NCBI GenBank assembly: GCA_000720535.1
Contig: JOAZ01000018.1
Coordinates: 83,112 to 147,111, forward strand
Origin: Streptomyces halstedii
GTDB taxonomy: Bacteria > Actinomycetota > Actinomycetes > Streptomycetales > Streptomycetaceae
Length of the DNA stretch: 64,000 bases
Direction: 5' to 3'
Below, in pieces: positions 1 to 64,000 of the stretch; the stretch's first letter is position 1, and every line of letters starts with the position of its first letter. Under the pieces are notes generated by a model, which was not told the DNA's origin, ran no database searches, and saw nothing but the letters and a program-made list of their open reading frames with translations. Position numbers and translations under genes: made by a program.

Positions 1-147
1 TAGGCGCCGTGAAGGGTGATCAGGCGGACGCCGTGGCGCTCCGCTCACCCTTCAGCCGGTGATGCCGATGAGCGCTTGCCTGGCGCGGTGGCACGGCCCT
101 GGTTTGCCGCTGGGTCGCGGGAAGGACCGATCGCGCTGCCGCACTGG

Positions 148-285
148 CTCCTCCGCCTGCGTATCCGTTGGGAGATCCGCAACGATATTCACCACGCGTT
201 CGCCACTCTCGGCTGTGCCGTCATCCGTTGGCGACGCCATCTTCGACGGACACACCCGAGGTATGCGTCAAACCGCACGGTTTGA
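148..285 (+). pseudogene. IS5-type transposase C-terminal fragment
   Basis: The reading frame ending at 285 carries a stretch beginning LRLRIRWEIRNDIHHAF and continuing ATLGCAVIRWRR. This resembles the C-terminal end of IS5-type DDE transposases, which typically read FRRLRIRWE-R-DIH-AF. Upstream of about 148 the frame no longer looks like transposase, and no catalytic DDE residues are present, so only a tail survives. It lies directly before another truncated gene, consistent with IS-mediated rearrangement at this edge of the window. The family assignment rests on the tail alone. Confidence 0.6.
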
Positions 286-294
286 GTGTCGCTC

Positions 295-510
295 TCAGTC
301 CGGGCGAGGGAACATGCGCTCGACGGCTGCCACCAGTGCGGCGCGGCGGGCGGCGATGGAGGGGCTACGGCCTGGTCTGCGGCAGCGGCGGCGATTTCGG
401 GCTGACCTGCCCAGGTCATGGCGATCTGGTTGATCAGGGCGAGGACGTCGACCGGTTCCCAGGCCGGGTCGAGAAACCCGGTGCGCTGAGCGTCGCGGAG
501 TTGGTCGAGC

Positions 511-525
<15 letters not shown>
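295..525 (-). pseudogene. TetR-family regulator, C-terminal remnant
   Basis: On the minus strand from about 525 to 385 a frame reads like the ligand-binding end of a TetR regulator (KLDQLRDAQRTGFLDP, then LALINQIAMTWAGQPEIA). A frameshift near 385 moves the typical ending ARRAALVAAVERMFPRPD into another frame that stops at 295. The N-terminal DNA-binding domain is absent: the sequence changes at about 515-525 straight into the aldo/keto reductase on the opposite strand. TetR genes often sit divergently beside AKR genes, so I infer that an internal deletion removed both 5' ends and the promoter region. Confidence 0.6.
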
Positions 526-1452
<927 letters not shown>

Positions 1453-1648
1453 CAGCCCGTCCACCAAGTTCGGCGGTCCCGGGCAAGCGGCGGCGAGCAA
1501 CTGCGGCATGCCCTCCCAGGCGGACTGGAGCAGTACTGGCCCGCCGGGCAGGTCCAGCCCGGCGGGCGGCGCTGCCCGGCCCGCGCGGCAGGAAAGGGAA
1601 AGGCGGAGGGGAATCGGGGGCCCGGGGCACAGCTCCGAGCCCCCGATT

Positions 1649-1873
1649 CTCGATGCTGCGACGGTGCTCGCGCACAGCGTGCGCATCGTGGCGAGTGAAG
1701 TCGCCGGCGACACAGATCAGGCGGGGGCGCTCCACAGGACCTGGGCTGCGGTCGGCACTCCGAGCCTGTCGCGGACCAGGCTGTCGAAGGCGCTCCGGTG
1801 CCGGGTGAGCCACGACAGGTAGCAGAGGCCCTGGTTGATCACGCCGACATCCGTGCCGCGCTTGTACTCGACA
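1649..1873 (-). pseudogene. NucS/DUF91-like nuclease gene, C-terminal part of the split gene
   Basis: Read on the minus strand from 1873, the sequence encodes VEYKRGTDVGVINQGLCYL, then LWSAP, then (after a one-base loss near 1730) RLICVAGDFTRHDAHAVREH ending RRSIE. This continues the fragment at 7878-8090 (GRIDSLG...APVIVE). Together they give the D...ExK pattern of a PD-(D/E)xK-like nuclease of the DUF91/NucS type, a family I recall as common in Streptomyces, often with a DUF5655 tail. The sequence diverges after RRSIE, so the 3' part is lost. The gene was split by the Tn554-like element between the two parts. Confidence 0.65.
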
Positions 1874-1887
1874 TTACCGACTGCAGG
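1874..1887 (+). repeat. Left terminal inverted repeat of the Tn554-like element
   Basis: The 14-mer TTACCGACTGCAGG starts where homology to the split nuclease gene stops. It pairs with the complement of 7864-7877 with one mismatch. Confidence 0.65.
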
Positions 1888-2030
1888 AGCTCGGATACCG
1901 GCTCTGAACTGCGACGATTCATCGCCGAGAGTGCTAGGCGTGCATGCCGAGGTATGCCTATCCGTGGCAGACACGGCCGGAGGATCATCCTGCGTGTTTG
2001 CCGCTGAATCGGGTCGTCTGTGGCGCTTAT

Positions 2031-2654
2031 TCATAGCTGCGGCTCCGGGGGCGAGTTGGGCCGTAGGAAGCGTTGGAGAATCAGGCGCAGGGTAGGGAGC
2101 TGGTCGGCCGGGCTGAAGGATGGGTCGGTGGCGGCGCTGGTGTAGAGAGCGGCGATAAGAGCCATGACCCATGCTGCGGTGTCGTCCGGGTCCAGGGCGG
2201 GGTCGATCTGGCCTGCTGCGGCTGCGTTCCGCAACAGCGTGGTGACGGTGGACCGCTCCTCGTCGTTGTCACGACTCAGCAGCACTTCGAGATCGGGGTC
2301 GCGGTATGCCTGGATCATCGCCTCCATGACAAGGGCGGGGACCAGCGGCTCTATGGCAGGGACGGTGAGAAGGTCCACGGTGTCGAGAAGGGCGGCCCAC
2401 GGGTCGTCGGCGGCGCGGGCGGCGGAGAGACGCTCCGCCTTGGTGGCGTTGTCGTCCTCGTCCTCGAAAACGGCGTGGAAGATCGCGCGCTTGTTGGGGA
2501 AGTAGTGGAACAGGTTGCCCGCGCTCATGCCGGCGGCCTTGCAGATCTCTGCCGTGGTGGTGCGCTCGAATCCTCTGGCGGCGAAGAGCTCGGCTGCCGT
2601 GTTGACGATGTGCTGACGCCGTGCCCGGTGTCTGGCCGGATCGACTGTCCTCAT
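2031..2654 (-). CDS. TetR/AcrR-family transcriptional repressor
   Basis: This 207-aa protein has a classic TetR N-terminal helix-turn-helix at about residues 12-58 (IVNTAAELFAARGFERTT, EICKAAGMSAGNLFHYFPNK) and an all-helical ligand-binding domain with a TetR_C-like ending. It begins at ATG 2652-2654 and is transcribed away from the YqeB-like gene. A 30-bp perfect palindrome lies 47 bp upstream of its start, between the divergent genes, and is the probable operator. The likely role is autoregulation plus control of the divergent membrane-protein gene. The effector is unknown. It is cargo of the Tn554-like element. Confidence 0.9.
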   Translation of the reverse strand: MRTVDPARHRARRQHIVNTAAELFAARGFERTTTAEICKAAGMSAGNLFHYFPNKRAIFHAVFEDEDDNATKAERLSAARAADDPWAALLDTVDLLTVPAIEPLVPALVMEAMIQAYRDPDLEVLLSRDNDEERSTVTTLLRNAAAAGQIDPALDPDDTAAWVMALIAALYTSAATDPSFSPADQLPTLRLILQRFLRPNSPPEPQL

Positions 2655-2701
2655 CGTGGTCCCCTTCTGGTCGGTTCTCGGCTCCTCCGACCCTTCAGGC
2701 T

Positions 2702-2731
2702 AATAATAGACCGAGTACTCGGTCTATTATT
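2702..2731. promoter_or_regulatory. TetR operator palindrome
   Basis: A 30-bp perfect palindrome is centred on GAGTACTC; each arm reads AATAATAGACCGAGT from the outside in. It is strikingly AT-rich at the edges for this genome and lies in the divergent intergenic region between the TetR gene (start 2654) and the YqeB-like gene (start 2760). TetR-family sites often contain GACCGAGTACTCGGTC-like cores. Binding by the adjacent repressor is inferred from position and symmetry. Confidence 0.8.
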
Positions 2732-2759
2732 TACGGAGACAGCAGGAGCAAGGGGGAAC

Positions 2760-3485
2760 ATGAGCATGCGCAAGAGACTTGAGCGAAGCCCGCGAGGTGA
2801 CCGGCTCACCGTGCTCGGCCAGTCGGCGTGGGGCGCCGTGTGCGTCTATTTCGTTTTCGTGTTGGCAGGGGCGGGTCTCGGGTGGCTGGTCGGCCTCCTG
2901 GCCGACTGGCTTGTGACGCTTCCCCGTGTACCGCTGCAGGGACCGGCCGAGCTCGTTGCGTCAGTCCCCGTTCCGTGGCTGCCCGCCGCGGGTTCGGTGG
3001 CAGGGCTGACCCTCGGACTTGTTGCCCAGCACGAGCAGTTGGTGATTCGCCTGTCGGATGAGCGCGCTGTGCTCACGAGCAAGGGGCGTGCGCAGGAGTT
3101 CTCGCGCGACGCCGTCGCCGCGGTGTTCCGGGACGGCAAGCAACTCGTCCTGCTCGGCCACGACAGTGGCGAGCTCACTCGGCAAGAGTGCGACCTGGAC
3201 GTCGGCCGCGTTGCCGACGCCTTCACCGAGCACGGCTACGTGTGGGCGGACGCCGATCCGTACAAGGACAAGTTCCGCCGCTGGGTCCCTGATACTCCGG
3301 GTCTCCCGGAGGGTGCGAACGCCCTCCTCAAGGCCCGCCAGGAGTCGTTGGAAAGTAAGAGTCCCTCCGACGACGACGTTCGGGAGCTCCGTGAGGAACT
3401 GGCCCGTCTCGGCGTCGTCGTGAGGAACGAGAAGCGACGTCAGTACTGGAGGACGTTCCGGAACGCAGGTCCGGCCGTGCAATGA
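2760..3485 (+). CDS. YqeB-like membrane protein
   Basis: The start at ATG 2760 follows AAGGGGGA and is chosen for that Shine-Dalgarno. The 241-aa product has two hydrophobic segments (about residues 23-50, starting VYFVFVLAGAGLGWLVG, and about 68-92) followed by a soluble domain with RLSDERAVLTSKG and VAAVFRDGKQLVLLG. This resembles the PH-like domain of the Streptomyces YqeB family. A charged C-terminal helix follows. Function is unknown. The divergent TetR gene and shared operator suggest drug- or stress-inducible expression. It appears to be passenger cargo of the transposon rather than part of its mobility. Confidence 0.65.
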   Translation: MSMRKRLERSPRGDRLTVLGQSAWGAVCVYFVFVLAGAGLGWLVGLLADWLVTLPRVPLQGPAELVASVPVPWLPAAGSVAGLTLGLVAQHEQLVIRLSDERAVLTSKGRAQEFSRDAVAAVFRDGKQLVLLGHDSGELTRQECDLDVGRVADAFTEHGYVWADADPYKDKFRRWVPDTPGLPEGANALLKARQESLESKSPSDDDVRELREELARLGVVVRNEKRRQYWRTFRNAGPAVQ

Positions 3486-3579
3486 ATGGCAGTGAGGCTG
3501 GCTGGACTGTGTCCTCCGGGGAAGCCGAAGCTGGTGTCACGGCGTGCGTGCGTCATCGGATTCCGGAAGTCTGCCAGAG

Positions 3580-4155
3580 TCAACCGAGCGGGTCGGCGAG
3601 TCGGGCTTCGAGGTCGGTGATGCGCCGGTCCTGGAAGCGGAGGTTGGAGCGGGCCGCCTGGAGGCGCTCATCGAGGGTGCGGTTGTCGGTCGTCAGCCGG
3701 CGGACCCGCTGTTTGAGGGTGGTGTTCCCCGTGGTAATCCGCTGGATGGTTTCTTCGGTCCGCTCGGCCTCCAAGTCGCGGATCTGACCGGAGAGTTCAC
3801 CGATACGGGTGCGCTGGTTGAGGATTTCCGCGTGGGCGGCCTTGAGGGCGTCCTCTGCGTTCAGTGTGCGTTCGCGACAGGTCGCCTCGTGCTCGTCGTC
3901 CTGCTCGGCGTGCATCCGGACGCGGCGTTCACCGACCTTGGCCATCGCCGAGGCGATGACGGCTCGGGCCTCGGGGTTGTCGTAGAGGAAGGTGCGTGAG
4001 ACGTCCGCGCGGCGGGCGACGGCGGCGACGCTGACCTGCACCTTCTCACGCCGCAATCGAGCGACGGCGTCGTGAACGCGCCGAAGGGCGGCACCGGTCT
4101 TCTGGCGACGGGCCGCCAGGGCCGCGGCCGTGCGCGGTGCGGGGGCGGTGGTCAT
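3580..4155 (-). CDS. DUF6262 protein (TnpC-like accessory of a Tn554-type transposon)
   Basis: The product is 191 aa from the start MTTAPAPRTA at 4155, which overlaps the stop of the upstream recombinase gene (ATGA, 4152-4155), indicating translational coupling. It has an N-terminal helical domain with a short HTH-like element (VSVAAVARRADVSRTFLYDNP) and a long C-terminal coiled coil rich in Glu and Arg (about residues 85-185). This matches the DUF6262/TnpC pattern, the third gene after two tyrosine recombinases in Tn554-like elements. It is the only one of the three mobility genes still intact. TnpC-type proteins are thought to influence orientation or efficiency of transposition. Confidence 0.8.
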   Translation of the reverse strand: MTTAPAPRTAAALAARRQKTGAALRRVHDAVARLRREKVQVSVAAVARRADVSRTFLYDNPEARAVIASAMAKVGERRVRMHAEQDDEHEATCRERTLNAEDALKAAHAEILNQRTRIGELSGQIRDLEAERTEETIQRITTGNTTLKQRVRRLTTDNRTLDERLQAARSNLRFQDRRITDLEARLADPLG

Positions 4156-6691
4156 GCGACGTCCTGTCCGGGGTCGGTGCCCTCGGCTGAGCACGTATCG
4201 CTGTACTCGCTCTTCTCCTCGACGCCGGCGAGGTCGGCGGCCCGGAAGGTGGTGGACCACACGCGGTGGAAGTAGTCCTGGGGTTTACCCAGGTCCAGGG
4301 CGAGGGCGTCGTCGAGGAGGCCGAGGCCGGCCAGGGCTTTCTCCAGGCCGTCGATGGCGCGGGCAGTGGGCTCGAAGTAACGGTGGAGGTAGTCGGCGGT
4401 TGTGTCGTCGGGGGCGCGCTCGGCCAGCAGTCGCCACTGCTCGCGCTTGCGCCGCCAGTAGAGGAGGTCGGCGCCCGAGAGGACGAACTTGTCGCAGTTG
4501 TGACAGTCGAGGTTGAAGGGGCAGGCGCCGCCGTTGACGACGGGCTGGAAGGTGCAGAATCCACCCTCGGCGGGGGTGCTGCGGCGAGAGAGGTCGATGG
4601 CCAGGGCCTGGGCCTGCTCGTGGGTGAGCGGGGTGGTGTCGCTGGTGAGGAGTTCGCCGGGACGCATGGTGCCGGGGCCGGCGACCCATACGTGCTGGAG
4701 GACGTTGTCCAGGTCCGACTGGGTCAGGTGGACGTAGTGCTCGGCCATGCGGTCGGAGATGTGGCCGAGGTAGCGGCGGATGTGGGTCAGGGTCGCGCCG
4801 CAGCAGCCGGGTGGCCAGCGTGTGCCGGGCCTCGGTGGGCGACGTGGTGCCCACCGAGGTCGAGGTCGGTGAGCCAGCTACGGAAGCCGGTGTGGAACCA
4901 AGTGTAGGACAGCGCGCGGCGGCCGTCGGGGTTGAGGATGTCGGTGGGGAACAGCGCCAGGTGGGCGCGCTCGGCAGCGGTGGGCGGGCAGCCGGCGTGC
5001 CGGTCGGCGAAGTGGGCCAGGGTCTTGCGGCGGCGTTCTTCGAGTCGGTCCAGGAGATGGTCGGGGATACGGCCAACGCAGTCCAGCCGGAGCTGGATGA
5101 CCTCGCTGGCGCGCCGGCCGGTGACGATGATGGTCTCCCACATGTCCCGCAGGCCCCGGTCGTGCGGGTCGTAGCCGACGGCAAGCTGCCGCAGGTTGGC
5201 CTCGTCCGCAAGCACCCGCGACTTCGTCGGGGAAGGGGTTACGGCTACGGGGCGTGCCCGGGCCTCCGACCGGCATCGCGGCGATGAAGGCGCGGTCCAG
5301 GCCGATTCTCTCGGCGCTGCCGCTGTCCAGCGCGCTGCGTAGAAGAGACCCGCCATAGTTGAACACCATCCGGCGCGAGTTCTCGGTGACCTTCGCCCTT
5401 TTGCCGTCCAGGCGTGCCTGTCCGCGGAAGGCCAGGCCGAGGCGTTCGCGGTTGCGCAGGTCCGCGACGAAGCGGCGAATGCGCTCGCCGCGCAGCATGG
5501 TGGGGTCGTGGCCGCCGCCGGGCGCCTCGGCCTCCAAGAACGCGGACGGTTCGGCGCCGGCGCGGCGCACGAAGTCCACCGGCTGGGCGCGGCGCGGGCA
5601 GGTGGGCGAGCGCAGCACGTCGGCGATGTGATCCCACAGGAGGTCGCGCAGCCATCACAGGGTGATGCAGGTGAGGTCGACGTAGCTGGAGCGGTGGGGG
5701 AAGCGCACCCCGAAGTGCTCGGTCTCGATGTAGCCGGCGTCCCGGGTGTCGGAGGGGGTGAAATAGATCTTCCGCAGGGCCTGTTGTATCTCCTGGACCA
5801 TGCGCTGGTGGTAGGCGCGGCGGAAGACGGACGCATCTAGGCCGGCCAAAGACGCCACGTCGCGGCGCTGGCACTCGTCCGCGAGCGACTGCACCCACGT
5901 CAGATGCCACACGGCGACGGGCTGCAGGCCGTGGACATACATGCCCCACTGCAACTCGGCCCGCAGCAGGGGCCGCAGCCCGCGCAGGTTGACCGTTCCG
6001 GTGCGGTGGACCGGCAGTTGTGCGCGGCACCAGGCGCGGAAGGCAACCTGGTCCTCGCAGGTCACCGGGACAGGGCGATCACGGCGCTCGTAGGTGGCGA
6101 AGAAGTTCTTCGGCGTCTTCGCCCCGCCCGGGCGCCCGGCCCGGATGTAGCCGCGCTCGTGCGCGCCGCACAACCCCAGCGGCGAGGCTGCCAGCTCGTC
6201 GCACACGTCCGCGCGGCACTCACCGTAGCCCGGCAGCCGACGGCTGGTCGGTCAGCCATCGCTCGAACTCCGCCTCGCCCCCGCCGGGGTGCCGCTTCAG
6301 GTGGCCAAGCCACCGGTTGCGGAAGCACAACACCAACTGCAGGCTGAACGCCGGCCGCTGCGGGCAGATCCGGCACATCATCGCCTCCGGCATCTCCGTG
6401 GCCGGCAGCGGCTCCGCCGCCCGCAGAAACTGAGCCCGGCTCATCCCGCGCGCCTCCGCCTCCTGCCACCGCTCGGCGTGAACCGAGCACATCGCGTAGC
6501 GCCGCCAGCGGGGCCGCGCAGTCGACGACCGTGCAGCTCCACGGATAGACCGGGTGCGTCGGCGGGATCTTCAGCACCCCGCCGCGCAGCACCGGGTCGA
6601 ACTCGGGCCCGTTGATCAGCGTGGTGAGCACCTCCAGCCGGCTCGTCCCGTGCGGGCATCCTGCTGCGGCAGCAGCGACGGCGCCGTCACT
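4152..6691 (-). pseudogene. Tyrosine recombinase, TnpB-like, multiply frameshifted
   Basis: A large recombinase of about 800 aa can be assembled across frames. Pieces in order are RLEVLTTLINGPEFDPVLRG (near 6640), CRICPQRP with a zinc-binding look, LRNRERLGLAF, ETIIVTGRRASEVIQLRLDC (first catalytic Arg), RHTLATRLLRR (box II) and LGHISDRMAEHYVHL with the nucleophile Tyr. Frame changes occur near 6495, 6225, 5220, 4850 and 4800, and an in-frame TGA lies at 5655-5657. The 3' end, with a Cys-rich segment (CPFNLDCHNCDKF), is open to 4152. The start overlaps the end of the upstream recombinase near 6690. The many indels mean the gene is dead, unless the assembly is poor here. Confidence 0.75.
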
Positions 6692-7755
6692 TCGTCTCAC
6701 CCCAGACCGTGCGCAGAGCGGCATGGAAGACCGGGTCGTGGACATCGACGTGGCCGTAGACCTCATCCACCATCGCCGCCGACGTCCAGCCGCCGGCGTC
6801 CCGGGCGATGAGCAGGTTGCCGTCGGCGGCGTCGAAACCGCGGACGTGAACGAGTGCCGGAAGGCATGGGGGCTTCACCAGCCCGAGCCTGGCGCGCCTC
6901 CCGGCCTGGCCGAGCATCCGCCGGGCCCCGACCGGCGCCCACGGTTGTCCGGTAGCGGCGCCGTGCAGCTGCACCAGGAGCATGCCGTGCCCGGCGCCGC
7001 GCGGGTGCTCGGTGGTGACGTACTCGAAGTAGGTGTGCACCATCGCCGGACTGACCCGCTTGATCAGCCCGCCTGTAACGATGCCGTGCTCGACCCGCCA
7101 AGGGCGCTTGCTCTTGGCCTCAGCCCGGTTCGGATTACCGGGCCGGTGGCAGACGTGCAGGTGAGGGGCCCGGCACTCGCCGCAGGCCGCGTTCTCCCGC
7201 AGATGCAGGTCGACCAGATGCAGCCCGCACAGCTCACCGATCCTCAAGCCCCCTTCGGTGCCAGCGGGTTGGTGGGCAGCGACGACTACACATGCCCGAG
7301 GAACGAACGGCGCCGGTCCACCCGCGACGGCAGCCGCGACTTGTCGAGCTTCTTGCCGAGTTCGCCGTTGATGCCGAGGGAGGACTGGTGCAGGTAGAAG
7401 CCCTTCAGGCAAGCCGCCGCGGTCGACAGCGCGGACCGGCCGTATGGGCGCTTCCCGACCCGCCACGGCTCGCCGAGCGGCATGCGGACCTCGACGCCGA
7501 CTATACCCATGTACCTTTCCAGATCCCGCAGTTGGACTGCGGCGAAGGCCAGGCACTCGCGCTCCAGCCACCACAAGTGGTCCACCAGCAGATACGCGTA
7601 CGTCCTCTGCGTTCCCGAACCTCATGAAGACGCAGGAACCGGTCCGCCTCCGCATAGACCGTCCCCTCGGGCCACACGATCGTCCACGACCGCCGCCCGT
7701 CCTTCCGCTCGATCTGCTGGACCCTCAAGTCCCCGACCACCACGTGTCGTGCCAC
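6687..7755 (-). pseudogene. Tyrosine recombinase, TnpA-like, frameshifted
   Basis: Translation probably began at GTG 7755 after GGAGG (VARHVVVGDLRVQQIE). Frame changes near 7617 and 7290 separate the N-terminal core-binding piece (LWWLERECLAFAAVQLRDL) from the catalytic part (GGLRIGELCGLHLVDLHL, first catalytic Arg). Near 6870 a run of five C shifts the box II motif HAFRHSF out of frame, and a second indel restores it before GGWTSAAMVDEVYGHVD, which carries the terminal part with the nucleophile Tyr. Gene order with the TnpB-like and DUF6262 genes identifies a Tn554-type set. Compensating indels around the active site suggest decay. Confidence 0.75.
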
Positions 7756-7863
7756 TTGTCCTCCGTACCGACTCCAGAACATGACAGACGTCCCGGACAC
7801 GGTCGGTAAACAAGCCAGGGACGTGCTGGTCACAGTCCCAGACGGACATCACGGGCAGGACTA

Positions 7864-7877
7864 CCTGCGGTCGGTAA
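7864..7877 (-). repeat. Right terminal inverted repeat of the Tn554-like element
   Basis: CCTGCGGTCGGTAA on the plus strand is the inverted partner of 1874-1887. A further copy of its outer part, GGTCGGTAA, occurs at 7801-7809, about 65 bp inward, and could be an accessory recombinase site. Confidence 0.6.
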
Positions 7878-8090
7878 CTCAACGATGACCGGCGCACCGT
7901 TCTCGTCAATCCCGAGCGAGTCGATCCGCCCGCCGTCAACGCAGTCGATCACATACTCGCTCACCAGGAACCGCACCCCCAGCATCGTCTCCTTGTGCGC
8001 CTCGATAAGGCTCTGCACATCCGCCTCGACGTCAGCAAGACGCGACGTGACCTCAGCCACTCCGCCTTTCGTCGTGTGGAACAGCTTCAC
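7878..8090 (-). pseudogene. NucS/DUF91-like nuclease gene, N-terminal part of the split gene
   Basis: A GTG at 8090, preceded by GAGGGGAGG, starts VKLFHTTKGGVAEV, followed by SLIEAHKETMLGVRFL and GRIDSLGIDENGAPVIVE. The Asp of GRIDSLG and the Glu of VIVE belong to the nuclease-like D...ExK site; the matching YKRG lies 6 kb away at the other side of the transposon (1649-1873). Homology stops at 7878, exactly at the right inverted repeat. Intact Streptomyces homologues are thought to be DUF91/NucS-like with a DUF5655-type C-terminal part. Their in vivo role is not established to my knowledge. Confidence 0.65.
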
Positions 8091-8473
8091 CCGACACCTC
8101 CCCTCCTCGGTTCGGAGATCATCAACGCCGAGCCGGTGTCCGTTGTCCCTCATTGCTGCATGGGGGCGGCGAATCTACGTGGGCAGTGAAGGAAGGAGGT
8201 GATCGGGCTGGGTCCGGTCTGTGCAACTTGACTTTGCACTGCCCGTCCGCGGCTGCGGGGATCGCGTCTTCCGAGCGCCACGGGCGGTTGGGGGCGCTGA
8301 AGACTACCCCCGCCATGTGTCATGGGGCAGTTGTCTGCCGTCAACAACGTTCGTGATCAATACACCTAGGCGTCCAGGTCCGCATCTGCGGCCGGGGTCG
8401 TGTCGTATGACGCAGGCACCGGCCCTGACAGGCTCGGCGCTTCGCCCCGCCCCCGGAGGCGGGGGGGGAGCGT
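8091..8473. other. Intergenic region with an IS remnant end
   Basis: No supported gene was found. The only feature recognised is the 17-bp IS end at 8353-8369. The sequence between 8091 and 8350 has no transposase similarity that I can see. Confidence 0.5.
8353..8369 (-). repeat. IS5-type insertion-sequence end (17 bp)
   Basis: GTGATCAATACACCTAG is the exact reverse complement of 63299-63315. The latter stands 5 bp upstream of an IS5-type transposase start, so both are most simply read as ends of the same kind of IS. Here the outer end (CTAG) faces right and the would-be IS interior lies to the left, where no transposase remains. Confidence 0.6.
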
Positions 8474-9331
8474 TCAGGTCCGCCCTGCCGCTTGGGCGGC
8501 GGCGACGACGAAGGAGGCGACCAGGCGACGGCGGTCGTCCTGTGCCCACGCGAGCACGAGTTCGTTGTTGGGCGCGTCGGTGACGGGCCGGTACACGAGG
8601 TCGGGGTGCAGGGGCTGCGCGAGCGAGCGGGGCAGTATCGCGATGGTGCGCCCCAGTTTGATCATCTGTAGGGCTTCGGCCAGATCCGTGACCTCGGGGC
8701 CCGGTTCGGTTTCGGGTGCTCCGGTCCAGCGCACGCCCTTCCAGCGGGGCAGTGTTTCCCGGGCGAGGTCGGCCATCGTGACCTGCGCCCGTGAGGCGAG
8801 GCGGTGGGGCGGCGGCAGGATCGCCACCCGCCCCTCGATCTTCAGGGTCTCGTGGTCCAGGCCGGTCATGTCGTCGAACGGCACGTACAGCAGCGCCAGG
8901 TCGGCGCGGCCGTCGCGGACGTAATCGGCCCGGTCGGTGGCGCCGCCGAAGACGATGTCCACCTGGCGGGCGTCGGGCTGGCCGGCGTAGGCGGCCAGGA
9001 TGGCGGACAGCAGGTTCGCGTCGCCGCCGGGCTTGATCACCAGGCGCAGCTGGCTCTGCTGGTCGCCGGCCCGGCGGGCCTTCTCGGCGGCTGCGTCGAC
9101 CGCGTTGAGCGCGTGCCGGCCGTGGTGCAGGAGGGCTTCACCGGCGGGGGTGAGACGAACGCTTCGGCTGGATCGCTCCAGCAGTTTCACTCCGAGGCGG
9201 GCCTCCAGGCGCCGCACCGATTTGGACAGGGCCGGCTGCGCGATGGCCAGGCGGGCGGCCGCGTGGCCGAAGTGCAGTTCCTCGGCGACGGCGACGAAGT
9301 ACTCCAGCTCGCGCGTTTCCAGATCGGGCAT
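8474..9331 (-). CDS. LysR-family transcriptional regulator
   Basis: From ATG 9331 (MPDLETRELEYF) the product is 285 aa. It has a textbook LysR winged helix at residues 5-65 (ELEYFVAVAEELHFGHAAAR, IAQPALSKSVRRLEARLG, then LTPAGEALL) and a substrate-binding domain (LRLVIKPGG onward) that is somewhat short. An in-frame ATG 39 bp upstream is possible but gives a non-conserved leader. It is transcribed divergently from the small gene at 9427 and the adjoining SDR gene, the classical arrangement for a LysR protein controlling its neighbours. The intergenic space of 95 bp would hold its operator. Confidence 0.9.
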   Translation of the reverse strand: MPDLETRELEYFVAVAEELHFGHAAARLAIAQPALSKSVRRLEARLGVKLLERSSRSVRLTPAGEALLHHGRHALNAVDAAAEKARRAGDQQSQLRLVIKPGGDANLLSAILAAYAGQPDARQVDIVFGGATDRADYVRDGRADLALLYVPFDDMTGLDHETLKIEGRVAILPPPHRLASRAQVTMADLARETLPRWKGVRWTGAPETEPGPEVTDLAEALQMIKLGRTIAILPRSLAQPLHPDLVYRPVTDAPNNELVLAWAQDDRRRLVASFVVAAAQAAGRT

Positions 9332-9426
9332 ACCCGCAAGCCTACTCCTCAACCTATTCCTCCATGGCATCGATCGAAAACGTATAGCTCTTGGACGTGC
9401 CCGGAAAGTGCCTGTTCACTGCAGTC

Positions 9427-9744
9427 ATGATTCACCACACGATGATCGTTTCGTTCGACAATCCGATTCCCGCTAGTGAGCTGGACCAGTATCTGAAGGA
9501 GTTCGAGGAGCTCATGATGGGCTCCGGTCTGGTCGAGTCGGTCGCGGCCCGGCACCACATTCGCGTCCCGGGTGACGACCATGCTCCGGTGGCGGTGGCC
9601 TCCGCGATCGTGCAGCTGCGCCTGGCCGACCTCGACGCCCTGAACGCCACGTTCAAGATGCCCGGGGCACTCGACCTCATCAAGCGCTGGCAGGCCCGTC
9701 ACCCGTACAAGGCGATCTGGGTCAACCACGAGCCGCTGGCATGA
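9427..9744 (+). CDS. Small conserved protein, possibly of the dimeric alpha-beta barrel type
   Basis: This 105-aa protein starts MIHHTMIVSFDNPIPASELD and contains a short hydrophobic strand, an acidic helix (LDQYLKEFEELMMGSG) and a His/Arg-rich middle. The pattern of beta-alpha-beta with small size recalls stress-responsive ferredoxin-like (Dabb/EthD-type) proteins, but I see no decisive motif. Its stop codon overlaps the ATG of the SDR gene (ATGA at 9741-9744), so the two were made as one operon, probably under the divergent LysR regulator. Confidence 0.6.
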   Translation: MIHHTMIVSFDNPIPASELDQYLKEFEELMMGSGLVESVAARHHIRVPGDDHAPVAVASAIVQLRLADLDALNATFKMPGALDLIKRWQARHPYKAIWVNHEPLA

Positions 9745-10503
9745 GCAGCTACTCGGGCACAGCCGGTCTGGTGATCGGCGCCGGCAGCGGAATCGGGCGC
9801 ACTGCCGCGCTCGATTTCGCCCGGCGTGGCGCCGCGGTCGCCGTCCTGGACCTGGACCGTGCCCGCGAGACCGTGAAGCTGATGGCCGGGGAGGGCGGTC
9901 GGGCCGAGGCCGTCGCCGTCGACATCGGCGACGAGGCGTCCGTCCGGCAGGCGGTGGCCCGGGTCATGGACGCGTTCGGCGGGCTCGACTTCGCGGTCGA
10001 CAACGCCGGAATCCCCTCACACAACCGGGTCCTCACCGACATGACGCTCCAGGAGTGGGAGCACGTGCTGCGGGTCAACGTGATCGGCACCTGGCTGTGC
10101 ATGAAGTATGAACTGCCCGCCTTGCAGCGGCGGGGCGGCGGGGCGGCGGGGCGGCGGGGCGATCGTCAACGTCGCCTCCAACGGCGGCCTGTACGCCATT
10201 CCCGCAGCGCCGGCGTACGTGGCCAGCAAGCACGGTGTTGTCGGTCTGTCCAAGGTGGCCGTCGGCTACGGCCCGGACAACATCCGGGTCAGCGCACTGT
10301 GCCCCGCGCTGACGAAGACAGCCATGTTCGACGGCGTAGTCGCACGGGCCGGCACGCAGATGGTCGCCCAGCAGCAGATGGTCGCCCAGCAGGAGGCCGT
10401 CACCCCGCCGCGCAGGCTGGCGGAGTCCGAAGAGGTCGCCGCCGCCGCGGTGTGGCTGTGCTCGCCGGAGGCCACCTACGTCACCACGAACTGGGCCACC
10501 TGA
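9741..10503 (+). pseudogene. SDR oxidoreductase broken by a tandem-repeat expansion
   Basis: The N-terminal half has the SDR cofactor motif GAGSGIGR (after LVI), DVDIGDE-type Asp and VDNAGIPSHN. The C-terminal half, in the frame ending at 10503, has GGGAIVNVASNGG, the catalytic Tyr/Lys segment AYVASKHGVVGL and IRVSALCPALTKT. The two frames meet at four perfect copies of CGGCGGGG (10128-10159). With only two copies the frame would read LQRRGGGAIVNVAS without interruption, so a 16-bp expansion explains the frameshift. The end (YVTTNWAT) also lacks the usual VDGG tail, indicating a second lesion or truncation. Confidence 0.8.
10128..10159 (+). repeat. Tandem repeat CGGCGGGG x 4
   Basis: Four perfect 8-bp units lie inside the SDR coding region. 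The unit length is not a multiple of three, so any change in copy number shifts the frame. Two or five copies would be in frame; the present four are not. Confidence 0.9.
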
Positions 10504-11087
10504 TCTTGCACGGCGACACCAATCCGGGGGACATTACTCAACGCGCGCAGTCATCGCAAAGACGTCGGCTTCCGACGGCAGATTCGAACTTGAGCCTGCT
10601 CAAGCAGAGTCAGACTCGCGCCTTGCGCTCATCCGCTCGGCGCCAGGCTTCTGCTCTGCTCGCGCAAGGCACTCACTCAACCTGCCCTTTGGCAGCGCCT
10701 CCTGCGGCATGACGTCCCGTGCCGCCAGGCCGTAGCAGCGTCACTTCCTGGGGAGAATCTGGGGAGTATCGACGGTCCTGGGAAGCGCCTGGGGAGAATC
10801 GACCGCGTAACGCAGCACGATCGCGAAAGACGCTGAAAGACTTATCCGCGCAGGTCAGGGGCGGGTACAGCCGCATCGATGCAGATCAGCGCCACCAGGT
10901 AGACGACTTCATGACATACGTGCCCAGGTCGTCGGCCTCGACGATCCCGGGAAGTGACCCGCCCTCCCGCAGGGGTGTGACATAGCGGGTCGCTACGACT
11001 TCTTCCAACACTTTCCCAGGCCACCTATCTCTTCAGCCTTACAATCCACGGACGACCTCTCCGGGGCGTAGAGGCAAAAATCACCGG
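10504..11087. other. Non-coding flank of the integrase gene, with repeats
   Basis: No supported gene or tRNA-like sequence was found. The stretch contains one full copy (10748-10767) and one partial copy (10789-10800) of a repeat also present in the 3' end of the integrase gene. This is the side where attachment sites of actinobacterial integrative elements usually lie. Confidence 0.5.
10748..10767 (+). repeat. 20-bp repeat shared with the integrase 3' end
   Basis: CTGGGGAGAATCTGGGGAGT here is identical to 11097-11116, which encodes the last residues (NSPDSPQ) of the integrase. A 12-bp partial copy follows at 10789. The copies may be parts of an attachment region, or the end of a duplicated integrase gene, since this copy also reads YSPDSPQ on the minus strand. 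Confidence 0.6.
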
Positions 11088-12356
11088 TCAACGGCGCTGG
11101 GGAGAATCTGGGGAGTTTCGGCTGGCGAGCCGGTCTCCCCGCTCCCCAAGCAGACCGTCGATGGTGCCGCGCCCCTTGCTACCAGCTTCCGGCATGAAGT
11201 GAGCATAGTAACCGAGGGTGATCGCCGGCGAGGAGTGTCCGAGCCACCGAGCCAGGGTCACGACGGACTCTCCGGCTTCCAACATGATCGAGGCGTAGGT
11301 GTGCCGAAGCACGTGGAAACCGTCCTTCGGGGCCGCCGCCCACTGCCAGGCTTTCGCCCCCTCGGCACGTGGCGGGATGACTCCCGCCTTGGCCAAGGCG
11401 GGCTTCCAGGTATAGGTGTTCCATGTGTTCACCGCCACGGCGTTGCCGAAGCGCGTGGTGAGCAGCAGGGAGAACTTCTCCCCCTCCCCCTCCGGCTTCC
11501 CCCACGGCAGCTCTACCTCTACCGGCGGGAACGCTTCGATGTGACGCTTGAGTTCCTCGGCTACCGAGGGGGGCAGATCCACCGTGCGGATCTTCTTCCC
11601 CTTCGGCAGGGCGAAGTAGAGCCTTCCGTGAATCGCCTGCACTTGGCGCCGAACGTGAAGCATGCCGCGTACATAGTCGACGTCCTCAGGACTCAGCCCG
11701 AACACCTCGCCCTGGCGGAGCCCGCACCCCAGGCCGACCACGACAGCGATCCTGTTCCGCTCGTTGATGGCATCGCGGACCCGCAGTGCCGTAGCCATCG
11801 ACCACGCGTCGCGCCGCTCCCGCGGCGACTTGGGCCACCGCACAGATTTCGCGTGCATAGGGTTGCGCACGAGGCGCTTGTCGTCGACGGCCGCTTCCAG
11901 AATGGAGGAAAGCTCGGACAGGATGCCGCGCTGGTAGTCAACCGACAAGACTGTCGACTCCAGCTTGGTTATGAACGCCCGCAGATCCGTTGCGGCGATA
12001 CTCCTGAGCGGAAGCTGACCCAGGTACGGGACGATATGGAGACGCGTTCTACGCTCCTGACCGTCCTTGGTTTTCGGAGCACCGCCTCGCCCCGGTGCCC
12101 AGTGCGTCGCGATGTAGTCGGCCAGCGTGATGGACCCGTCACGCGGGTCTACGAACTCACCTCGCTCCTCGTCCGTAGCGGCGCGGCGAAGCCACGCCTT
12201 GGCGTCCTCCAGCACGTCAAAGGATCGGTCTCGCACCCCAGGCACGCCGGCGACCTTGTACCGCTTGCCCTTACCGTAGCGAGCGGTCTTCTCCCTTCTC
12301 CCGGTGACCGGATCCTTCTTCTTTTTGAGCCAACGATCCTCGATATAGCCGGCCAA
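11088..12356 (-). CDS. int: Tyrosine site-specific integrase
   Basis: This 422-aa protein has the three-part architecture of actinobacterial integrases: an AP2-like N-terminal arm-binding domain (about 1-75), a SAM-like core-binding domain (about 85-180) and a catalytic domain. Visible catalytic residues are Arg in GLGCGLRQGEV, HVLRHTYAS (His and Arg of box II), WLGHSS and the nucleophile in TLGYYAHF. It reads away from the excisionase gene 53 bp upstream. This xis-int pair is typical of integrative elements (AICEs or prophages), but no replication, transfer or phage structural genes adjoin it, so it may be a remnant or act on a small island to its right. Confidence 0.92.
   Translation of the reverse strand: MAGYIEDRWLKKKKDPVTGRREKTARYGKGKRYKVAGVPGVRDRSFDVLEDAKAWLRRAATDEERGEFVDPRDGSITLADYIATHWAPGRGGAPKTKDGQERRTRLHIVPYLGQLPLRSIAATDLRAFITKLESTVLSVDYQRGILSELSSILEAAVDDKRLVRNPMHAKSVRWPKSPRERRDAWSMATALRVRDAINERNRIAVVVGLGCGLRQGEVFGLSPEDVDYVRGMLHVRRQVQAIHGRLYFALPKGKKIRTVDLPPSVAEELKRHIEAFPPVEVELPWGKPEGEGEKFSLLLTTRFGNAVAVNTWNTYTWKPALAKAGVIPPRAEGAKAWQWAAAPKDGFHVLRHTYASIMLEAGESVVTLARWLGHSSPAITLGYYAHFMPEAGSKGRGTIDGLLGERGDRLASRNSPDSPQRR
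11097..11116 (+). repeat. 20-bp repeat inside the integrase 3' end
   Basis: This is an exact second copy of 10748-10767 on the same strand, 349 bp apart. Its position at the very end of int is where an attP core commonly lies. Confidence 0.6.
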
Positions 12357-12408
12357 CTTTGTTTCCTTTCAGGAGGGAGCGAAACGGCTCGCGACAACCT
12401 TCGAGGCA

Positions 12409-12711
12409 TCAAGCACCGGGGTTACGTCGCAGCGGAGGTGTACTCAGCGGACTCAGAGCAGGGTTGGAGCGGGAGTCTGCGCTTTCCTGCTCATCGACCC
12501 AGGCGTCGAGAGCTGTCCGCCGATACATGACCCGGCCACGGGGGCCCAAGCGGAAGCTCGGCGGCCCTTGCCGTCGGTGCCGCCAGACATAAAGCGTGTG
12601 CGGTGAAATGCCGAGGTACGCGGCAGCGTCCTTGACGCTGAGGAAGCAGGTCCGTACAGCGCTCGTGGGTTCGGGCACGGCCGGGGGGTCGAGCAATGGT
12701 CGTGTAGGCAT
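12409..12711 (-). CDS. xis: Excisionase-type helix-turn-helix protein (Xis)
   Basis: From ATG 12711 the 100-aa product contains a MerR/AlpA-like DNA-binding domain, FLSVKDAAAYLGISPHTLYV followed by WRHRRQGPPSFRLGPRGRV and MYRRTALDAWVDEQ. This is the usual form of excisionases encoded next to tyrosine integrases in Streptomyces. It lies immediately upstream of int in the same direction, so the two are probably co-transcribed. The C-terminal 30 residues are low-complexity and not conserved-looking. Confidence 0.85.
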   Translation of the reverse strand: MPTRPLLDPPAVPEPTSAVRTCFLSVKDAAAYLGISPHTLYVWRHRRQGPPSFRLGPRGRVMYRRTALDAWVDEQESADSRSNPALSPLSTPPLRRNPGA

Positions 12712-13442
12712 GGAGCACTTCCTGTGAGGGACGAAGCAAAGCGGGCCCCGGAGGCCCATGTCCGCTACGACTCCACCGCCAAGCACAGTCGGAGGCGAAC
12801 ACCTGAATAGTCCTGACCATCGCCGGTTTGGCTAACCGGTGATCGTCGGCTATGTTGCGCGCGCTGTGTCGGTTGAGATCGGCAGGAGCTCGGGGCAGCC
12901 TCGGTCATGAATCCATCCGGTACGAGCGCAGAGCCAGGGCCACGCCGTCCGCGACGAGCACCAGCAGACCGCCATCTACGAGGCGGTCAGATTTCGCGCC
13001 GCGAGGCGCTGAGAAATACCCGTTGCCCGGCCACATCCCTATTCGCGACCCCAGAGTGCGTCGCAATATGGGCGAGAATTGCGACGTCGTGGCATTAGCT
13101 TCGCTACAGCAGGTCCTCACCGAATAGGCCAGCCGAACAGACGCACACACAGAGTCCGGTAGAGTCCGCTTATCGGATAGCATAATCAGGCAGACAGACC
13201 CCCTAAGCAGCGCCAGAACGAGAGTCTCGCATGGTTGGAATTTCGGTCTTTCCGAGCCTTACTCGTCGAGCACCCCTCCTCTGACCTGGTATTTTCCGAG
13301 ACGTTGTACGTTGACATGAATCCGCCCGAGGTTCCAGTCTTTTGCAATTGAATGTCGTCTGCCGTGAGCGAATGCCCGCAGCGGGGAGCCGCCCGCTTTG
13401 GGCACGATAAGAGATTTCCCGCAAACGGGCACCGGAGGGGTC
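12712..13442. other. Gene-poor stretch upstream of xis
   Basis: No coding region is supported on either strand over about 730 bp. Base composition is less GC-rich around 13130-13200 and 13290-13350, where regulatory sequence would fit, but I see no clear operator, terminator or RNA gene. A 92-codon minus-strand frame at 12905-13183 has no convincing codon bias or start. Confidence 0.4.
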
Positions 13443-14906
13443 ATGGCCTGTATTCTCCGGTCGCTGTCCCCAAGTGCTGTGGTGTGGGAACCGGAAGGGT
13501 TGGTCCAGGGCGGGCCGGAAAGAGGCGCTGGGGCCTCGGGAAAATCCCGCGCCCGCGTCTGCGGGTGCTACATGATGACGGGCATGCACCTTCGTGACGA
13601 AGAGATATGGCGGGCGATCGACCAGGGCCTCCGGCCGATCGACTGGGCGGCGTGGTTCGGTAGCCCGGAGGGCGCCGACTACCTCACGGCCGCCGGTCAT
13701 GCCGTGACCGAACGCGCGGTGGCCGGCCTCACCGCCTTCTTCGACAGCCGCTGGCTGCCCAGGGCCGTGAGTCCTTCCTCTGCCTCGGGTCGGACCGGCG
13801 ACGCTTTCGTGGGTCTGGGCAGGTCCTCCCCGGTGTTGCAGTTCACGAGCGGAGCCGCGCCAGGAGCATGGGTGGAGGCGGTGAGGTGGTGGGCCGCGTA
13901 CGCCTACCTGGAGAAGGTCCGGGTACGCGGACTGGCCACGGTCAAGCGGGATGCCCGCCAGGACGTCACTCTGTCTCGTTTCTTGCACACCCAAACGCAG
14001 GCCCGGCTCGCACTCATGGGAGCGGCCCGAGGGCTCCCTGTCGAGTTGGAGCCAGCGAAGGACAGCGGTGGCCCCGGTGACGTCCGCATCGACCGCGTCT
14101 TCATCGAGGTCGTCACCTTCGCCGAGGACCAGAAGTTCAAGGACTACGAGCGCTTCCGGAACGACTGCCGGATGCACCTCTTCGCCCTCGACAGGGGGCG
14201 TGAGATCCACTGGGAAGGCAACTTCCCTGAACACCTCAACGGCGACGACTTCGAGAGCTGGAAGAGGCGGGCCGCGGAGGCCGCTCAGCGGTGTGCGGAA
14301 TCAGGGGACTCGATCGACGTACTCAGCAACGCCGGAAGGCGGCTGACCGTCCACCCCGGCAAGGCGCCCCTGGGCACCATCCTGTCTGGGGACACCGTGG
14401 AGAGCGACCAGGGCAGGAGGCTCCTGGGCAAGGTGCGCGGCAAGTGCGTCAAGACGACGGGAGCGGGCACGGCGTGGATTTGGGTCGAGGACCACAGCGG
14501 CCTCTTCCACTTCCCGACGCCCTTCGCCGAGATGTCGCTCGCCGCCAAGACCGATGCGCTCGCAGACCTGCTGGGGCCTCTGCTGGCGGAGTACGTCCAC
14601 GTCGCCGGGATCGTCGTCTCGAACGGCGCCCGGCGATGCTTCCCACTTCCGCCGAACGAGGATGCGCTTCGCCCCGCCGCGCAGGGCTTCCGCCGGGGCC
14701 TGCCTCTCGACCGGGTTCGCGAAACGATCGTGATCCCCAGGAGGATCCTTCTGCCTGAACAGACCGCCCTGATTGCCAGGATGTGCGACGCCGAAGCTGA
14801 TTCGCTCGACTGGGCTCTGGGGGAACTCGGTGTGCCTGGGGGCGTAGCGTCGCTGGTGGCCAGCTCTTCGACGCCGCGGCGAGTCTCCCCGCTGTGGACA
14901 CCGTGA
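13443..14906 (+). CDS. Hypothetical protein, unrecognised
   Basis: The gene encodes about 487 aa from ATG 13443 (after GGAGGGG) or about 440 aa from ATG 13584 (MHLRDEEIWRAIDQG). The region between these starts is low in hydrophobic residues and may be leader, so the start is uncertain. The middle contains VRIDRVFIEVVTFAEDQKFK, a D...ExV pattern with following lysines, loosely reminiscent of a PD-(D/E)xK fold, and a segment with IWVEDHSGLFHFPTPFAEM. No membrane segment or signal peptide is seen. Situated just inside the integrase, it could be island cargo. No function is assigned. Confidence 0.6.
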   Translation: MACILRSLSPSAVVWEPEGLVQGGPERGAGASGKSRARVCGCYMMTGMHLRDEEIWRAIDQGLRPIDWAAWFGSPEGADYLTAAGHAVTERAVAGLTAFFDSRWLPRAVSPSSASGRTGDAFVGLGRSSPVLQFTSGAAPGAWVEAVRWWAAYAYLEKVRVRGLATVKRDARQDVTLSRFLHTQTQARLALMGAARGLPVELEPAKDSGGPGDVRIDRVFIEVVTFAEDQKFKDYERFRNDCRMHLFALDRGREIHWEGNFPEHLNGDDFESWKRRAAEAAQRCAESGDSIDVLSNAGRRLTVHPGKAPLGTILSGDTVESDQGRRLLGKVRGKCVKTTGAGTAWIWVEDHSGLFHFPTPFAEMSLAAKTDALADLLGPLLAEYVHVAGIVVSNGARRCFPLPPNEDALRPAAQGFRRGLPLDRVRETIVIPRRILLPEQTALIARMCDAEADSLDWALGELGVPGGVASLVASSSTPRRVSPLWTP

Positions 14907-15036
14907 GCCGGCCGAGCTGGTAGGGCGGCGCGTAGTTCGGCCTCGGCAGCGATCCTCTACTCACGGTCACGACGCCGTCGCGGAAGGAACTCATCCCAAG
15001 CCCCCTGGGGCGACCCGCGTCGGCGTCCCGCCCTCT

Positions 15037-15744
15037 CTAGGGAGTCTGGGCCTGGTCGATGAGGCGGAGGAGGCTGGCGGTGTGGGTGAGGTCCGGCAGT
15101 ACGTGCTGTGCTCCTGCGTCGCGTAGTTGCTGGTCGGTGGTGGTACCTGAGGCGACCGCGACGACCCTGGCACCGCCTTCCAGGCCGGTGCGCACATCTT
15201 CCAGCGAGTCACCAACGATCACCGTGTTGTCGCGACTGAACCGGCCCCCATGCTTCGCGGCTGCTCGGTCTTGTGCGAAACGCACGAGAGCCGGACGGTG
15301 GGGGTCGTCGGACGCGTAGCCGCCGATGGTGGTGTCGACGTAGCCCACGAGGCCCAGCTCCGACAGCTTGGTCTCGGCGCTGCCCCGCAGATTGCCGGTG
15401 ACGACGGTCGGGATCAGGTGCTCCGCTTGCTGGACCGCGGCGAGCGCGTCCACAGCTCCAGGCATGATGACACCCTCGGTGGCCAGCAGCTCCCGGTGGC
15501 CGGCGAGACGGTCGGGAAGCTCGGCAATGATGCTGGCCGCCAGCGTCTCCACGCTCTGCTCGGGAACACGGTTGACGCGCAGAAGTTCGCGGACGGCCAG
15601 GGGCATGGTGACCCCGGTACCACGGGCGGGCAGAGCTGTCGGAGGGCGGCCGACGACGCTGGTGAACGTCTCTTTGTAGACGCGCCGGTCGATGTCACCG
15701 GTGTAGACGAGGGTACGGTCAATATCCCAAAGGACCAGGATCAT
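15037..15744 (-). CDS. HAD-superfamily phosphatase
   Basis: This 235-aa protein begins MILVLWDIDRTLVYTGDIDR, the HAD motif I with nucleophile Asp7 and acid/base Asp9. Motif II Thr lies in VVTGNLRGSAE, and motif IV in NTVIVGDSLEDV. A helical cap of about 85 residues sits between motif I and II, as in phosphoglycolate phosphatase-like enzymes. Its start overlaps the stop of the upstream XRE-TPR gene (15741-15744), so the two are translationally coupled. The substrate cannot be inferred; pairing with a regulator suggests a signalling or resistance metabolite. Confidence 0.88.
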   Translation of the reverse strand: MILVLWDIDRTLVYTGDIDRRVYKETFTSVVGRPPTALPARGTGVTMPLAVRELLRVNRVPEQSVETLAASIIAELPDRLAGHRELLATEGVIMPGAVDALAAVQQAEHLIPTVVTGNLRGSAETKLSELGLVGYVDTTIGGYASDDPHRPALVRFAQDRAAAKHGGRFSRDNTVIVGDSLEDVRTGLEGGARVVAVASGTTTDQQLRDAGAQHVLPDLTHTASLLRLIDQAQTP

Positions 15745-17243
15745 GCGGCGCGTTCTTCCATGATGGCCCGACCGCGGTCGACGAGTTCCAGGGCGGGTGC
15801 CGCCGAGGAGTAGCGGCGGGCTTCGGCGAGCATCGAGGCGAGATTGTCGTCCAGGCGCGCAGATCGGACGCCATCAACGAGAGTAAGGACTTCGTGTCCG
15901 GTGGCAGATCCGGCGTCGACGTCGCCGGCGCGCATCTGGGCGGTGGCGGCGCGGGAGAGGAACTGCGCGCGTGTGCGGATCTCGTCCGGACTGAAGGCAT
16001 TGCGGGCGCCGGCAAACGCCTCGGCAGCCTGCTCGGGACAGCCGAGGTCAAGCAAGCAGCTGCCGGTCTGGCCCATGACCTCACCAGGGTTGATCCAGTA
16101 CAGCCAGTGCGGGTCGTCCTCTCCGCGCCCGCGGGCGCACAGGACCTGTGCCTCTTCCAGCGCGATGTGGGCCAGGCGGTCTTCGCGCAGGCGCGCGTGC
16201 CCGCGGGCCTGGCGGGTGAGGAGCATGGCATGCAGGGCTGGAGCGTCCTGGTCTGCGATGACCTGGCGGGCGGTGCGCGCGGCGGTGACCGCTTCACGGG
16301 GGTCGCCGGCGGAGTAGCCGTGGATAGCGAGGAAGGACAGAGCCCCGGCCCGTAGCCTGCTGTCGCCGCTGGCATGGGCAGCCCGCAGGGCGCCGAGGAG
16401 GAGGTTGTGGGCGACGGTGTGGGCGCCGCTGTCGAAGTGGTACCAGCCGGTCTGGATTGCAGTGTCCGCAGTCACCGATGCGAGGCGCCGACCCGTCGCC
16501 TCGTTGAAGTCACCTTCCTTCAGGAGCCGAAGGAGGACCTTGAGGTGCGCTGTAGCGGCTCGGGCCAGGTTGCCGCTGCCGTGGCTGGCGTCGGCCTGGC
16601 GCAGGGCGTCAGTGGTGGACTGCAGGCTGGTGAGGAGTTGGCCAGAGACGCTGATTCCGTTCCGGGCGGTGGCGGCGACGGCCTCAGGAGGGGCGATGGC
16701 TGCTTGCAAGATGTACTGCGTGAGACCGGCCCCGCCCAGGCCGGCGATCACGCTGCGACGGTTCAATCCGTTCATGGCTCCTCCGACGGCTGCTTCAAGT
16801 GACGTCACCATACGAGCCGCAGTCCACGGCAGAGCCGGGTCGATGGCCTCGACGAGTCGCTGTGAGTCGGCCTGTGCGAAGGGAACGAGGAGTAGCGGGC
16901 GCAGGTCAGAGGGAAGCCCCAGTCCGGTCAGGACATCGATGATCGTGTCCCGCCCGTTGACCTGTTTGAGGCCGCGCTCCAGGTCCGAGATGAAGCCCTG
17001 GGTCAGTCCGGTCAGCTCCCGTACGGCCTTCTGCGAAAGCCCGGAACGGCGCCGGACCAGACCTAAGACCGCCCCGAAATCCCAGGCGGCAAGGGCCCGA
17101 TGTACCTGCTCGTCGCGCCATGCCCGGTCCGGGATGGTCGGTGACGCATCGGCTCGGGCGCAGGTGGAGCAGCGCGTATCCGGGTTGTACCGGCTGAGCG
17201 GCTGCCCGCACCGCCCGCACGCGCGCCCTGGTCTCCCCGACAT
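15741..17243 (-). CDS. XRE-family regulator with zinc-ribbon and TPR-like domain
   Basis: From ATG 17243 the protein has 500 aa. The first 35 residues form a zinc-ribbon-like segment (CGRCGQPLSRYN, then RCSTCA). An XRE helix-turn-helix follows at about 65-115 (LVRRRSGLSQKAVRELTGLT, then FISDLERG). The rest is helical repeat-like, as in Streptomyces regulators with degenerate TPRs. An in-frame ATG 24 bp upstream is possible, but the chosen start begins at the conserved-looking cysteine segment. A pair of palindromes lies 68-98 bp upstream and may be its operator. The HAD gene follows in the same operon. Confidence 0.85.
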   Translation of the reverse strand: MSGRPGRACGRCGQPLSRYNPDTRCSTCARADASPTIPDRAWRDEQVHRALAAWDFGAVLGLVRRRSGLSQKAVRELTGLTQGFISDLERGLKQVNGRDTIIDVLTGLGLPSDLRPLLLVPFAQADSQRLVEAIDPALPWTAARMVTSLEAAVGGAMNGLNRRSVIAGLGGAGLTQYILQAAIAPPEAVAATARNGISVSGQLLTSLQSTTDALRQADASHGSGNLARAATAHLKVLLRLLKEGDFNEATGRRLASVTADTAIQTGWYHFDSGAHTVAHNLLLGALRAAHASGDSRLRAGALSFLAIHGYSAGDPREAVTAARTARQVIADQDAPALHAMLLTRQARGHARLREDRLAHIALEEAQVLCARGRGEDDPHWLYWINPGEVMGQTGSCLLDLGCPEQAAEAFAGARNAFSPDEIRTRAQFLSRAATAQMRAGDVDAGSATGHEVLTLVDGVRSARLDDNLASMLAEARRYSSAAPALELVDRGRAIMEERAA

Positions 17244-17310
17244 GTCCACCTCGGCTCTTCCTGTCACGATCCAGCTCGCCCCAGCCGTGATACCAGGCTA
17301 GGTGGAGATC

Positions 17311-17341
17311 GATATCGCTGCAGCGATATCGCTGCAGCGAT
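17311..17341. promoter_or_regulatory. Overlapping palindromes, candidate XRE operator
   Basis: GATATCGCTGCAGCGATATC (17311-17330) is a perfect 20-bp palindrome, and its core ATCGCTGCAGCGAT recurs immediately (17328-17341). This makes two 14-bp palindromes in tandem at a 14-bp repeat period. It lies upstream of the XRE-TPR gene starting at 17243 and downstream of the second XRE gene, so it is a likely binding site for one or both. Confidence 0.65.
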
Positions 17342-17504
17342 GCCCTCGAAGCCGACACGCATCCAGACTCGTGGCACTGCACCAGCCGTCAGCCGTCGAA
17401 CTGCGCTGGTGACAGGCCGTTTTGATCTGCCGGTCCCGAGAGGAGATGCCCCGATGGGAACAGGATGTCTGGCTCCGCCCCCGTTGCGTGGCACCCGTCT
17501 TCGG

Positions 17505-18686
17505 CTATGCGGCGATCTCGACGCGGAGCTGCCTAAGGGCGTGGGTGGCGGCGTCATGGGTGTCGGGCAGCGCGCTGGCGGTGGTCCTCTGGACGCGCTG
17601 GAGCTGATGAGGAAGACGCTGGGCCTGAGCCTCGCGAACAGCCGAGGCCAGAAGCTGAGTAGCGCCGTGGCTGTCGCCGGCAAGGAGGCGGACGCGGCCA
17701 GTGGTGATGAGTTCGATGACACGCCACTGGGGTGCGACCGCGATGGTCGGGGCGGGCGGGGCGGACTCGGCATGCCGTATCGCGTCGCGAGTGCGGCCCG
17801 TGGAAACGAGGCCCCGAAGGCGGATCTCGTAGAGGGCGCTGGGATTGACGAGGCTGGTGTGCTGGACCCTGTCGAGGAGCTGGTGGGCCTCGCGGACGGT
17901 GTGGTCAAACAAGGCCGCGTTGCCGAGGGCGCCAGCGGCACGTGCCAGGAGCGGCAGCACCGCGGCTCGCTGCTCGGCGTCTGCAGCAGTGGCTGCCGCC
18001 TGGGTGAGCCGGTCGACAGCGGCACCGAGCAGGCCCGCCTTGCGCAGCTCGTTGCCGTGCATACGCAGGGCGGTGGTGGTCAGGGCCCGGTCGTCGAAGG
18101 CGCGGACGACATCCAGGCTCTTGGCGGTCCAGTGAGCGGCCGTGGCCAGCCGTTCCTCGGGCAGCACGTTACCCAGGGCCGTTCCGAGACTCAGCCAGGC
18201 ATCTGCGAGGAGTCGCAGGACATCGCGTTCGGTGCTTCCGCCCCGGGCGCGGGCTTCCAGCCGAGCGACGAGCGGCCACAGTTCGGCAACGGCCTCGGCC
18301 GCATGCCCGCATTGGCGGGCGACCTCGGCGAGCCGCACGGTGGAAGCACCGAACTGGACCATGGCCCGGTGGTCGGTATCGGCAGGGTCGGTGACGCCCA
18401 AGACGTGCGCGGGCAGAGCGAGCCGCTCAGCGACGTGACGCAGGCTCCCGACATCATTCAGTTGCCGTTTACCCAGTTCAAGCGCGGAGACGTACGTCTT
18501 GTCATAGCCCAGAAGGTCACCGGTCTGCAGCTGGCTGATGCCGTGGACGCGCCGGTAGTACTTCAAGATCGAAGCCAGATTGCGGGTGGCGAGGACGGCC
18601 TGGGCCTCCGGCGTTGCCCAGCGCCAGGAGACCAGCCTCGCCGACCGACGCATGGCCGACCCGGAAGCGGAGGTGGTGATGTCCAT
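17505..18686 (-). CDS. XRE-family regulator with TPR-like repeats
   Basis: This 393-aa protein has a helix-turn-helix at about residues 38-95 (LASILKYYRRVHGISQLQ, then LGYDKTYVSALELGKRQL) and a long alanine-rich helical repeat region. It resembles Streptomyces XRE-TPR sensors. It lies 6 bp downstream of the NUDIX gene in the same direction, so the two form an operon. The upstream neighbour XRE-TPR gene at 15741 has similar architecture but no close sequence identity that I can see. Ligand and targets are unknown. Confidence 0.85.
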   Translation of the reverse strand: MDITTSASGSAMRRSARLVSWRWATPEAQAVLATRNLASILKYYRRVHGISQLQTGDLLGYDKTYVSALELGKRQLNDVGSLRHVAERLALPAHVLGVTDPADTDHRAMVQFGASTVRLAEVARQCGHAAEAVAELWPLVARLEARARGGSTERDVLRLLADAWLSLGTALGNVLPEERLATAAHWTAKSLDVVRAFDDRALTTTALRMHGNELRKAGLLGAAVDRLTQAAATAADAEQRAAVLPLLARAAGALGNAALFDHTVREAHQLLDRVQHTSLVNPSALYEIRLRGLVSTGRTRDAIRHAESAPPAPTIAVAPQWRVIELITTGRVRLLAGDSHGATQLLASAVREAQAQRLPHQLQRVQRTTASALPDTHDAATHALRQLRVEIAA

Positions 18687-18692
18687 GGCGGT

Positions 18693-19166
18693 TTACCTTC
18701 CAGGGTGGGCGTACCAAGCTGCGACCGAGTGCTTGTAGCCCTCGGGCATGGTCAGGCCAGCAATCTCGTGCTGGTGGAACAGCCCGATCTCCTTGTGCTC
18801 GTGGCTCAGAACCGGCACATGGTCGGGGGTCAGGACCGTGCAGCCGTAGGTAACGATCAGGACCCGACGGCCGGGGATCGGCTCGTAGATCCAGGTACCG
18901 CCGTCGAGCAGAGGGCCGGCCTTGACCGTCCAGCCGCTTTCCTCGAGCAACTCCCGTTCCAAAGTGGCGTTGAGGCTTTCGTCAGCCGGTGCCGATCCGT
19001 GGCCTTCAGGTCCGATCTCCAGTCGGCCTCCCGGCAGTTCCCACTCACCTCGCTCATTGCGCAGCAGGAGCACTCGCGCCTGGGAGTCGAGGGCAACGCC
19101 CTTGACGGATACCGGCCACAGCGACGGTTTGTACACGGGCTGTCCCTGAAATGTGAGGGCGGGCAT
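18693..19166 (-). CDS. NUDIX hydrolase
   Basis: This 157-aa protein starts at ATG 19166 (MPALTFQGQPVYKPS). It carries a NUDIX box in the form ELPGGRLEIGPEGHG and then LERELLEESGW, matching GX5EX7REUXEEXGU with a few extra residues before the RE. It probably hydrolyses a nucleoside diphosphate-linked compound. The long insertion between the Gly-rich part and REL-EE is slightly unusual. The gene is followed closely by the XRE-TPR gene and faces the dioxygenase gene across a 138-bp divergent region. Confidence 0.85.
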   Translation of the reverse strand: MPALTFQGQPVYKPSLWPVSVKGVALDSQARVLLLRNERGEWELPGGRLEIGPEGHGSAPADESLNATLERELLEESGWTVKAGPLLDGGTWIYEPIPGRRVLIVTYGCTVLTPDHVPVLSHEHKEIGLFHQHEIAGLTMPEGYKHSVAAWYAHPGR

Positions 19167-19304
19167 GTCCCTCGGAACGTAGCACTCGCTCGCAGAGCGA
19201 AGCCCGGCTTGCCACCTTTGTCCGGATCGACAGTCTGTCGCTTTACGCCGACCGCCACTCGTCCGGAGGCTGGACGTCCAGCCCGATTTCAGAGGAGCAC
19301 GTCG

Positions 19305-20138
19305 ATGACGCCCCCTTCGCTCACCCTGTTCGAGGCACACGCCGCGCCCCTCGCCACCGGTTTCGGCCAGATCACCACCGTGATGGAACTCGTGCGAACG
19401 CGGGGTATCGCCACCGTCGAGGGCCTGGACACGCGGACGAAGGTCCTCTCGTTCGCCCGGCAGGTGATGACGCTGGTATCGCACCGCGACAGCGACCCGG
19501 ACGCGCTGACCACCATCCGCGACAGAGGCGCCTCCACTCAGCGGCCTGGGCTGGCGGGGCTGGGTACCGGGGAACTCCTCGCTCATACCGAACGCTCCAG
19601 CCTCCCCAGCCCGCCCCGTCTGATGCTGCTGGTCTGCCAGCAGCCCGCGGACTCCGGCGGAGACGTGCTCCTGACCGATGGTCGGGCCCTCCACACCTTC
19701 CTCCTCGAACGCGCACCTCAGGCCCTGGAGATGATGACGCTTCCCGGTACGGCCTTCTACGGCGACGGCGGCGGACACCCCTCCCAGATCTTCACTCGCC
19801 ACCGAGGCGAGCGGATCACCATCCGCCTACGCCAAGACGCCCTCGCCGCATTCAGCCCCCTTCTCCAGCCGCACCTGGCCCACCTGCGCACCGCGATCGA
19901 GACCGTCCAGCAGCGCATCACCCTTAACGCCGGCCAGGGCTACATCATCGATAACAGCCGCTGGCTCCATGCCCGCACCGGCTTCCGCGGCGACCGTGTG
20001 TGCCTGCGCGCCCTGGGCAGCCCCAGGACTCCGATACCCCCCGGCTTCCCCGTCATGGACCCCAGGGCTGACGCCGTGCCGGATGGCCTACCCGGGACCT
20101 TCCTCCCGTCGGCGCCCGTCGGCCGGACGCTGCTGTGA
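19305..20138 (+). CDS. TauD/TfdA-like Fe(II)/2-oxoglutarate dioxygenase
   Basis: The ATG at 19305 follows GAGGAGC. The 277-aa product has the facial-triad pattern: His94-x-Glu96 in LLAHTERS, then PRLMLLVCQQPADSGGDVLL, and a distal His222 in NSRWLHARTGFRGDR with 2-oxoglutarate-binding Arg nearby. Glu instead of Asp as the second ligand is tolerated in this family. TauD-like enzymes hydroxylate small substrates or amino acids. With no biosynthetic partner directly beside it, the substrate is unknown. It may belong with the amino-acid-type clusters further right. Confidence 0.8.
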   Translation: MTPPSLTLFEAHAAPLATGFGQITTVMELVRTRGIATVEGLDTRTKVLSFARQVMTLVSHRDSDPDALTTIRDRGASTQRPGLAGLGTGELLAHTERSSLPSPPRLMLLVCQQPADSGGDVLLTDGRALHTFLLERAPQALEMMTLPGTAFYGDGGGHPSQIFTRHRGERITIRLRQDALAAFSPLLQPHLAHLRTAIETVQQRITLNAGQGYIIDNSRWLHARTGFRGDRVCLRALGSPRTPIPPGFPVMDPRADAVPDGLPGTFLPSAPVGRTLL

Positions 20139-20316
20139 ACTCCTGCGTACAACACGACTTCGCCGCAGGCGCACTCCCCGACGGCCTTACTCAGCCCAAA
20201 TCCGCCCGGATGAGCGAGACGTGGCCTTCGGCCTCGCACTAGCCGGCCGAAAAACACCACCGCTCCCGGGTGGTGACGGAATTTAGCCGCCCTTGTCGGG
20301 CCAAGAGAGGGAGCTG

Positions 20317-20877
20317 ATGAACGTGCAATCCCCCGACGCCGCTCGTCAGCGCCCGGAGAAAACCATTGAGGTTCCGGTTCACAGGTCCGCCAAGGCCACC
20401 CCCAACGCCCTTGTCGCGATCATGCCAATCCCACGTCACATGCGTGAGTTCGAGGTTGTAGCGGTGTACCCGGCTGAAGCGGCAGCGGTCACCCGGGGGC
20501 GCCACCAACTTCACCGCTTGATGGTTCATACGGGGCTGTCGGCCATCGCGGACGCGGTGATTCTGGGAGCCCATGAGCTGATGGCGAATGCGGTTACCCA
20601 CGGTTGCCGTGGCGAGGCCGCAAAGGCATTCACGGTGAAGGTGATCCACTCCGGCGGACGCATTCGGGTCGAAGTACAGGATCCCTCCAGCAGGCGCCCG
20701 TGCCAGCGCCCTCCGAGCGAGGAGCGTGAGGGCGGCCGGGGCCTCTTTCTCGTAGACGCGTTGGCGGCCAGCTGGGGAGTCGAGCGTGGCCCGGGCCAAG
20801 GAAAGACGGTCTGGATGGAGCTGGACGTCCCCACCACGGCGTGTGTCGTCCTGCCGGTTCCGCCGGGGGAGTCCTGA
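20317..20877 (+). CDS. Anti-sigma-type ATP-binding regulator (HATPase_c, RsbW-like)
   Basis: From ATG 20317 (after GGGAG) the product has 186 aa. Residues about 75-165 fit the GHKL fold of RsbW/SpoIIAB-like kinases: ILGAHELMANAVTHG (N box with Glu and Asn), VEVQDPSSRRP and GGRGLFLVDALAASWG (G box). Such proteins bind sigma factors or anti-anti-sigma factors in Streptomyces. Its stop overlaps the next ATG by one base (TGATG), and it stands at the head of a long run that includes the conservon, so a role in the same signalling pathway is plausible. Confidence 0.85.
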   Translation: MNVQSPDAARQRPEKTIEVPVHRSAKATPNALVAIMPIPRHMREFEVVAVYPAEAAAVTRGRHQLHRLMVHTGLSAIADAVILGAHELMANAVTHGCRGEAAKAFTVKVIHSGGRIRVEVQDPSSRRPCQRPPSEEREGGRGLFLVDALAASWGVERGPGQGKTVWMELDVPTTACVVLPVPPGES

Positions 20878-21782
20878 TGCTGGTCGCCAGTCGCACCATA
20901 GAGACGATGACACGGTTGGCGGGCTCGCTTCGCCAGTCCGTGGCGGACGACGAGGAGCGTCTGTTCGATGCCATCGACGCGGAGATGCTCCTGCGCCTGG
21001 TGAAGCCCTGGCTGCCTGCCGCCAAGAACCAGCTGGGCGCTGCGAGTTCTTCTTCGAACGAGGAGCGCTGGCGGAGCCTCATCGGCGCGGTGAAAGCCGG
21101 CGCCGAGGCCGACTACAGCGATGTGGCCGCGGTGGCGCGTGGTCTGCCGCGCGCCCTGATGGAGTCGTCCCGGTCGGGGCCGAATGTGCGGGAGATCGAG
21201 ACGATCCACCACGAGGTCTGCACCGTGGGGTTCGACCCGGAGCGCAACACCTTCACCCAGTCCTACGGCTCGAAGGAACTGGACGCTGTCACGCTGCTGA
21301 TCCCCCTGGTCGGCTTCCTTCCGCCCGACGACCCGCGCGTCATCGGCACCGTGGACGCGGTACGCCGGGAGCTGTCCACGTCGGACGGGCTCGTGCGCCG
21401 GTACCCGACGATCGGCAACCACGCCGGGGTGGACGGACTGAAGGGCGATGAGGGCACCTTCATCCTCTGCTCCTTCTGGCTCGTGGATGCCCTGGCCCTG
21501 ACCGGCCGCCTGGATGAGGCCCGCGCCCTGTTCGAACGTCTCCTCGCGCTGCGCAACGACCTGGGACTCCTCGCCGAGGAGTACGACCCCGTCCAGCAGC
21601 GCCAGCTCGGGAACTTCCCGCAGGCGTTCAGCCACATGGGCCTGATCCAGAGCGCCCGGCTCCTTCATCAGCTGTCCACGCAGTCTTCCCCTCACGGAGG
21701 CGCGGTCGCGGTTCCGGCGCCCCGTTCCCTCTCACGCGGGCCGCGACAGACCTGCAAGGCCCTGACGTCGCAGCACGCCTAG
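20877..21782 (+). CDS. Protein with a glycoside hydrolase family 15 C-terminal part only
   Basis: The product is 301 aa. Residues about 105-265 closely follow the end of GH15 (glucoamylase/trehalase-like) enzymes: EIETIHHEVCTVGFDPERNT, FTQSYGSKELDAVTLLIPLV, DGLKGDEGTFILCSFWLVDA and LLAEEYDPVQQRQLGNFPQA. The last segment holds the general-base region. The usual roughly 400 residues before it, including the general acid and most of the (alpha/alpha)6 barrel, are replaced by about 100 unrelated residues starting MLVASRTIETMTRLAGSL. It is therefore unlikely to hydrolyse glycans and may be a rearranged remnant or a repurposed binding protein. It is coupled to the RsbW-like gene. Confidence 0.7.
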   Translation: MLVASRTIETMTRLAGSLRQSVADDEERLFDAIDAEMLLRLVKPWLPAAKNQLGAASSSSNEERWRSLIGAVKAGAEADYSDVAAVARGLPRALMESSRSGPNVREIETIHHEVCTVGFDPERNTFTQSYGSKELDAVTLLIPLVGFLPPDDPRVIGTVDAVRRELSTSDGLVRRYPTIGNHAGVDGLKGDEGTFILCSFWLVDALALTGRLDEARALFERLLALRNDLGLLAEEYDPVQQRQLGNFPQAFSHMGLIQSARLLHQLSTQSSPHGGAVAVPAPRSLSRGPRQTCKALTSQHA

Positions 21783-21810
21783 CCGCCCTTCCCCACCGAC
21801 GAGGATTCCC

Positions 21811-23331
21811 ATGTCTGACAGCGCGTTCCCGACACGGCCAGCCGCGACCGGCCACCGCCGACGGCGGTCGCCACGGACCGATGCCTTCACGGTGCACTGC
21901 GTCCGTCGTGCCGTGGTGCTGCCCCTGCTGCTTCTTGCGGCGCTGCTGGGTGCCGCCTTCGCCGTCTGGTCGACGGCCGCGGTGGCTCTCGGCTGGCTCC
22001 TGGTCGGCCTGGCCTGCGGGCTGACCGGCGTCGCGCTGGTAGCGGCCCGTGGAGTACGAACGGCCGCTGGTGCTGTGCAGGCGGCCGTAGAGGAACGACG
22101 GGCTGCGGAGCTGACCGCGGTCGCAGTGGTTGCGGCGGCCGTCGAGAAGTCGGTGCAGTGGTCAGCAGACGAGCTGTGCCGAGGGGCACGACCGCCGCTG
22201 CCGGACATGCCGACACCGCAGTCGGCCAGTCCGAACGCCGGGGTCGAAAAGGTGTTGAGTGCACTCCAGGTGCACGCTGTCGCCTCGCTGATACGCGTGC
22301 ACGACGAGTCCCAGTCCATGGTGCTTCTCGAAGTGCTGCGCCGCCTGGCCATGCGGGAGCACGCCCTGGTCGGGAAGGCTCTGGAGGCACTCAGTCAGCT
22401 GGAGATGCTGACCGACGACCCGGAGCTGCTGTCGAAGATCTTCGAGATCGATCACCTCGTGACGCGGATGCGGCGTCAGGTGGAGAGCACAGCAGTGCTG
22501 GGCGGGCAGTCCCTGCGCAGCGTGCGTCGGCCGGTTCCCGTCACGACCACGCTGCGCGGTGCGATCTCCGAAGTGGTGCAGTACCCGCGCGTGGTGGTCG
22601 CGGCCGGTTCCGTGGGCGGTGAGCTGGGTCTTCCCGGACATGTGGGTCCGGACCTGACGCACCTGTTGGCCGAGTTGATCGAGAACGCCTGCGAGTGCTC
22701 CGATCCGGTGACGAAGGTGACTGTGCGGGCGCAGCGGGTGCCGAACGGGCTGGCGGTCGAGGTCGAGGACCGGGCCATCCCCATGCATCCTCAGACGCGC
22801 GCACAGATGAACCGTCTACTCAAGGCCCCCGACGAGGTCGACGTCAGCGGCCAGGTACGAGCCGGACAGCTCGGCTTGCTGGTCGCCGCGAAGATCGCCC
22901 AGTCGCATGGGCTGTCCGTTCTCCTGCAGGAGAACGCGACGGGAGGCACCACGGCCCTGGTCATCATTCCGGCACGGCTCCTCGTAGCGATTCCCCCCGT
23001 CGGTGACGCGGGCGCTCGCCGCCGGGAGGCACGCCCCTCCACTCCACCGCCCCGGCAGGCTGCCGCACCGACGGCCGCCCCCTCGGCAGGCCAGGTCCAG
23101 CACCCAATCGCCGTGGGCGCGCCAGGAGCGGGAGAGGCAGGTCACTCTGCTCCCGCCCCCGGCCTTCCCCGGCGTACGCGGCAGGCCGGTGCGTTCCCTC
23201 CACCACGTGAGCGGGAGCAAGCCCCTGCGGCTGCGGCGACGCCAGGGCTCGCAGCCGCCTTCCGCACCGGCATCGAGGCTGGCGGGGCCGCCGGTTCTCC
23301 TCCCGCTTCGGCAGAGCACCCCAGGCCCTAA
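21811..23331 (+). CDS. cvnA: Conservon sensor-kinase-like protein (CvnA)
   Basis: This 506-aa protein has two membrane helices (about 33-55 and 58-82), a coiled linker, and a GHKL ATPase domain with N box HLLAELIENACECS and a late G-rich segment (GQLGLLVAAKIAQSHGL). A Pro/Ala-rich disordered tail follows (about 400-506). The dimerisation segment lacks a clear phospho-acceptor H box, as usual for CvnA proteins. The next genes are cvnB, cvnC and cvnD in canonical order. Conservons are thought to act as membrane-associated, G-protein-like signalling complexes controlling development and secondary metabolism. Confidence 0.9.
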   Translation: MSDSAFPTRPAATGHRRRRSPRTDAFTVHCVRRAVVLPLLLLAALLGAAFAVWSTAAVALGWLLVGLACGLTGVALVAARGVRTAAGAVQAAVEERRAAELTAVAVVAAAVEKSVQWSADELCRGARPPLPDMPTPQSASPNAGVEKVLSALQVHAVASLIRVHDESQSMVLLEVLRRLAMREHALVGKALEALSQLEMLTDDPELLSKIFEIDHLVTRMRRQVESTAVLGGQSLRSVRRPVPVTTTLRGAISEVVQYPRVVVAAGSVGGELGLPGHVGPDLTHLLAELIENACECSDPVTKVTVRAQRVPNGLAVEVEDRAIPMHPQTRAQMNRLLKAPDEVDVSGQVRAGQLGLLVAAKIAQSHGLSVLLQENATGGTTALVIIPARLLVAIPPVGDAGARRREARPSTPPPRQAAAPTAAPSAGQVQHPIAVGAPGAGEAGHSAPAPGLPRRTRQAGAFPPPREREQAPAAAATPGLAAAFRTGIEAGGAAGSPPASAEHPRP

Positions 23332-23406
23332 CCGTCACCCGTTCCCTCCGCGTTCCCGGTGGCCCGGACATGTCCGCCGGCCCTTCCCTCTTCTGGAGCG
23401 ATCCCC

Positions 23407-23922
23407 ATGAGCACCCACCCTGAGATGACCAACGTGACCGGCGTCGCGCCCACATCCGAGGCGACGCCGAGCCATCAGCGGGAGGACATGGCCTGGCTGC
23501 TGAGGCAGTTCGCCGCCGACGTTCCGGGCGTCACGCACGCCGTCCTGCTGTCGCGGGACGGGCTGCGGCTGCTGGACAGCGAAGTCGACAAGGACTGGGC
23601 GGACGAACTGTCGGCCGCGCTCAGCGGAGTGGCCTCCCTCGCGGCGAACATCACCGGCCCCAGCCACCAGAAGAGGCCGGCCCGGCAGGTCATCGTTGAG
23701 CGCGACGACTGCCTGTTCTTCGTCCAGAGCGCCGGGCGCAGCGTGGCCTTCGAAGGCCACCCCGGCAACGAACGCGGTGAAGTGGACACCGTCCTCGCCG
23801 TCATCGCCACCACGGACGCTGGCGCCGGCGCCGTCGGGTTCGAGATGGGGCGCCTGGTGGCGAAGTTCGCCCGCTACATGCAGATCCCCGTCCGCGTCGG
23901 CACGAGTGATGAGGTCCGGTGA
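23407..23922 (+). CDS. cvnB: Roadblock/LC7 protein (CvnB)
   Basis: This 171-aa protein starts at ATG 23407. After a disordered N-terminus it shows the roadblock/LC7 pattern MAWLLRQFAADVPGVTHAVL, LSRDGLRLLDS and the ending GRLVAKFARYMQIPVRVG. CvnB proteins regulate nucleotide cycling of the partner GTPase CvnD. The stop codon overlaps the GTG start of cvnC (GTGA at 23919-23922). Confidence 0.92.
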   Translation: MSTHPEMTNVTGVAPTSEATPSHQREDMAWLLRQFAADVPGVTHAVLLSRDGLRLLDSEVDKDWADELSAALSGVASLAANITGPSHQKRPARQVIVERDDCLFFVQSAGRSVAFEGHPGNERGEVDTVLAVIATTDAGAGAVGFEMGRLVAKFARYMQIPVRVGTSDEVR

Positions 23923-24332
23923 GCGCTCGCGGCGATGCGGCCGAGGATTCGACGTTCGTGCGGACCTACACGCTGACGCGCGGTCGTACCAGGCCGCGAC
24001 ACCAGCTGGGCCTGGACACCGTGCTGGACGCCGGGCACGGACGGCCCGGGCCGGGCCAGGCCGAGGAATGCGCAGAGATCCTCTCCCTGTGCCGGGAGCA
24101 CCGGCGTTCGGTGACAGAGCTGGCGGGACGGCTCGGCCGCCCCGTCACCGCCGTCAAGATCCTCGTCTCGGACCTCCTGGACGCCGACGCCCTCGTCGTC
24201 CCCGTCACCGCCCCCTACGCCGCGTCCGGCACAGACGCGGATGCACGTCCCTCCACACAACTGCTGGCGGCCCTCTCTACGGCCCTGAAAAGGAAGTGGC
24301 CCGATGCCATCGCCTACCCCGAAGCCGGATGA
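23919..24332 (+). CDS. cvnC: DUF742 protein (CvnC)
   Basis: The GTG start at 23919 overlaps the cvnB stop. The 137-aa product has the DUF742 winged-helix-like pattern: FVRTYTLTRGRTRP near the start, ILSLCREHRRSVTELAGRLG, and PVTAVKILVSDLLDADALVV. The reading frame runs 29 bp into cvnD, so the C-terminus (DAIAYPEAG) is encoded in the overlap. DUF742 proteins are the third conserved conservon component and may bind DNA or partner proteins. Confidence 0.9.
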   Translation: MSARGDAAEDSTFVRTYTLTRGRTRPRHQLGLDTVLDAGHGRPGPGQAEECAEILSLCREHRRSVTELAGRLGRPVTAVKILVSDLLDADALVVPVTAPYAASGTDADARPSTQLLAALSTALKRKWPDAIAYPEAG

Positions 24333-24972
24333 CCCGGCCGTGGGCGTGCGGACTCCGTCGCACTCGCATGCCGGTGCACCGACCGTGCTGAAGATCGTCA
24401 TCGCAGGGGGCTTCGGCGCGGGCAAGACCACCGCTGTGGGCGCGGTCAGCGAGATCACGCCGCTGAGCACGGAGGAATACCTGACCGAGGCGAGTGCGAA
24501 CGTGGACAGCCTGGAGGGCGTCGAGGCCAAGCAGACCACCACGGTCGCCTTCGACTTCGGCCGCCTCAGCCTGCCCGACGCTCCGGTGCCTCTGGAGCTG
24601 TTCCTGTTCGGCACGCCTGGCCAGGACCGGTTCGTCGACCTCTGGTACGACCTCTCCCGCGGAGCCGTCGGCGCGGTTGTCCTGGTCGACACCCGCCGCC
24701 TGGAAAGCAGCTTCACCCCCGTCAGCTTCTTCGAAGACATCGGCCTGCCCTTCGTCGTCGCCGTGAACCACTTCGACGGAGCCCACCGCTACCACCCCGA
24801 ACAGGTCCGCGCCGCCCTCGAACTCCCCACCTCCGTACCGGTGGTCACCTGCGACGCCCGCAATCCGAGCCACATCGCCGGCGTCCTGCTGACCCTTGTC
24901 GGCCACGCGGTGAAGTACGCACCGGCAGGCCCCAATCACCTCACACCTACTACCACCCTCCAGGACGCCTGA
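24304..24972 (+). CDS. cvnD: Small ATP/GTP-binding protein (CvnD)
   Basis: This 222-aa protein shows Walker A in VIAGGFGAGKTT, a switch-like TTTVAFDFGR segment, FLFGTPGQDRF (Walker B and switch II) and VVAVNHFD (the NxxD base-recognition motif with His). This is the MglA/Ras-like GTPase class of conservons. Its start lies within cvnC, and its stop shares a base with the ATG of the GAF gene, so all four conservon genes and the GAF gene are coupled. Confidence 0.92.
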   Translation: MPSPTPKPDDPAVGVRTPSHSHAGAPTVLKIVIAGGFGAGKTTAVGAVSEITPLSTEEYLTEASANVDSLEGVEAKQTTTVAFDFGRLSLPDAPVPLELFLFGTPGQDRFVDLWYDLSRGAVGAVVLVDTRRLESSFTPVSFFEDIGLPFVVAVNHFDGAHRYHPEQVRAALELPTSVPVVTCDARNPSHIAGVLLTLVGHAVKYAPAGPNHLTPTTTLQDA

Positions 24973-25613
24973 TGTCATATCAGCCCAACGACCCCCACCT
25001 CGTACCTCAGACCGCCCAGCCCTCGCTTTTCTTGCCGCAACGCGGCATGCGCAACGGCGCTCAAGGGCTGTCCATCCCGACCGGCGCCCCCGTCACCGGC
25101 CCGCAGCACCAGCAGACGAGCGAACTGGCGCAGCAGTACGAGCTGCTGGAGCGCCTGGGCGTGTCCACCGCTGCCAGCCAGGACTTCGACGAGCTGGCCC
25201 GCGACATGGCCCAGCAGGCCGGGTTCCTGTACGGGTTCGTCAACCTGTTCCTGGAGGAGCAGACCTTCATCGGACTGCACCAGCCGCCCGCGGACAGCGG
25301 ATACGTCATCGTCGGCCGCACCATGAGCCACGACCACGGCTGGTGCCCGGAGGTCGTGGCCCGCAAGAAGGCCCTCCCGCTGCACGACGTGCACGCCAGC
25401 CCGCGCTTCAGCGGCAACCACGTGGTCGACGCGGTCGGGATCCGCTCCTACTTCGGCGCCCCGCTCATCCACGACAGCGGCACCGTGCTGGGCACCGTCT
25501 GCGTCATCGACCCCGAAAGGCGGCCCCTGAGCGAAGCCCGACGGCTCAGAGACATCGTCATCAGCACCGGCGCCCAGGTGATGGACCACATCGCCCCCGC
25601 GCCCGTCCGCTAA
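24972..25613 (+). CDS. GAF-domain sensor protein
   Basis: This 213-aa protein has about 60 low-complexity residues, then a GAF domain (LLERLGVSTAASQDFDELAR onward; FVNLFLEEQTFIGLHQP; SYFGAPLIHDSGTVLGTVCV). A Cys-containing segment (HDHGWCPEVVARKKALPLHD) lies in the ligand pocket, as in cofactor-binding GAF proteins. It is directly coupled to cvnD. Several conservons carry an extra fifth gene such as a P450; a GAF sensor here would offer an input or output to the GTPase switch. Confidence 0.88.
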   Translation: MSYQPNDPHLVPQTAQPSLFLPQRGMRNGAQGLSIPTGAPVTGPQHQQTSELAQQYELLERLGVSTAASQDFDELARDMAQQAGFLYGFVNLFLEEQTFIGLHQPPADSGYVIVGRTMSHDHGWCPEVVARKKALPLHDVHASPRFSGNHVVDAVGIRSYFGAPLIHDSGTVLGTVCVIDPERRPLSEARRLRDIVISTGAQVMDHIAPAPVR

Positions 25614-25700
25614 GGCCGCTCCACCGCCCCCACCCGGGAGCCGCTAGCGATCCCCGGCCGCTCCACCGCGCGAACTTCACCCAGGGACAGGGAGACGACC

Positions 25701-26951
25701 ATGCCCGCCACACCCACCACACCCCCGGCGCTGCGCCCCTATCTCACCGCCCGCCACGAACTGCTGTGGAACGAGGCGGACGCCTTCGCGGCCGAGCACA
25801 TCGCGCCGCGCGCCGTACGGATGGAAGCCGCTCCGGGCAGGGTGGAGCGCAAGGTCGCCGATCTGATGGCAGCACGGGGCTGGTTCGCCGTCACCGTCCC
25901 GTCCGCCTTCGGCGGCCTGGGCGCCGGCCACGTGGCCAAGACGGTCCTGCTCCACCGCATCGGCTGCGTCTCGGCGGCTGCCGCGGCCATCCTGCAGGCC
26001 ACCCTGATCCCCGTCGGCGCCCTGTTGCACTTCGCCACCTATGAGCAGAAGAGCCGCTGGCTGCCGGGGGTGGCGGACGGTTCACTGCTCCTGTCGATCG
26101 CGGTGACCGAACCGACTGCCGGCGGGCACATCGGCGGCATCGAGACCACCGCCGAGCGCGCCGGTGATCACTGGGTGATCACCGGCAGCAAGGTACACAT
26201 CGGCAACAGCCATCTCGCGGGCGCCCACCTCGTGCTCGCCCGGACCGCCGAGGCGGGCCTGCGTACTTCTCAGGCGTTGACCGCGTTCATGGTCGAATCC
26301 GACCGCCATGGGCTCTCCGTCCCTGCCCACCGTCCCGGCCTCGGCCTGCACGGCTTCTCCGCCGGCCGCCTAGACCTCGATCACGTCCGCGTCCCCGTCG
26401 ACAACGTGATCGGACAGATCGGCCAGGGGTTGAGCGTTGCCCAGAGCAGCAGCATTCTGTATGGGCGCCCCAACCTGGCCGCTGTCAGCCTGGGCATCCA
26501 CGAGGCTGTCGCGGCCACCACGACTTCCTACCTCAAGGCCCGGCCCCGCTACCAGGGCTCCCTGTCTGATCTGTCGGTCCTGAGGGACCGCGTCGGCGAC
26601 GTGGAGGCCCGCCTGCGCGCGGCACGCATTCTGGCCTACCAGTCCGTGCATCTCCTCGACCAGGGCCTGTCCTGTGATGCCGATCTGATCAACGCAAAGT
26701 ACCTGGGCCACCAGTGGGCCATGACGTCCGCCCAGGACGCCATGGAGCTGCACGGCGCCCACGCCCTCGACCGCGAGTACGTCCTCCAGCGCCTGTGGCG
26801 CGATATCCAGCACACCCACCCGCCGGCAGGAACGGGTGAAGTCCAGCGAATACGTCTGGCCGACGCCGCTTTCGACGAGGACGACATCCAGTGGTCCGAG
26901 CGCCTCGCGGCCGAGACCGCCTGGGCGCAGCCCGACCCCACCGCCGCATGA
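25701..26951 (+). CDS. Acyl-CoA dehydrogenase-like flavoprotein lacking the C-terminal catalytic Glu
   Basis: This 416-aa protein has the normal acyl-CoA dehydrogenase layout: an alpha N-terminal domain, the beta domain with SIAVTEPTAGGHIGGIETTA and VITGSKVHIGNS, and a C-terminal helical bundle with RPNLAAVSLGIHEA and DAMELHGAHALDREYVLQRL. Near the end, where most family members read Y-E-G-T followed by -EIQR, it reads HPPAGTGEVQRIR. Ala376 stands at the position of the usual base. Isovaleryl-CoA-type enzymes keep the base elsewhere, so activity is not excluded, but an oxygenase- or other-type reaction is possible. The gene follows the GAF gene by 87 bp. Confidence 0.88.
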   Translation: MPATPTTPPALRPYLTARHELLWNEADAFAAEHIAPRAVRMEAAPGRVERKVADLMAARGWFAVTVPSAFGGLGAGHVAKTVLLHRIGCVSAAAAAILQATLIPVGALLHFATYEQKSRWLPGVADGSLLLSIAVTEPTAGGHIGGIETTAERAGDHWVITGSKVHIGNSHLAGAHLVLARTAEAGLRTSQALTAFMVESDRHGLSVPAHRPGLGLHGFSAGRLDLDHVRVPVDNVIGQIGQGLSVAQSSSILYGRPNLAAVSLGIHEAVAATTTSYLKARPRYQGSLSDLSVLRDRVGDVEARLRAARILAYQSVHLLDQGLSCDADLINAKYLGHQWAMTSAQDAMELHGAHALDREYVLQRLWRDIQHTHPPAGTGEVQRIRLADAAFDEDDIQWSERLAAETAWAQPDPTAA

Positions 26952-27079
26952 ACCCCCGTGCGCGGCACCCCGTGAATCCCGACCGCCGTGCACGGGCCCG
27001 TGCCGCCGGCCCCCGTCCCCCGCGGGGACCGGCGGGACCCAGTCCCCTGAACGCCTTTCCAGACGAGAAAGAGACACCC

Positions 27080-27700
27080 GTGACCGCGCCCACATCACTC
27101 CACCAGCGCACCCCTCGGTTATCAGCCGTGTACGAGATGCGGACTCTGTGCACGGACGCCGAGCGGGACGAGGCCGCGGCGCTCGTCCAGGACCGTCAGA
27201 GCTGGCTCACCATGCGCAGCCTGCCGGTGCCCGCCCGTGCCGATGTCCCAGCCCTGTTCCGCAAACCGCAGGCGAAGCCGGCCGGACTGTTCGAGGACGG
27301 TGTGCTGCTGGCCTGCATGATTCCGCAGCGAGCGCCTGACCTCGGATGGGGTTCGGGCCCGTGTCTCTTTCTGAGCTGCAGCCACACCCTGCCCGAGCGC
27401 TCCGACGACACCATTCTGCTGATCACCCTGTGGGCTTCCGACTTCGCCGCACGACTCGACCTGCCGCTCGTGCGCGCCGAGGCCCTGGCCCGCCAGCCCC
27501 TCGGCGTTGATCCGATCGCCCCCTTTCTTCTCCGACTCACCGACATGGGCTGGGACGTGCGCGGATCGGGCACGGGGCAGCACGAGGAGCGCGTCGCTCG
27601 CCTCGAACTCATCGCCGAGCGACGTTCTGGACTGAGTGCGCTCATATCCTGCCGGGTCCACGAACCGCAGTCTTCCGCAGACAGCCGGAACGTCGCGTGA
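27080..27700 (+). CDS. Possible GNAT-fold protein
   Basis: The GTG at 27080 follows GAGAAAGAGA. The 206-aa product has a pattern loosely like a GNAT N-acyltransferase (AALVQDRQSWLTMRSL, GLFEDGVLLACMIPQ, WASDFAARLDLPLVRAEAL), but the acetyl-CoA P-loop R/Q-x-x-G-x-G/A is not evident, so this call is weak. Residue 14 is encoded by TTA (27119-27121), the rare codon read by the bldA tRNA. The stop overlaps the GTG of the next gene. A tract of GC hairpins in 26952-27060 separates it from the preceding dehydrogenase gene. Confidence 0.5.
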   Translation: MTAPTSLHQRTPRLSAVYEMRTLCTDAERDEAAALVQDRQSWLTMRSLPVPARADVPALFRKPQAKPAGLFEDGVLLACMIPQRAPDLGWGSGPCLFLSCSHTLPERSDDTILLITLWASDFAARLDLPLVRAEALARQPLGVDPIAPFLLRLTDMGWDVRGSGTGQHEERVARLELIAERRSGLSALISCRVHEPQSSADSRNVA

Positions 27701-28272
27701 CGGCCGCCGAACCTCTGCGGCCGGACCTCGCCCGCGAACTCATTGACCGAGCCACAAAGGCGGCAGCGCGCAGAGCCAAGCGCCTGCGCAACCAACTCGA
27801 CGCCGTCCAACTCGGCCAAGACCGTCATGCCGACCACGCCGATACCAAGGTCCTGCGCCGCGTCCTGGCCGAACACGACTGGCCCGGCCACCGCCTCGTC
27901 GGTACCGAAGCGGCACGCGCCGCCTGGAGCTTGGCTCTTCACGCCGACGACGACGCCGATCTTCAACGGGCGGCCACCACCCTGCTGGAGCGCGCAGTCC
28001 AGGACGGCGACGCGCGCGTCCAGCACTGGGCCCACCTTTACGACCGCACCCTGGTCAACAGCGGTCGCCCCCAGGAGTTCGGGACTCAACAGGTTTTTGC
28101 ACCGGCAGGTGTTGAGCTGTGCCCGGTGCGCGCGCCCGATTCCTTGGACCAGCGAAGGGCATCCATCGGGCTGTCACCGATCGCCACGGGCTTGGAGAAG
28201 GTGCGTCGTCGGTGCGCCCAGGATCATCCGGTCGACGACTCCTCGACCGTCGTGCTCGCGGCGATCGCATGA
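27697..28272 (+). CDS. DUF6624-like protein
   Basis: The GTG start overlaps the upstream stop (GTGA). The 191-aa product carries VLAEHDWPGHRLVGTEAARA, a Trp/His-rich helix (AWSLALHADDD), VQHWAHLYDRTLVNSGRPQE and FGTQ. This matches the DUF6624 pattern, a small helical family I recall near RiPP and other secondary-metabolite loci in Streptomyces. Function is not known. Its position upstream of the lanthipeptide genes suggests association with them. Confidence 0.65.
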   Translation: MTAAEPLRPDLARELIDRATKAAARRAKRLRNQLDAVQLGQDRHADHADTKVLRRVLAEHDWPGHRLVGTEAARAAWSLALHADDDADLQRAATTLLERAVQDGDARVQHWAHLYDRTLVNSGRPQEFGTQQVFAPAGVELCPVRAPDSLDQRRASIGLSPIATGLEKVRRRCAQDHPVDDSSTVVLAAIA

Positions 28273-28343
28273 CCCAGCGAGCCCCGCCCACTTCACCCAT
28301 CCGCCGCACGCCCCGATCCCCCTCATACGAAAAGGACCGTTTC

Positions 28344-28814
28344 GTGATGAAGCTCACCACCAGCGTCCTCGCTGCTGGCACCGCAGTCTCCTTGGCGACC
28401 ATCGTGGTCGGAGCCGCCCGGCTCCGGCAGGACGCGAGGCACCAGGCCGAACGAAACGAGGCGCTCCTCGCGGGCAACCAGCTGGCGTGGCTGGCGCAGG
28501 TATCCACCAATCATGACCTCGCTGAGATCTGGAAGCCCGAGGACATGGAGACCGAGGAGTACATGCGGCTCATGTCGTCCAACCGGCTCCTCTGCATGCT
28601 CAGCCTGCGCGACCGCCTCGGCTTCGTCCCGAAGGGGCACCTGCCCTTCCACGCCGAGTGGATCATGAAAAGCGACGTCAGCCGCCGGTACTGGAAGCAC
28701 TTCGGTGACCTCCGCGCTCAAGAGGCCGAGGGCAACGAGCGGGCCGAGCACTTCACCCGGGTACTGAGCCACGCCGCCAAGAACACCCCCCTGGCGCAGC
28801 CCGCAGCGGTCTGA
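28344..28814 (+). CDS. DUF6082-like membrane-anchored protein
   Basis: GTG 28344 or ATG 28347 follows AAAGGA. The roughly 156-aa product has one N-terminal membrane helix (LTTSVLAAGTAVSLATIVVG) and a soluble helical domain with LAEIWKPEDMETEEYMRLMS and NRLLCMLSLRDRLGFV. This is the DUF6082 arrangement, frequent in Streptomyces RiPP clusters. Function is unknown. It is the last gene before the lanthipeptide precursor. Confidence 0.7.
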   Translation: MMKLTTSVLAAGTAVSLATIVVGAARLRQDARHQAERNEALLAGNQLAWLAQVSTNHDLAEIWKPEDMETEEYMRLMSSNRLLCMLSLRDRLGFVPKGHLPFHAEWIMKSDVSRRYWKHFGDLRAQEAEGNERAEHFTRVLSHAAKNTPLAQPAAV

Positions 28815-28939
28815 CAGCACCGCATCCCGATCCCAGACCCCACGGACCAGGCAACTTCGCCAGCCTGCTCGTCCGGCACTAGACCCCGAGGCCCGACCGG
28901 GCCCCGGCATCCCGTACCACCCACTCCAAGGAGGCATGC

Positions 28940-29125
28940 ATGACCGCCATCCAGACCGAAAAGCCGACCGCCCCCGCCCCGGCGGACCTCGTGAAGACCG
29001 ACGACGACCCGTTCGGGCTCGACATCACCTTCATCGAGGGCACGCCGGCGACCGAGACGGTCCTGATGTGCAGCACCGGCGACACCTGCGGCAGCTCCTG
29101 CCCCAGCGCCTGCACCACTTCGTAA
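28940..29125 (+). CDS. lanA: FxLD-family lanthipeptide precursor (LanA)
   Basis: The ATG at 28940 follows AAGGAGG. The 61-aa peptide has an acidic leader with the signature PFGLDITFIE (FxLD motif, residues 25-33) and a Ser/Thr/Cys-rich core, CSTGDTC then GSSCPSACTTS. Cys44, 50, 54 and 58 with neighbouring Ser/Thr can form up to four (methyl)lanthionine rings, and Asp48 is the only acidic core residue in the ring region. It is followed by dehydratase, cyclase and an FxLD-system methyltransferase, which defines a class I-like FxLD lanthipeptide cluster. Leader cleavage probably occurs near residues 33-36. Confidence 0.9.
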   Translation: MTAIQTEKPTAPAPADLVKTDDDPFGLDITFIEGTPATETVLMCSTGDTCGSSCPSACTTS

Positions 29126-29149
29126 GCCGGATCACCCCGGCAACGCGGT

Positions 29150-29174
29150 CCGGACGGGGGTTCTACCCGTCCGG
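29150..29174 (+). terminator. Attenuator hairpin between lanA and lanB
   Basis: CCGGACGGG and CCCGTCCGG form a perfect 9-bp GC stem around a 7-base loop, 24 bp after the lanA stop and 40 bp before lanB. No U-tract follows. The position is typical of partial terminators or stabilisers that keep precursor mRNA in excess over enzyme mRNA in RiPP operons. Confidence 0.65.
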
Positions 29175-29214
29175 CCCGCCCCGCCCGCCACGCCAGAAGA
29201 CGAGGAGAGCCCTG

Positions 29215-31254
29215 ATGACACGGCATCGGCCCAGACTGTACGAGGCCACGGGGCAGACCATGCTACGCGCCGCGGCCCACACCACCGAGCCCGCCATGCC
29301 GCCCTGGCCGACGGCCACGGCGCCCGCGACGGAGTGGCGCGCGTGGCTGAGCACGGTGTGGTCCGACGCCGACTTCCGCCGGACCGTGTCGCAGGCGAGC
29401 CCTCACCTCGCCGAGCAGGTACAGGCCATCATCGACGGCCGCACGCCGAAGGCGCGCCGGATGCGCCGCGCGGCACTGTCCACCGCCCGTTACGCGATCC
29501 GCTACGCACGCCGCTCCACCCCCTACGGCCTGTTCGCCGGCGTCGCCCCGCTCGCCTTCGACCAGACCACGTCCGTCCGCATCGGCGACGAGCACCAGGC
29601 CGTGCCCCGACCCGAGCCAGCCGGGCTCGAGGAAGTCCTCAGCGCCCGGGAGAGCGACGCCGCGTGCATGGCCGACACCGAGCTCTGCGTCAACACCCTG
29701 ATCTATCAGCGCGACCGGCACATCCATGTGCCCTCGGAGGGAGATGCGGAGTTCCGCCTCGCTCTGAGCCCCGCACTGCGTCTCATCCTCGACCTGGCCC
29801 GATCGCCCATCGGATACCGCCAGTTGTCCGACAAGCTGGCTGCGGAGTTCCCCGCTGCGAGCGACACCGCGCGTGACCGGCTGCTCGGTGAACTGCTGCG
29901 GGTGCGGCTGCTGCGCTCTTCGCTGCGCGCACCCGCCACCGTCGCCGACCCCACCGACGTCTTGCCGCCCGAGGCACGCGCTCAGGCAGCCGGCCTGCGG
30001 ACGGCGTGCGACCTGCGGCTGGATGCCGACGTACATCTGCCCGAGCAGGTACGGATCGAAGCGGAGACCGCTGCGACCGTACTGGCCCGCCTGGTCACCC
30101 ATCCGAACGGGACACCGGCCTGGCGCCGGTGGATCGAGCGGTTTACCGAGCGCTACGGCGAGAACACGGCGGTATCGGTGGACGTGGCCACGGACCCTGA
30201 CCGGGGCGTGGGCTTACCGGCAGGGTTCGTCAAGGCGAGCGAACCCCCTTGGCCGATGTCCCGGCGTGACCGCCTGCTGCTGGAGCTGGCCAGCATCGCT
30301 ACCGCCGAAGGCAGCCGCACCGTCGCGGTGACCGGGGCGATGATCGAGGAACTGGAAGCAGCGGCCGACGACAAGCCTCACGGCCTGGCGCCCCACCTCG
30401 AACTGGCCGCGCAGGTCCACGCCGCCTCCGTCACGGCCCTGGACCGGGGCGACTTCAGGCTGCGTGTCCTGACCGTCTCTCGCTCGGCCGGATCGATGAC
30501 CGGCCGGTTCTGGCATCTTTTCCCTGGCACCGAGGCGACGTACGCGAACCTGCCGACAGTAGATCCGCAGGCGGAACTCGTGCAGCTCTCGTTCCACGCC
30601 GGCCGGGTGCCGGCCGACCTGCTCACCCGCGCGCCGCAGGCCCTGCCCCGGGTCGTGAGCGTCGGCGAATTCCGCCGTCCCGCCCCGCACGTCCTCTTCC
30701 CCCGCGACCTCTCGGTCACCGTCACCGACGGCCGCCCTCAACTGGTGGAGTCCGCGACGGGCAAGCCGCTGGAGCTGCTGGCCCCCACTGCCATCAATTT
30801 CCTGTGGCACAACTACACGCCGCCGATGGCCCGCTTCCTCGGTGAGATCAGCCGGGCGACCTCCCCGCAGGTGACCTGGTTCGACTGGGGAGCGGCCTGG
30901 GCCCTGCCCTTCACTCCCGCCCTCACCTACCGGCGCACCATCCTCACCGATGCCCGGTGGAAGATCAGCAGCCGTACGTTGCCCGCCCGCACCGCCCCGC
31001 TCCAGCAGTGGGCGGACCAACTCCATTCCTGGCGTAATCGGTTTCGGGTGCCGGAGCGGGTGCTGCTCACGGAGGACGATCAGCATCTGCCCCTCGACCT
31101 CACCCGCGCCCTCGACTTGGACCTCCTGCGCGCGCACCTGGACGCCAGTCCCTTCGGCATCGCCACCCTGCATGAGGCGCCCCCGCCGGACGCGGACGGG
31201 TGGATCGGCGGCCGGGCCCACAGCATCGTCGTCCCCCTAGCCAGGCACTCATGA
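29215..31254 (+). CDS. lanB: Lantibiotic dehydratase, glutamylation part (split LanB)
   Basis: The start at ATG 29215 follows GAGGAGAG. The 679-aa protein has the class I dehydratase N-terminal pattern, including RYAIRYARRSTPYGLFAGVA and ELVQLSFHAGRVPADLLTRA, and ends soon after PLDLTRALDLDLL. Full LanB proteins are about 1000 aa and contain a C-terminal elimination domain; here that domain is supplied by the methyltransferase fusion three genes on. It uses glutamyl-tRNA to activate Ser/Thr of the precursor. Residue 334 is encoded by TTA (30214-30216), which makes production bldA-dependent. The stop overlaps the LanC start (ATGA). Confidence 0.9.
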   Translation: MTRHRPRLYEATGQTMLRAAAHTTEPAMPPWPTATAPATEWRAWLSTVWSDADFRRTVSQASPHLAEQVQAIIDGRTPKARRMRRAALSTARYAIRYARRSTPYGLFAGVAPLAFDQTTSVRIGDEHQAVPRPEPAGLEEVLSARESDAACMADTELCVNTLIYQRDRHIHVPSEGDAEFRLALSPALRLILDLARSPIGYRQLSDKLAAEFPAASDTARDRLLGELLRVRLLRSSLRAPATVADPTDVLPPEARAQAAGLRTACDLRLDADVHLPEQVRIEAETAATVLARLVTHPNGTPAWRRWIERFTERYGENTAVSVDVATDPDRGVGLPAGFVKASEPPWPMSRRDRLLLELASIATAEGSRTVAVTGAMIEELEAAADDKPHGLAPHLELAAQVHAASVTALDRGDFRLRVLTVSRSAGSMTGRFWHLFPGTEATYANLPTVDPQAELVQLSFHAGRVPADLLTRAPQALPRVVSVGEFRRPAPHVLFPRDLSVTVTDGRPQLVESATGKPLELLAPTAINFLWHNYTPPMARFLGEISRATSPQVTWFDWGAAWALPFTPALTYRRTILTDARWKISSRTLPARTAPLQQWADQLHSWRNRFRVPERVLLTEDDQHLPLDLTRALDLDLLRAHLDASPFGIATLHEAPPPDADGWIGGRAHSIVVPLARHS

Positions 31255-32321
31255 CCAGGACCACCGCGCCCCGTACGCAGGACCTGTCCGAGGGCGCCCT
31301 GGGGATGGCTCTGCTCGACATCGAGCGCCATGACACGTCCATCGCCCGCCGCCACCTCACCCAGGCCACCGCACGCGGGGTCAGCACCGGAAGTAACGCC
31401 AGCCTTTTCCACGGCGCCCCGGCATTGGAGTTCGTCCTGGCTCGCGCCAACGGGGCCGGCGACGATGTCCGCGCGGCCGTCGACCGCGTCGTGGATGCCC
31501 GGCTCGCCGCCGCCCGCCGCCGTCAGGCGGCCGGCGTGCTGCCCCACCTCGCCGAATGGGACCTCATCCGCGGCCTGACCGGACTTGCCGCCCTCCTGCT
31601 GTCCCGGAAACCGCCCGCTCCCCGGCTGCCCGATGTGCTCGCCTGCCTCGTCGCGCTCGCCGGCCCCGCCCGCAGTGACGGCCGGATGCTGCCCGGGTGG
31701 TGGTCGGCGGTGGGCCCGAACGGGAAGGAGATGGCCGGCGGGCACGGCAACAACGGCTTGGCCCACGGCGTCGCCGGGCCCCTGGCCGTGCTCTCCCTCG
31801 CCCTGCGTGCCGGCGTCAGCGTTCCCGGCCAAGATGAAGCCGTTGGCACGTTCGCAACGTGGCTCGACCGGCACGGCGTCCACTACTGGTCTACCGCAGC
31901 GCACCTGGACGCCAACGAGCCGGCCGCGCCGGAGCCGGCCCGCCAGTCCTGGTGCTATGGCCAGCCCGGCATCGCCCGCGCCCAGCAGCTCGCCGCGCTC
32001 GCCCTCGGCGACCCGGCCCGCCGCCGGGTGGCCGAGGACACCGTTGCGGCCATCCTGACCGACCCGCTGCGGCTCGCCCGCATCACCGACTCCACGCTCT
32101 GCCACGGCTGGGCCGGCCTACTGACGCTCACCCGCGCGGTCGCCGCCGACAGTCCTTCGCCCGATCGCTTCGCCCCGATTATCCAGGACCTGCACCGGCG
32201 GCTGACCGCCGACTGGGAGCACCTGCCCAAACCCGGCTTCATGGAAGGCCGCGCTGGAGCCCAACTCGCTCTGCATGCCACCGATACCACCGGCTGGAGC
32301 CGCGCCCTCCTGCTCACCTGA
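31251..32321 (+). CDS. lanC: Lanthionine synthetase C-like cyclase (LanC)
   Basis: This 356-aa protein has the (alpha/alpha) toroid repeats of LanC with Gly-rich GLTGLAALLLSR and HGVAGPLAVLSLAL. The zinc ligands are visible: Cys in SWCYGQPG and Cys-His in LCHGWAG. A partial catalytic His is in GGHGNNGLAHG. It adds Cys thiols to dehydro-residues to form the (methyl)lanthionine rings. The start overlaps the lanB stop. It is somewhat shorter than classical LanC (about 400 aa) but complete. Confidence 0.92.
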   Translation: MTRTTAPRTQDLSEGALGMALLDIERHDTSIARRHLTQATARGVSTGSNASLFHGAPALEFVLARANGAGDDVRAAVDRVVDARLAAARRRQAAGVLPHLAEWDLIRGLTGLAALLLSRKPPAPRLPDVLACLVALAGPARSDGRMLPGWWSAVGPNGKEMAGGHGNNGLAHGVAGPLAVLSLALRAGVSVPGQDEAVGTFATWLDRHGVHYWSTAAHLDANEPAAPEPARQSWCYGQPGIARAQQLAALALGDPARRRVAEDTVAAILTDPLRLARITDSTLCHGWAGLLTLTRAVAADSPSPDRFAPIIQDLHRRLTADWEHLPKPGFMEGRAGAQLALHATDTTGWSRALLLT

Positions 32322-32358
32322 TTCCCAAACCTTCCACCTTGCAAGGAGTTTCCTACTT

Positions 32359-34404
32359 ATGACCTTCGACGATGAGAATCTGCCGATTCCCCCGGCCACA
32401 TCCTGGTGGCACGCATCCGTGGCCTTCCCCGATCCACATGTGGACGCCGCTCGGGCCCTGGCGACCGCGCTGGCCAAGCACCGCTTTCACTTCCTGCGCA
32501 AGGACGCCGGCGTGCGCCTGCGCACCGAACAACCCACCACCGGTCTGCTGGACAAGCTCGTCGCCGACCACGCGATCACCGGCTGGACCGGCGGGACGTA
32601 CGAGCCGGAGACTCATGCCTTCGGCGGCCCCGAGGGTATGGCGGTTGCGCACGAGTTGTTCTGCGCCGACAGCCCGGCCGCGCTCGCCGAGACCGGTACT
32701 CCCGGCGCCCGCGAGCGCAGCGTGATGCTGCTGTCCGCCATGATCCGCGCGGCCGGGCTGGACCCGTTCGAAGCCGGAGATGTCTACGCCCAGTGGGCCG
32801 CCCTGCGACCCCCCGTCGCCCCGCCCCAGGGGCCTGCCCTGGAGAAGGCCGTCTGCGCTATGCGGCGGCTGATGAACGCGGACGCGGCTCTGCGCCCCGA
32901 CGCGGAAGCGGGCTGGGCCGAGCGCGTCGCCGCGTTCGAGGACACCGGCCGTCACCTGCGCCGGCTCGCCGCCGACGGCCGACTGATACGCGGAGTCCGG
33001 GGCGTCATCACCCATCACGCGATCTTCGCGTTCAACCGCGCGGGCGTACCTGCCGACGCGCAGGCCGCCACCGCGTGGCTCGGCCGTCACGTCGCCTTCT
33101 CCACCGGAGAAGGAGCCGACGTGCCTACCCGCAGGTCCGTATCCGCGGACCTTAGCCTCCCTCGAATGGAGACCACCTTGACACCCGTAACCGACCCCAG
33201 CCAGCTGCGCGAAGCCCTCGCTGCCAGGCTCGTCGACGGCGGCCACCTGCGCAGCAAGGCCGTCATCAACGCCTTCCGCACGACCGACCGGAACGCCTTC
33301 CTGCCCGGCGTCGATCTGGAGAGCGCGTACAAGGAGGACGCCGTCCCGATCAAGCACGACGAGCGCGGGGAGATGATCTCCTGCATCTCCGCGCCGTCCA
33401 TCGTCGCCACCCAGCTCGAACAGCTCGGCGCCCAGCCCGGCCACAGGGTCCTGGAAGCCGGAGCCGCCACCGGCTACAACGCCGCGCTCCTCGGCAAGAT
33501 CGTCTATCCCGGCGGGCAGGTGTGGACCCTCGACGTCGACCAGGACCTCGTCGCCGACGCGAGTAGGCACCTCGTCGAGGTAGGTGTCGACAACGCCACC
33601 GCGGTGATGGCCGACGGGGCGGCCGGCCTGCCTGAGCACGCCCCCTACGACCGGATCATCTTCACTGTCGGCGCCGGCGACGTCCCCGTGAAGATCCTCG
33701 ACCAGCTCGCCCCCGCCGGACGTCTCGTCCTGCCGATGCGCATCCGCGGCAGCATCTCCCGCTCCTTCGCCTTCGAACGCGACGGGGAGACGTGGAAGAC
33801 CGTCTCCTGCGAGATGGCCACCTTCATCCCTCTGCGCAAGGGCGTGTGCGACGACGTGTACACGCTGGTGCCGATGGACGGCGAGGGCAACGTGCGCCTA
33901 GAGACGTTCAGCGAGCAGGACGTCGACCGCGACGCCCTGCGCACCGTCCTCGACGAGCAGCAGACCAAGATCTACACCGGGGTGAAGTTCCGCCAGGGCT
34001 CCGCTTGGGAGTGGCTGTACCTGTACCTGGCCTGTGTGCTGCCCAACGGCCTGTCCCGCCTGCCCGGCCAGCGCCCCGGGTTCACCCCACACTTCGGGTG
34101 GGGCTCCATGGCCGCCCTCGACGGCGGATCGCTCGCGTACCTGACCATCCGGGAGGACGAGGACGAGAAGGGCCGCTACTGGGAGGTCGGCGTGATCGGC
34201 CACGGTGAGGCGGGTGCCGGCCTCGCCGAGCACGTCGTGGACGAGATCCGCGCCTGGGACGCGACAGGGGGCAACGACGCCCCCGCACCGGGCTTCCGGA
34301 TGGCCACCGCCGACTCCCGCGACCTGCTGACGGCGGGCGACCCGCGCTTCGTCGTCGACAAGCCCTACAGCCGACTGGTCGTCGACTGGGCGCGCAAGGG
34401 CTGA
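32359..34404 (+). CDS. lanS: FxLD-system fusion: elimination-type domain plus isoaspartyl-type O-methyltransferase
   Basis: ATG 32359 follows AAGGAG. The 681-aa protein has two parts. Residues about 15-270 match the thiopeptide-type bacteriocin domain (WWHASVAFPDPHVDAAR, RKDAGVRLRT, YEPETHAFGGPEGMAVAHEL), which is the elimination domain missing from the split LanB. Residues about 285-540 match protein-L-isoaspartate O-methyltransferases (CISAPSIVATQLEQLGAQPG, VLEAGAATGYNAALLG, YDRIIFTVGAGDVP), followed by an FxLD-system tail of about 140 residues. PIMT-like enzymes in lanthipeptide clusters methylate a core Asp, leading to aspartimide or isoAsp. Core Asp48 is the candidate. The symbol is descriptive. 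Confidence 0.88.
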   Translation: MTFDDENLPIPPATSWWHASVAFPDPHVDAARALATALAKHRFHFLRKDAGVRLRTEQPTTGLLDKLVADHAITGWTGGTYEPETHAFGGPEGMAVAHELFCADSPAALAETGTPGARERSVMLLSAMIRAAGLDPFEAGDVYAQWAALRPPVAPPQGPALEKAVCAMRRLMNADAALRPDAEAGWAERVAAFEDTGRHLRRLAADGRLIRGVRGVITHHAIFAFNRAGVPADAQAATAWLGRHVAFSTGEGADVPTRRSVSADLSLPRMETTLTPVTDPSQLREALAARLVDGGHLRSKAVINAFRTTDRNAFLPGVDLESAYKEDAVPIKHDERGEMISCISAPSIVATQLEQLGAQPGHRVLEAGAATGYNAALLGKIVYPGGQVWTLDVDQDLVADASRHLVEVGVDNATAVMADGAAGLPEHAPYDRIIFTVGAGDVPVKILDQLAPAGRLVLPMRIRGSISRSFAFERDGETWKTVSCEMATFIPLRKGVCDDVYTLVPMDGEGNVRLETFSEQDVDRDALRTVLDEQQTKIYTGVKFRQGSAWEWLYLYLACVLPNGLSRLPGQRPGFTPHFGWGSMAALDGGSLAYLTIREDEDEKGRYWEVGVIGHGEAGAGLAEHVVDEIRAWDATGGNDAPAPGFRMATADSRDLLTAGDPRFVVDKPYSRLVVDWARKG

Positions 34405-34408
34405 GCCG

Positions 34409-35548
34409 ATGATCCCCGCGATAGCCAGCCGCATCCCTCTGGTCCTCCGGACCAAGGCGCCCGCGCTCCCCTTGGACGAGCGCATCAACCACCTCGCCGG
34501 GCTGACCGTCGCACCCGCAGGTGCGAGCCACCACGACCTGGTGGCCCGCACCTGCGGGGTCCTCAACTACGCCGCGCTCATCATCTCCGACGTCGGCCTG
34601 CCCGACCTGGCCACCGACCTGTGCTGGCGCCAGCACCAAATCTTCGCCGACGCCGGACGCCTCAACGGACGGATCGCGGTCATGTCGCTGATGCCACTCG
34701 TCAACCTCTCCCGGATGCGGATTCGCGCTGGTCAAGGGGAAGCCGCCTACGACCTACTGGTCGGTCTCAACCAGGCCGCGCGGCACCGGGAGAAGACCGA
34801 AGTCGACGGCCGCAGCGTCGACCTCTCGGCTCTGACCGACACGGACGAGGACCACCGCGCGGTGTGCCAGGAGCTGTACATCACCCTGCTCGTGGACGGC
34901 GCCCGCGCCCTCGCCCGCATCGGACGGTGGACCGAAGCCGCGGACGCCATGGCTCAGCACCGCGGCATCGGCAACCGGCTCCTCGACGGCCGCCAGATCA
35001 AGATCATGGCCTTGATGGAGCAGGGCCTGGACGAGCAGGCCCGCGCCCTGATCGACACCACCCAGCCCACCGAACCGTGGGAGGAAGCCGTCGCCCTCCT
35101 CCTGCACGCCCATTGTCAGCCCGCAGACGTCCCCGTGCCTGCACCCGACCTCGACCGCACCCTGGAAGAGGCCCTCCAACTCCTTGACCTCCCCGATCCG
35201 CCGACCGCCGCTTTCCAGACCCGGGTGGGCCTGTCAGCCCTGGAACTCGACCGCACCGGACGCCATACCGCACGCATCCTCGACTGCCTCGTCGGCGTCG
35301 CCCGACTCGACGCCTACGCCGCACGGGAAGCGCTGCACCACCCACTCGCCGCGTCCGCCCTGGACGACCGCGCGACAGACGAACTTCACGCAGTGATCAC
35401 CATGGCGGGACTGGAATCCGGAGTCCTCTCCGCCTGCCACCACGAGGCACTGACGAGCACGGTCCACTACGCCGAGACAGAGTTGGAGAACCTGCTGCAG
35501 GCTGCACACGATGCCGGCGCCTGTGCAACACCGGAGTCCGCCCGATGA
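34409..35548 (+). CDS. Helical-repeat protein, function unknown
   Basis: This 379-aa protein begins 4 bp after the methyltransferase stop. It is almost entirely helical, with TPR-like pairs (DLATDLCWRQHQIFADAGRL; ALARIGRWTEAADAMAQHRG) and no membrane or DNA-binding motif that I can identify. The stop overlaps the start of the GntR-like gene (ATGA). Position suggests a partner in the lanthipeptide or downstream operon, perhaps a regulatory TPR protein, but this is inference. Confidence 0.65.
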   Translation: MIPAIASRIPLVLRTKAPALPLDERINHLAGLTVAPAGASHHDLVARTCGVLNYAALIISDVGLPDLATDLCWRQHQIFADAGRLNGRIAVMSLMPLVNLSRMRIRAGQGEAAYDLLVGLNQAARHREKTEVDGRSVDLSALTDTDEDHRAVCQELYITLLVDGARALARIGRWTEAADAMAQHRGIGNRLLDGRQIKIMALMEQGLDEQARALIDTTQPTEPWEEAVALLLHAHCQPADVPVPAPDLDRTLEEALQLLDLPDPPTAAFQTRVGLSALELDRTGRHTARILDCLVGVARLDAYAAREALHHPLAASALDDRATDELHAVITMAGLESGVLSACHHEALTSTVHYAETELENLLQAAHDAGACATPESAR

Positions 35549-36669
35549 CAAAGAAGTCCACGCACCCCGTGGAGTTGGAGACCGTCCTCAGCCTTCTCCT
35601 CCGGAACCAGATCAGCACCGGTGACTGGCCCGCAGGCACCGCCCTGCCCCTGCGTCTCCTCGCAGAGCGCTACTCGACGGACAGGCGCACCATGCGGCGG
35701 GTCCTTGACGCACTGGCCGCGGACAGCCTCGTCGAACGGAGCAGCCGCGGATGGCTGTCCATCGGCATGACGAAGGCGCTCTCCCCGCCGCCGTCGTCGG
35801 CGGACACATCACCCGCCAGACGCGCCGCGGCCGGCTCGCCCCTAGGTGTACCGGACAGCGTGGCAGCGAAGGCCCGGCGGATTGAGGGCATTCTGCGCCG
35901 TCGCCTGGAGGCAGGGGAGTACCCCCCTGGTTCCCATTTCCCCAGACAGGCCGACCTCTGCGCCGAGTTCTCCACGTCACAGACACCGGTCTCCATGGCC
36001 GTGCGGGCCCTCGCCGAAAACGGCCTGCTGGTCATGGGAACCGGGGGGCGGCCAACGGCGGTCGTCACCCCGTTGCCCGGCACGCCGCAGGCGCCTTTGC
36101 CGCTCCTGACGGGCGGTGAGCAGGACGCCGCCCACCGGTTGCGCACGTATATACATCTGCACAAATGGCGGCGGGGGGACCTCTATCAAGCCAACTCGGT
36201 CGCGGGCTTGGTGCCCGGCATCCCGGTGTACATGGATCTGCGGAATGTCCTTGTGCATCTGCGGGAGGAGAACCTGGTCGAGTACCAGCCTCCGCTCGGA
36301 TGGCGTCTCAACGTCGCGGGCACGGGGTGGGAACTCCCGGCCGGATGCCCTCTCTTCTTCTACATCGACCGCGAACTGCGAGACCGGTTCCGCGCAGGCC
36401 GTTACGTAGAGGGCACCCGCCTCTCCGTGCGGCACCTCGCCTACGGATTCAGCGCGCCGCAGAGCCAACTCCGCCGAATTCTGCGGACGCTGGTCAGCGA
36501 CGGACTTCTGCAGGCCGTGGACGCCGGCCACGTCGCCACCGGCCGGACCGAACGCGAGCCACCCGCCCCACCGCCCCGCATCCACATCCCGGGGCCGCGA
36601 CTGGCGCTGCCCAAGCCCTTCGAAAGCCGCGCGCAGCCTAGCGCCATGACGAGGACATCCCCGCAGTGA
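35545..36669 (+). CDS. Regulator with four GntR-like winged helices in tandem
   Basis: This 374-aa protein contains two clear GntR-type winged helices (about 8-75: LLLRNQISTGDWPAGTALPL, LAERYSTDRRTMRRVLDAL; and about 108-172: LRRRLEAGEYPPGSHFPRQA, LCAEFSTSQTPVSMAVRAL). Two further, more divergent copies follow (about 190-250, LRTYIHLHKWRRGDLYQAN; and about 265-330, RELRDRFRAGRYVEGTRLSV). All share the Y/W-x-x-G/A-x-x-L-P/S pattern after the first helix. No effector-binding domain (FCD, UTRA or aminotransferase) is present. It is probably a DNA-binding regulator of this locus. Coupling to the helical-repeat gene suggests joint action. Confidence 0.75.
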   Translation: MTKKSTHPVELETVLSLLLRNQISTGDWPAGTALPLRLLAERYSTDRRTMRRVLDALAADSLVERSSRGWLSIGMTKALSPPPSSADTSPARRAAAGSPLGVPDSVAAKARRIEGILRRRLEAGEYPPGSHFPRQADLCAEFSTSQTPVSMAVRALAENGLLVMGTGGRPTAVVTPLPGTPQAPLPLLTGGEQDAAHRLRTYIHLHKWRRGDLYQANSVAGLVPGIPVYMDLRNVLVHLREENLVEYQPPLGWRLNVAGTGWELPAGCPLFFYIDRELRDRFRAGRYVEGTRLSVRHLAYGFSAPQSQLRRILRTLVSDGLLQAVDAGHVATGRTEREPPAPPPRIHIPGPRLALPKPFESRAQPSAMTRTSPQ

Positions 36670-36739
36670 GGCGGGTCGACCCGGTCCACCCATCCACCCC
36701 ACAAGCGCAGTAATTAACCAGTGAGCGAGCGAGTATCCA

Positions 36740-37741
36740 ATGACCGTCACCGTGGACAAGTTGCCCCTGAGCCCGGTTCAGTTGAGGGCCATCACACTGC
36801 TGGCTGACGGCCTCGTGGACAAGGAGATAGCCGCCAACCTTCGGATGCCCCAGACCAAGCTGCGGCGGATCGTGCTGGAGGCCCGCAACGCCGTAGGCGT
36901 GGGCACCAACAGGGCCTTGGTGCACAGACTCCTGCAGGTCGGGCTGATCTCGCCCAGTGGCGCCCAGCGCGTGGACCCGGACGTCCTGACCCCGCTGCAG
37001 CGCAATGTGTGGCGGCTGCTTCCCATCGACGAGACGCAGTACTACCTGCCCGCCGTCATCGCCACCCGGCTCGGTCTGACCGCCGGGACGATCAGACCGG
37101 TGCTGGCTGCCATCAAGCGGCTAGCTGGGGTTGAGCTGCCGGCCTGCGTACGCATTGGGTACGAACTGGGCATCCTCGCCGACGACGACGAACTCGTCGT
37201 CCACCTGCCGATCACCCGCCGGAAACAGGTCCCGGTCCGTAGTACCTCGGCCCTCACGCCCCTCCCCGCTGCCACCCGCACACCACGACCCGCCCTGTTC
37301 GATCTTCTCCCCCGCGAGCTGGCCACCCTCAGCCCGGACCACACCGCGGTCCCGCCGGAGGCGCGGGTCCTGACCCTGCGCCTGCACGACGCCCGTGACC
37401 TCCTCGCCCGCATCGCCCCCACAGATGTAGGTCCCGCGATCATCGACCCGTACGCAAGGTGCGTCCGTCTCTTCCTCGCCCCCTCGACAGTCGGTGACGG
37501 CCGCCCGCAGTGCGGCAGCCTCGCCCGCCCCGACTACAAACCTCCACTGCCGCGGACCTCCGCCCCCTCCGGCGATACCGCCCACTGGCTACTCCCGCCC
37601 TACCTGGCGCCATGGGACTACCGCCTGCTCGCACCCGTGCTCGGCGACCTCAACACGTCACCAGCTCGACCCGCCTGCCCCGCCTCGGAGCGCGCACCAG
37701 GGCGGGGCAGGCCGTCGCCTCGCCTCAACGCCGTCGAGTGA
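36740..37741 (+). CDS. LuxR-type helix-turn-helix protein
   Basis: This 333-aa protein starts at ATG 36740. The N-terminus has a LuxR/GerE-like helix-turn-helix (LSPVQLRAITLLADGLVDKE, IAANLRMPQTKLRRIVLEAR, then VGTNRALVHRLL). The middle has a second helical segment (TPLQRNVWRLLPIDETQYYL) and the C-terminal third is Pro/Ala-rich. Unlike response regulators it has no receiver domain, and unlike LAL regulators it has no ATPase. It is probably a local activator or repressor. A second HTH-like element at about 75-125 is possible. Confidence 0.75.
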   Translation: MTVTVDKLPLSPVQLRAITLLADGLVDKEIAANLRMPQTKLRRIVLEARNAVGVGTNRALVHRLLQVGLISPSGAQRVDPDVLTPLQRNVWRLLPIDETQYYLPAVIATRLGLTAGTIRPVLAAIKRLAGVELPACVRIGYELGILADDDELVVHLPITRRKQVPVRSTSALTPLPAATRTPRPALFDLLPRELATLSPDHTAVPPEARVLTLRLHDARDLLARIAPTDVGPAIIDPYARCVRLFLAPSTVGDGRPQCGSLARPDYKPPLPRTSAPSGDTAHWLLPPYLAPWDYRLLAPVLGDLNTSPARPACPASERAPGRGRPSPRLNAVE

Positions 37742-37826
37742 CCAGTGCGAAGGAGCCCACCTACCTGATCAAGCCCCCCTGATCCCTGCCATTCGCCACT
37801 CGCCACTCGCCACCCAGGAGGCAACC

Positions 37827-39011
37827 GTGCACGCCGAGGACACCAACACCCGGGCTTGGCAGATCTATGGCCAGCGCCAACTCGCCCGCGCCTACACTCC
37901 TCCCGTACCCGACCGGCTCAGCTGGACGTCCTGGGAAGGTATTGGACCGGGAGCCGAGGTCCTCGGTGACGTCACCGGCCGCCGTGTCCTGGACATCGGC
38001 TCCGGGGCTGGCCACCACGCCGTCCACCTCGCCCAGGCACACGGAGCGCGTGTCACTGGCATCGAGTTGTCCGCGACGCAGTACGAACGCGCCGTCGGCG
38101 CCCACGCGGGCGTGGACGGCGCAGAGTTCGTCCAAGCCGACGTGACCGAGTACCTGGCCAGAACCGAGCCGTTCGACGCCGCGTACGCGATCGGAACCCT
38201 GGCCTTCATCGACCCACACCGCTCGCTGCCGGCACTGCGCGACGGCCTGCTTCCTGGCGCCCCACTGATCCTTTCGCTCCTGCACACCGACCTGCACGGC
38301 TGCGGTCCGTCCACCGAGGTCGCGCCCCGCGACCAGGTGATCCTGCTGCGCGACGACCCGCCCCTGCCGACGCAAATGTGGGTCCTGGCACCGCAACTGT
38401 GGGAGGACCTGCTCACCGAGTACGGCTTCCGCGTCGAGGCCATCGAACTGTTCCCGCACCACGACGAGAGCGCCTCGGTCATCCAGCAGCTCATCCGTGC
38501 CCGACGCCTTCCCGACCGGCCGGCGCGAGCCTCCAGCCGACCCCGCAGCACCCAAGCCCCGGCCGCCCACGCGGCAGTCGGCGTCGGAGCCATCCTGCTC
38601 AGCGAGCAGGGCATCCTGCTGGGCCGACACCACCGGGGCACCCTCGAACTGCCCGGCGGGAGCGTGGAGGCCCTTGGTGAATCCTTCGAGGACGCGGTCG
38701 TCCGAGAACTTGCCGAGGAAACCGGTCTGGTCGCTCGCACCGGCGACGTGGAACTGCTTGGCACGCTCGTCGATCAGGTCGAAGGCATCCTGCGGGTCAC
38801 CGTCGGCGCGCTCGTCCACGCCTGGCAGGGGCAGCCGGTCACACAGCCGGACGAGAACGTCGGCGACTGGGCGTGGTATCCGCTCGAACACCTCCCCGAC
38901 GGACTGTTCGTGTGCAGCGCCCAGATCCTCACGGCCTGGCGTCCCGACCTGCCCATCGACCATCCGCTGGCGCACTTCACCGCCTTCGCCCCTGCCAGTA
39001 GGCGCCGCTGA
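37827..39011 (+). CDS. Bifunctional SAM methyltransferase-NUDIX hydrolase
   Basis: The GTG at 37827 is preceded by AGGAGG at 37816. The 394-aa protein has an N-terminal class I methyltransferase (motif I VLDIGSGAGHHAVHLA, then GIELSATQY) to about residue 230 and a C-terminal NUDIX domain (about 250-390) with GGSVEALGESFEDAVVRELA followed by EETGL, a complete NUDIX box. I recall such fusions in other Streptomyces as a conserved architecture of unknown role. The two activities on one chain suggest a methylated nucleotide-linked metabolite. It is the first gene of the small-molecule run. Confidence 0.85.
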   Translation: MHAEDTNTRAWQIYGQRQLARAYTPPVPDRLSWTSWEGIGPGAEVLGDVTGRRVLDIGSGAGHHAVHLAQAHGARVTGIELSATQYERAVGAHAGVDGAEFVQADVTEYLARTEPFDAAYAIGTLAFIDPHRSLPALRDGLLPGAPLILSLLHTDLHGCGPSTEVAPRDQVILLRDDPPLPTQMWVLAPQLWEDLLTEYGFRVEAIELFPHHDESASVIQQLIRARRLPDRPARASSRPRSTQAPAAHAAVGVGAILLSEQGILLGRHHRGTLELPGGSVEALGESFEDAVVRELAEETGLVARTGDVELLGTLVDQVEGILRVTVGALVHAWQGQPVTQPDENVGDWAWYPLEHLPDGLFVCSAQILTAWRPDLPIDHPLAHFTAFAPASRRR

Positions 39012-39106
39012 CACGACAGCCGCGCGCCCGGTGCCCTCCTGCGACACGACATCGGTGCCGCACCCCCGGTAGTCACACACCGCTCAACTTCAAGCTGGAG
39101 TTCTTC

Positions 39107-40225
39107 ATGCCGCATCTCTCCACGCGCCGGTCCATGCTCTCGGACGGCGCAGTCGGCGCCGCCCGACTGCGCGATCTGGAGCAAGCTGCCCTGCGCCACG
39201 GAGTCCCCGTCGAGGACGTGCTATTAATCGCCGTCAACCTGTACGGAATCACCTCCGACCACGACCGGCACCGGGCCCGGGTCAACCTCCGGCTCGTACG
39301 ACGCCGCGACACTGCCTGGCAGATCATCGTCCCGCTGAACCAGCCGGCCAGCCCGTTCCGGCTCCGCGGCGACGAGCTGTCGCTGAACGGCTCGGTAGTC
39401 GCGCACGTCGAGCGCATCGACGCCGACGAGGCCGTCGGCGGGTACTTCCGCAACGACGGCCGGGCCGCGACCCTCAACCCCAACGCCCGAAGCCGGTGCG
39501 TCGGGTGCGGCTGGTGCCCGAACACCCTGGAAGCCGCCGCCGATCCGAGAATGCAGGAGGACCAGGGGCTCGATGACCTCCTACTGGCCCTTGGGGAGCA
39601 GCACCCACGTCGCAAACTGGCCGAGTTGGAAGAAGTCACCGTCTCCACCGGCTGCTTCGAGCGCGAGGGCGCCGCCGTCGCGCACCTGACCGCCCTGCGC
39701 CCCGCCCTGGAGCGTGCCGGCGTCACGGCCCGGATCGGCTTCCTCACCTCCGTGCTGCGCAGCAACGAGGCGTTCGAGATCATCGCGTCGCAGGTGTCGC
39801 CGTTCGTGCTCCGGCTGACGGCTGAGCACTTCACCCGGCGCGAGGCCCTCATGAAGGCCACCAAGGCCGACCTGCAGCCGGAGCAGATGCCGGACCTGCT
39901 GGCACGGGCGCGTAAAGCGGGGCTGGACACCTCGTACACGTACATCGTCGGCCTCGACCCGATGGAAGACCTTACCCGCGGTGTGAGCGAGCTGGTCGAC
40001 GAGGTCACCGCGTTCCCGAACATCCAGGTCTTCCAGGCACACAACCTGATCATGCAGGGGATGCGGACGCCAGGCGCGGAGAGCCTGGAGTACTACCTGC
40101 AGGCGCGCACGGCGATCGAGCGGGCCATGGCGCCGACCGGGCTGCGGCCGGTGGGCTGGGAGTGCTACCGGCCGCTGTGGTACTTCACCTACGCGGGAGA
40201 GGACCTCGTCGATGGGCTTCGCTGA
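39107..40225 (+). CDS. Radical SAM-like protein with CX2CX2C cluster motif
   Basis: This 372-aa protein carries three closely spaced Cys at 131, 134 and 137 (RCVGCGWCPN). This could ligate a 4Fe-4S cluster, although the canonical radical SAM spacing is CX3CX2C. The rest looks like a TIM-barrel fold with VTVSTGCFEREGAAVAHLTA, ARKAGLDTSYTYIVGLDPM and NIQVFQAHNLIMQGMR. An N-terminal segment of 110 residues precedes the cluster. The assignment is by overall pattern, so a different Fe-S enzyme remains possible. Leu40 is encoded by TTA (39224-39226), a bldA codon. The next gene starts within its last 14 bp. Confidence 0.65.
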   Translation: MPHLSTRRSMLSDGAVGAARLRDLEQAALRHGVPVEDVLLIAVNLYGITSDHDRHRARVNLRLVRRRDTAWQIIVPLNQPASPFRLRGDELSLNGSVVAHVERIDADEAVGGYFRNDGRAATLNPNARSRCVGCGWCPNTLEAAADPRMQEDQGLDDLLLALGEQHPRRKLAELEEVTVSTGCFEREGAAVAHLTALRPALERAGVTARIGFLTSVLRSNEAFEIIASQVSPFVLRLTAEHFTRREALMKATKADLQPEQMPDLLARARKAGLDTSYTYIVGLDPMEDLTRGVSELVDEVTAFPNIQVFQAHNLIMQGMRTPGAESLEYYLQARTAIERAMAPTGLRPVGWECYRPLWYFTYAGEDLVDGLR

Positions 40226-41261
40226 CCCGGTCATCGACCGGGTGAGAGTCGAGCGCCTCGACGAGAAGGTGGCGGGCCCGTGGGAGACCGGCGACAGCCA
40301 GTTCGCGGTGGCGGTCGAGTCCGGCGGGGTGGCCGGAGTGTTCGCTCCGGTCGACGAGTTGCCCGCCGCCTTGGTAGCCACCCGGCTCGGGCAGAGCGCT
40401 CTGCACCACCCGGTGGTAGACCACAACGGTCTGCTGCGCAAACTCCTGGGCGAACTCGGTCCGCACGCGGCGGGGCTCGGACGCTGGGCGGTCGGGGCGC
40501 TGGACTGCGCGGTATGGGACCTGCACGGGCACCTCGCCAGCCTCCCGGTCGCGGCCCTGCTCAGCGACCGTCCCGCAGGACAGGTGCCGGTCTACGCCTC
40601 CTGGCTCTCCCTGGACCTGACCGCGGCTTCGGCCGTCGAGTCGGTCAAGACCACCGCTGGCCAGGGGTTCGCCTTCACCAAATGGGCGCTGCGCGAGGCA
40701 GAAGCCGGCGAACTGGCACTGCTGGCCGAACGGGCTGCGCAGTGGGCGGGGCAGAGCGTGGCGGTCGACGCCCTGGGCACGTGGGGCTCCACCCGATCCA
40801 GGGAAGTTGCACGGCGGCTCACCCCGGAAGCCGTGCGCTGGGTGGAGGACCCACTCCCGCGGACCGATCTGGCCGCTTACACGCTTCTGCGCAGGCAAAC
40901 GAAAGGTCTACCGGTCGCGATGGGCGAGCGGCTGTCCTGCCTGGAGGAGGCCGCAGTCCTGCTGAGGCGATGCCGTCCGGAGGCGTTCACGTTCGACGCG
41001 GTGTGGTGCGGCGGCATCACCGAAGCGCGGGACTGGCTGGGTGTCGCTCACGATGCCGGGGTGCCCGTCCATCTGCACGGGCGGGCGTTCCTTCCCGCCG
41101 TGCACCTGGCCGCAGCCTTCCCTCACGCGGCGGGCGCGGTGGAGTACCAGGTGGTGTGGGAGCCACGCCGGCAGCGCACGCTGCGCGGCACGCTCCGGCC
41201 GGAGGGCGGGTATGTGGCCCTACCCGACCGGCCCGGTCTCGGGATGGAGGTGCGCCGGTAA
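40212..41261 (+). CDS. Enolase-superfamily enzyme (mandelate racemase/muconate lactonising type)
   Basis: This 349-aa protein has the capping-domain N-terminus and the modified barrel. Visible residues are Lys157 in FAFTKWAL (where the family has KxK), metal ligands Asp186 (VAVDALGTW), Glu212 (RWVEDPLP) and Glu239 (AMGERLS), and a late His pair (PVHLHGRAF). The second Lys of the usual KxK is replaced (KWA), so the specificity group is unclear. It would act by abstracting a proton alpha to a carboxylate. The gene overlaps the radical SAM gene and ends one base into the next gene. Confidence 0.85.
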   Translation: MGFADPVIDRVRVERLDEKVAGPWETGDSQFAVAVESGGVAGVFAPVDELPAALVATRLGQSALHHPVVDHNGLLRKLLGELGPHAAGLGRWAVGALDCAVWDLHGHLASLPVAALLSDRPAGQVPVYASWLSLDLTAASAVESVKTTAGQGFAFTKWALREAEAGELALLAERAAQWAGQSVAVDALGTWGSTRSREVARRLTPEAVRWVEDPLPRTDLAAYTLLRRQTKGLPVAMGERLSCLEEAAVLLRRCRPEAFTFDAVWCGGITEARDWLGVAHDAGVPVHLHGRAFLPAVHLAAAFPHAAGAVEYQVVWEPRRQRTLRGTLRPEGGYVALPDRPGLGMEVRR

Positions 41262-41710
41262 TGCCGAGGCACACAGGTGCGTTAATGGTCCGCGGACGAC
41301 TGGAGCGGCGCGAAGGAACCGTCCTGCTCGTCGTGGACGAGCGGCTGAGCGGACACGACACTTTCCTGTCGACAACTCTTCGCCTCGACCAGCCGGTGCG
41401 CCTGCCCGACCTCCCTGTCCGGATCCTTACATTCGACGACGTCACCGTCCTGGCACCCCTCGTCTCCGTCCTGCCCCAGTCGCAGGACGGCGAGGAGTGG
41501 GGCGGTACCTTGCTGATCCCGCACGGCACCCGCCCGCCAGCGATCCCCGACGACCTCGCCCAGGCCGCTGCCAAGGCCGGGGTCGACACCAGCAGCTGGT
41601 CGCCGGCCGAAGCCCGCCACCTGCTGACCTTCCTTAGCGAAGCTGGTTCCGGGCCAGTGCGCACCGAGCGGATCGGCCTGATCATCGCGGCTCTGGCGGG
41701 TCTGTCGTGA
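41261..41710 (+). CDS. Hypothetical protein with a bldA codon
   Basis: This 149-aa protein starts MPRHTGALMVRGRLERREG. The start shares one base with the preceding stop (TAATG). It is beta-rich at the N-terminus (VLLVVDERLSGHDTFL, LPVRILTFDDVTVLAPLV), with a short helical C-terminus. No family recognised. Leu8 is encoded by TTA (41282-41284). Tight packing between the enolase-like and HAD genes indicates a role in the same pathway. Confidence 0.7.
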   Translation: MPRHTGALMVRGRLERREGTVLLVVDERLSGHDTFLSTTLRLDQPVRLPDLPVRILTFDDVTVLAPLVSVLPQSQDGEEWGGTLLIPHGTRPPAIPDDLAQAAAKAGVDTSSWSPAEARHLLTFLSEAGSGPVRTERIGLIIAALAGLS

Positions 41711-42405
41711 ACGCAAGTGGGGTGCGGCTGGTGAGCCTCGATGTCGGATACACCCTGGGCGAGCCGTCAGGGACAACGCTGACGCAGCGCCTGGTGGAGC
41801 TGTCCCCGCTCCCGGCCCGTGAGGCGAAGCAGGTCGCCCAGCGGATCCTGCACGCCCTGGACCCGCGCCGTGATGCGGCGGGGCCGCAGACGGTGTGCGC
41901 CGCTCTGGGTCTCGCGCCGTCTGCCTTCCCCCACGACCACCACCCGCCTCACTTCACTCTGTGGCCCGGCGCGGTGGTGGCGGTGGCACGAATCGCCCGC
42001 ATCGTGCCAGTGGTCACCCTGTCGAACGTGAGCCACTGGGACGAGCGGGAGACCGACGTCGCCGCCCTTCTCGCCCCCCACCTCCGGGCCCACCACCCCT
42101 CGTGGCAGCTCGGGTTCACCAAGCCCGACCCACGCGCTGTGCAGACTGTTGCCTCGCTGCACGACCGTGATCCCGCGGAGGTGCTGCACGTAGGCGACAG
42201 CCTCGACTACGACGTGCGCGGCGCCCTCGCCGCCGGAGCCCAAGCTCTGTGGATCACCCCGCGCCCGCCGTCGGCCGAAGCCCTCCGGCTGCTGGCCGAG
42301 CACCCCGGGCGGGTCACGGTCGTGCCCGACCTCGCCCGCGCGGTCGGGCACATCGAGCAAACCGTCCTTCCGTCACCCCACACGATCAGGAGCACCACCC
42401 CGTGA
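41707..42405 (+). CDS. HAD-superfamily hydrolase with Asp-to-Gly change in motif I
   Basis: The GTG start overlaps the upstream stop. The 232-aa protein shows HAD motif I as VSLDVGYTLGE, motif II TLSNVSHW, the Lys in FTKPDPRAV and motif IV VLHVGDSLDYDVRGALAAG. In motif I the nucleophile Asp is present, but the residue two positions later, normally the acid/base Asp, is Gly. Such DxG variants occur, and phosphatase activity may be low or altered. The start of the next gene overlaps its stop. Confidence 0.85.
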   Translation: MNASGVRLVSLDVGYTLGEPSGTTLTQRLVELSPLPAREAKQVAQRILHALDPRRDAAGPQTVCAALGLAPSAFPHDHHPPHFTLWPGAVVAVARIARIVPVVTLSNVSHWDERETDVAALLAPHLRAHHPSWQLGFTKPDPRAVQTVASLHDRDPAEVLHVGDSLDYDVRGALAAGAQALWITPRPPSAEALRLLAEHPGRVTVVPDLARAVGHIEQTVLPSPHTIRSTTP

Positions 42406-43181
42406 GCCAGTTCGACACCACCGCCCCGTTCTACGCCGCCTACCGGCCCGGCATCCCGAAGGATGCCGTCGAGCTGCTCGCGCGGCGGGTGGCCGGCAAG
42501 GGGCACCCGGTCCTGCTCGACCTCGGGTCCGGCACCGGACAGGTCCCCCTCGCCCTGGCCGGGACGGTGACAGAGATCGACGTCGTCGAGCAGGACGCCG
42601 GCATGCTCGCCGAGGCAGACAAGGCGCTCGCCGGGCTGCCGGTCACCGTCCGCCTGCACAACGCCTCGGCCGAGCAGTTCACCCCGCGCTCCTCCACCCG
42701 GGCCGATCTCGTCACGGTCTGCCGCGCGTTCCACTGGATGGACCAGGAGGTGGTGTTGTCGCGTCTGGAGGGCATGACCGCGCCGGACGCGACCGTCGCG
42801 GTCATGGGCGACGGCAGCCTGTGGACCGCACGCACCGAGTGGACCGACGCCCTGCGGGACCTGATCCAGGAGTACCTGGGCGAGAAGCGTCGAGCCGGAG
42901 TGGGCAAGAAGTACGAGGCGCACGACCGGCCATACAGCGAGATCCTCGCCGAGTCCGCCTTCGGCCAGGTCGAGGAGCACACCATCGCCGTCGAGCGAGA
43001 GTGGACCACCGACACCGTGATCGGCTACCTGTACTCGACTTCCTTCGCCGCCCGGCCGCTGTTCGGCGAGCGAGTCGAGGACTTCGAGCGCCGTGCCCGA
43101 GCTCTGCTCGACAAGCACACCGCCGCAGGCGGGCTGATCGAGCACGCCTCCTTCCAGGTCGTCCTCGGCCAGCGCGGCTAA
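42402..43181 (+). CDS. SAM-dependent methyltransferase
   Basis: The GTG at 42402 overlaps the HAD stop (GTGA). This 259-aa class I methyltransferase shows motif I LLDLGSGTGQVPLAL, an acidic end of strand 2 (DVVEQDAGML) and the post-motif FHWMDQEVVL, resembling the Methyltransf_11/UbiE group that starts FDTTAPFYAAYRPGIP. Substrate is unknown; the neighbouring genes suggest a small polar metabolite. Confidence 0.88.
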   Translation: MSQFDTTAPFYAAYRPGIPKDAVELLARRVAGKGHPVLLDLGSGTGQVPLALAGTVTEIDVVEQDAGMLAEADKALAGLPVTVRLHNASAEQFTPRSSTRADLVTVCRAFHWMDQEVVLSRLEGMTAPDATVAVMGDGSLWTARTEWTDALRDLIQEYLGEKRRAGVGKKYEAHDRPYSEILAESAFGQVEEHTIAVEREWTTDTVIGYLYSTSFAARPLFGERVEDFERRARALLDKHTAAGGLIEHASFQVVLGQRG

Positions 43182-43199
43182 CCCGCTCCTCCCTCTACG

Positions 43200-43225
43200 C
43201 CGGGGCGGCCCACTCCCCGCCCCGG
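43200..43225 (+). terminator. Hairpin between methyltransferase and PhyH genes
   Basis: CCGGGGCGG and CCGCCCCGG form a perfect 9-bp stem with an 8-base loop. No U-tract follows. It may attenuate transcription inside the operon, since the next gene has its own strong ribosome binding site (GGAAGGAG). Confidence 0.5.
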
Positions 43226-43255
43226 CTGTCCCGTCCCTCCGGAAGGAGAACCACC

Positions 43256-44026
43256 ATGCCCCGACCTCAGACGTGGAGCGACTACGAGCGGCGCCGGTTC
43301 CTCGACGACGGCGTCCTCATACGCCGTGGCCTGGTCCACGGCGAAGTCCTGTCCCGGGCCCGTGACCTCGTCAGCGGCTGGTTAGCCGAGGCGTACGACC
43401 CCGCGCGGCTCACCGCCTACACCGAACGCAGCTTCGCCCCCGAGCTGGAGGAGCACCCCGGCCTCCTCGCCGTCTACCAGCACAGCGGCCTGGCGGAGCT
43501 GGCCGGAGATCTTCTGCGGCCTGCGAGGACCGCCCCGGTCACGCGGGCGCAGATCCAGATCCGGCTTCCGCACGGCGCGCAGCAGCCGGTGAAGCGGATG
43601 CACGTCGATGGCGTCTCCTGCCCCCACCTAGAACCCCGCGACCTGCGCACGTTCACCTTCATCGTCGGCGTCGTCCTGGACGGCAGCGCCACTGCGGACG
43701 CGGGCGCTCTGCACTACGTGCCCGGCGGGCACCACCAGATGGCCCGGTTTTTCGCCACGGACTGGGCTCTGGGTCAGCCGGCCCAGACCCCCGACGACAT
43801 CGACGCCCAGGACGGCACCGCCTTCACGGCCGAGCCCGGCGACGTGGTCGTGATGCACCACCTCGTCCCGCACCGGGTCGGCATCAACACCAGCAGCACC
43901 CCGAGGGTGATGGCGTACTTCCGCGTCCACCACGCCCAGCACACCGACCTTGCCCTGCGTGCCCTGTCGGACCCGTGGCTGGAGTACCCGGCGCTCGCCG
44001 ACCTCACCCGCCCCGGCACCGCGTGA
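43256..44026 (+). CDS. PhyH-family Fe(II)/2-oxoglutarate oxygenase
   Basis: This 256-aa protein from ATG 43256 (GGAAGGAG upstream) has the phytanoyl-CoA dioxygenase facial triad: His116-x-Asp118 in KRMHVDGVS and a distal His in VVMHHLVPHRVGIN, with LHYVPGGHHQMARF between. Such enzymes hydroxylate or halogenate small substrates and are frequent in natural-product clusters. Leu43 is a TTA codon (43382-43384). A second PhyH gene closes the operon at 46799. Confidence 0.85.
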   Translation: MPRPQTWSDYERRRFLDDGVLIRRGLVHGEVLSRARDLVSGWLAEAYDPARLTAYTERSFAPELEEHPGLLAVYQHSGLAELAGDLLRPARTAPVTRAQIQIRLPHGAQQPVKRMHVDGVSCPHLEPRDLRTFTFIVGVVLDGSATADAGALHYVPGGHHQMARFFATDWALGQPAQTPDDIDAQDGTAFTAEPGDVVVMHHLVPHRVGINTSSTPRVMAYFRVHHAQHTDLALRALSDPWLEYPALADLTRPGTA

Positions 44027-44041
44027 GAAAGGGAGAGCACC

Positions 44042-44695
44042 GTGGACGTCCTCATGCTCGACCAGCTCCCCGACGCTGCCCGGCTCCTGGCCGCCGGGCA
44101 GATGGTTGCCGTACCCACCTCGCGCTGGTACATGCTGTGTGCCCGCGCCGCCGACCCCGCCGCCACGAACGCGATCTCCCGCGCCAAGCAGCGCCCGAGC
44201 ACCAAGCCGCTGCTGCTCCTGCTCGACTCCCCGGCCACAGCCGAGGCCCTGTTCGACCTGAGCAATGACGCCTGCCTGCTGGTCGACGGTCTGTGGCCGG
44301 GAGACCTCGCGCTGCGCCTTCCGTGGAAGCCGGGCATCGAGACCATCGCGGTGACCGGGTCCCCGGCACTCGTCGGATGTCCGGACGGGTACCTGGGCCG
44401 CCTCGTCGCCCTGGTCGGCGAACCACTGGCCGCCGCCGTGTGCAGCATCTCCACTCCCGCCGCCGGCGAGACGGACCACCCGGCGCTCAGCGCCGCCCAG
44501 GTCACGGCCTTCGACCGGGTCACCGGGGCCGGGATCGCTGCGGTCGTCGACGGCGGGATCTGCCCGCACGGCCGGCACATGACCATCGTCGACTGCCCCG
44601 CGGGCACCGCAGCCCGCCTGGAGCGGGAAGGCACCGTCCACGCCCGCGCTGTCGAAGCCGCCCTCACTCCGGCCGGAGGATCACATGTGGGCTGA
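44042..44695 (+). CDS. YrdC/Sua5-like protein
   Basis: The GTG at 44042 follows AAAGGGAGA. The 217-aa protein matches the Sua5/YrdC fold: AVPTSRWYMLCARAAD, AISRAKQRPSTKPLLLLLDS, and LALRLPWKPG. Sua5/YrdC proteins bind ATP and make threonylcarbamoyl-adenylate for tRNA. Copies in biosynthetic clusters serve as carbamoyl-transfer or carbamoyl-adenylation modules. It starts just after a PhyH gene and overlaps the phosphoketolase-like gene by 11 bp, so a metabolic role is more likely than tRNA modification. Confidence 0.75.
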   Translation: MDVLMLDQLPDAARLLAAGQMVAVPTSRWYMLCARAADPAATNAISRAKQRPSTKPLLLLLDSPATAEALFDLSNDACLLVDGLWPGDLALRLPWKPGIETIAVTGSPALVGCPDGYLGRLVALVGEPLAAAVCSISTPAAGETDHPALSAAQVTAFDRVTGAGIAAVVDGGICPHGRHMTIVDCPAGTAARLEREGTVHARAVEAALTPAGGSHVG

Positions 44696-46802
44696 CCTCG
44701 CCCGCCGTTCGAACCGCCTGGTGCCCGACGTGTCAGTGGCCGCCGTCGCCGACGCCCTCGACTACCTCTGTCTCGCCCAGCTCTACCTACGCGACAACCC
44801 GCTCCTAGCCCGGCCCCTGGCCCCGGCCGACATCAAACCGCGACCGGCCGGCCACTGGGGGGTGTGCCCGCCCGTCAACCGGATGCTCGCCACCCTGGGC
44901 CCGCTCCAGGCGGCCGTCCCCGATGGCTACGAGCTGCACGTCCTGCACGGCGCCGGTCACGCCGGTCCCTCCGCCCTCGCCCACGCCTACCTCACCGGCC
45001 GGCTCGGCCGCGTCCATCCCGATCTGTCCCAAGGCGAGGCCGGGCTAGGCGAACTCGTCGCGGGCTTCCCCCGGGCCGACATCGGTGGGGAGATCACCCC
45101 GATGATCCCCGGCCACCTGCACACCGGAGGTCAGCTCGGGCCCGCCCTCGCGATCGGGCAGGGCACCGTCCTCGACGCCGCCCACCGGCTGTCGGTGGTC
45201 CTGATCGGCGACGGAGAGTGCGAGACCGGAACGACCGCCGCCTCCTGGCTCGCCACCCGCGCCCTGCACGGTACGGGCGACCACGGCACCGTCCTTCCCG
45301 TCGTCCTGCTCAACAGGATGCGCATGGGCGGGCCGAGTCTACTGTCCACCCTGAGCCGCACCGAACTCACCGCCTATTTCACCGGCCTCGGCCACCGGCC
45401 CGTCTACAGCGACGGCCTCGACATCGGCCAGCTCCGCCAGGCAGTGACCGAAGCCCTCGGCGCTGCCCAGCCCCTGGGCATTCCAGGGCCCTCCAGCGTC
45501 CTTGTGCTCACCCTGGTCAAGGGCCACGGCGCCCCCGCCCACCTCGCCGGTACCCAGGCGGTCCACAAGACGCCGCTGCGCGACCCGGCCGAAGTGCCCG
45601 CCGAGTTCGACGCGCTCGCCGACTGGCTGGCCTCCTACCAGCCCGCCCAGCTCCTGACCCCCAGCGGTCGGCCCCGGCCGCACCTACTGCCCGCGCTCCC
45701 CCTACCCCGGCCCGAACCCGCCGGCGTCCCGGCGCCGCGCGGGTGCGTCGCCGCCTCCACCCAGGTCGCCGCCCAGGCCGCCGGGCGCCCGTTCGCGCAG
45801 GTAGTCCCCGAGGTACTGCGAGCCCGCGCCGAGCAGGGAGCGTTCCGCTTGTTCAGCCCCGACGAGCTGGCCTCCAACCGCCTCGACCTCACCGACGAAC
45901 ACGGACGCCCGGCGCCGTGGGCGGTGGAAGTCCTCAGCGAGGAGCTGTGCCACGCCTGGGCCCAGGGCTACACGGAGACCGGCCGGCACGCGCTCGTCGC
46001 CACCTACGAGGCGTTCGCGCCAATCACCCTCAGCCTCATCCAGCAGCAGCTCAAGCACCGGGCGGTGCGCCAGCACGCCGGGCTCGCCCCGCTGCCCAGC
46101 CTGGTCTACTTCCTGACCAGCCTGGGCTGGCACAACACCCTCACCCACCAGAACCCCAGCCTCACCACGGCACTTCTGGCCAGCGGCGACCCCACGCTCC
46201 ACGTCCTCACCCCCGCCGACCCCGCGCGTACCGCCGCCGGCCTCACCTTCGCCCTGCGCAAGCTCGACCGGTGCACGATCGTCGTCGCCGGCAAGCACAC
46301 TGCCGTCCAGCACCCGCTGGAGACCGTCGAAGAGGAATTGCGGCACGGGATCGCGATCTGGCCTCACCTGACCCACCCCGGCGGCGGCGAGCCCGACCTG
46401 ATCCTCGCCTCCGCCGGCGACCTGCCCGCCGAGGCCCTGACCACCCTCGCCCGGCGACTGCGCGCCGACCGCCCCGGCCTGCGCCTTCGGTACGTCCATG
46501 TCCACGACCTCACGGCCCTAGCCGAAGACGGCACCCGCCCCCTGGCCCTCGCCCCGGACGCGTTCGCCCTGCATTTCGGCACCCGAGCGCCGATCGTCCT
46601 GGCCACCAGCGGGCACTCCGCCGACATCCACGTTCTCCTCGGCCGCCGCCACCCCGGCCCCCGGCTCACCGTCCTCGGCTACCGCGACCCCGGCCGTCCC
46701 GTCTCCCAGGAACACCTCCGCCGACTCTGCGGCCTCGACGACGCCGGCCTGTGGCAGCTCTCCACCACCCTCGCCGACACCCTGAAGGAGATACCGGTAT
46801 GA
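44685..46802 (+). CDS. Phosphoketolase-family thiamine-diphosphate enzyme
   Basis: This 705-aa protein begins at ATG 44685, after GGAGG inside the upstream gene. The N-terminal half matches phosphoketolases: HWGVCPPVNRMLATL, LHGAGHAGPSALAHAYLTG, ITPMIPGHLHTGGQLGPALA, and the thiamine-diphosphate motif GDGECETGTTAASW. The rest follows the phosphoketolase middle and C-terminal domains but at about 700 aa is shorter than the usual 780-820. Classical enzymes cleave xylulose 5-phosphate to acetyl phosphate. In a biosynthetic cluster it may act on another ketose or supply a two-carbon unit. The stop overlaps the next start. Confidence 0.88.
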   Translation: MWADLARRSNRLVPDVSVAAVADALDYLCLAQLYLRDNPLLARPLAPADIKPRPAGHWGVCPPVNRMLATLGPLQAAVPDGYELHVLHGAGHAGPSALAHAYLTGRLGRVHPDLSQGEAGLGELVAGFPRADIGGEITPMIPGHLHTGGQLGPALAIGQGTVLDAAHRLSVVLIGDGECETGTTAASWLATRALHGTGDHGTVLPVVLLNRMRMGGPSLLSTLSRTELTAYFTGLGHRPVYSDGLDIGQLRQAVTEALGAAQPLGIPGPSSVLVLTLVKGHGAPAHLAGTQAVHKTPLRDPAEVPAEFDALADWLASYQPAQLLTPSGRPRPHLLPALPLPRPEPAGVPAPRGCVAASTQVAAQAAGRPFAQVVPEVLRARAEQGAFRLFSPDELASNRLDLTDEHGRPAPWAVEVLSEELCHAWAQGYTETGRHALVATYEAFAPITLSLIQQQLKHRAVRQHAGLAPLPSLVYFLTSLGWHNTLTHQNPSLTTALLASGDPTLHVLTPADPARTAAGLTFALRKLDRCTIVVAGKHTAVQHPLETVEEELRHGIAIWPHLTHPGGGEPDLILASAGDLPAEALTTLARRLRADRPGLRLRYVHVHDLTALAEDGTRPLALAPDAFALHFGTRAPIVLATSGHSADIHVLLGRRHPGPRLTVLGYRDPGRPVSQEHLRRLCGLDDAGLWQLSTTLADTLKEIPV

Positions 46803-47677
46803 GCACCCCGCTCCCGCCTGTCGCCCCGGACGCCGACACCACCGACGCCTTCGAGCGCGACGGGTACGCGATCATCCGCAATGCGATTACCCCGGATCTA
46901 CGCGACCGGCTCCTGACCGCAGCCGAGAAGCTGCTGACCAGCGACATCACCCAGGGCCGTGACCAAGGAGGGGACGGCAAGCGCGGATTCCGCGGATGCC
47001 TCAACCTGGACCCCGCCTTCCTCCCGCTCCTCGCCAACCCGAACGTCCTGCCCACTGTTGTCCAGCTCCTCAGTCCGAACATCCACCTGCTGTCCGCCCA
47101 CCTCATCGCCCTGCCCAGCGGCCCGCCCCGCACCATCCGCATCCCCGAGCGCCACGGCTGGCACCGCGACATGTACGGCGTCACCGCGGACCTCGGCTTC
47201 CCGAGCACCCCCCGGATGGCAATCAAGGCCGCCCACTACCTCACCCCCATCACCCCTGACTGCGGCCTGACCATGTTCCTTCCCGGCAGCCACCGCCTCA
47301 CCGAAGAGCCCGTCGTCCCCGCCGGCGCCATCGACCCGCCCGGCGCCATCACCCCCGACATCACCGGCACCGACGCGGTCCTCTTCGAGAACCGGACCTG
47401 GCACACCGGAGGGATCAACCTCTCCGGTCTGCCCCGCATCGCTCTGATGCTCCAGTACGGATACCGCTGGCTCCACCCCGTCGACGACCCCGCGACCGAC
47501 CTCCGGAAGGACCCTGCCCTCGCCCCGATCGAGCAGCAGCTCCTGGGCCTGCCCGACCGCCACCTGGACGGATCTCTTGCCAAGGGCAGGGGAGCCGCCC
47601 CCATCCGCTCCTGGTGGGAGAGCGCGCCATGGACTCCCAGGTCGGCCCAGCGCTGCTATGTCGAGCGTTCGAGGTAA
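46799..47677 (+). CDS. Second PhyH-family oxygenase
   Basis: The ATG at 46799 overlaps the phosphoketolase stop (ATGA). The 292-aa protein has DAFERDGYAIIRNAI near the start, HxD in HGWHRDMYGV, CGLTMFLPGSHRL and the distal His-Arg segment ENRTWHTGGINLSGLPRIAL. This is the classic PhyH organisation of Fe(II)/2-oxoglutarate hydroxylases. It shows only distant similarity to the PhyH at 43256. It is the last gene of the small-molecule run. Confidence 0.88.
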   Translation: MSTPLPPVAPDADTTDAFERDGYAIIRNAITPDLRDRLLTAAEKLLTSDITQGRDQGGDGKRGFRGCLNLDPAFLPLLANPNVLPTVVQLLSPNIHLLSAHLIALPSGPPRTIRIPERHGWHRDMYGVTADLGFPSTPRMAIKAAHYLTPITPDCGLTMFLPGSHRLTEEPVVPAGAIDPPGAITPDITGTDAVLFENRTWHTGGINLSGLPRIALMLQYGYRWLHPVDDPATDLRKDPALAPIEQQLLGLPDRHLDGSLAKGRGAAPIRSWWESAPWTPRSAQRCYVERSR

Positions 47678-47750
47678 TAATCTGCGTCGACCTCTCCGAT
47701 CCCCTTTGCGGGGCACGCCCTTCGACGTCACCCGTCTACGGCACGCGTGT

Positions 47751-47794
47751 CCTCTGACAGGTGATCTTGCCCGATTGACAGGTGAGTGTGACCG
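47751..47794 (+). repeat. Left complex inverted repeat of the HEAT cassette
   Basis: It begins CCTCTGACAGGTGATCTTGC and continues with a second subunit, TTGACAGGTGAGTGTGACC. The first 35 positions pair with the complement of 48573-48607 with two mismatches. Confidence 0.7.
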
Positions 47795-47818
47795 CCGGTT
47801 TGTCTCCCTGGCGGTTCT

Positions 47819-48436
47819 CTACAAGGGCGAGTAGGTCCGGTACTTCCCCTGCAGGGAGGAAGCCGCCGCGTCGGCCACGTCAGCGCGGGGACCGGCTGCG
47901 CATCCCCGGAGGAACTCCGTGACGCGGGGGCCCGGCCATCCTGCCGCGGCGGCAGCGGCCCAGAAGCGGAGGCCGTCGTGGGCGTCCAGAGGATCGAGGA
48001 AGTCGAGGACGTGGTCGATCGTGGCCGCGTCCAGGACGAGTCGCTGCATGGCGACGGCGCGCAGGGCGCCGTCTGCGAGCATCGGGGTGCCGGCCTCCAG
48101 GCACCAGCGCAGGGAGCGGGCCGCTTCGTCCGGTGTGCTCAACCGGACGACGGTGTCGCCGAGCGCCGTGTACACCATGGTCGCCTCGAAGGGCCGCTGG
48201 GCGAGTTCCCGGATCAGTCCGAGGGCGGGCCGGTGGCCGCACGCCCCAAGGGCCATGACCAGCTGGTACTGGGTCTCCCACGTGCGGATGTCGCTGACCT
48301 CCCACCGGAGTGCCTCCAGCAGCGACGGGCCCGCGGCGGGATCGGCAAGCCGCCGCAGGCGCAGGGCAGCGGAACGCCGCTTGGGTGAAAGCCGATGGCC
48401 GAGCTGCCCCACGGCTTCGTCCAAGGTCAGTGCCAT
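47819..48436 (-). CDS. HEAT-repeat-like protein
   Basis: From ATG 48436 (MALTLDEAVGQLGHRL) the product is 205 aa. It is composed of helical repeats: SPKRRSAALRLRRLADPAAG, SLLEALRWEVSD, ETQYQLVMALGACGHRPALG and later LADGALRAVAMQRLVLDA. This matches the HEAT/armadillo type used for protein scaffolding. There is no catalytic motif. It is the sole gene between the inverted repeats and is transcribed opposite to the genes on either side, as expected of an inserted unit. Confidence 0.75.
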   Translation of the reverse strand: MALTLDEAVGQLGHRLSPKRRSAALRLRRLADPAAGPSLLEALRWEVSDIRTWETQYQLVMALGACGHRPALGLIRELAQRPFEATMVYTALGDTVVRLSTPDEAARSLRWCLEAGTPMLADGALRAVAMQRLVLDAATIDHVLDFLDPLDAHDGLRFWAAAAAAGWPGPRVTEFLRGCAAGPRADVADAAASSLQGKYRTYSPL

Positions 48437-48564
48437 CTTGAATCCCGTCCGGTCGATTCCGTGCCTGCGAAGCCTAGGCGTTCGCGCCGACAGGGCGGTT
48501 CGCGGTTTCACAGCGCCGAGCGGCCCTGCCACCGGTCAAGATCGCGTGGCAGAAACCCCCCGTC

Positions 48565-48607
48565 CGTCAAGATCACCTGTCAATCGGTCAAGGTCACCTG
48601 TCAGAGG
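48565..48607 (-). repeat. Right complex inverted repeat of the HEAT cassette
   Basis: It ends in GGTCAAGGTCACCTGTCAG then AGG and contains a first subunit, GTCAAGATCACCTGTCAATC. The two subunits are direct repeats about 20 bp apart, and the whole inverts onto 47751-47793. Confidence 0.7.
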
Positions 48608-48662
48608 TCAACGCGCGCCTTCGCCTCCAACAGCCGCGCCACCACCCCGTAAACTCGAACAC

Positions 48663-48995
48663 GTGTCCGAAGATACCTCGCGCCTCGACCTGCTCCGCTT
48701 CCTGGAACGCATCCAGGAGCGGGACCTCGCACGCACCCGCCAATGGATCATCGAGGAACAGCAGCGCTTGGCCGAGATCGCCGCCCGCCAGCCACCGCCC
48801 CCGCCGCCGGACTGGCTCGTCGAGCAGGGCATCGGTGTGGGCAGACCGATCGTGGCCGTACACCAAGGCGGGTGTCGCATGGCCGGGAAGCGCACCGCAC
48901 CCATCCCCCGTGGTGAGGCGCTGCGCCTGCTCGGCGAGGACACCGGGCGGGCGTGTCAGCAATGTCGGCCGGACACGGAGCTCGGGGTGCTGTGA
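48663..48995 (+). CDS. DUF6233-family small protein
   Basis: The GTG at 48663 starts a 110-aa protein: an N-terminal helix (LDLLRFLERIQERDLARTRQ, then WIIEEQQRLAEI), a Pro stretch, PDWLVEQGIG, and a Cys-containing end (HQGGCRMAGKR, CQQCRPDTELGVL). This is the DUF6233 pattern, specific to Streptomyces and often in multiple copies near mobile elements. Its function is not known. The three Cys may bind zinc. Confidence 0.75.
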   Translation: MSEDTSRLDLLRFLERIQERDLARTRQWIIEEQQRLAEIAARQPPPPPPDWLVEQGIGVGRPIVAVHQGGCRMAGKRTAPIPRGEALRLLGEDTGRACQQCRPDTELGVL

Positions 48996-49021
48996 CTGCG
49001 AGCCCGGTGCACGCTGGGGGG

Positions 49022-49237
49022 ATGGAGCAGCACCCGCCGATCGTCGTGCACCGGCCGTCGCCCACGGGCGGGCGGCGGGTGACCGCGCGCGGGCAAATCC
49101 TCGGCCTTGCACACTCGGACCACGATTTGGTGGTCTTCCTCGCCGATGCCGGGCTCCAGGACCCGGACATGCTGCTCGATAACCCGGCCTGGGTGGAGTG
49201 GCGGGGCGGTCGGGCTCACGAGTGGGGCGCGGCATGA
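49022..49237 (+). CDS. Small hypothetical protein
   Basis: This 71-aa protein starts at ATG 49022 after GGGGGG and reads MEQHPPIVVHRPSPTGGRRV then TARGQILGLAHSDHDLVVFL. It is compact and beta-rich, with no motif I recognise. It begins 26 bp after the DUF6233 stop, so the two are probably co-transcribed, a pairing that seems familiar in Streptomyces. The IS1380 element is inserted immediately downstream. Confidence 0.65.
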   Translation: MEQHPPIVVHRPSPTGGRRVTARGQILGLAHSDHDLVVFLADAGLQDPDMLLDNPAWVEWRGGRAHEWGAA

Positions 49238-49298
49238 CGCCCTTCCCTAACCTCGCGCTTTCACGGAGTGGGCTGTCTAAGTGGCGATCAGGACAGCA

Positions 49299-49369
49299 GA
49301 AAGTGCCTCTGACCAGCGAGAATGAGGATTGTCTAGGCCCTTGTTCCCGCCCCCGTCGGAGGCACTTTC
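49299..49369 (+). promoter_or_regulatory. Leader hairpin covering the transposase ribosome binding region
   Basis: GAAAGTGCCTCTGAC (49299-49313) pairs with GTCGGAGGCACTTTC (49355-49369) with one mismatch. The right arm ends 3 bases before the transposase ATG and includes GGAGG. Folding of a read-through transcript would hide the start, a known safeguard in IS elements. Confidence 0.6.
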
Positions 49370-49372
49370 CAG

Positions 49373-50749
49373 GTGAAGAAGCGTATCGGGTCGTACCCGC
49401 GTGTCCGCGCTGAGGGCGGCGGTCGCGGGGTGGTCTCGCAGGCGGGGGCCGTGCTGCTGGTGGAGACGGTCCGCAAGTCCGGTCTGGACCAGGCGATATC
49501 GACGGCACTGGCGCCCTGGCGGAAGTCTCGGACGGTGCACGATCCCGGCAAGACGGTGCTGGATCTCGCGCTCGCGGTCGCGCTCGGCGGCGACTGCCTC
49601 GCCGATACCGCCATGCTGCGGGCCGAGCCCGGCGTGTTCGGGCCGGTGGCCTCAGATCCGACGGTCTCCCGGCTGATCGGCACCCTCGCCGCCGGCCAGA
49701 ACCGTGCGCTGACCGCGATCCGCCGGGCCCGCGCTCACGTCCGCGAACACGTCTGGCAGTTGGCCGGCGACAAGGCGCCGGACGCCGACGGGCAGGTGAC
49801 CGTGGACCTGGACGGTGTCCTGGTGATCTCCCACTCCGACAAGCAGGACGCGGCCGCCACCTGGAAGAAGACCTACGGGCACCACCCGCTGATGGCATTC
49901 GTCGACCACGGCACCGGCGGGTCCGGCGAGCCGGTGGCCGCTGTCCTGCGGCCCGGAAACGCAGGCAGTAACACCGCCACCGACCACATCACCACTACTC
50001 AACTGGCCCTGGCCCAGCTACCGAAGACCTACCGGCGAGGCCGGCGGACACTCATCCGCACCGACTCCGGCGGCGGTACCCACGAGTTCGTGGCCTGGCT
50101 TGCCCAGCGCGGCCGGTGGCTTTCGTACTCGGTCGGCATGACCATCACCGACGCCATCCACCAAGCAGTACTGAAGGTCCCGGCCCCGGCCTGGACGCCG
50201 GCCGTCGAGCCCGGCGGCGACATCCGTGACGGCGCCTGGGTCGCCGAGATCGCCGGTGACGTGCTGAACGGCTGGCCGAAGGGGATGCGGCTGATCGTAC
50301 GGAAGGAACGGCCACACCCCGGAGCCCAGTTGCGGATCACCGACGCCGACGGCCTGCGGATCACCTGCTTCGCCACCAACACGGCGAACCTTTCGATCGC
50401 CGCACTCGAACTGCGGCACCGCCAACGCGCGCGGGCCGAGGACCGCATCCGGGCCGCCCGCGCCACCGGACTGCGCAACCTGCCCCTGCACGACACCGCG
50501 CAGAACCAGATCTGGCTGGAGCTCGTTCAGATCGCCCTCGACCTGCTCGCATGGATGTCCATGCTCGCCCTGACCGGCGAAACCCGCAGGTGGGAACCCC
50601 GCCGCCTGAGGCTCCGCCTCTTCTCCGCCGCCGCGCAGATCGTCACGACCGCCCGCCGCCGGCACCTGAGGTTCGCACGCCACTGGCCCTGGACCGACGT
50701 GATCACCAAAGCCCTGGCACGGCTCGCCGCCCTCCCGAACCCCGGCTGA
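49373..50749 (+). CDS. IS1380-family transposase
   Basis: This 458-aa DDE transposase has the IS1380 N-terminus (MKKRIGSYPRVRAEGGGRGV), first Asp in VTVDLDGVLVIS, second Asp in LIRTDSGGGTHEF and the insertion domain characteristic of the family. The terminal Glu lies in the C-terminal helical half. The reading frame is intact and the element has both ends, so it may still be active. Confidence 0.92.
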   Translation: MKKRIGSYPRVRAEGGGRGVVSQAGAVLLVETVRKSGLDQAISTALAPWRKSRTVHDPGKTVLDLALAVALGGDCLADTAMLRAEPGVFGPVASDPTVSRLIGTLAAGQNRALTAIRRARAHVREHVWQLAGDKAPDADGQVTVDLDGVLVISHSDKQDAAATWKKTYGHHPLMAFVDHGTGGSGEPVAAVLRPGNAGSNTATDHITTTQLALAQLPKTYRRGRRTLIRTDSGGGTHEFVAWLAQRGRWLSYSVGMTITDAIHQAVLKVPAPAWTPAVEPGGDIRDGAWVAEIAGDVLNGWPKGMRLIVRKERPHPGAQLRITDADGLRITCFATNTANLSIAALELRHRQRARAEDRIRAARATGLRNLPLHDTAQNQIWLELVQIALDLLAWMSMLALTGETRRWEPRRLRLRLFSAAAQIVTTARRRHLRFARHWPWTDVITKALARLAALPNPG

Positions 50750-51197
50750 CCAGCCTTTTCCCGTTCCTGCGAGCAGCACTACACCGACCGGAGCCGTGGA
50801 ACCCGGCGCCCACCCGACGCGACAGTCGGGCCATCGGCCTGGACGCCAGCACCCCGAACAACCGAATCAGCCCGCCGAAGAAACGACGGACCGTCACGAA
50901 AGATCGAGGCTAAGCGCCGAGTGCGCCACGTCTACCTGACCGACACCAAGATCACCGAACCGGTACCCCGAAAGCAATCATCGCGAAGCCTGGGACGCGG
51001 ACGGGCCTTCCCGGTCACAGCGTCAGCGGCCCGGCGCTGCCGAATGCAGCGAAAAGCTCGCGACATCGGGATGCCGTACATCCAGGGGCCTGGGCAAGAC
51101 GATCACTCTTTTGCGGGTTAAGCAGGGCGGGGAGGCCATCCGTCCGAGCGCGGTGCCGCTACACATAATGCCACCCGGTGATCATCCCGTACATTAT

Positions 51198-52133
51198 ATG
51201 AACATGGAGAGAGCGCACCGAACCCCCATAGGGGAAATAGCTGAGAAGCTGTATCAGCAGCCGGCGGCGGCTGACTACGAGAAGGCCCCGATCCTACTGG
51301 AAGAGCCGTCCAGCACCCCGTTGTCGGCCGAGAATCGCGCCAGTCGGGTTCGGGCAGCACTGAACGCCATCGAAGATCGACTGGGCCCTGCCACCCAATA
51401 CGGGGGCAGCGGCAGAGGCCCCAGTGTCCGCTGGAAGTCTGCGAACGGAACTCTCGTTTTGGATCAAGGTTCGGGCGGGCTGCAACTCTCCATCCACATA
51501 AGCGACGAACTTGACCGCCGAGAGGTCACGATCTTCCGCCAGGGAGTGGGCACATCCCCCCACCAGGTAGCGACATACGATGATCTCCCTTACCTGTGGC
51601 AGCTGAACCGCACCGAATCGGGCGCAGCCGAAATTTCGGCTGCGCAGACCCCTCCCGCATCCGACTGGCCGCTGCTGGAGCAATCCGTGAGATCGCTACT
51701 GGCGGCCCTGTCAGATCAGCTGCCGGCCCAGCTCGGCGCGGCCGGGGTGGGGTTCAACTTCGTCAATCACGCCGATGGAGACCGCACCCTCGGCGTCTTG
51801 TGCAGCCCAGATGACGAGCTGATGGCCCTCCTCGACACAACCGACTCGCCGGACCAAGGGAGCCCAGGTCACGCCGAGTACGAGAGTGGCATGCTGAGTC
51901 GCGGCTGGCACTCCTGGATCCCAGTGGCCCGGTGGTGGGAGGCGAGCTTTCCTCTCGGGGTTGAGGGCGCCTCGGCGTTGGCCGCGCTCGTCGTCGGCGA
52001 GCTGCGGCACCGCAGTGCTGGCCCTATCGATCTCGGCTTGTCGGATCTCAGCGTGAACGAGGTCCTGGACGCGGGCGGCCTGGGTCCGGAACTTGGTCAG
52101 CTATTTTTGCCAGGTCTGGGCATCAACTACTGA
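51198..52133 (+). CDS. Hypothetical protein, unrecognised
   Basis: This is a roughly 311-aa protein starting at ATG 51198 or 51204 with no good ribosome binding site. It contains IRVRAALNAIEDRLG-like and SVRWKSANGTLVLDQGSGGL segments and a C-terminal WHSWIPVARWWEASFPLGVE. No signal peptide or membrane helix. It may be an immunity- or SMI1-type protein by general look, but I cannot show this. It lies between the IS1380 element and a 650-bp non-coding stretch. Confidence 0.6.
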   Translation: MNMERAHRTPIGEIAEKLYQQPAAADYEKAPILLEEPSSTPLSAENRASRVRAALNAIEDRLGPATQYGGSGRGPSVRWKSANGTLVLDQGSGGLQLSIHISDELDRREVTIFRQGVGTSPHQVATYDDLPYLWQLNRTESGAAEISAAQTPPASDWPLLEQSVRSLLAALSDQLPAQLGAAGVGFNFVNHADGDRTLGVLCSPDDELMALLDTTDSPDQGSPGHAEYESGMLSRGWHSWIPVARWWEASFPLGVEGASALAALVVGELRHRSAGPIDLGLSDLSVNEVLDAGGLGPELGQLFLPGLGINY

Positions 52134-52785
52134 GCAGCAGCCCGGGGGCCGTCGCATTCGTTCGGGAGGTGACGGCAGGTCAACCAATGGGCTCCGAGGC
52201 GCGTTTGAATGGATGTGCGGGTCGATACCCGGCATCACACTCCGGCCGGCCGCTCCTTAGCTCGGTGATGCACTGTCAGGTTCATTAGCAGCCAAGGAGC
52301 TTCGTTTACTCGTAACTGCGGCACCACTCAAACCGTAGAGATAGAGGGCACCTTACGATTACGACCTGAGTAAGCCTTCAGTGTGAGCCTATAGGGAGTC
52401 GCAGGTCCTGAATCCATGAAGCTCAGGAACGAAACTCACCAACCAGACCATTCGGTCACGGCGCTCCCCGAGTTCTGAAACTCTGTGATTCACGCCACAT
52501 GAAAGCAACTCGGACCTGGCGATCTCCCCCCGTAGGCGAGATCACCGCGGGGCACGCGGTGACCTAAATCCCCCGCTACCAATCAGAGTTAGGCGCACGC
52601 AGTGATCCCTCGCCATGTCCGGGTAAATCTATGTCGAGGCATGCACCCGACAAACGGACGCCTAGCAGCCCGCTTAAGGTCATCGCACGGGGAGGCCCGT
52701 CTTCCCGATGACTCGCCTCTCGCTCGCAGCAAGGTGCCCCTCGCGCCGGACTGCGTGGCGAAAGGCCACCCAGGAAGGGGCTGTA
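52134..52785. other. Intergenic stretch with low GC content
   Basis: No coding frame is supported over about 650 bp, which is more AT-rich than average. It holds one strong hairpin (52545-52563) and otherwise nothing that I can identify. Promoter sequence for the ImmA-like gene at 52786 is probably in the last 100 bp. Confidence 0.45.
52545..52563 (+). terminator. Hairpin, possible terminator of the orphan gene
   Basis: TCACCGC and GCGGTGA form a 7-bp perfect stem around a short GC-rich loop. It stands 410 bp after the gene at 51198 and is not followed by a U-tract, so a regulatory role is equally possible. The coordinates are approximate by one or two bases. Confidence 0.4.
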
Positions 52786-53364
52786 ATGGTTTCGTCGCGC
52801 GCGCTGTTCTCGGGCAGCGAGATGCGCAAGTTGCGACGGCACTGCGAAGCGAAGCTCCGTGACTTGCCCCTCCCAAGTGATGCCTTCGGCGTGGGTCCCC
52901 TGGTGGCAAACATGGAGGCTGCCACCGGCCGCAGGATCCGCCTTGTGGAGGTGGACGACGCGGAATCTGATCGTCGCACTGCATGTGGCCTGCGGGTTCG
53001 AGGACGAAACGCCACGTACATACTTTTTCGGCGACGCCCGACCCCCCATCAAACTGAGCACACGATTTTTCACGAGCTCGCCCATGAGTGGCTCGACCAC
53101 CGCTCCAGCCTCTCCCCCCAAGAGGTTCTTCGCAGCATCCCTGCTGCCGTCTGGGAGCAGATCGTCGCCGATCTAGGGCCGGATGTGGTGATCCAAGCCC
53201 GGTCCCGCTACGGCACAGCCGAGGAGAGGGAGGCGGAGCTGTCAGCCAGCCTCATCAAGCTCAAGCTCCAGCGGCGCGCAGAGGTCGGGCAGGACCCGAT
53301 GAGCCTCTTGGAATCCAGCCTCTCCCATCCCGTGGCGGCGCCGCGCCACGCCCGCACCGCCTGA
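52786..53364 (+). CDS. ImmA/IrrE-type metallopeptidase
   Basis: From ATG 52786 (after AGGAAGGGG) the protein has 192 aa. It shows the zinc-binding HExxH in EHTIFHELAHEWLDH and the preceding strand TYILFRRRPTPHQ, as in ImmA/IrrE peptidases that cleave XRE-type repressors. A C-terminal helical part of 60 residues follows. The neighbouring XRE regulator at 54639 is its probable substrate or partner. It lies 11 bp before the membrane protein gene in the same operon. Confidence 0.85.
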   Translation: MVSSRALFSGSEMRKLRRHCEAKLRDLPLPSDAFGVGPLVANMEAATGRRIRLVEVDDAESDRRTACGLRVRGRNATYILFRRRPTPHQTEHTIFHELAHEWLDHRSSLSPQEVLRSIPAAVWEQIVADLGPDVVIQARSRYGTAEEREAELSASLIKLKLQRRAEVGQDPMSLLESSLSHPVAAPRHARTA

Positions 53365-53375
53365 GGTCGGCACCG

Positions 53376-54566
53376 ATGCTCGATATCTTCACCTACATCG
53401 GAGCGACGGTCATGACGGTGATGGCCCTGTGGCGGCTGCCGGCGCTTCGCTACGACGAGCCGGAAAGACGAGCCCTCTGGGCGTGCAGCGCTGGCTTCGC
53501 CGCCGCTCTGTGGTGCCGCGTTCCTGCCGTAAAGCGCGCCTTGGACGCACCGATCACTGACCTGTATGTGCTGGTGAAGTACCTCACCTCGATTGTGGCC
53601 ATCCTCGCTGTGCTGCGGTACATCACGGCGATCTACGGCAAGCCGGCAGGTGCAGCCACACCCCGATACGTGAGGACCTCGCGACGCATCAACCGCATCG
53701 CGCACGCCTGCGCACTCAGCGCGGTCGTCACAATGATCGTGCTCTTCTTCACCGCGGTGGACCGGAGCCGGGCGAGCGTCGAGTTCGCCACCGACCACGC
53801 GGGACAGTGGGGCGCCGCCACCTTCATCAGCATCCTGTACGTATACCTGGCCTCTGCCACGGCAACCTGCGCCTTCCAATGGGCTCGCGCCGCTCGCCGT
53901 GCGGAAACTCGGCTTCTACGCTCAGGACTCGCGCTGATGGCCCTCGCCACAACCCTGTACACGGTCTACTCGCTGTTCCGGATAGCCACCGTCTGGGCGC
54001 CGACGAGCGCCGGCGCTCCGACCATGCGAGTCGTCACCGACAGCAGCAATCTCACGATCGCCCTCCTCTGGGCCGCGGGAGCGAGCATCCCTTCCGCGAA
54101 AGCCCTCTCAGCGCGCTGGATGACCTGGCGCGCCCTACAGAGGCTGTACCCGCTGCGGCGTGACCTGATGGACGCCTTCCCTGACATCCCGTTTCAACCG
54201 TCGGCATCCCGCCTGCGGGAGCAGACTCGGACCTCCCCGTCGCTCGATCTCAGGCTCGATCGGTGGACACAGGAAATAGCGGACGCGGTCGAGCAACTGC
54301 AGCATCACGCAACCCCCACCCTTCTGCACAGAGCAGAGGACATGGCTGCTGAGCACTCGGACCCAGAGCCGGCAGCAGAGGCGTACTGGATCAAGGCCGC
54401 CTTGCACAACGCACGTTCGGGCACTCGCTTCCAGCGCCCGGTAAGAGGTCTTCGGGACAAACCTCTCTCGGACAGCCACGCTGAGGCGCACTGGCTCGCT
54501 CGCGTACAGTCCGCCTATTCAACCATCTCGAACGAGCAGCTCAAGTCCCTATCCGCCCTGGACTGA
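53376..54566 (+). CDS. MAB_1171c-type membrane protein (putative transporter)
   Basis: This 396-aa protein has about seven membrane helices in the first 260 residues (including FTYIGATVMTVMALW, VLVKYLTSIVAILAVLRYI, ACALSAVVTMIVLFFTAV, LALMALATTLYTVYSLF) and a soluble C-terminal domain of about 130 residues with DAFPDIPFQPS. This is the MAB_1171c family, which usually occurs with an ImmA-like peptidase and an XRE regulator. Despite the label transporter, no transport has been shown for it to my knowledge. Confidence 0.8.
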   Translation: MLDIFTYIGATVMTVMALWRLPALRYDEPERRALWACSAGFAAALWCRVPAVKRALDAPITDLYVLVKYLTSIVAILAVLRYITAIYGKPAGAATPRYVRTSRRINRIAHACALSAVVTMIVLFFTAVDRSRASVEFATDHAGQWGAATFISILYVYLASATATCAFQWARAARRAETRLLRSGLALMALATTLYTVYSLFRIATVWAPTSAGAPTMRVVTDSSNLTIALLWAAGASIPSAKALSARWMTWRALQRLYPLRRDLMDAFPDIPFQPSASRLREQTRTSPSLDLRLDRWTQEIADAVEQLQHHATPTLLHRAEDMAAEHSDPEPAAEAYWIKAALHNARSGTRFQRPVRGLRDKPLSDSHAEAHWLARVQSAYSTISNEQLKSLSALD

Positions 54567-54638
54567 GCCCCGAAGAACACCGCTTCAACGACCACGCCGC
54601 CCGTTAGCCAGGCCCACGAGGGACTCGAAGGGCATCGG

Positions 54639-55502
54639 TCAACGCGACTCATCCTCGTCGAGCAGCTTGTTGAGAACGGCCAGGAATGCCGGGGATACGC
54701 CTCTCTCGCCGCCTCGCGCAGCGAGCGCCACGTCGTGCTGCGCCGCCAGGAAGCGGATGTCTTCCAGTACGCGCTGCTGCGCCGACTGTCCGTCGTGGAA
54801 GACCATGGGCGAGACATCGAAGTACAGGCCGAGCGCCTCGAAGGCGACGGTCCGGGCACCGTCTTCGAAGATGTCCTGTGCACGGGCGCCGCTGAGGAGT
54901 GCGTCCACCTGCTCGGCCTTGAGAACCTCCGCACTGACCTTCGAGTTGACTGCGGCGGCCAGTTCCGCAGCCGTGGGGCGGCGTTCAGGGAATGCACCTT
55001 GCATGAGCCCGGAGAGCGTGTCGGCCAACTGCGGGCTGGAGGGTTCAGCTGGCTCTTGCGCAGCTGCGATCTCGCCGAACGATCTGCGTTGGGCCGCCTT
55101 CAGCTCCTCGACCGTCACTCCGTAGAGCGCAGCCAGCGCGGGGAGCGACGTCTCATCGAGCTTCCGTACGCCGCGCTCTGCCGCCCCCAGACGGAATCGA
55201 CTGACGGCTTCGGTCACCTCGGCCGCATGGCTCTGGGAATACCCCGCATCACATCGGAGATCGACCAGGTCGGGATCTCCATTTCGCGGGAACAGGGTGT
55301 CGATGTCTACGCCCAGCGCCCGTGCGATAGCCGGCAGCTTCTCGGCAGGCGGGATCGACTTGCCACTCTCCCAGCGGGCTACAGGCTCGTGTGACCCCAC
55401 GCCGGCCTCCCGACCAAGCACTTTTTGGTGCATGTCGACTGCCCGCCGCCTGGCTCTGAGGCGTCGGCCGTCGAATCGGCGCGGAGGCATCGATTGCTCC
55501 AA
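54639..55502 (-). CDS. XRE-family regulator (partner of the ImmA-like peptidase)
   Basis: This 287-aa protein from ATG 55502 (or 55490) has an N-terminal XRE helix-turn-helix (LRARRRAVDMHQKVLGREAG, EPVARWESGKSIPPAEKL) and a second XRE-like segment at about 80-130 (LRCDAGYSQSHAAEVTEAVS). A helical C-terminal half follows. Just upstream, at 55557-55569, lies CTACATGAAGTAG, an imperfect palindrome that may be its operator. It faces the peptidase and membrane genes tail to tail. It is probably a switch relieved by proteolysis. Confidence 0.85.
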   Translation of the reverse strand: MEQSMPPRRFDGRRLRARRRAVDMHQKVLGREAGVGSHEPVARWESGKSIPPAEKLPAIARALGVDIDTLFPRNGDPDLVDLRCDAGYSQSHAAEVTEAVSRFRLGAAERGVRKLDETSLPALAALYGVTVEELKAAQRRSFGEIAAAQEPAEPSSPQLADTLSGLMQGAFPERRPTAAELAAAVNSKVSAEVLKAEQVDALLSGARAQDIFEDGARTVAFEALGLYFDVSPMVFHDGQSAQQRVLEDIRFLAAQHDVALAARGGERGVSPAFLAVLNKLLDEDESR

Positions 55503-56006
55503 AGGTGCAGGTAGCGGGGTAGAGGGGCGGCTTCATCGGGCTCTTGCAACAACAATCTACATGAAGTAGGTTCTCGTCGCACGGACTCCTGCGACCCGGA
55601 ACCGGAGTTCGATCATCCGTTTGTGATCACGCTGCACTCCGCCGTGTGCTCCGTGTCGATGGCCCCTGCCTCGGAGAGTTCGTCATGATCCATTGCCTCG
55701 CTCCAGCAGCCTGGCAACTTCTACAGGGTTTAAGAACCATCTATGGACCTTGACGCGGAGCCGCGCGTATGTTCGTCGTCCCCCGCAGGGCAGACCCCCT
55801 GCACAGACGAGCACAGGAGCGTTGACGTGCACAAACTCCGGTCCTCATAGGTCCTCAACACAGCGACGGCGTCCGAGAGCTGCAACTCCCGGACGCCGGA
55901 CGCCTAACGGCTGTACCGCCCCTGCAAGGGCGGAGATCGCCACCATCACCACGCTGATCCCTTCCACGGGGCGTCTCAGCGTGGCAATACCAGAGGAGAT
56001 TCTTAC
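55503..56006. other. Intergenic region upstream of the mobilisation genes
   Basis: No gene is supported. The region is AT-richer than its surroundings around 55540-55570 and 55720-55750, consistent with promoters. I see the CTAC-GTAG imperfect palindrome at 55557 and nothing else that I can name. Confidence 0.45.
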
Positions 56007-56153
56007 ATGCGCTCCGCCCTGCGCAAAAGTCCCTTCCGCTTGGCATGCGCGGCAGCCATATCCGCCTCGACGCCTCCGCGCTCCGAGCCGGACGACACCT
56101 CGACAGCTCCGGCAAGCCACCGGCACCGCTCCATCTCCAGGAGTGGCCGATGA
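56007..56153 (+). CDS. Short open frame preceding the HTH gene, possible leader peptide
   Basis: ATG 56007 opens a 48-codon frame (MRSALRKSPFRLACAAAISA) that ends exactly over the next start (ATGA at 56150-56153). GAGGAGA lies about 12 bases upstream. The overlap suggests translational coupling, but composition alone does not prove it is expressed. Confidence 0.35.
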   Translation: MRSALRKSPFRLACAAAISASTPPRSEPDDTSTAPASHRHRSISRSGR

Positions 56154-57049
56154 GCAGCGAAGCCCGCGAGTGGGTCTGGGAACACAGCTCAAGCCGGGGG
56201 GCCGCGCGCCTGGTCCTGCTGTCGATCGCCGACCGAGTGGCCGACGACCAGTGTATCTCCTGGGCCTCGCTGTCCAGCTTGGCCAAACGCACCCGCGCCT
56301 CGGTCTCCACGGTGCGCGATGCCATCGAGCGCCTGATCCTCGCCGACGAGCTGGAACAGCTCGACGATCTCGTCGGCCCGCAGCGCAGCACCGTCTACCG
56401 CCTGCCCCTCGCGGCCGAGGCCGCAATACAGGCACGGCGAGAGCAGCAGGAGGACGGCGGCGAAGCGGTGGTGTCCGACGAGCCCGCCGCGCCGGCGAAG
56501 CTCCGCCTCTCCGCCCTCCGGCGGTACGGAATCCGTCTGCGTGAGGTGCCGGATTCCCCCGCGAGGGTCCGGAATCCGGCAGTACCGGAAACCGGCAGGT
56601 CGCGACGGAAACCGGCACCCCGTCGTACCGGCTACCGGCACAGCGATGTACCGGCTACCGGCACACAGAACCGTAGTGAACCTGATTTGAACCGGAGGTA
56701 CAGCAGTAGTGGTGCTGCCGTCACCTCGGCTGCCGAGTGGCAGGTCGACCCCGCCACCCACACCTGGACCCGCCAGCAGGGACACCTCGACCGCCTCGGC
56801 GAGCAGGGCCTCCAAGTCGCCGACGCGAAATGGCGTGCCCACCGAACCGGCTACAAGCCGAGATCGGCAGACGCCTGGGCCGCCGACTGGCGGTCCTGGA
56901 TCGCCCGAGAGCACGCCCCTGGCCGCCCGAACCTCCACGCCATGGCCGGCAGCAAGGCCAGCGCCGCGCCGGGCGGGATGACGCGGGCCGAGGCACACAC
57001 CGCCGCCCTTCTCGCCGCCCTCGACGAGCCGACCGGAACGGAGGGCTGA
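56150..57049 (+). CDS. Helix-turn-helix protein of a plasmid or integrative element
   Basis: This 299-aa protein begins MSSEAREWVWEHSSSRGAAR. A GntR/DnaD-like winged helix at about 10-90 (WASLSSLAKRTRASVSTVRD, AIERLILADELEQLDD) is followed by a long, polar linker and a C-terminal segment with WQVDPATHTWTRQQGHLDRL and DAWAADWRSWIARE. Such proteins stand at the start of replication or mobilisation operons of Streptomyces elements, where they are probably replication initiators or regulators. The next gene follows by 2 bp. Confidence 0.75.
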   Translation: MSSEAREWVWEHSSSRGAARLVLLSIADRVADDQCISWASLSSLAKRTRASVSTVRDAIERLILADELEQLDDLVGPQRSTVYRLPLAAEAAIQARREQQEDGGEAVVSDEPAAPAKLRLSALRRYGIRLREVPDSPARVRNPAVPETGRSRRKPAPRRTGYRHSDVPATGTQNRSEPDLNRRYSSSGAAVTSAAEWQVDPATHTWTRQQGHLDRLGEQGLQVADAKWRAHRTGYKPRSADAWAADWRSWIAREHAPGRPNLHAMAGSKASAAPGGMTRAEAHTAALLAALDEPTGTEG

Positions 57050-57051
57050 CC

Positions 57052-57768
57052 ATGGAACGCCGCGAAACCGCCGCCCTGCTGGCCTACATCGGCCGACTCG
57101 ACCCCCGCACCATCCGCACCGACCAAGGCGAAGCACGCGACCAGCTCGACCAGTGGCACGAGCTGCTCGGCGACGACAACGAGGACGTGCCGATGATCAC
57201 CCGGCACGGCTGGGACGCCCGCATCGCCGCGCGTCAGCACATCCGCACCTCGCCGTACCAGATCCTGCCCGCGGACATCGTCCGTCCCTGGGAAAGCTAC
57301 CGGCGCAACCGGCTGGCCCGGCACTCCGACCCCACGCCGTCCGTCGACCCGGACGACCAAGCCGCCTGGACCGCCGAACTGATCGGCACCCGACGCGCCG
57401 TCGCAGCCGGCACCGAGCAGCCCGCCCAGGCCCGGGCGATCACTACCGGTCGCCACGCGGTCAACCGGAAGCTGGAGGCGAGGCTCCGGGAGATCGGCTC
57501 CTGCATACCGCCCGCCGCCCGAGCTGCCCTCGCGCCTTACCGGCCCTCCCGAGCGGCACGAGAGGCAGCCGTCGCGCAGGGTCTGCCAGACGCCCTGAGT
57601 GTCCGGTGCGCGTGGTGCCTGGCCCAGCCGGGCGAACCGTGCCGCCGGCGGAGGATCGGCCCCGACGGCGGTGCCCGTGGCACCGCCCCGTGCTCAACGC
57701 ACCCCAGCCGTCTCGACCTCGCCACCGCCCAGCAGGCCGAGCAGGTCCAGCAGCCCGCCGTGGCCTGA
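57052..57768 (+). CDS. Hypothetical protein with a C-terminal zinc-finger-like motif
   Basis: This 238-aa protein starts MERRETAALLAYIGRLDPRT. The N-terminal half is helical and acidic. The C-terminal end carries VRCAWCLAQPGEPCRRRRIG and then CSTHPSR, a Cys/His cluster like the short zinc finger in mobile-element proteins of actinobacteria. It is encoded 2 bp after the HTH gene. Its role is unknown; it may bind DNA in the mobilisation module. Confidence 0.7.
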   Translation: MERRETAALLAYIGRLDPRTIRTDQGEARDQLDQWHELLGDDNEDVPMITRHGWDARIAARQHIRTSPYQILPADIVRPWESYRRNRLARHSDPTPSVDPDDQAAWTAELIGTRRAVAAGTEQPAQARAITTGRHAVNRKLEARLREIGSCIPPAARAALAPYRPSRAAREAAVAQGLPDALSVRCAWCLAQPGEPCRRRRIGPDGGARGTAPCSTHPSRLDLATAQQAEQVQQPAVA

Positions 57769-57926
57769 CCTGCGCGCAGGCCAGCATCCCGTCCGGTGCA
57801 CCGCCCTCCCCACACCACCGTCCCGCCCCGGCTGCGGCGCACGCTCTCACGCCGCGGCCGGCCCCTGACGCCGCGTCCGCCCTCGACGACTCCTGCGGCC
57901 GACGCGGCAGCACATCGGAGATCCTC

Positions 57927-58556
57927 TTGCGCCACATCACCACCCACGACGCGCCGGCCACCGGCCTGCGCGGCCTCGGAGACACCAGCTGGCACACCCG
58001 TGGAGCCTGCTACGGCCTGGACGTCGAGGACGCCGAGGCGGTCTTCTTCCCCGGCCCCCGGGACCACGAAGAGATCGCGGAGGCAAAGGAACTGTGCGGC
58101 TGGTGCCCCGTACGCCGCGACTGCCTCGACTTCGCCCTGGAACACAGCCTCAAGGACGGCGTCTGGGGCGGTCTCACCGAGGCCGAGCGGCGTCCCCTGC
58201 ACGACGGTCTGGCCCAGCGCCTCGACTACCGAAGAGTGACGGCCTTCTTCCGGGGACGCGACGTTCATCTCACCGAGACCGAGCGGCAGGTCGTCATCGA
58301 CCACGCCTACGTACGTGGCTGGACTCCGTACCGGCTCGCCGCCGCCCTACAGATCAGCCGCAAGCACGCCCGTGACCTGCTCCGACTGTCCGCCAACAAG
58401 GTCCTGGACCGCGACCGCACCTACGGCGTGCCACGGTCCAAGAAGAAGCGCAAGAAGATCGCTCCGACCACGGCTGCGCCCGCGCCCATCAAGCCCGGCA
58501 CTCGTCCTGCGGCACCGCCGGCCTCGGCGTCCGCCCCTCTCGGAAAGGCCGCATGA
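57927..58556 (+). CDS. WhiB-like protein with TTG start
   Basis: TTG 57927 follows CGGAG with good spacing; there is no ATG or GTG in a better position, so TTG is chosen. The 209-aa protein has the WhiB pattern: Cys in GACYGLD, then ELCGWCPVRRDCLDFALE (three Cys), and GVWGGLTEAERR, the G[VI]WGG turn. These bind a redox-sensitive 4Fe-4S cluster. The C-terminal 100 residues are a HTH-like extension with YRLAAALQISRKHARDLL and a basic tail. Its stop overlaps the DUF2637 start (ATGA). Confidence 0.85.
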   Translation: MRHITTHDAPATGLRGLGDTSWHTRGACYGLDVEDAEAVFFPGPRDHEEIAEAKELCGWCPVRRDCLDFALEHSLKDGVWGGLTEAERRPLHDGLAQRLDYRRVTAFFRGRDVHLTETERQVVIDHAYVRGWTPYRLAAALQISRKHARDLLRLSANKVLDRDRTYGVPRSKKKRKKIAPTTAAPAPIKPGTRPAAPPASASAPLGKAA

Positions 58557-59896
58557 CCTCCCCCTCTACACACCCCGCCGTCGCGCCCATCGGGTTGTGG
58601 GACCGGCTCGCCATCGTGGTCCTCGGCCTCGCCGGATGCGCCCTGAGCTACGACGCACTGCAGCAGATGGCCGTCGCGATCCACATCCGCGGATACCTGA
58701 CCTATCTCTTCCCCCTCGTGGTCGATGGCTTCATCGCCTACGGGGTACGCGCCCTTCTGGTCCTCTCCGAGGCTCCGCTGCGTGCCCGGCTCTATGTCTG
58801 GATGCTCTTCGGTACGGCCACCGCGGCAAGCATCTGGGCCAACTCCCTGCACGCGGTCCGCCTCAACCAGCAGACCGCTCACACCACCGGCCTGCGCCTG
58901 GGCGACACAGTCGTCGCCATCCTGTCCACCCTCGCCCCGCTCGCCCTGGCCGGCGCGGTCCACCTGTACATCCTCATCACCCGCCACCGCCCGGGCACCG
59001 GATACACGGGGGCAACTGCAGCGGCGGAATCCGGAGAACAGAGCACGGACCAAGGGCCCGCCTCCGCCCCACCGGCGGACTGGACCCGCCCTGCGGACCG
59101 TCCAGGAGGCGGTGCGGACCACGGGCGCGGACCAGCACCGGAGGGTGGTCCAGCGAGCGTGGACCACCCCGACCCGCCCGGTCAGGGCCCCCTATGGACC
59201 ACGGACCATGACACCGGGTCCGTCCCGGCGGACCACGAGGATCCGGCTGGGGACCACCGGAGCGACTCGGCCTCGGAGCAGGCAGCCAGCCAGGACGCGG
59301 CGGCTGGGGACCAAAAGACCGGTGATGGTCCGCACGGCATCGAAAACTATGGGCGGACCGGGAAAACCCCAGGTCAATCCACTCATAGCTCCCATGGCCC
59401 GGTGGAGCACGACCGAGCGGACCATGGGCGTGGACCGGCCCAGGATCTTGACCCGGCGTGCAGGGACCAGGTTGCCCCGGCAGACCAGATGCCGGACCGC
59501 GAGCACCCTCGGACCGCGGACCGGCTCGCCGGGCCCGCCGCCACGGACCAAGACGCCCCGACCCTCGCGGACCAGCCCGGGGACGGTCCGGCGGACCAGG
59601 ACGAGGACGATTCCTCAGCTGGACCGCAGGGGGCTCCGACCACGGACCACGAAACCTCGCCCGAGCCGCGGACCACGTCTGCGGACCAGAACGACGAGGT
59701 CCCGTGGGAGGTGAAGGTCGAGGTGGCCCGCAAGGCGGCTCTGGAGTCGGGTCGTATGACGCGGCGGGTCATACGACCGCATCTTCGGCGCGCCAACATC
59801 ACCATCAGCAACGAGGGCTTCCGCAAGCTCCAGGCTCAGTTGTACGCAGATCCTGGGCTCGCGCACCTGCCCCGAGACACGAGGAGGTCGCGATGA
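58553..59896 (+). CDS. DUF2637 membrane protein with long repetitive linker
   Basis: This 447-aa protein has four membrane helices in the first 145 residues (LAIVVLGLAGCALSYDAL, YLTYLFPLVVDGFIAYGV, LYVWMLFGTATAASIWANSL, AILSTLAPLALAGAVHLYIL), the DUF2637 core. Residues about 150-395 are a disordered acidic linker with Asp-His/Asp-Gln pairs every few residues, encoded by many GGACCA or GGACC repeats. A basic C-terminal segment (WEVKVEVARKAALESGRMTR, PHLRRANITIS) resembles a DNA-binding helix set. DUF2637 genes accompany spread or mobilisation genes on Streptomyces plasmids. Confidence 0.82.
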   Translation: MTSPSTHPAVAPIGLWDRLAIVVLGLAGCALSYDALQQMAVAIHIRGYLTYLFPLVVDGFIAYGVRALLVLSEAPLRARLYVWMLFGTATAASIWANSLHAVRLNQQTAHTTGLRLGDTVVAILSTLAPLALAGAVHLYILITRHRPGTGYTGATAAAESGEQSTDQGPASAPPADWTRPADRPGGGADHGRGPAPEGGPASVDHPDPPGQGPLWTTDHDTGSVPADHEDPAGDHRSDSASEQAASQDAAAGDQKTGDGPHGIENYGRTGKTPGQSTHSSHGPVEHDRADHGRGPAQDLDPACRDQVAPADQMPDREHPRTADRLAGPAATDQDAPTLADQPGDGPADQDEDDSSAGPQGAPTTDHETSPEPRTTSADQNDEVPWEVKVEVARKAALESGRMTRRVIRPHLRRANITISNEGFRKLQAQLYADPGLAHLPRDTRRSR

Positions 59897-60084
59897 AGAC
59901 CTGCCGCCGGTTCAGCACCGTCCGCGCGGAGTACGAGCGCGAGATCCGGTACATGGTCGCTCACTCCGAGCGGTACGCGGGCAAACCAGCAGCGAAGTCC
60001 AGCGCGAAGCAGGCGACCTCGGCGAAGCAGCGGATGGCCCGGGCGCTCAGCAGCCACGTCGGGCGCTGCCCCGAGTGCGGCTGA
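59893..60084 (+). CDS. Small basic protein with CxxC end
   Basis: ATG 59893 overlaps the DUF2637 stop and follows GAGGAGG. The 63-aa peptide, MKTCRRFSTVRAEYEREIRY, is lysine/alanine-rich in the middle and ends VGRCPECG, a possible zinc ligand pair. It was not recognised as a family. Translational coupling and the strong ribosome binding site make it a likely real gene of the mobilisation operon. Confidence 0.65.
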   Translation: MKTCRRFSTVRAEYEREIRYMVAHSERYAGKPAAKSSAKQATSAKQRMARALSSHVGRCPECG

Positions 60085-60170
60085 GCTGAAAAAAGGCCAG
60101 TTCATCACCCCTATCCGTTCAGGTGGCCTTGCTCTGTGCCGGGCCACCGCCCCTCTCCGGGAGACGCGCC

Positions 60171-60398
60171 GTGATCCCTCGCTCATCCGAGCCAACCGCC
60201 GCCGAGGCCAGCGCCTGGGCGGATGTCCTGGTCCGTCGGCGGCTCCTGTACGCCGCAGTTCTCACGCTTACGGGCCATTGGCTTGTCCAGGACCTGCCCG
60301 ACGGGCCCGTCCGCGTCCTCTGCGGACCGGCCGACATCGTCGCGCTGGCCGGGGCCGTCCAGCACCGCGCCGACTCCACGAGGTCCGAAACCCGATGA
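60171..60398 (+). CDS. Small hypothetical protein of the mobilisation operon
   Basis: GTG 60171 follows GGGAGA. The 75-aa product reads VIPRSSEPTAAEASAWADVL and RVLCGPADIVALAGAVQHRA. It has one Cys and no membrane helix. Its stop overlaps the mobC start (ATGA). Function is unknown. Confidence 0.6.
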   Translation: MIPRSSEPTAAEASAWADVLVRRRLLYAAVLTLTGHWLVQDLPDGPVRVLCGPADIVALAGAVQHRADSTRSETR

Positions 60399-61057
60399 CG
60401 AACGCACCTCGGAACAGCACCACCCCGGAACCGGATCACGACTCCAAGTCGGTCTCAGGGCGAGCAAGTTATCGCAAGAGCATTGCTCCCGCCGGGAGCA
60501 ATGCTCTTGCGTCCCCTGCCCCTGGGGCGGCGGGAGCGGATCGGCACCGGGGGGCGCCAATCCGTGAGGATGCGACCGAGGGCGGCTCGCATCCTGGGAA
60601 GCAGGACGAACACAGCTGCCACAGTGCGCACTGCACGCACACCGCCCCTTCGAAGCCGCATGTGCAGCAGCGTGAACGCCTGCGTGACGAGAACAAACGC
60701 ATACGCCAGCCCAGCTGCCGCATGAACGACGACGAGTACCAACTCCTCACCCGCGCAGCCGCCGTGTGCAACATGAGCGTCGCCAGTTTCCTCGCCCACG
60801 CCGCTCTTAAAGCCGCCGGCGACCTCGACCGTACGGCGGCGGAAATCGCCGCCCAACGAGAAGTCCACAACGAGCTCTTCGCTTTGCGCCGGCACCTCGG
60901 CCACATCGGCAACAACGTCAACCAGGTAGCCAAGGCGACCAACTCTGGTGCCGACGTCCCGTACGCCGAAGTCGTACTCGGCGCCGTCCAGCGCGCCACC
61001 CAGCGCGTGGACGCCTTCATCCAGCACTACCTCAACACCGAAACCCGAGCCGGATGA
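60395..61057 (+). CDS. mobC: MobC-like relaxosome accessory protein
   Basis: This 220-aa protein has a disordered, Ser/Gly-rich N-terminal 100 residues and then a ribbon-helix-helix-type MobC domain: RMNDDEYQLLTRAAAVCNMS, VASFLAHAALKAAGDL, and LFALRRHLGHIGNNVNQVAK. MobC proteins bind near oriT and help the relaxase open the DNA. The next gene, the relaxase, overlaps it (ATGA). A large perfect inverted repeat lies in its 5' coding part. Confidence 0.88.
   Translation: MTNAPRNSTTPEPDHDSKSVSGRASYRKSIAPAGSNALASPAPGAAGADRHRGAPIREDATEGGSHPGKQDEHSCHSAHCTHTAPSKPHVQQRERLRDENKRIRQPSCRMNDDEYQLLTRAAAVCNMSVASFLAHAALKAAGDLDRTAAEIAAQREVHNELFALRRHLGHIGNNVNQVAKATNSGADVPYAEVVLGAVQRATQRVDAFIQHYLNTETRAG
60473..60511. 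repeat. 18-bp perfect inverted repeat within mobC
   Basis: CGCAAGAGCATTGCTCCC (60473-60490) and its exact complement (60494-60511) are separated by GCC. It encodes part of the disordered MobC N-terminus (SIAPAGSNAL), so the protein does not need it, and selection may act on DNA. It is a candidate nic/oriT hairpin, protein-binding site or cruciform. Confidence 0.85.
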
Positions 61058-62787
61058 TCCCGCGCGTCCACAAGCGAGGCTCGAACACGTTCGGCCTGCT
61101 CAACTACCTCTACGGCAAAGGGACCCATGAGGAGCATGTCGACCCGCATCTCGTCGCGGCCTGGGACAGTTTCGCTCCCGACCCCGGTCGCGATCCGCAG
61201 GCCACGAAGCGGGATCTGCAGCAGCTCTTGGACCAGCCCGTCCAGGCACTCGCGGAGTCGCGCCGCCCGGCGAAGCACGTCTGGCACCTTTCGGTCCGGG
61301 CCGCACCGGATGACCCGGTTCTCTCCGACGAGCAATGGGGCGAGATCGCCCGACGCATGGTCGCCGCGACCGGCATCGCACCGGCCGCCGACGAGGCGGG
61401 ATGCCGCTGGGCAGCCGTGCGCCACGCCGACGACCACATCCACATCATCGCCACACTCGTCCGCGAGGACGGCCGGCGCCCGCGCCTCAACAACGACGCC
61501 AAGCGGTCGCAGGCCGAAGCCCGCTTGATCGAAGCCGAGTACGGGCTCAAGCAGCTCAGCACCGGGGATGGGACCGCAGCGCAGCGCCCAACCAGCGCCG
61601 AGCGCCACAAGGCCCACCGACAGGGCCGCGAGCGCACCGCGCGCGAAGAACTGCGCGAGAGCGTACGTCGATCAGTGACCGGCGCCAGAAGCGAAGAGGA
61701 GTTCTTCGACCGCCTCGCCGCTGCCGGCCTGCTGATCCGCAAGCGCGAGGCGCCATCCGGCGACCTGCTCGGCTACAAGGTGGCCCTGCCGGATGACCGC
61801 AACAAAAACGGTGAGCCCGTGTTCTACCCCGGCGCGCGCCTCGCCCCGGATCTGTCCCTGCCGCGCATCCGGGAGCGCTGGTCCGCCGACTCCGACAAGA
61901 CGGGGTCGCCAGATTCTCCCGGCAGTGCATCGTCCAACAGCCCTTCTGCCGCGCGTCGCCGGACGGCCACGGCTGCGTGGGTGGCAATCGGGGTCGTCGA
62001 GGACGGTGACGACGCAGTCGCTGCTGCGTACATCGCCGCAACCGGCGAGGTCCTGGACGCCCTCGCGAAAACGTCCGCCGCCTACACCCGCAGCGAACTA
62101 CGCGATGCTGCCAACGCGTTCGAGCGGGCCTCGCGCTCCCACATACGCGCTGTACGCGGGCACGACCGGGCCTTGCGGCAGGCTGCCCGCGACCTCGTCC
62201 ACGGAGGCCCGGCCCTCGGCCGGGGCGAGGACGGCGCCAGCACCGCGATGGTGATCGACATGCTGTTCTTCCTCGTCACGGCCGCCACCCACTGGCATGC
62301 GAGGAAGGGCCATGCCCAGCAAGCCGAAGCCGCTAGCCGGGCCGCCGAGCACCTGCGCAACGCCTACCGGCCCGCCGCCGCTCAGCCACTCGGTGTGCTC
62401 CACCAGCGCGGCCGACGCCTGAGCCAGCCGGTACTCCAACGACAGACGGCGCTTCTGCGCGAAACGCTGCCGAGCCTGGCCGAGAAGATTCTCGCCGAGC
62501 CCGGTTGGTACGCCCTGGCCGCGACCATCGCGGAAGCCGACGCCGCCGGCCACGACCCGGCAGCACTCCTGTCCGACGTCGTGGAGAGCCGAGAACTGGG
62601 CACTGCGGACTCGGTCAGTGACGTCCTGGTGTGGCGACTGCGGCGGCGAGCGGATCTACCGGCCGACGCTACGGGGATACCGAAGAACCGCACGGTAAAA
62701 AATCCGGCGAAGGTGCGTCCGGCAACGGCCCGAGCCACCACCTCTGGTCGCCGTTTCGGTGAAGAGGCACCCGGCCACACGCGATGA
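61054..62787 (+). CDS. mobA: Relaxase/mobilisation nuclease
   Basis: This 577-aa protein starts MIPRVHKRGSNTFGLLNYLY (start overlaps mobC). The N-terminal domain has the MobA/VirD2-type His cluster: HVWHLSVRAA and VRHADDHIHIIATLVREDG, with candidate nucleophile Tyr in LLNYLYGKG. A long helical C-terminal region (about 180-577) follows. It would nick at oriT and lead the strand into a recipient using another element's transfer machinery; no coupling protein or FtsK/Tra translocase is present in the window. The element is therefore mobilisable rather than self-transmissible. Confidence 0.88.
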   Translation: MIPRVHKRGSNTFGLLNYLYGKGTHEEHVDPHLVAAWDSFAPDPGRDPQATKRDLQQLLDQPVQALAESRRPAKHVWHLSVRAAPDDPVLSDEQWGEIARRMVAATGIAPAADEAGCRWAAVRHADDHIHIIATLVREDGRRPRLNNDAKRSQAEARLIEAEYGLKQLSTGDGTAAQRPTSAERHKAHRQGRERTAREELRESVRRSVTGARSEEEFFDRLAAAGLLIRKREAPSGDLLGYKVALPDDRNKNGEPVFYPGARLAPDLSLPRIRERWSADSDKTGSPDSPGSASSNSPSAARRRTATAAWVAIGVVEDGDDAVAAAYIAATGEVLDALAKTSAAYTRSELRDAANAFERASRSHIRAVRGHDRALRQAARDLVHGGPALGRGEDGASTAMVIDMLFFLVTAATHWHARKGHAQQAEAASRAAEHLRNAYRPAAAQPLGVLHQRGRRLSQPVLQRQTALLRETLPSLAEKILAEPGWYALAATIAEADAAGHDPAALLSDVVESRELGTADSVSDVLVWRLRRRADLPADATGIPKNRTVKNPAKVRPATARATTSGRRFGEEAPGHTR

Positions 62788-62813
62788 GCCCCCGCCGCCG
62801 GTGCAACTGCGCC

Positions 62814-63276
62814 TCAGAGGAACTCGTGGACGCCGCGCAATGTCGTGCGCAGCTTCGCCTGGGTGGGCCGGCTGTCGAGCCGGACGTCGAGTGCGCCGGC
62901 AAGTGAGGTGCCGTCGCGGAGGCCCTTCGGCAGTCGGGAAGCATCGAGGCCGTCCCGCTCAGCAATCAGCACACCCAGGCCGTGACGACTCACGGCATCG
63001 GTACCCGCAAGGTGGTGCATGCCGCGGGCGTCGGTGAAGGCCAGTTCCAGCAGGGCGGCGGCAAGGTCACCGACATGCACGGGGCAGCGGATGTCGTCGG
63101 TGAACAGGGCTCCGGATCGGGAGCCGGTCGCGAGGTCGTGCACGAGGCATACATGCTCGGACTGGAGGCCCCCGATGATCAGAGAGGTACGGACGATGAC
63201 GGCGTCCGGAGCCAGAAACCGGATGCCGGTCTCCGCCGCGGCCTTCGCTGCGCCGTACGGGGTGACGGGATCGGGA
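62814..63276 (-). pseudogene. SDR/epimerase-type reductase, 5'-truncated
   Basis: Reading on the minus strand from about 63276, the frame has PVTPYGAAKAAAETGIRFLA (catalytic Tyr-Lys region YxxxK), AVIVRTSLIIGGLQ, PVHVGDLAAALLELAFTDAR and MHHLAGTDAVSR. These are the C-terminal two thirds of an extended SDR such as a dTDP-4-dehydrorhamnose reductase. The N-terminal Rossmann motif is missing: the frame is interrupted just before the IS5-type end at 63299. The stop is intact at 62814. Confidence 0.7.
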
Positions 63277-63298
63277 CAACAAGATTCGTCGTAGTGGA

Positions 63299-63470
63299 CT
63301 AGGTGTATTGATCACGGTTCATGGGGCGGGGGGATCTCACAGACGAGCAGTGGGCAGTGCTGGAGCCGTTGTTGTACTGGCCGGTTGGCGGATCGGCGAA
63401 GGACGATCCGGTCCGATTCGATTCGACGAGTAGACGTGTGGTGCCCACTGGTTGTCCGAGCCGTGGGTGA
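63299..63470 (+). pseudogene. IS5-type element end with transposase N-terminal fragment
   Basis: The 17-bp end CTAGGTGTATTGATCAC (63299-63315) is followed by ATG 63321 and MGRGDLTDEQWAVLEPLL, the typical N-terminus of an IS5-type transposase. The similarity ends after about 20 residues, and the frame stops at 63470. It is a truncated IS copy that cuts the adjoining SDR gene. The same 17-bp end occurs inverted at 8353. Confidence 0.7.
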
Positions 63471-63917
63471 CACCGGCCTCCTGCCACACGCTGCTCCGGC
63501 ACGTCGGCGGAAAGCGAGTACCGATCACGACGTCAAATACGTGCCGTGGTTGATTTTTCGTTTTCACAGCCGTGGCACCGATAGGCTCATTACGGGCATT
63601 GGGGGCTGTCCCGCCGTAAACATATTGTGATTAGAGCCACACTTGCGTGTCGCGAATCGTCAGACTCGGCGACCTGTCAGGTCCCGCGTCGGTCACGCAA
63701 GAAATTTATCGGTCGTATTCGCTCGAACCGACTACCCTGCGTTCCGCTCAGGGGCAAGCTTCGCGTTGCGTCATCCGTTTTCACGAGATTCCCGTGTGGT
63801 GGGCCCTCTGGGACGCGGTAGCTTTTGGTGTCACCACGAAAGCGGGAGCCCCGAATTCCCCTCGGGACCCCCGCACGTGGTGAGCCCAGTCAGATCTCCA
63901 TAGAGCTCGTAACACGA
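63471..63917. other. Unassigned stretch between two IS5-type fragments
   Basis: No coding region is supported over about 450 bp. It lies between the IS N-terminal fragment and an IS C-terminal fragment on the other strand and is probably rearranged debris. A GC-rich repeat-like run is present near 63845-63885. Confidence 0.4.
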
Positions 63918-64000
63918 TCATGGTCGGGTGTTCGTGAGGCGTCGGTAGCAGATGAGGCTGCAGGCGAGGGAGACGAAGGCGTCGTGGAGTTCGGTGCGGC
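63918..64000 (-). pseudogene. IS5-type transposase C-terminal end, continues beyond the window
   Basis: On the minus strand the frame entering at 64000 reads RTELHDAFVSLACSLICYRR then LTNTRP and stops at 63918. This resembles the tail of IS5-type transposases (DIHEAF-SLAC-LI--RRL). The rest lies outside the window, so I cannot say whether the gene is whole. It is read opposite to the fragment at 63299. Confidence 0.55.

Follow-up and report, generated by a model that had tools for sequence, protein, structure and literature searches.

The locus poses two connected questions: do nine adjacent genes of Streptomyces halstedii form a functional unit, and what would such a combination of enzymes make? 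We analyzed a window of 64,000 nt (assembly GCA_000720535.1, contig JOAZ01000018.1, positions 83,112 to 147,111 of the forward strand), in which the genes, here called A to I, occupy positions 39107-47677 and all lie on the plus strand. The preliminary description of nine overlapping or nearly touching genes holds to the base: the outer borders are exact and the gaps from A to I measure, in order, -14, -1, -4, -4, +74, +15, -11 and -4 bases (range -14 to +74). As also described, three of the genes contain a TTA codon (codon 40 of A, codon 8 of C and codon 43 of F, the first PhyH gene), and control by bldA via these codons is probable. Outside the operon, TTA occurs in one of 28 gene-like ORFs, a figure that depends on a crude choice of ORFs, one that recovered five of the nine operon genes, and refers to the window, not to a genome-wide frequency. 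A promoter and terminator scan gave nothing above chance.

Whether the genes belong together can be judged from their recurrence in other genomes, a check that had been proposed earlier. Retrieval with gene A alone yielded 40 genome loci, 30 of which are cluster loci. The core of A, B, D, E and H is found together in 29 of the 40, i.e., in all cluster loci except L028, which is broken off by a contig end. Such recurrence among loci retrieved by A alone exceeds chance, and the nine genes are a real co-inherited unit. The order of the core genes varies, with several orders among the cluster loci; the OmdA-like C is the usual companion of the core, and the pairwise identities of seven genes co-vary (r 0.71-0.96, host phylogeny not corrected for). 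The hosts are actinobacteria and one archaeal metagenome-assembled genome (MAG; L026), and the full gene set is present in a distant actinobacterial genome as well. Plasmid copies also exist: among six plasmid loci retrieved through H together with flanks of 10 kb or more, five carry the core, which was not found in the sixth (L084). XRE-type and DUF397 genes lie near four plasmid copies, and an OMP-decarboxylase-like gene stands beside two Nocardia clusters (L005, L039) and a remnant (L042). Within the same genus the cluster is present in 20 of 295 sampled genomes, nearly full length in 14, and relic fragments occur. The TTA codons, the scattered presence, the plasmid copies and the relics together fit specialized metabolism.

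One rival reading starts from the immediate surroundings. An FxLD-type lanthipeptide cluster (28936-34404) is adjacent and on the same strand, and peptide pathways can contain radical SAM, creatininase and ATP-grasp enzymes, so that the nine genes might tailor its peptide. However, all three lanthipeptide genes are found only in L008, the locus with a gene A of 95% identity. A single match (32%) occurs in L009, and the remaining loci gave no match at E<=1e-8 in the flanks retrieved, which extend to 10-14 kb at most and are shorter in some cases. The lanthipeptide cluster thus has the appearance of an unrelated neighbor, and we regard a tailoring role as very improbable and have set the link aside. 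Two further plus-strand genes, a GntR-type regulator with three GntR stretches (35545..36669) and a protein without Pfam match (36740..37741), are likewise restricted to L008 among the fetched loci and are possible regulators. A methyltransferase-NUDIX fusion (37740..39011, plus strand; start uncertain, with an open frame from 37494) ends 95 bases upstream of A. It holds the same position in L008, L009 and L010, was not found in L003 and L032, and is a possible accessory gene.

The gene content of the cluster loci separates a core from its branches. F and G, encoding the first PhyH enzyme and the YrdC-like protein, are present in 20 of the 30 cluster loci, and a GGDEF-like family (N) in the other ten, with zero overlap; hence the common pathway seems to have carbamoylation and hydroxylation in one of its branches and not in its core. 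The split is not absolute, since in the archaeal locus L026 both F and G are present and G is followed directly by a GGDEF-domain gene different from N (Pfam 4.3e-13). The preliminary description had proposed a single operon-like unit making a carbamoylated and hydroxylated product; the unit is supported, and the product would at most be a candidate for carbamoylation and hydroxylation, G and F being absent from 10 of 30 loci. In the F and G branch a creatininase is often present and an ATP-grasp-like gene sometimes. Searched against the PDB, the N profile matches GGDEF, diguanylate cyclase and response-regulator proteins where the names are telling; the others are uncharacterized, apart from one ribosomal protein. 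A pairing of GTP cyclohydrolase III and formamide hydrolase, of the archaeal riboflavin/F420 type, was considered as the function of the GGDEF-like gene together with the creatininase. It was set aside because the N family and the creatininase co-occur in none of the 30 loci; only L026 combines a creatininase with a GGDEF gene, and that gene is the different one.

Which reactions might the core encode? The preliminary family assignments have Pfam support for the enolase-like, HAD, methyltransferase, two PhyH, YrdC and phosphoketolase genes. In the case of A (39107..40225, plus strand), the radical SAM reading is sustained by another route, because it rests on the below-cut-off Pfam matches of two relatives and on the predicted fold. 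The protein of the window matches no Pfam or NCBIfam model (PF04055 none at E<=1), and a PDB profile search gave three chance-level matches; PF04055 is matched weakly, below the curated cut-off, by the relatives in L004 (2.6e-4) and L038 (1.8e-5), and not by that in L005. The predicted model (pLDDT 84.5) shows the partial TIM barrel of the radical SAM superfamily, and Foldseek ranks radical SAM enzymes such as lipoyl synthase, MiaB, BioB and HydE highest, with TM-scores that reach 0.46 (query length) and 0.57 (target length). Scores below 0.001 were likewise obtained for pyruvate kinase, a putative lyase and an aldolase, with lower TM-scores. Compared with these four enzymes, A has an extra N-terminal domain of about 130 residues. 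In place of the canonical CX3CX2C motif it carries CX2CX2C (C131, C134, C137), conserved in 44 of 44 family members and located after strand 120-123 of the model. On this modeled fold, A is probably a radical SAM enzyme of a family for which no Pfam or NCBIfam model was found, and its three cysteines may bind a [4Fe-4S] cluster. A was not found in phage records.

H (44685..46802, plus strand) has the XFP_N (Pfam 9.5e-54), XFP and XFP_C domains in common with canonical phosphoketolases (PDB 8io8, 3ai7, 3ahc) and retains the ThDP motifs: GHWG, GDGExET and HK[TVA]P occur in 35 of 35 entries, and 33 of them have Y[ED][AGS]F; one shortened gene (L036) contributes two entries that differ in their start. 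About a third of its residues are identical to canonical phosphoketolases (35% to the copy encoded by the same genome), but the WRQDHN loop is found in none of the 35 entries. Instead, 33 carry WxN, three active-site-loop residues fewer, the remaining two being the L036 variants; the H proteins of L019, L022, L070 and L078, outside this set, likewise have WxN. As the genome encodes another phosphoketolase, H is a divergent extra copy, and it may use another substrate or acceptor. The grouping of H in a phosphoketolase tree was given no weight, because canonical enzymes were the only outgroup and the tip for the genome's canonical copy (L086) was a wrong reading frame. The two-carbon origin previously suggested from this gene is accordingly one option only, as the shortened loop may go with a different substrate or acceptor.

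B (40212..41261, plus strand; Pfam 1.3e-34) belongs to the mandelate racemase/enolase superfamily. The three acidic metal ligands and the catalytic base typical of it are present as D186, E212, E239 and H289, invariant in 14 of 14 sequences of a selected alignment, so that B keeps the metal ligands and catalytic histidine of the mandelate racemase/sugar-acid dehydratase family. Within the cluster family the identity of its relatives falls to 21%, and for the member in L070 Pfam gave nothing at E<=0.1. Its 14 NCBIfam matches all lie far below the cut-offs, the best neighbors being sugar-acid dehydratases, and B is probably of the acid-sugar dehydratase type. Active-site residues are retained in B, F and H across the family alignments.

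D (41707..42405, plus strand; Pfam 1.4e-08) is a HAD-family hydrolase with motif I DVGYT, and E (42402..43181, plus strand; Pfam 1.9e-09) a class I SAM-dependent methyltransferase. C (41261..41710, plus strand) encodes a 149-residue protein whose predicted model is beta-rich in its N-terminal and helical in its C-terminal part. OmdA is matched at E<=1 by 14 of 26 C-family members, the C of the window not being among them. A fold search with C gave no significant PDB matches (best E 0.026), and 2d9r, presumably a DUF1905 protein, ranked 28th (E 0.13). The full-gene sets were compiled without D and C of L030 and without C of L026 and L045.

These assignments also bear on a catabolic reading, in which B would dehydrate, H cleave and D dephosphorylate an unusual sugar acid. 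The NCBIfam neighbors of B, albeit far below cut-off, and the intact ThDP motifs of H are in line with it, yet kinase, aldolase, transporter and isomerase are all absent from the nine genes by Pfam, and the operon contains TTA codons. In addition, a radical SAM enzyme, a methyltransferase, two PhyH enzymes and a YrdC protein are not known to have a part in such routes. We consider a catabolic operon improbable.

The branch genes point to the later steps. F (43256..44026, plus strand; PhyH Pfam 8e-12) and I (46799..47677, plus strand; 4.8e-14) are PhyH-type Fe(II)/2-oxoglutarate enzymes, and H116, D118, H206 and R217 of F are invariant in 12 of 12 sequences of a selected alignment. G (44042..44695, plus strand; Pfam 1.8e-17) is a stand-alone protein of 217 residues with PF01300 as its only domain. 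It shares this domain and the KxR residues (K49 and R51, unchanged throughout an alignment of 14 sequences) with TsaC/Sua5, and its PDB matches include threonylcarbamoyl-AMP synthases. In contrast, the PT[ED]TxYG substrate motif of TsaC/Sua5 is replaced by P[ST]xRWYM (PTxRWYM) in 24 of 24 family members, with PTET.YGL in none, whereas PTDTVYG stands at this place in the TsaC-like copy of the same genome; by pattern, SANxSG of TsaC/Sua5 occurs in two of 24. With three further YrdC-type matches in the same genome, G is, as far as its motifs tell, a divergent extra YrdC copy with a rewritten substrate motif. Stand-alone YrdC-type enzymes form carbamoyl-AMP, and the TobZ/GdmN-type O-carbamoyltransferases of natural products use a YrdC-type domain fused to a Kae1-like transferase domain. 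Unlike these, G consists of YrdC alone, and no Kae1-type transferase (Kae1/TsaD) was matched by Pfam at E<=1 in the other eight genes; a carbamate ester of the product is therefore not implied.

The same genes could recall hypermodification of tRNA, DNA or a nucleoside, since YrdC acts in t6A formation, a radical SAM enzyme, a methyltransferase and a dioxygenase accompany it here, the relatives of G are threonylcarbamoyl-AMP synthases, and an OMP-decarboxylase-like gene adjoins L005, L039 and L042. Against this, no Kae1/TsaD partner is encoded by the nine genes, and 10 of the 30 clusters lack YrdC. A phosphoketolase-like or enolase-superfamily enzyme is not known to be part of any hypermodification route, and we regard this reading as very improbable. 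Known nucleoside clusters (polyoxin/nikkomycin, malayamycin) were rejected as well: no enolpyruvyltransferase or pseudouridine-synthase gene is among the nine.

Taken together, we think it fairly probable that the operon belongs to a co-inherited family whose product is a small non-peptide metabolite, with a sugar phosphate or sugar acid as its probable precursor. The shared core A, B, D, E and H, usually with C, would be combined with one branch, either F and G or the GGDEF-like gene. With substrates guessed from the family names, A would use radical chemistry on a phosphorylated sugar or a nucleotide-like compound, B would dehydrate an alpha-hydroxy acid by means of a metal and a histidine base, and H would use ThDP to break a keto-sugar phosphate at a C-C bond, with changed phosphate handling. 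D would remove phosphate and E would methylate, and no order of steps is implied by this listing. G may convert an amine via carbamoyl-AMP, perhaps into a cyclic carbamate or urea, a ring closure that we propose because G lacks a transferase partner, and F and I may hydroxylate or desaturate.

A broader proposal is more tentative, and we would not call it likely: a class of pathways, common to actinobacteria and one archaeon or more, in which a CX2CX2C radical SAM enzyme and a phosphoketolase whose phosphate chemistry has been rebuilt turn a sugar phosphate into a new kind of metabolite, finished by exchangeable branches (YrdC carbamoyl-AMP/PhyH, a GGDEF-derived nucleotide-using enzyme, perhaps both in the archaeon). 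The interest of the operon lies in three enzymes that depart visibly from their families (A by CX2CX2C, H by the shortened loop, G by the rewritten motif), while the exchangeable branches offer a direct comparative handle on the core's product. As the preliminary description held, the enzyme set corresponds to no known pathway in the literature searched: no characterized cluster with the same core was found among the matches listed, MIBiG and most subscription papers lying outside the scope, and the cluster family is apparently undescribed so far. Because the nine include no PKS or NRPS gene, clusters of this kind may well escape rule-based genome mining.

The archaeal occurrence raises the question of the metabolite's purpose. 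Full versions in an archaeal MAG, where the G+C content of the cluster (0.507) matches that of its flanks (0.493 and 0.521), and in a distant actinobacterium give a host range broader than antibiotic clusters usually have, one that would suit a cofactor or signal as well. A hormone-like signal or intracellular cofactor, instead of an antibiotic-like product, would further agree with the absence of any exporter or resistance gene from the nine, with the XRE-type and DUF397 genes near plasmid copies and with the GGDEF genes in or beside some clusters. An essential cofactor is nevertheless hard to reconcile with a distribution that is patchy even within the genus (20/295) and includes several relics, and no conserved receptor gene was seen; we hold this reading to be rather unlikely and retain that of a specialized metabolite. 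On a mycobacterial plasmid, a smaller version of the cluster is adjoined by an MFS gene.

The operon at window positions 39107-47677 belongs to an operon family that is real, conserved and most likely biosynthetic, with unusual enzyme variants. The window covers 64 kb of one contig of a 7.7-Mb genome. In agreement with the preliminary description, nine genes lie here on the same strand with spacings of -14 to +74 bases, and three of them (A, C and F) contain TTA codons. In order, they encode a radical SAM protein (A, assigned by predicted fold), a member of the mandelate racemase/enolase superfamily (B), a 149-aa protein (C), a HAD protein (D), a class I methyltransferase (E), a PhyH protein (F), a YrdC protein (G), a phosphoketolase-like protein (H) and another PhyH protein (I); B and D to I are assigned by Pfam. 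Outside the operon, TTA occurs in only one of 28 gene-like ORFs of the window. The five other loci with the window gene order (L003, L008, L009, L010 and L032) carry TTA in two to four operon genes each, at varying positions except for two common to the window and L008, while three of nine loci of other order that were checked (L014, L018, L020) are free of it.

With gene A alone as query and one genome per species, at least 40 loci were obtained, and 30 of those listed contain the cluster. The same gene set, which the preliminary description suggested to look for elsewhere, indeed recurs in several gene orders: 29 of these 30 clusters show A, B, D, E and H together, and these five genes form the core. 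In the remaining one (L028) the contig ends before the expected E; in L036, H is shortened. Since the gene order varies between groups, the cluster is not mere conserved chromosome. Pairwise identities of seven cluster genes correlate with r = 0.71-0.96 (uncorrected for host phylogeny). Among the other listed loci, four (L033, L042, L044, L047) hold remnants only, and six (L037, L038, L040, L041, L043, L046) hold distant relatives of A, 23-29% identical, at which no other cluster gene is detected. From the 216 records that matched H, six plasmid loci were fetched together with 10 kb or more of flanking DNA. The core is present on five and was not found on the sixth, L084, where a phosphoketolase-like region (9971-12151) matches H piecewise at 33-40% identity and no other cluster gene is detected within about 10 kb. 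Gene A matches eight plasmid records (seven of the matches cover 80% or more of the gene) and none of the phage records searched.

The clusters are organized according to several architectures. The window type, A-B-C-D-E-F-G-H-I, is found in the window and the five loci of the same order; the loci closest to the window are from Streptomyces. A second type, A-H-B-C-D-E-creatininase-F-G (L006, L007, L011-L025), occurs in Streptomyces, Actinoplanes, Salinispora, Saccharopolyspora, Nocardia and Geodermatophilus. Some of its members (L018 18408-20927 and similar loci) have additional neighbours: a gene for a 315-aa protein that matches no Pfam model, seen in three loci, and an amino-acid permease (by Pfam in L018, by clustering in six loci). 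The third type lacks F and G and carries the second PhyH gene together with N, a GGDEF-like domain that retains GGDE, resembles diguanylate cyclases and is fused to C in several loci. In Nocardia, N is accompanied by two more radical SAM genes (L005 16844-18944, L029, L039), of which the L005 pair matches PF04055 once above and once just below cut-off. Nocardia loci also show a second methyltransferase (L005, L029) and, upstream of A on the opposite strand, an OMP-decarboxylase/HUMPS-family gene (L005 7865-8563, L039, L042). A mycobacterial plasmid carries a reduced cluster, N-A-B-HAD-H, accompanied by an MFS gene and a methyltransferase on the opposite strand. Among the cluster loci listed, F with G (20/30) and N (10/30) never overlap.

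The best explanation, to which we give a fair degree of preference, is a co-inherited biosynthetic operon family making a small metabolite. It is slightly weakened by an exception to the branch split, locus L026 on a 258-kb contig of a MAG labelled Thaumarchaeota. The cluster genes there are D, E, creatininase, H, A, a C candidate that aligns poorly, F, an ATP-grasp-like gene, B and G, and the end of G is overlapped by a GGDEF-domain gene (15427-16326; Pfam 4.3e-13). The latter is not found by N queries and differs from the N family; the Cas10/Cmr2 palm model matches it just below cut-off. Because marker domains of both branches thus meet at an archaeal locus, the alternative that the product is a signal or a cofactor gains a little weight, yet we regard it as improbable. 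Simple contamination of L026 by an actinobacterial contig is unlikely, as the cluster G+C matches that of its flanks and a TFIIB repeat (6.9e-10), expected of archaeal TFB, is encoded by an ORF close by; the MAG-bin assignment remains a caveat. The ATP-grasp-like gene, for which Pfam matches stay below cut-off, is flanked by F and B in L026 and by F and G in L017 and L023. In L070, from another family of the phylum, the order is creatininase-H-A-C candidate-F-G-ATP-grasp-like-B-D-E. Here, Pfam confirms creatininase, HAD and methyltransferase, while B, the C candidate and the ATP-grasp-like protein have no Pfam match and were assigned by alignment or eye (the ATP-grasp-like gene by alignment only). 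The cluster G+C of 0.596, below both flanks (0.683 and 0.697), suggests recent transfer. Gene A is present in 20 of 295 sampled genomes of the genus (14 matches over about the whole model, one over 307/362 positions, five fragments) and in 3 of 396 of the phylum sample, own genome counted in both.

The assignment of A as radical SAM stands by its predicted fold and by weak PF04055 matches of two relatives; no Pfam or NCBIfam model matched the window protein above chance. In its AlphaFold2 model, of mean pLDDT 84.5, about 130 N-terminal residues precede a barrel; the model best matches lipoyl synthase, MiaB, biotin synthase and HydE in the PDB, with some other TIM-barrel proteins likewise scoring below 0.001. 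The canonical radical SAM motif is CX3CX2C, whereas A has CX2CX2C, invariant in an alignment of 36 relatives and present in all 44 sequences gathered.

H deviates as well. Aligned to PDB phosphoketolases, it has a three-residue gap facing RQD of WRQDHN, the sequence kept in four canonical plasmid enzymes and in the canonical phosphoketolase of the genome. The resulting WxN occurs in 33 of 35 H entries (the two exceptions are alternative starts of one gene, the shortened H of L036) and in H of L019, L022, L070 and L078. In the Synechococcus enzyme the active-site loop spans V534-S546, with D538 and N540 contacting catalytic residues (PMC10365998). The gap corresponds to 8io8 positions 536-538, in numbering that agrees with this description; N540 is retained. 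G carries P[ST]xRWYM (24/24) instead of the PTDTVYG of the TsaC-like copy in the genome, which beyond the operon has one more phosphoketolase and three more YrdC-type matches. The metal ligands D186, E212 and E239 of B, and H289, are invariant in 14 aligned sequences (selected from 35 entries, plus L070), as are H116, D118, H206 and R217 of F in 12 (selected from 24, plus L070); a pattern search finds motif I of D, D-x-G, in 35/35. Of 26 C members, 14 match OmdA at E<=1 (best 1.9e-5). The window C protein is not one of these and has only a chance-level EccE match, and its model, of moderate confidence (pLDDT 79.6, pTM 0.54), gives no significant structural match.

The chemistry of the radical SAM, dehydratase, ThDP, HAD and methyltransferase families is the basis of the steps we propose. 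The core genes common to all types probably build a common scaffold: A would make a radical change on the substrate, B would dehydrate an alpha-hydroxy acid, H would perform ThDP-dependent C-C cleavage, D would remove phosphate and E would add a methyl group. In the window branch, F and I may contribute oxidation and G a carbamoyl-AMP step; as no Kae1-type partner is present, the activated group would be captured within the molecule or by another enzyme. We infer both the order of steps and the substrates. The carbamoylated, hydroxylated metabolite envisaged in the preliminary description is possible for the window branch; 10 of the 30 listed clusters lack F and G and would have no such route by these genes. 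No paper describing the gene set was found among the matches listed from the literature searched (MIBiG, preprints and most subscription papers lie outside it), within which the operon family, as initially supposed, is apparently undescribed.

Several distant relatives of A have neighbours of their own. L040, L041, L043 and L046 come from Patescibacteria and Bacilli/Erysipelotrichaceae MAGs; their radical SAM gene adjoins a GrpB-type gene (by Pfam in L040, L041 and L046, by clustering in L043), possibly as a separate small pathway, and histidine-phosphatase genes are seen in L043 and L046 by Pfam and in L040 by eye. In L037 (608-3528) the relative adjoins a methyltransferase-like ORF, and two ORFs nearby resemble ThDP-dependent decarboxylase subunits, as read by eye.

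Directly upstream of the operon, window positions 28936-34404 hold lanthipeptide-type genes (a LanB N-terminal part, a LanC-like gene, and a LanB C-terminal part in fusion with a PCMT methyltransferase), a set common only to the window and L008 among the loci compared. A GntR-type regulator (35545-36669) shows three separate GntR helix-turn-helix matches in a single protein. A methyltransferase-NUDIX fusion (37740-39011) is also found upstream of A in L008-L010 and adjoins gene-A fragments in L044 and L065. On the 3' side, a transposase-like gene at 49373-50749 shares 35% identity with a transposase that is annotated as IS1380-family and lies close to the L004 cluster.
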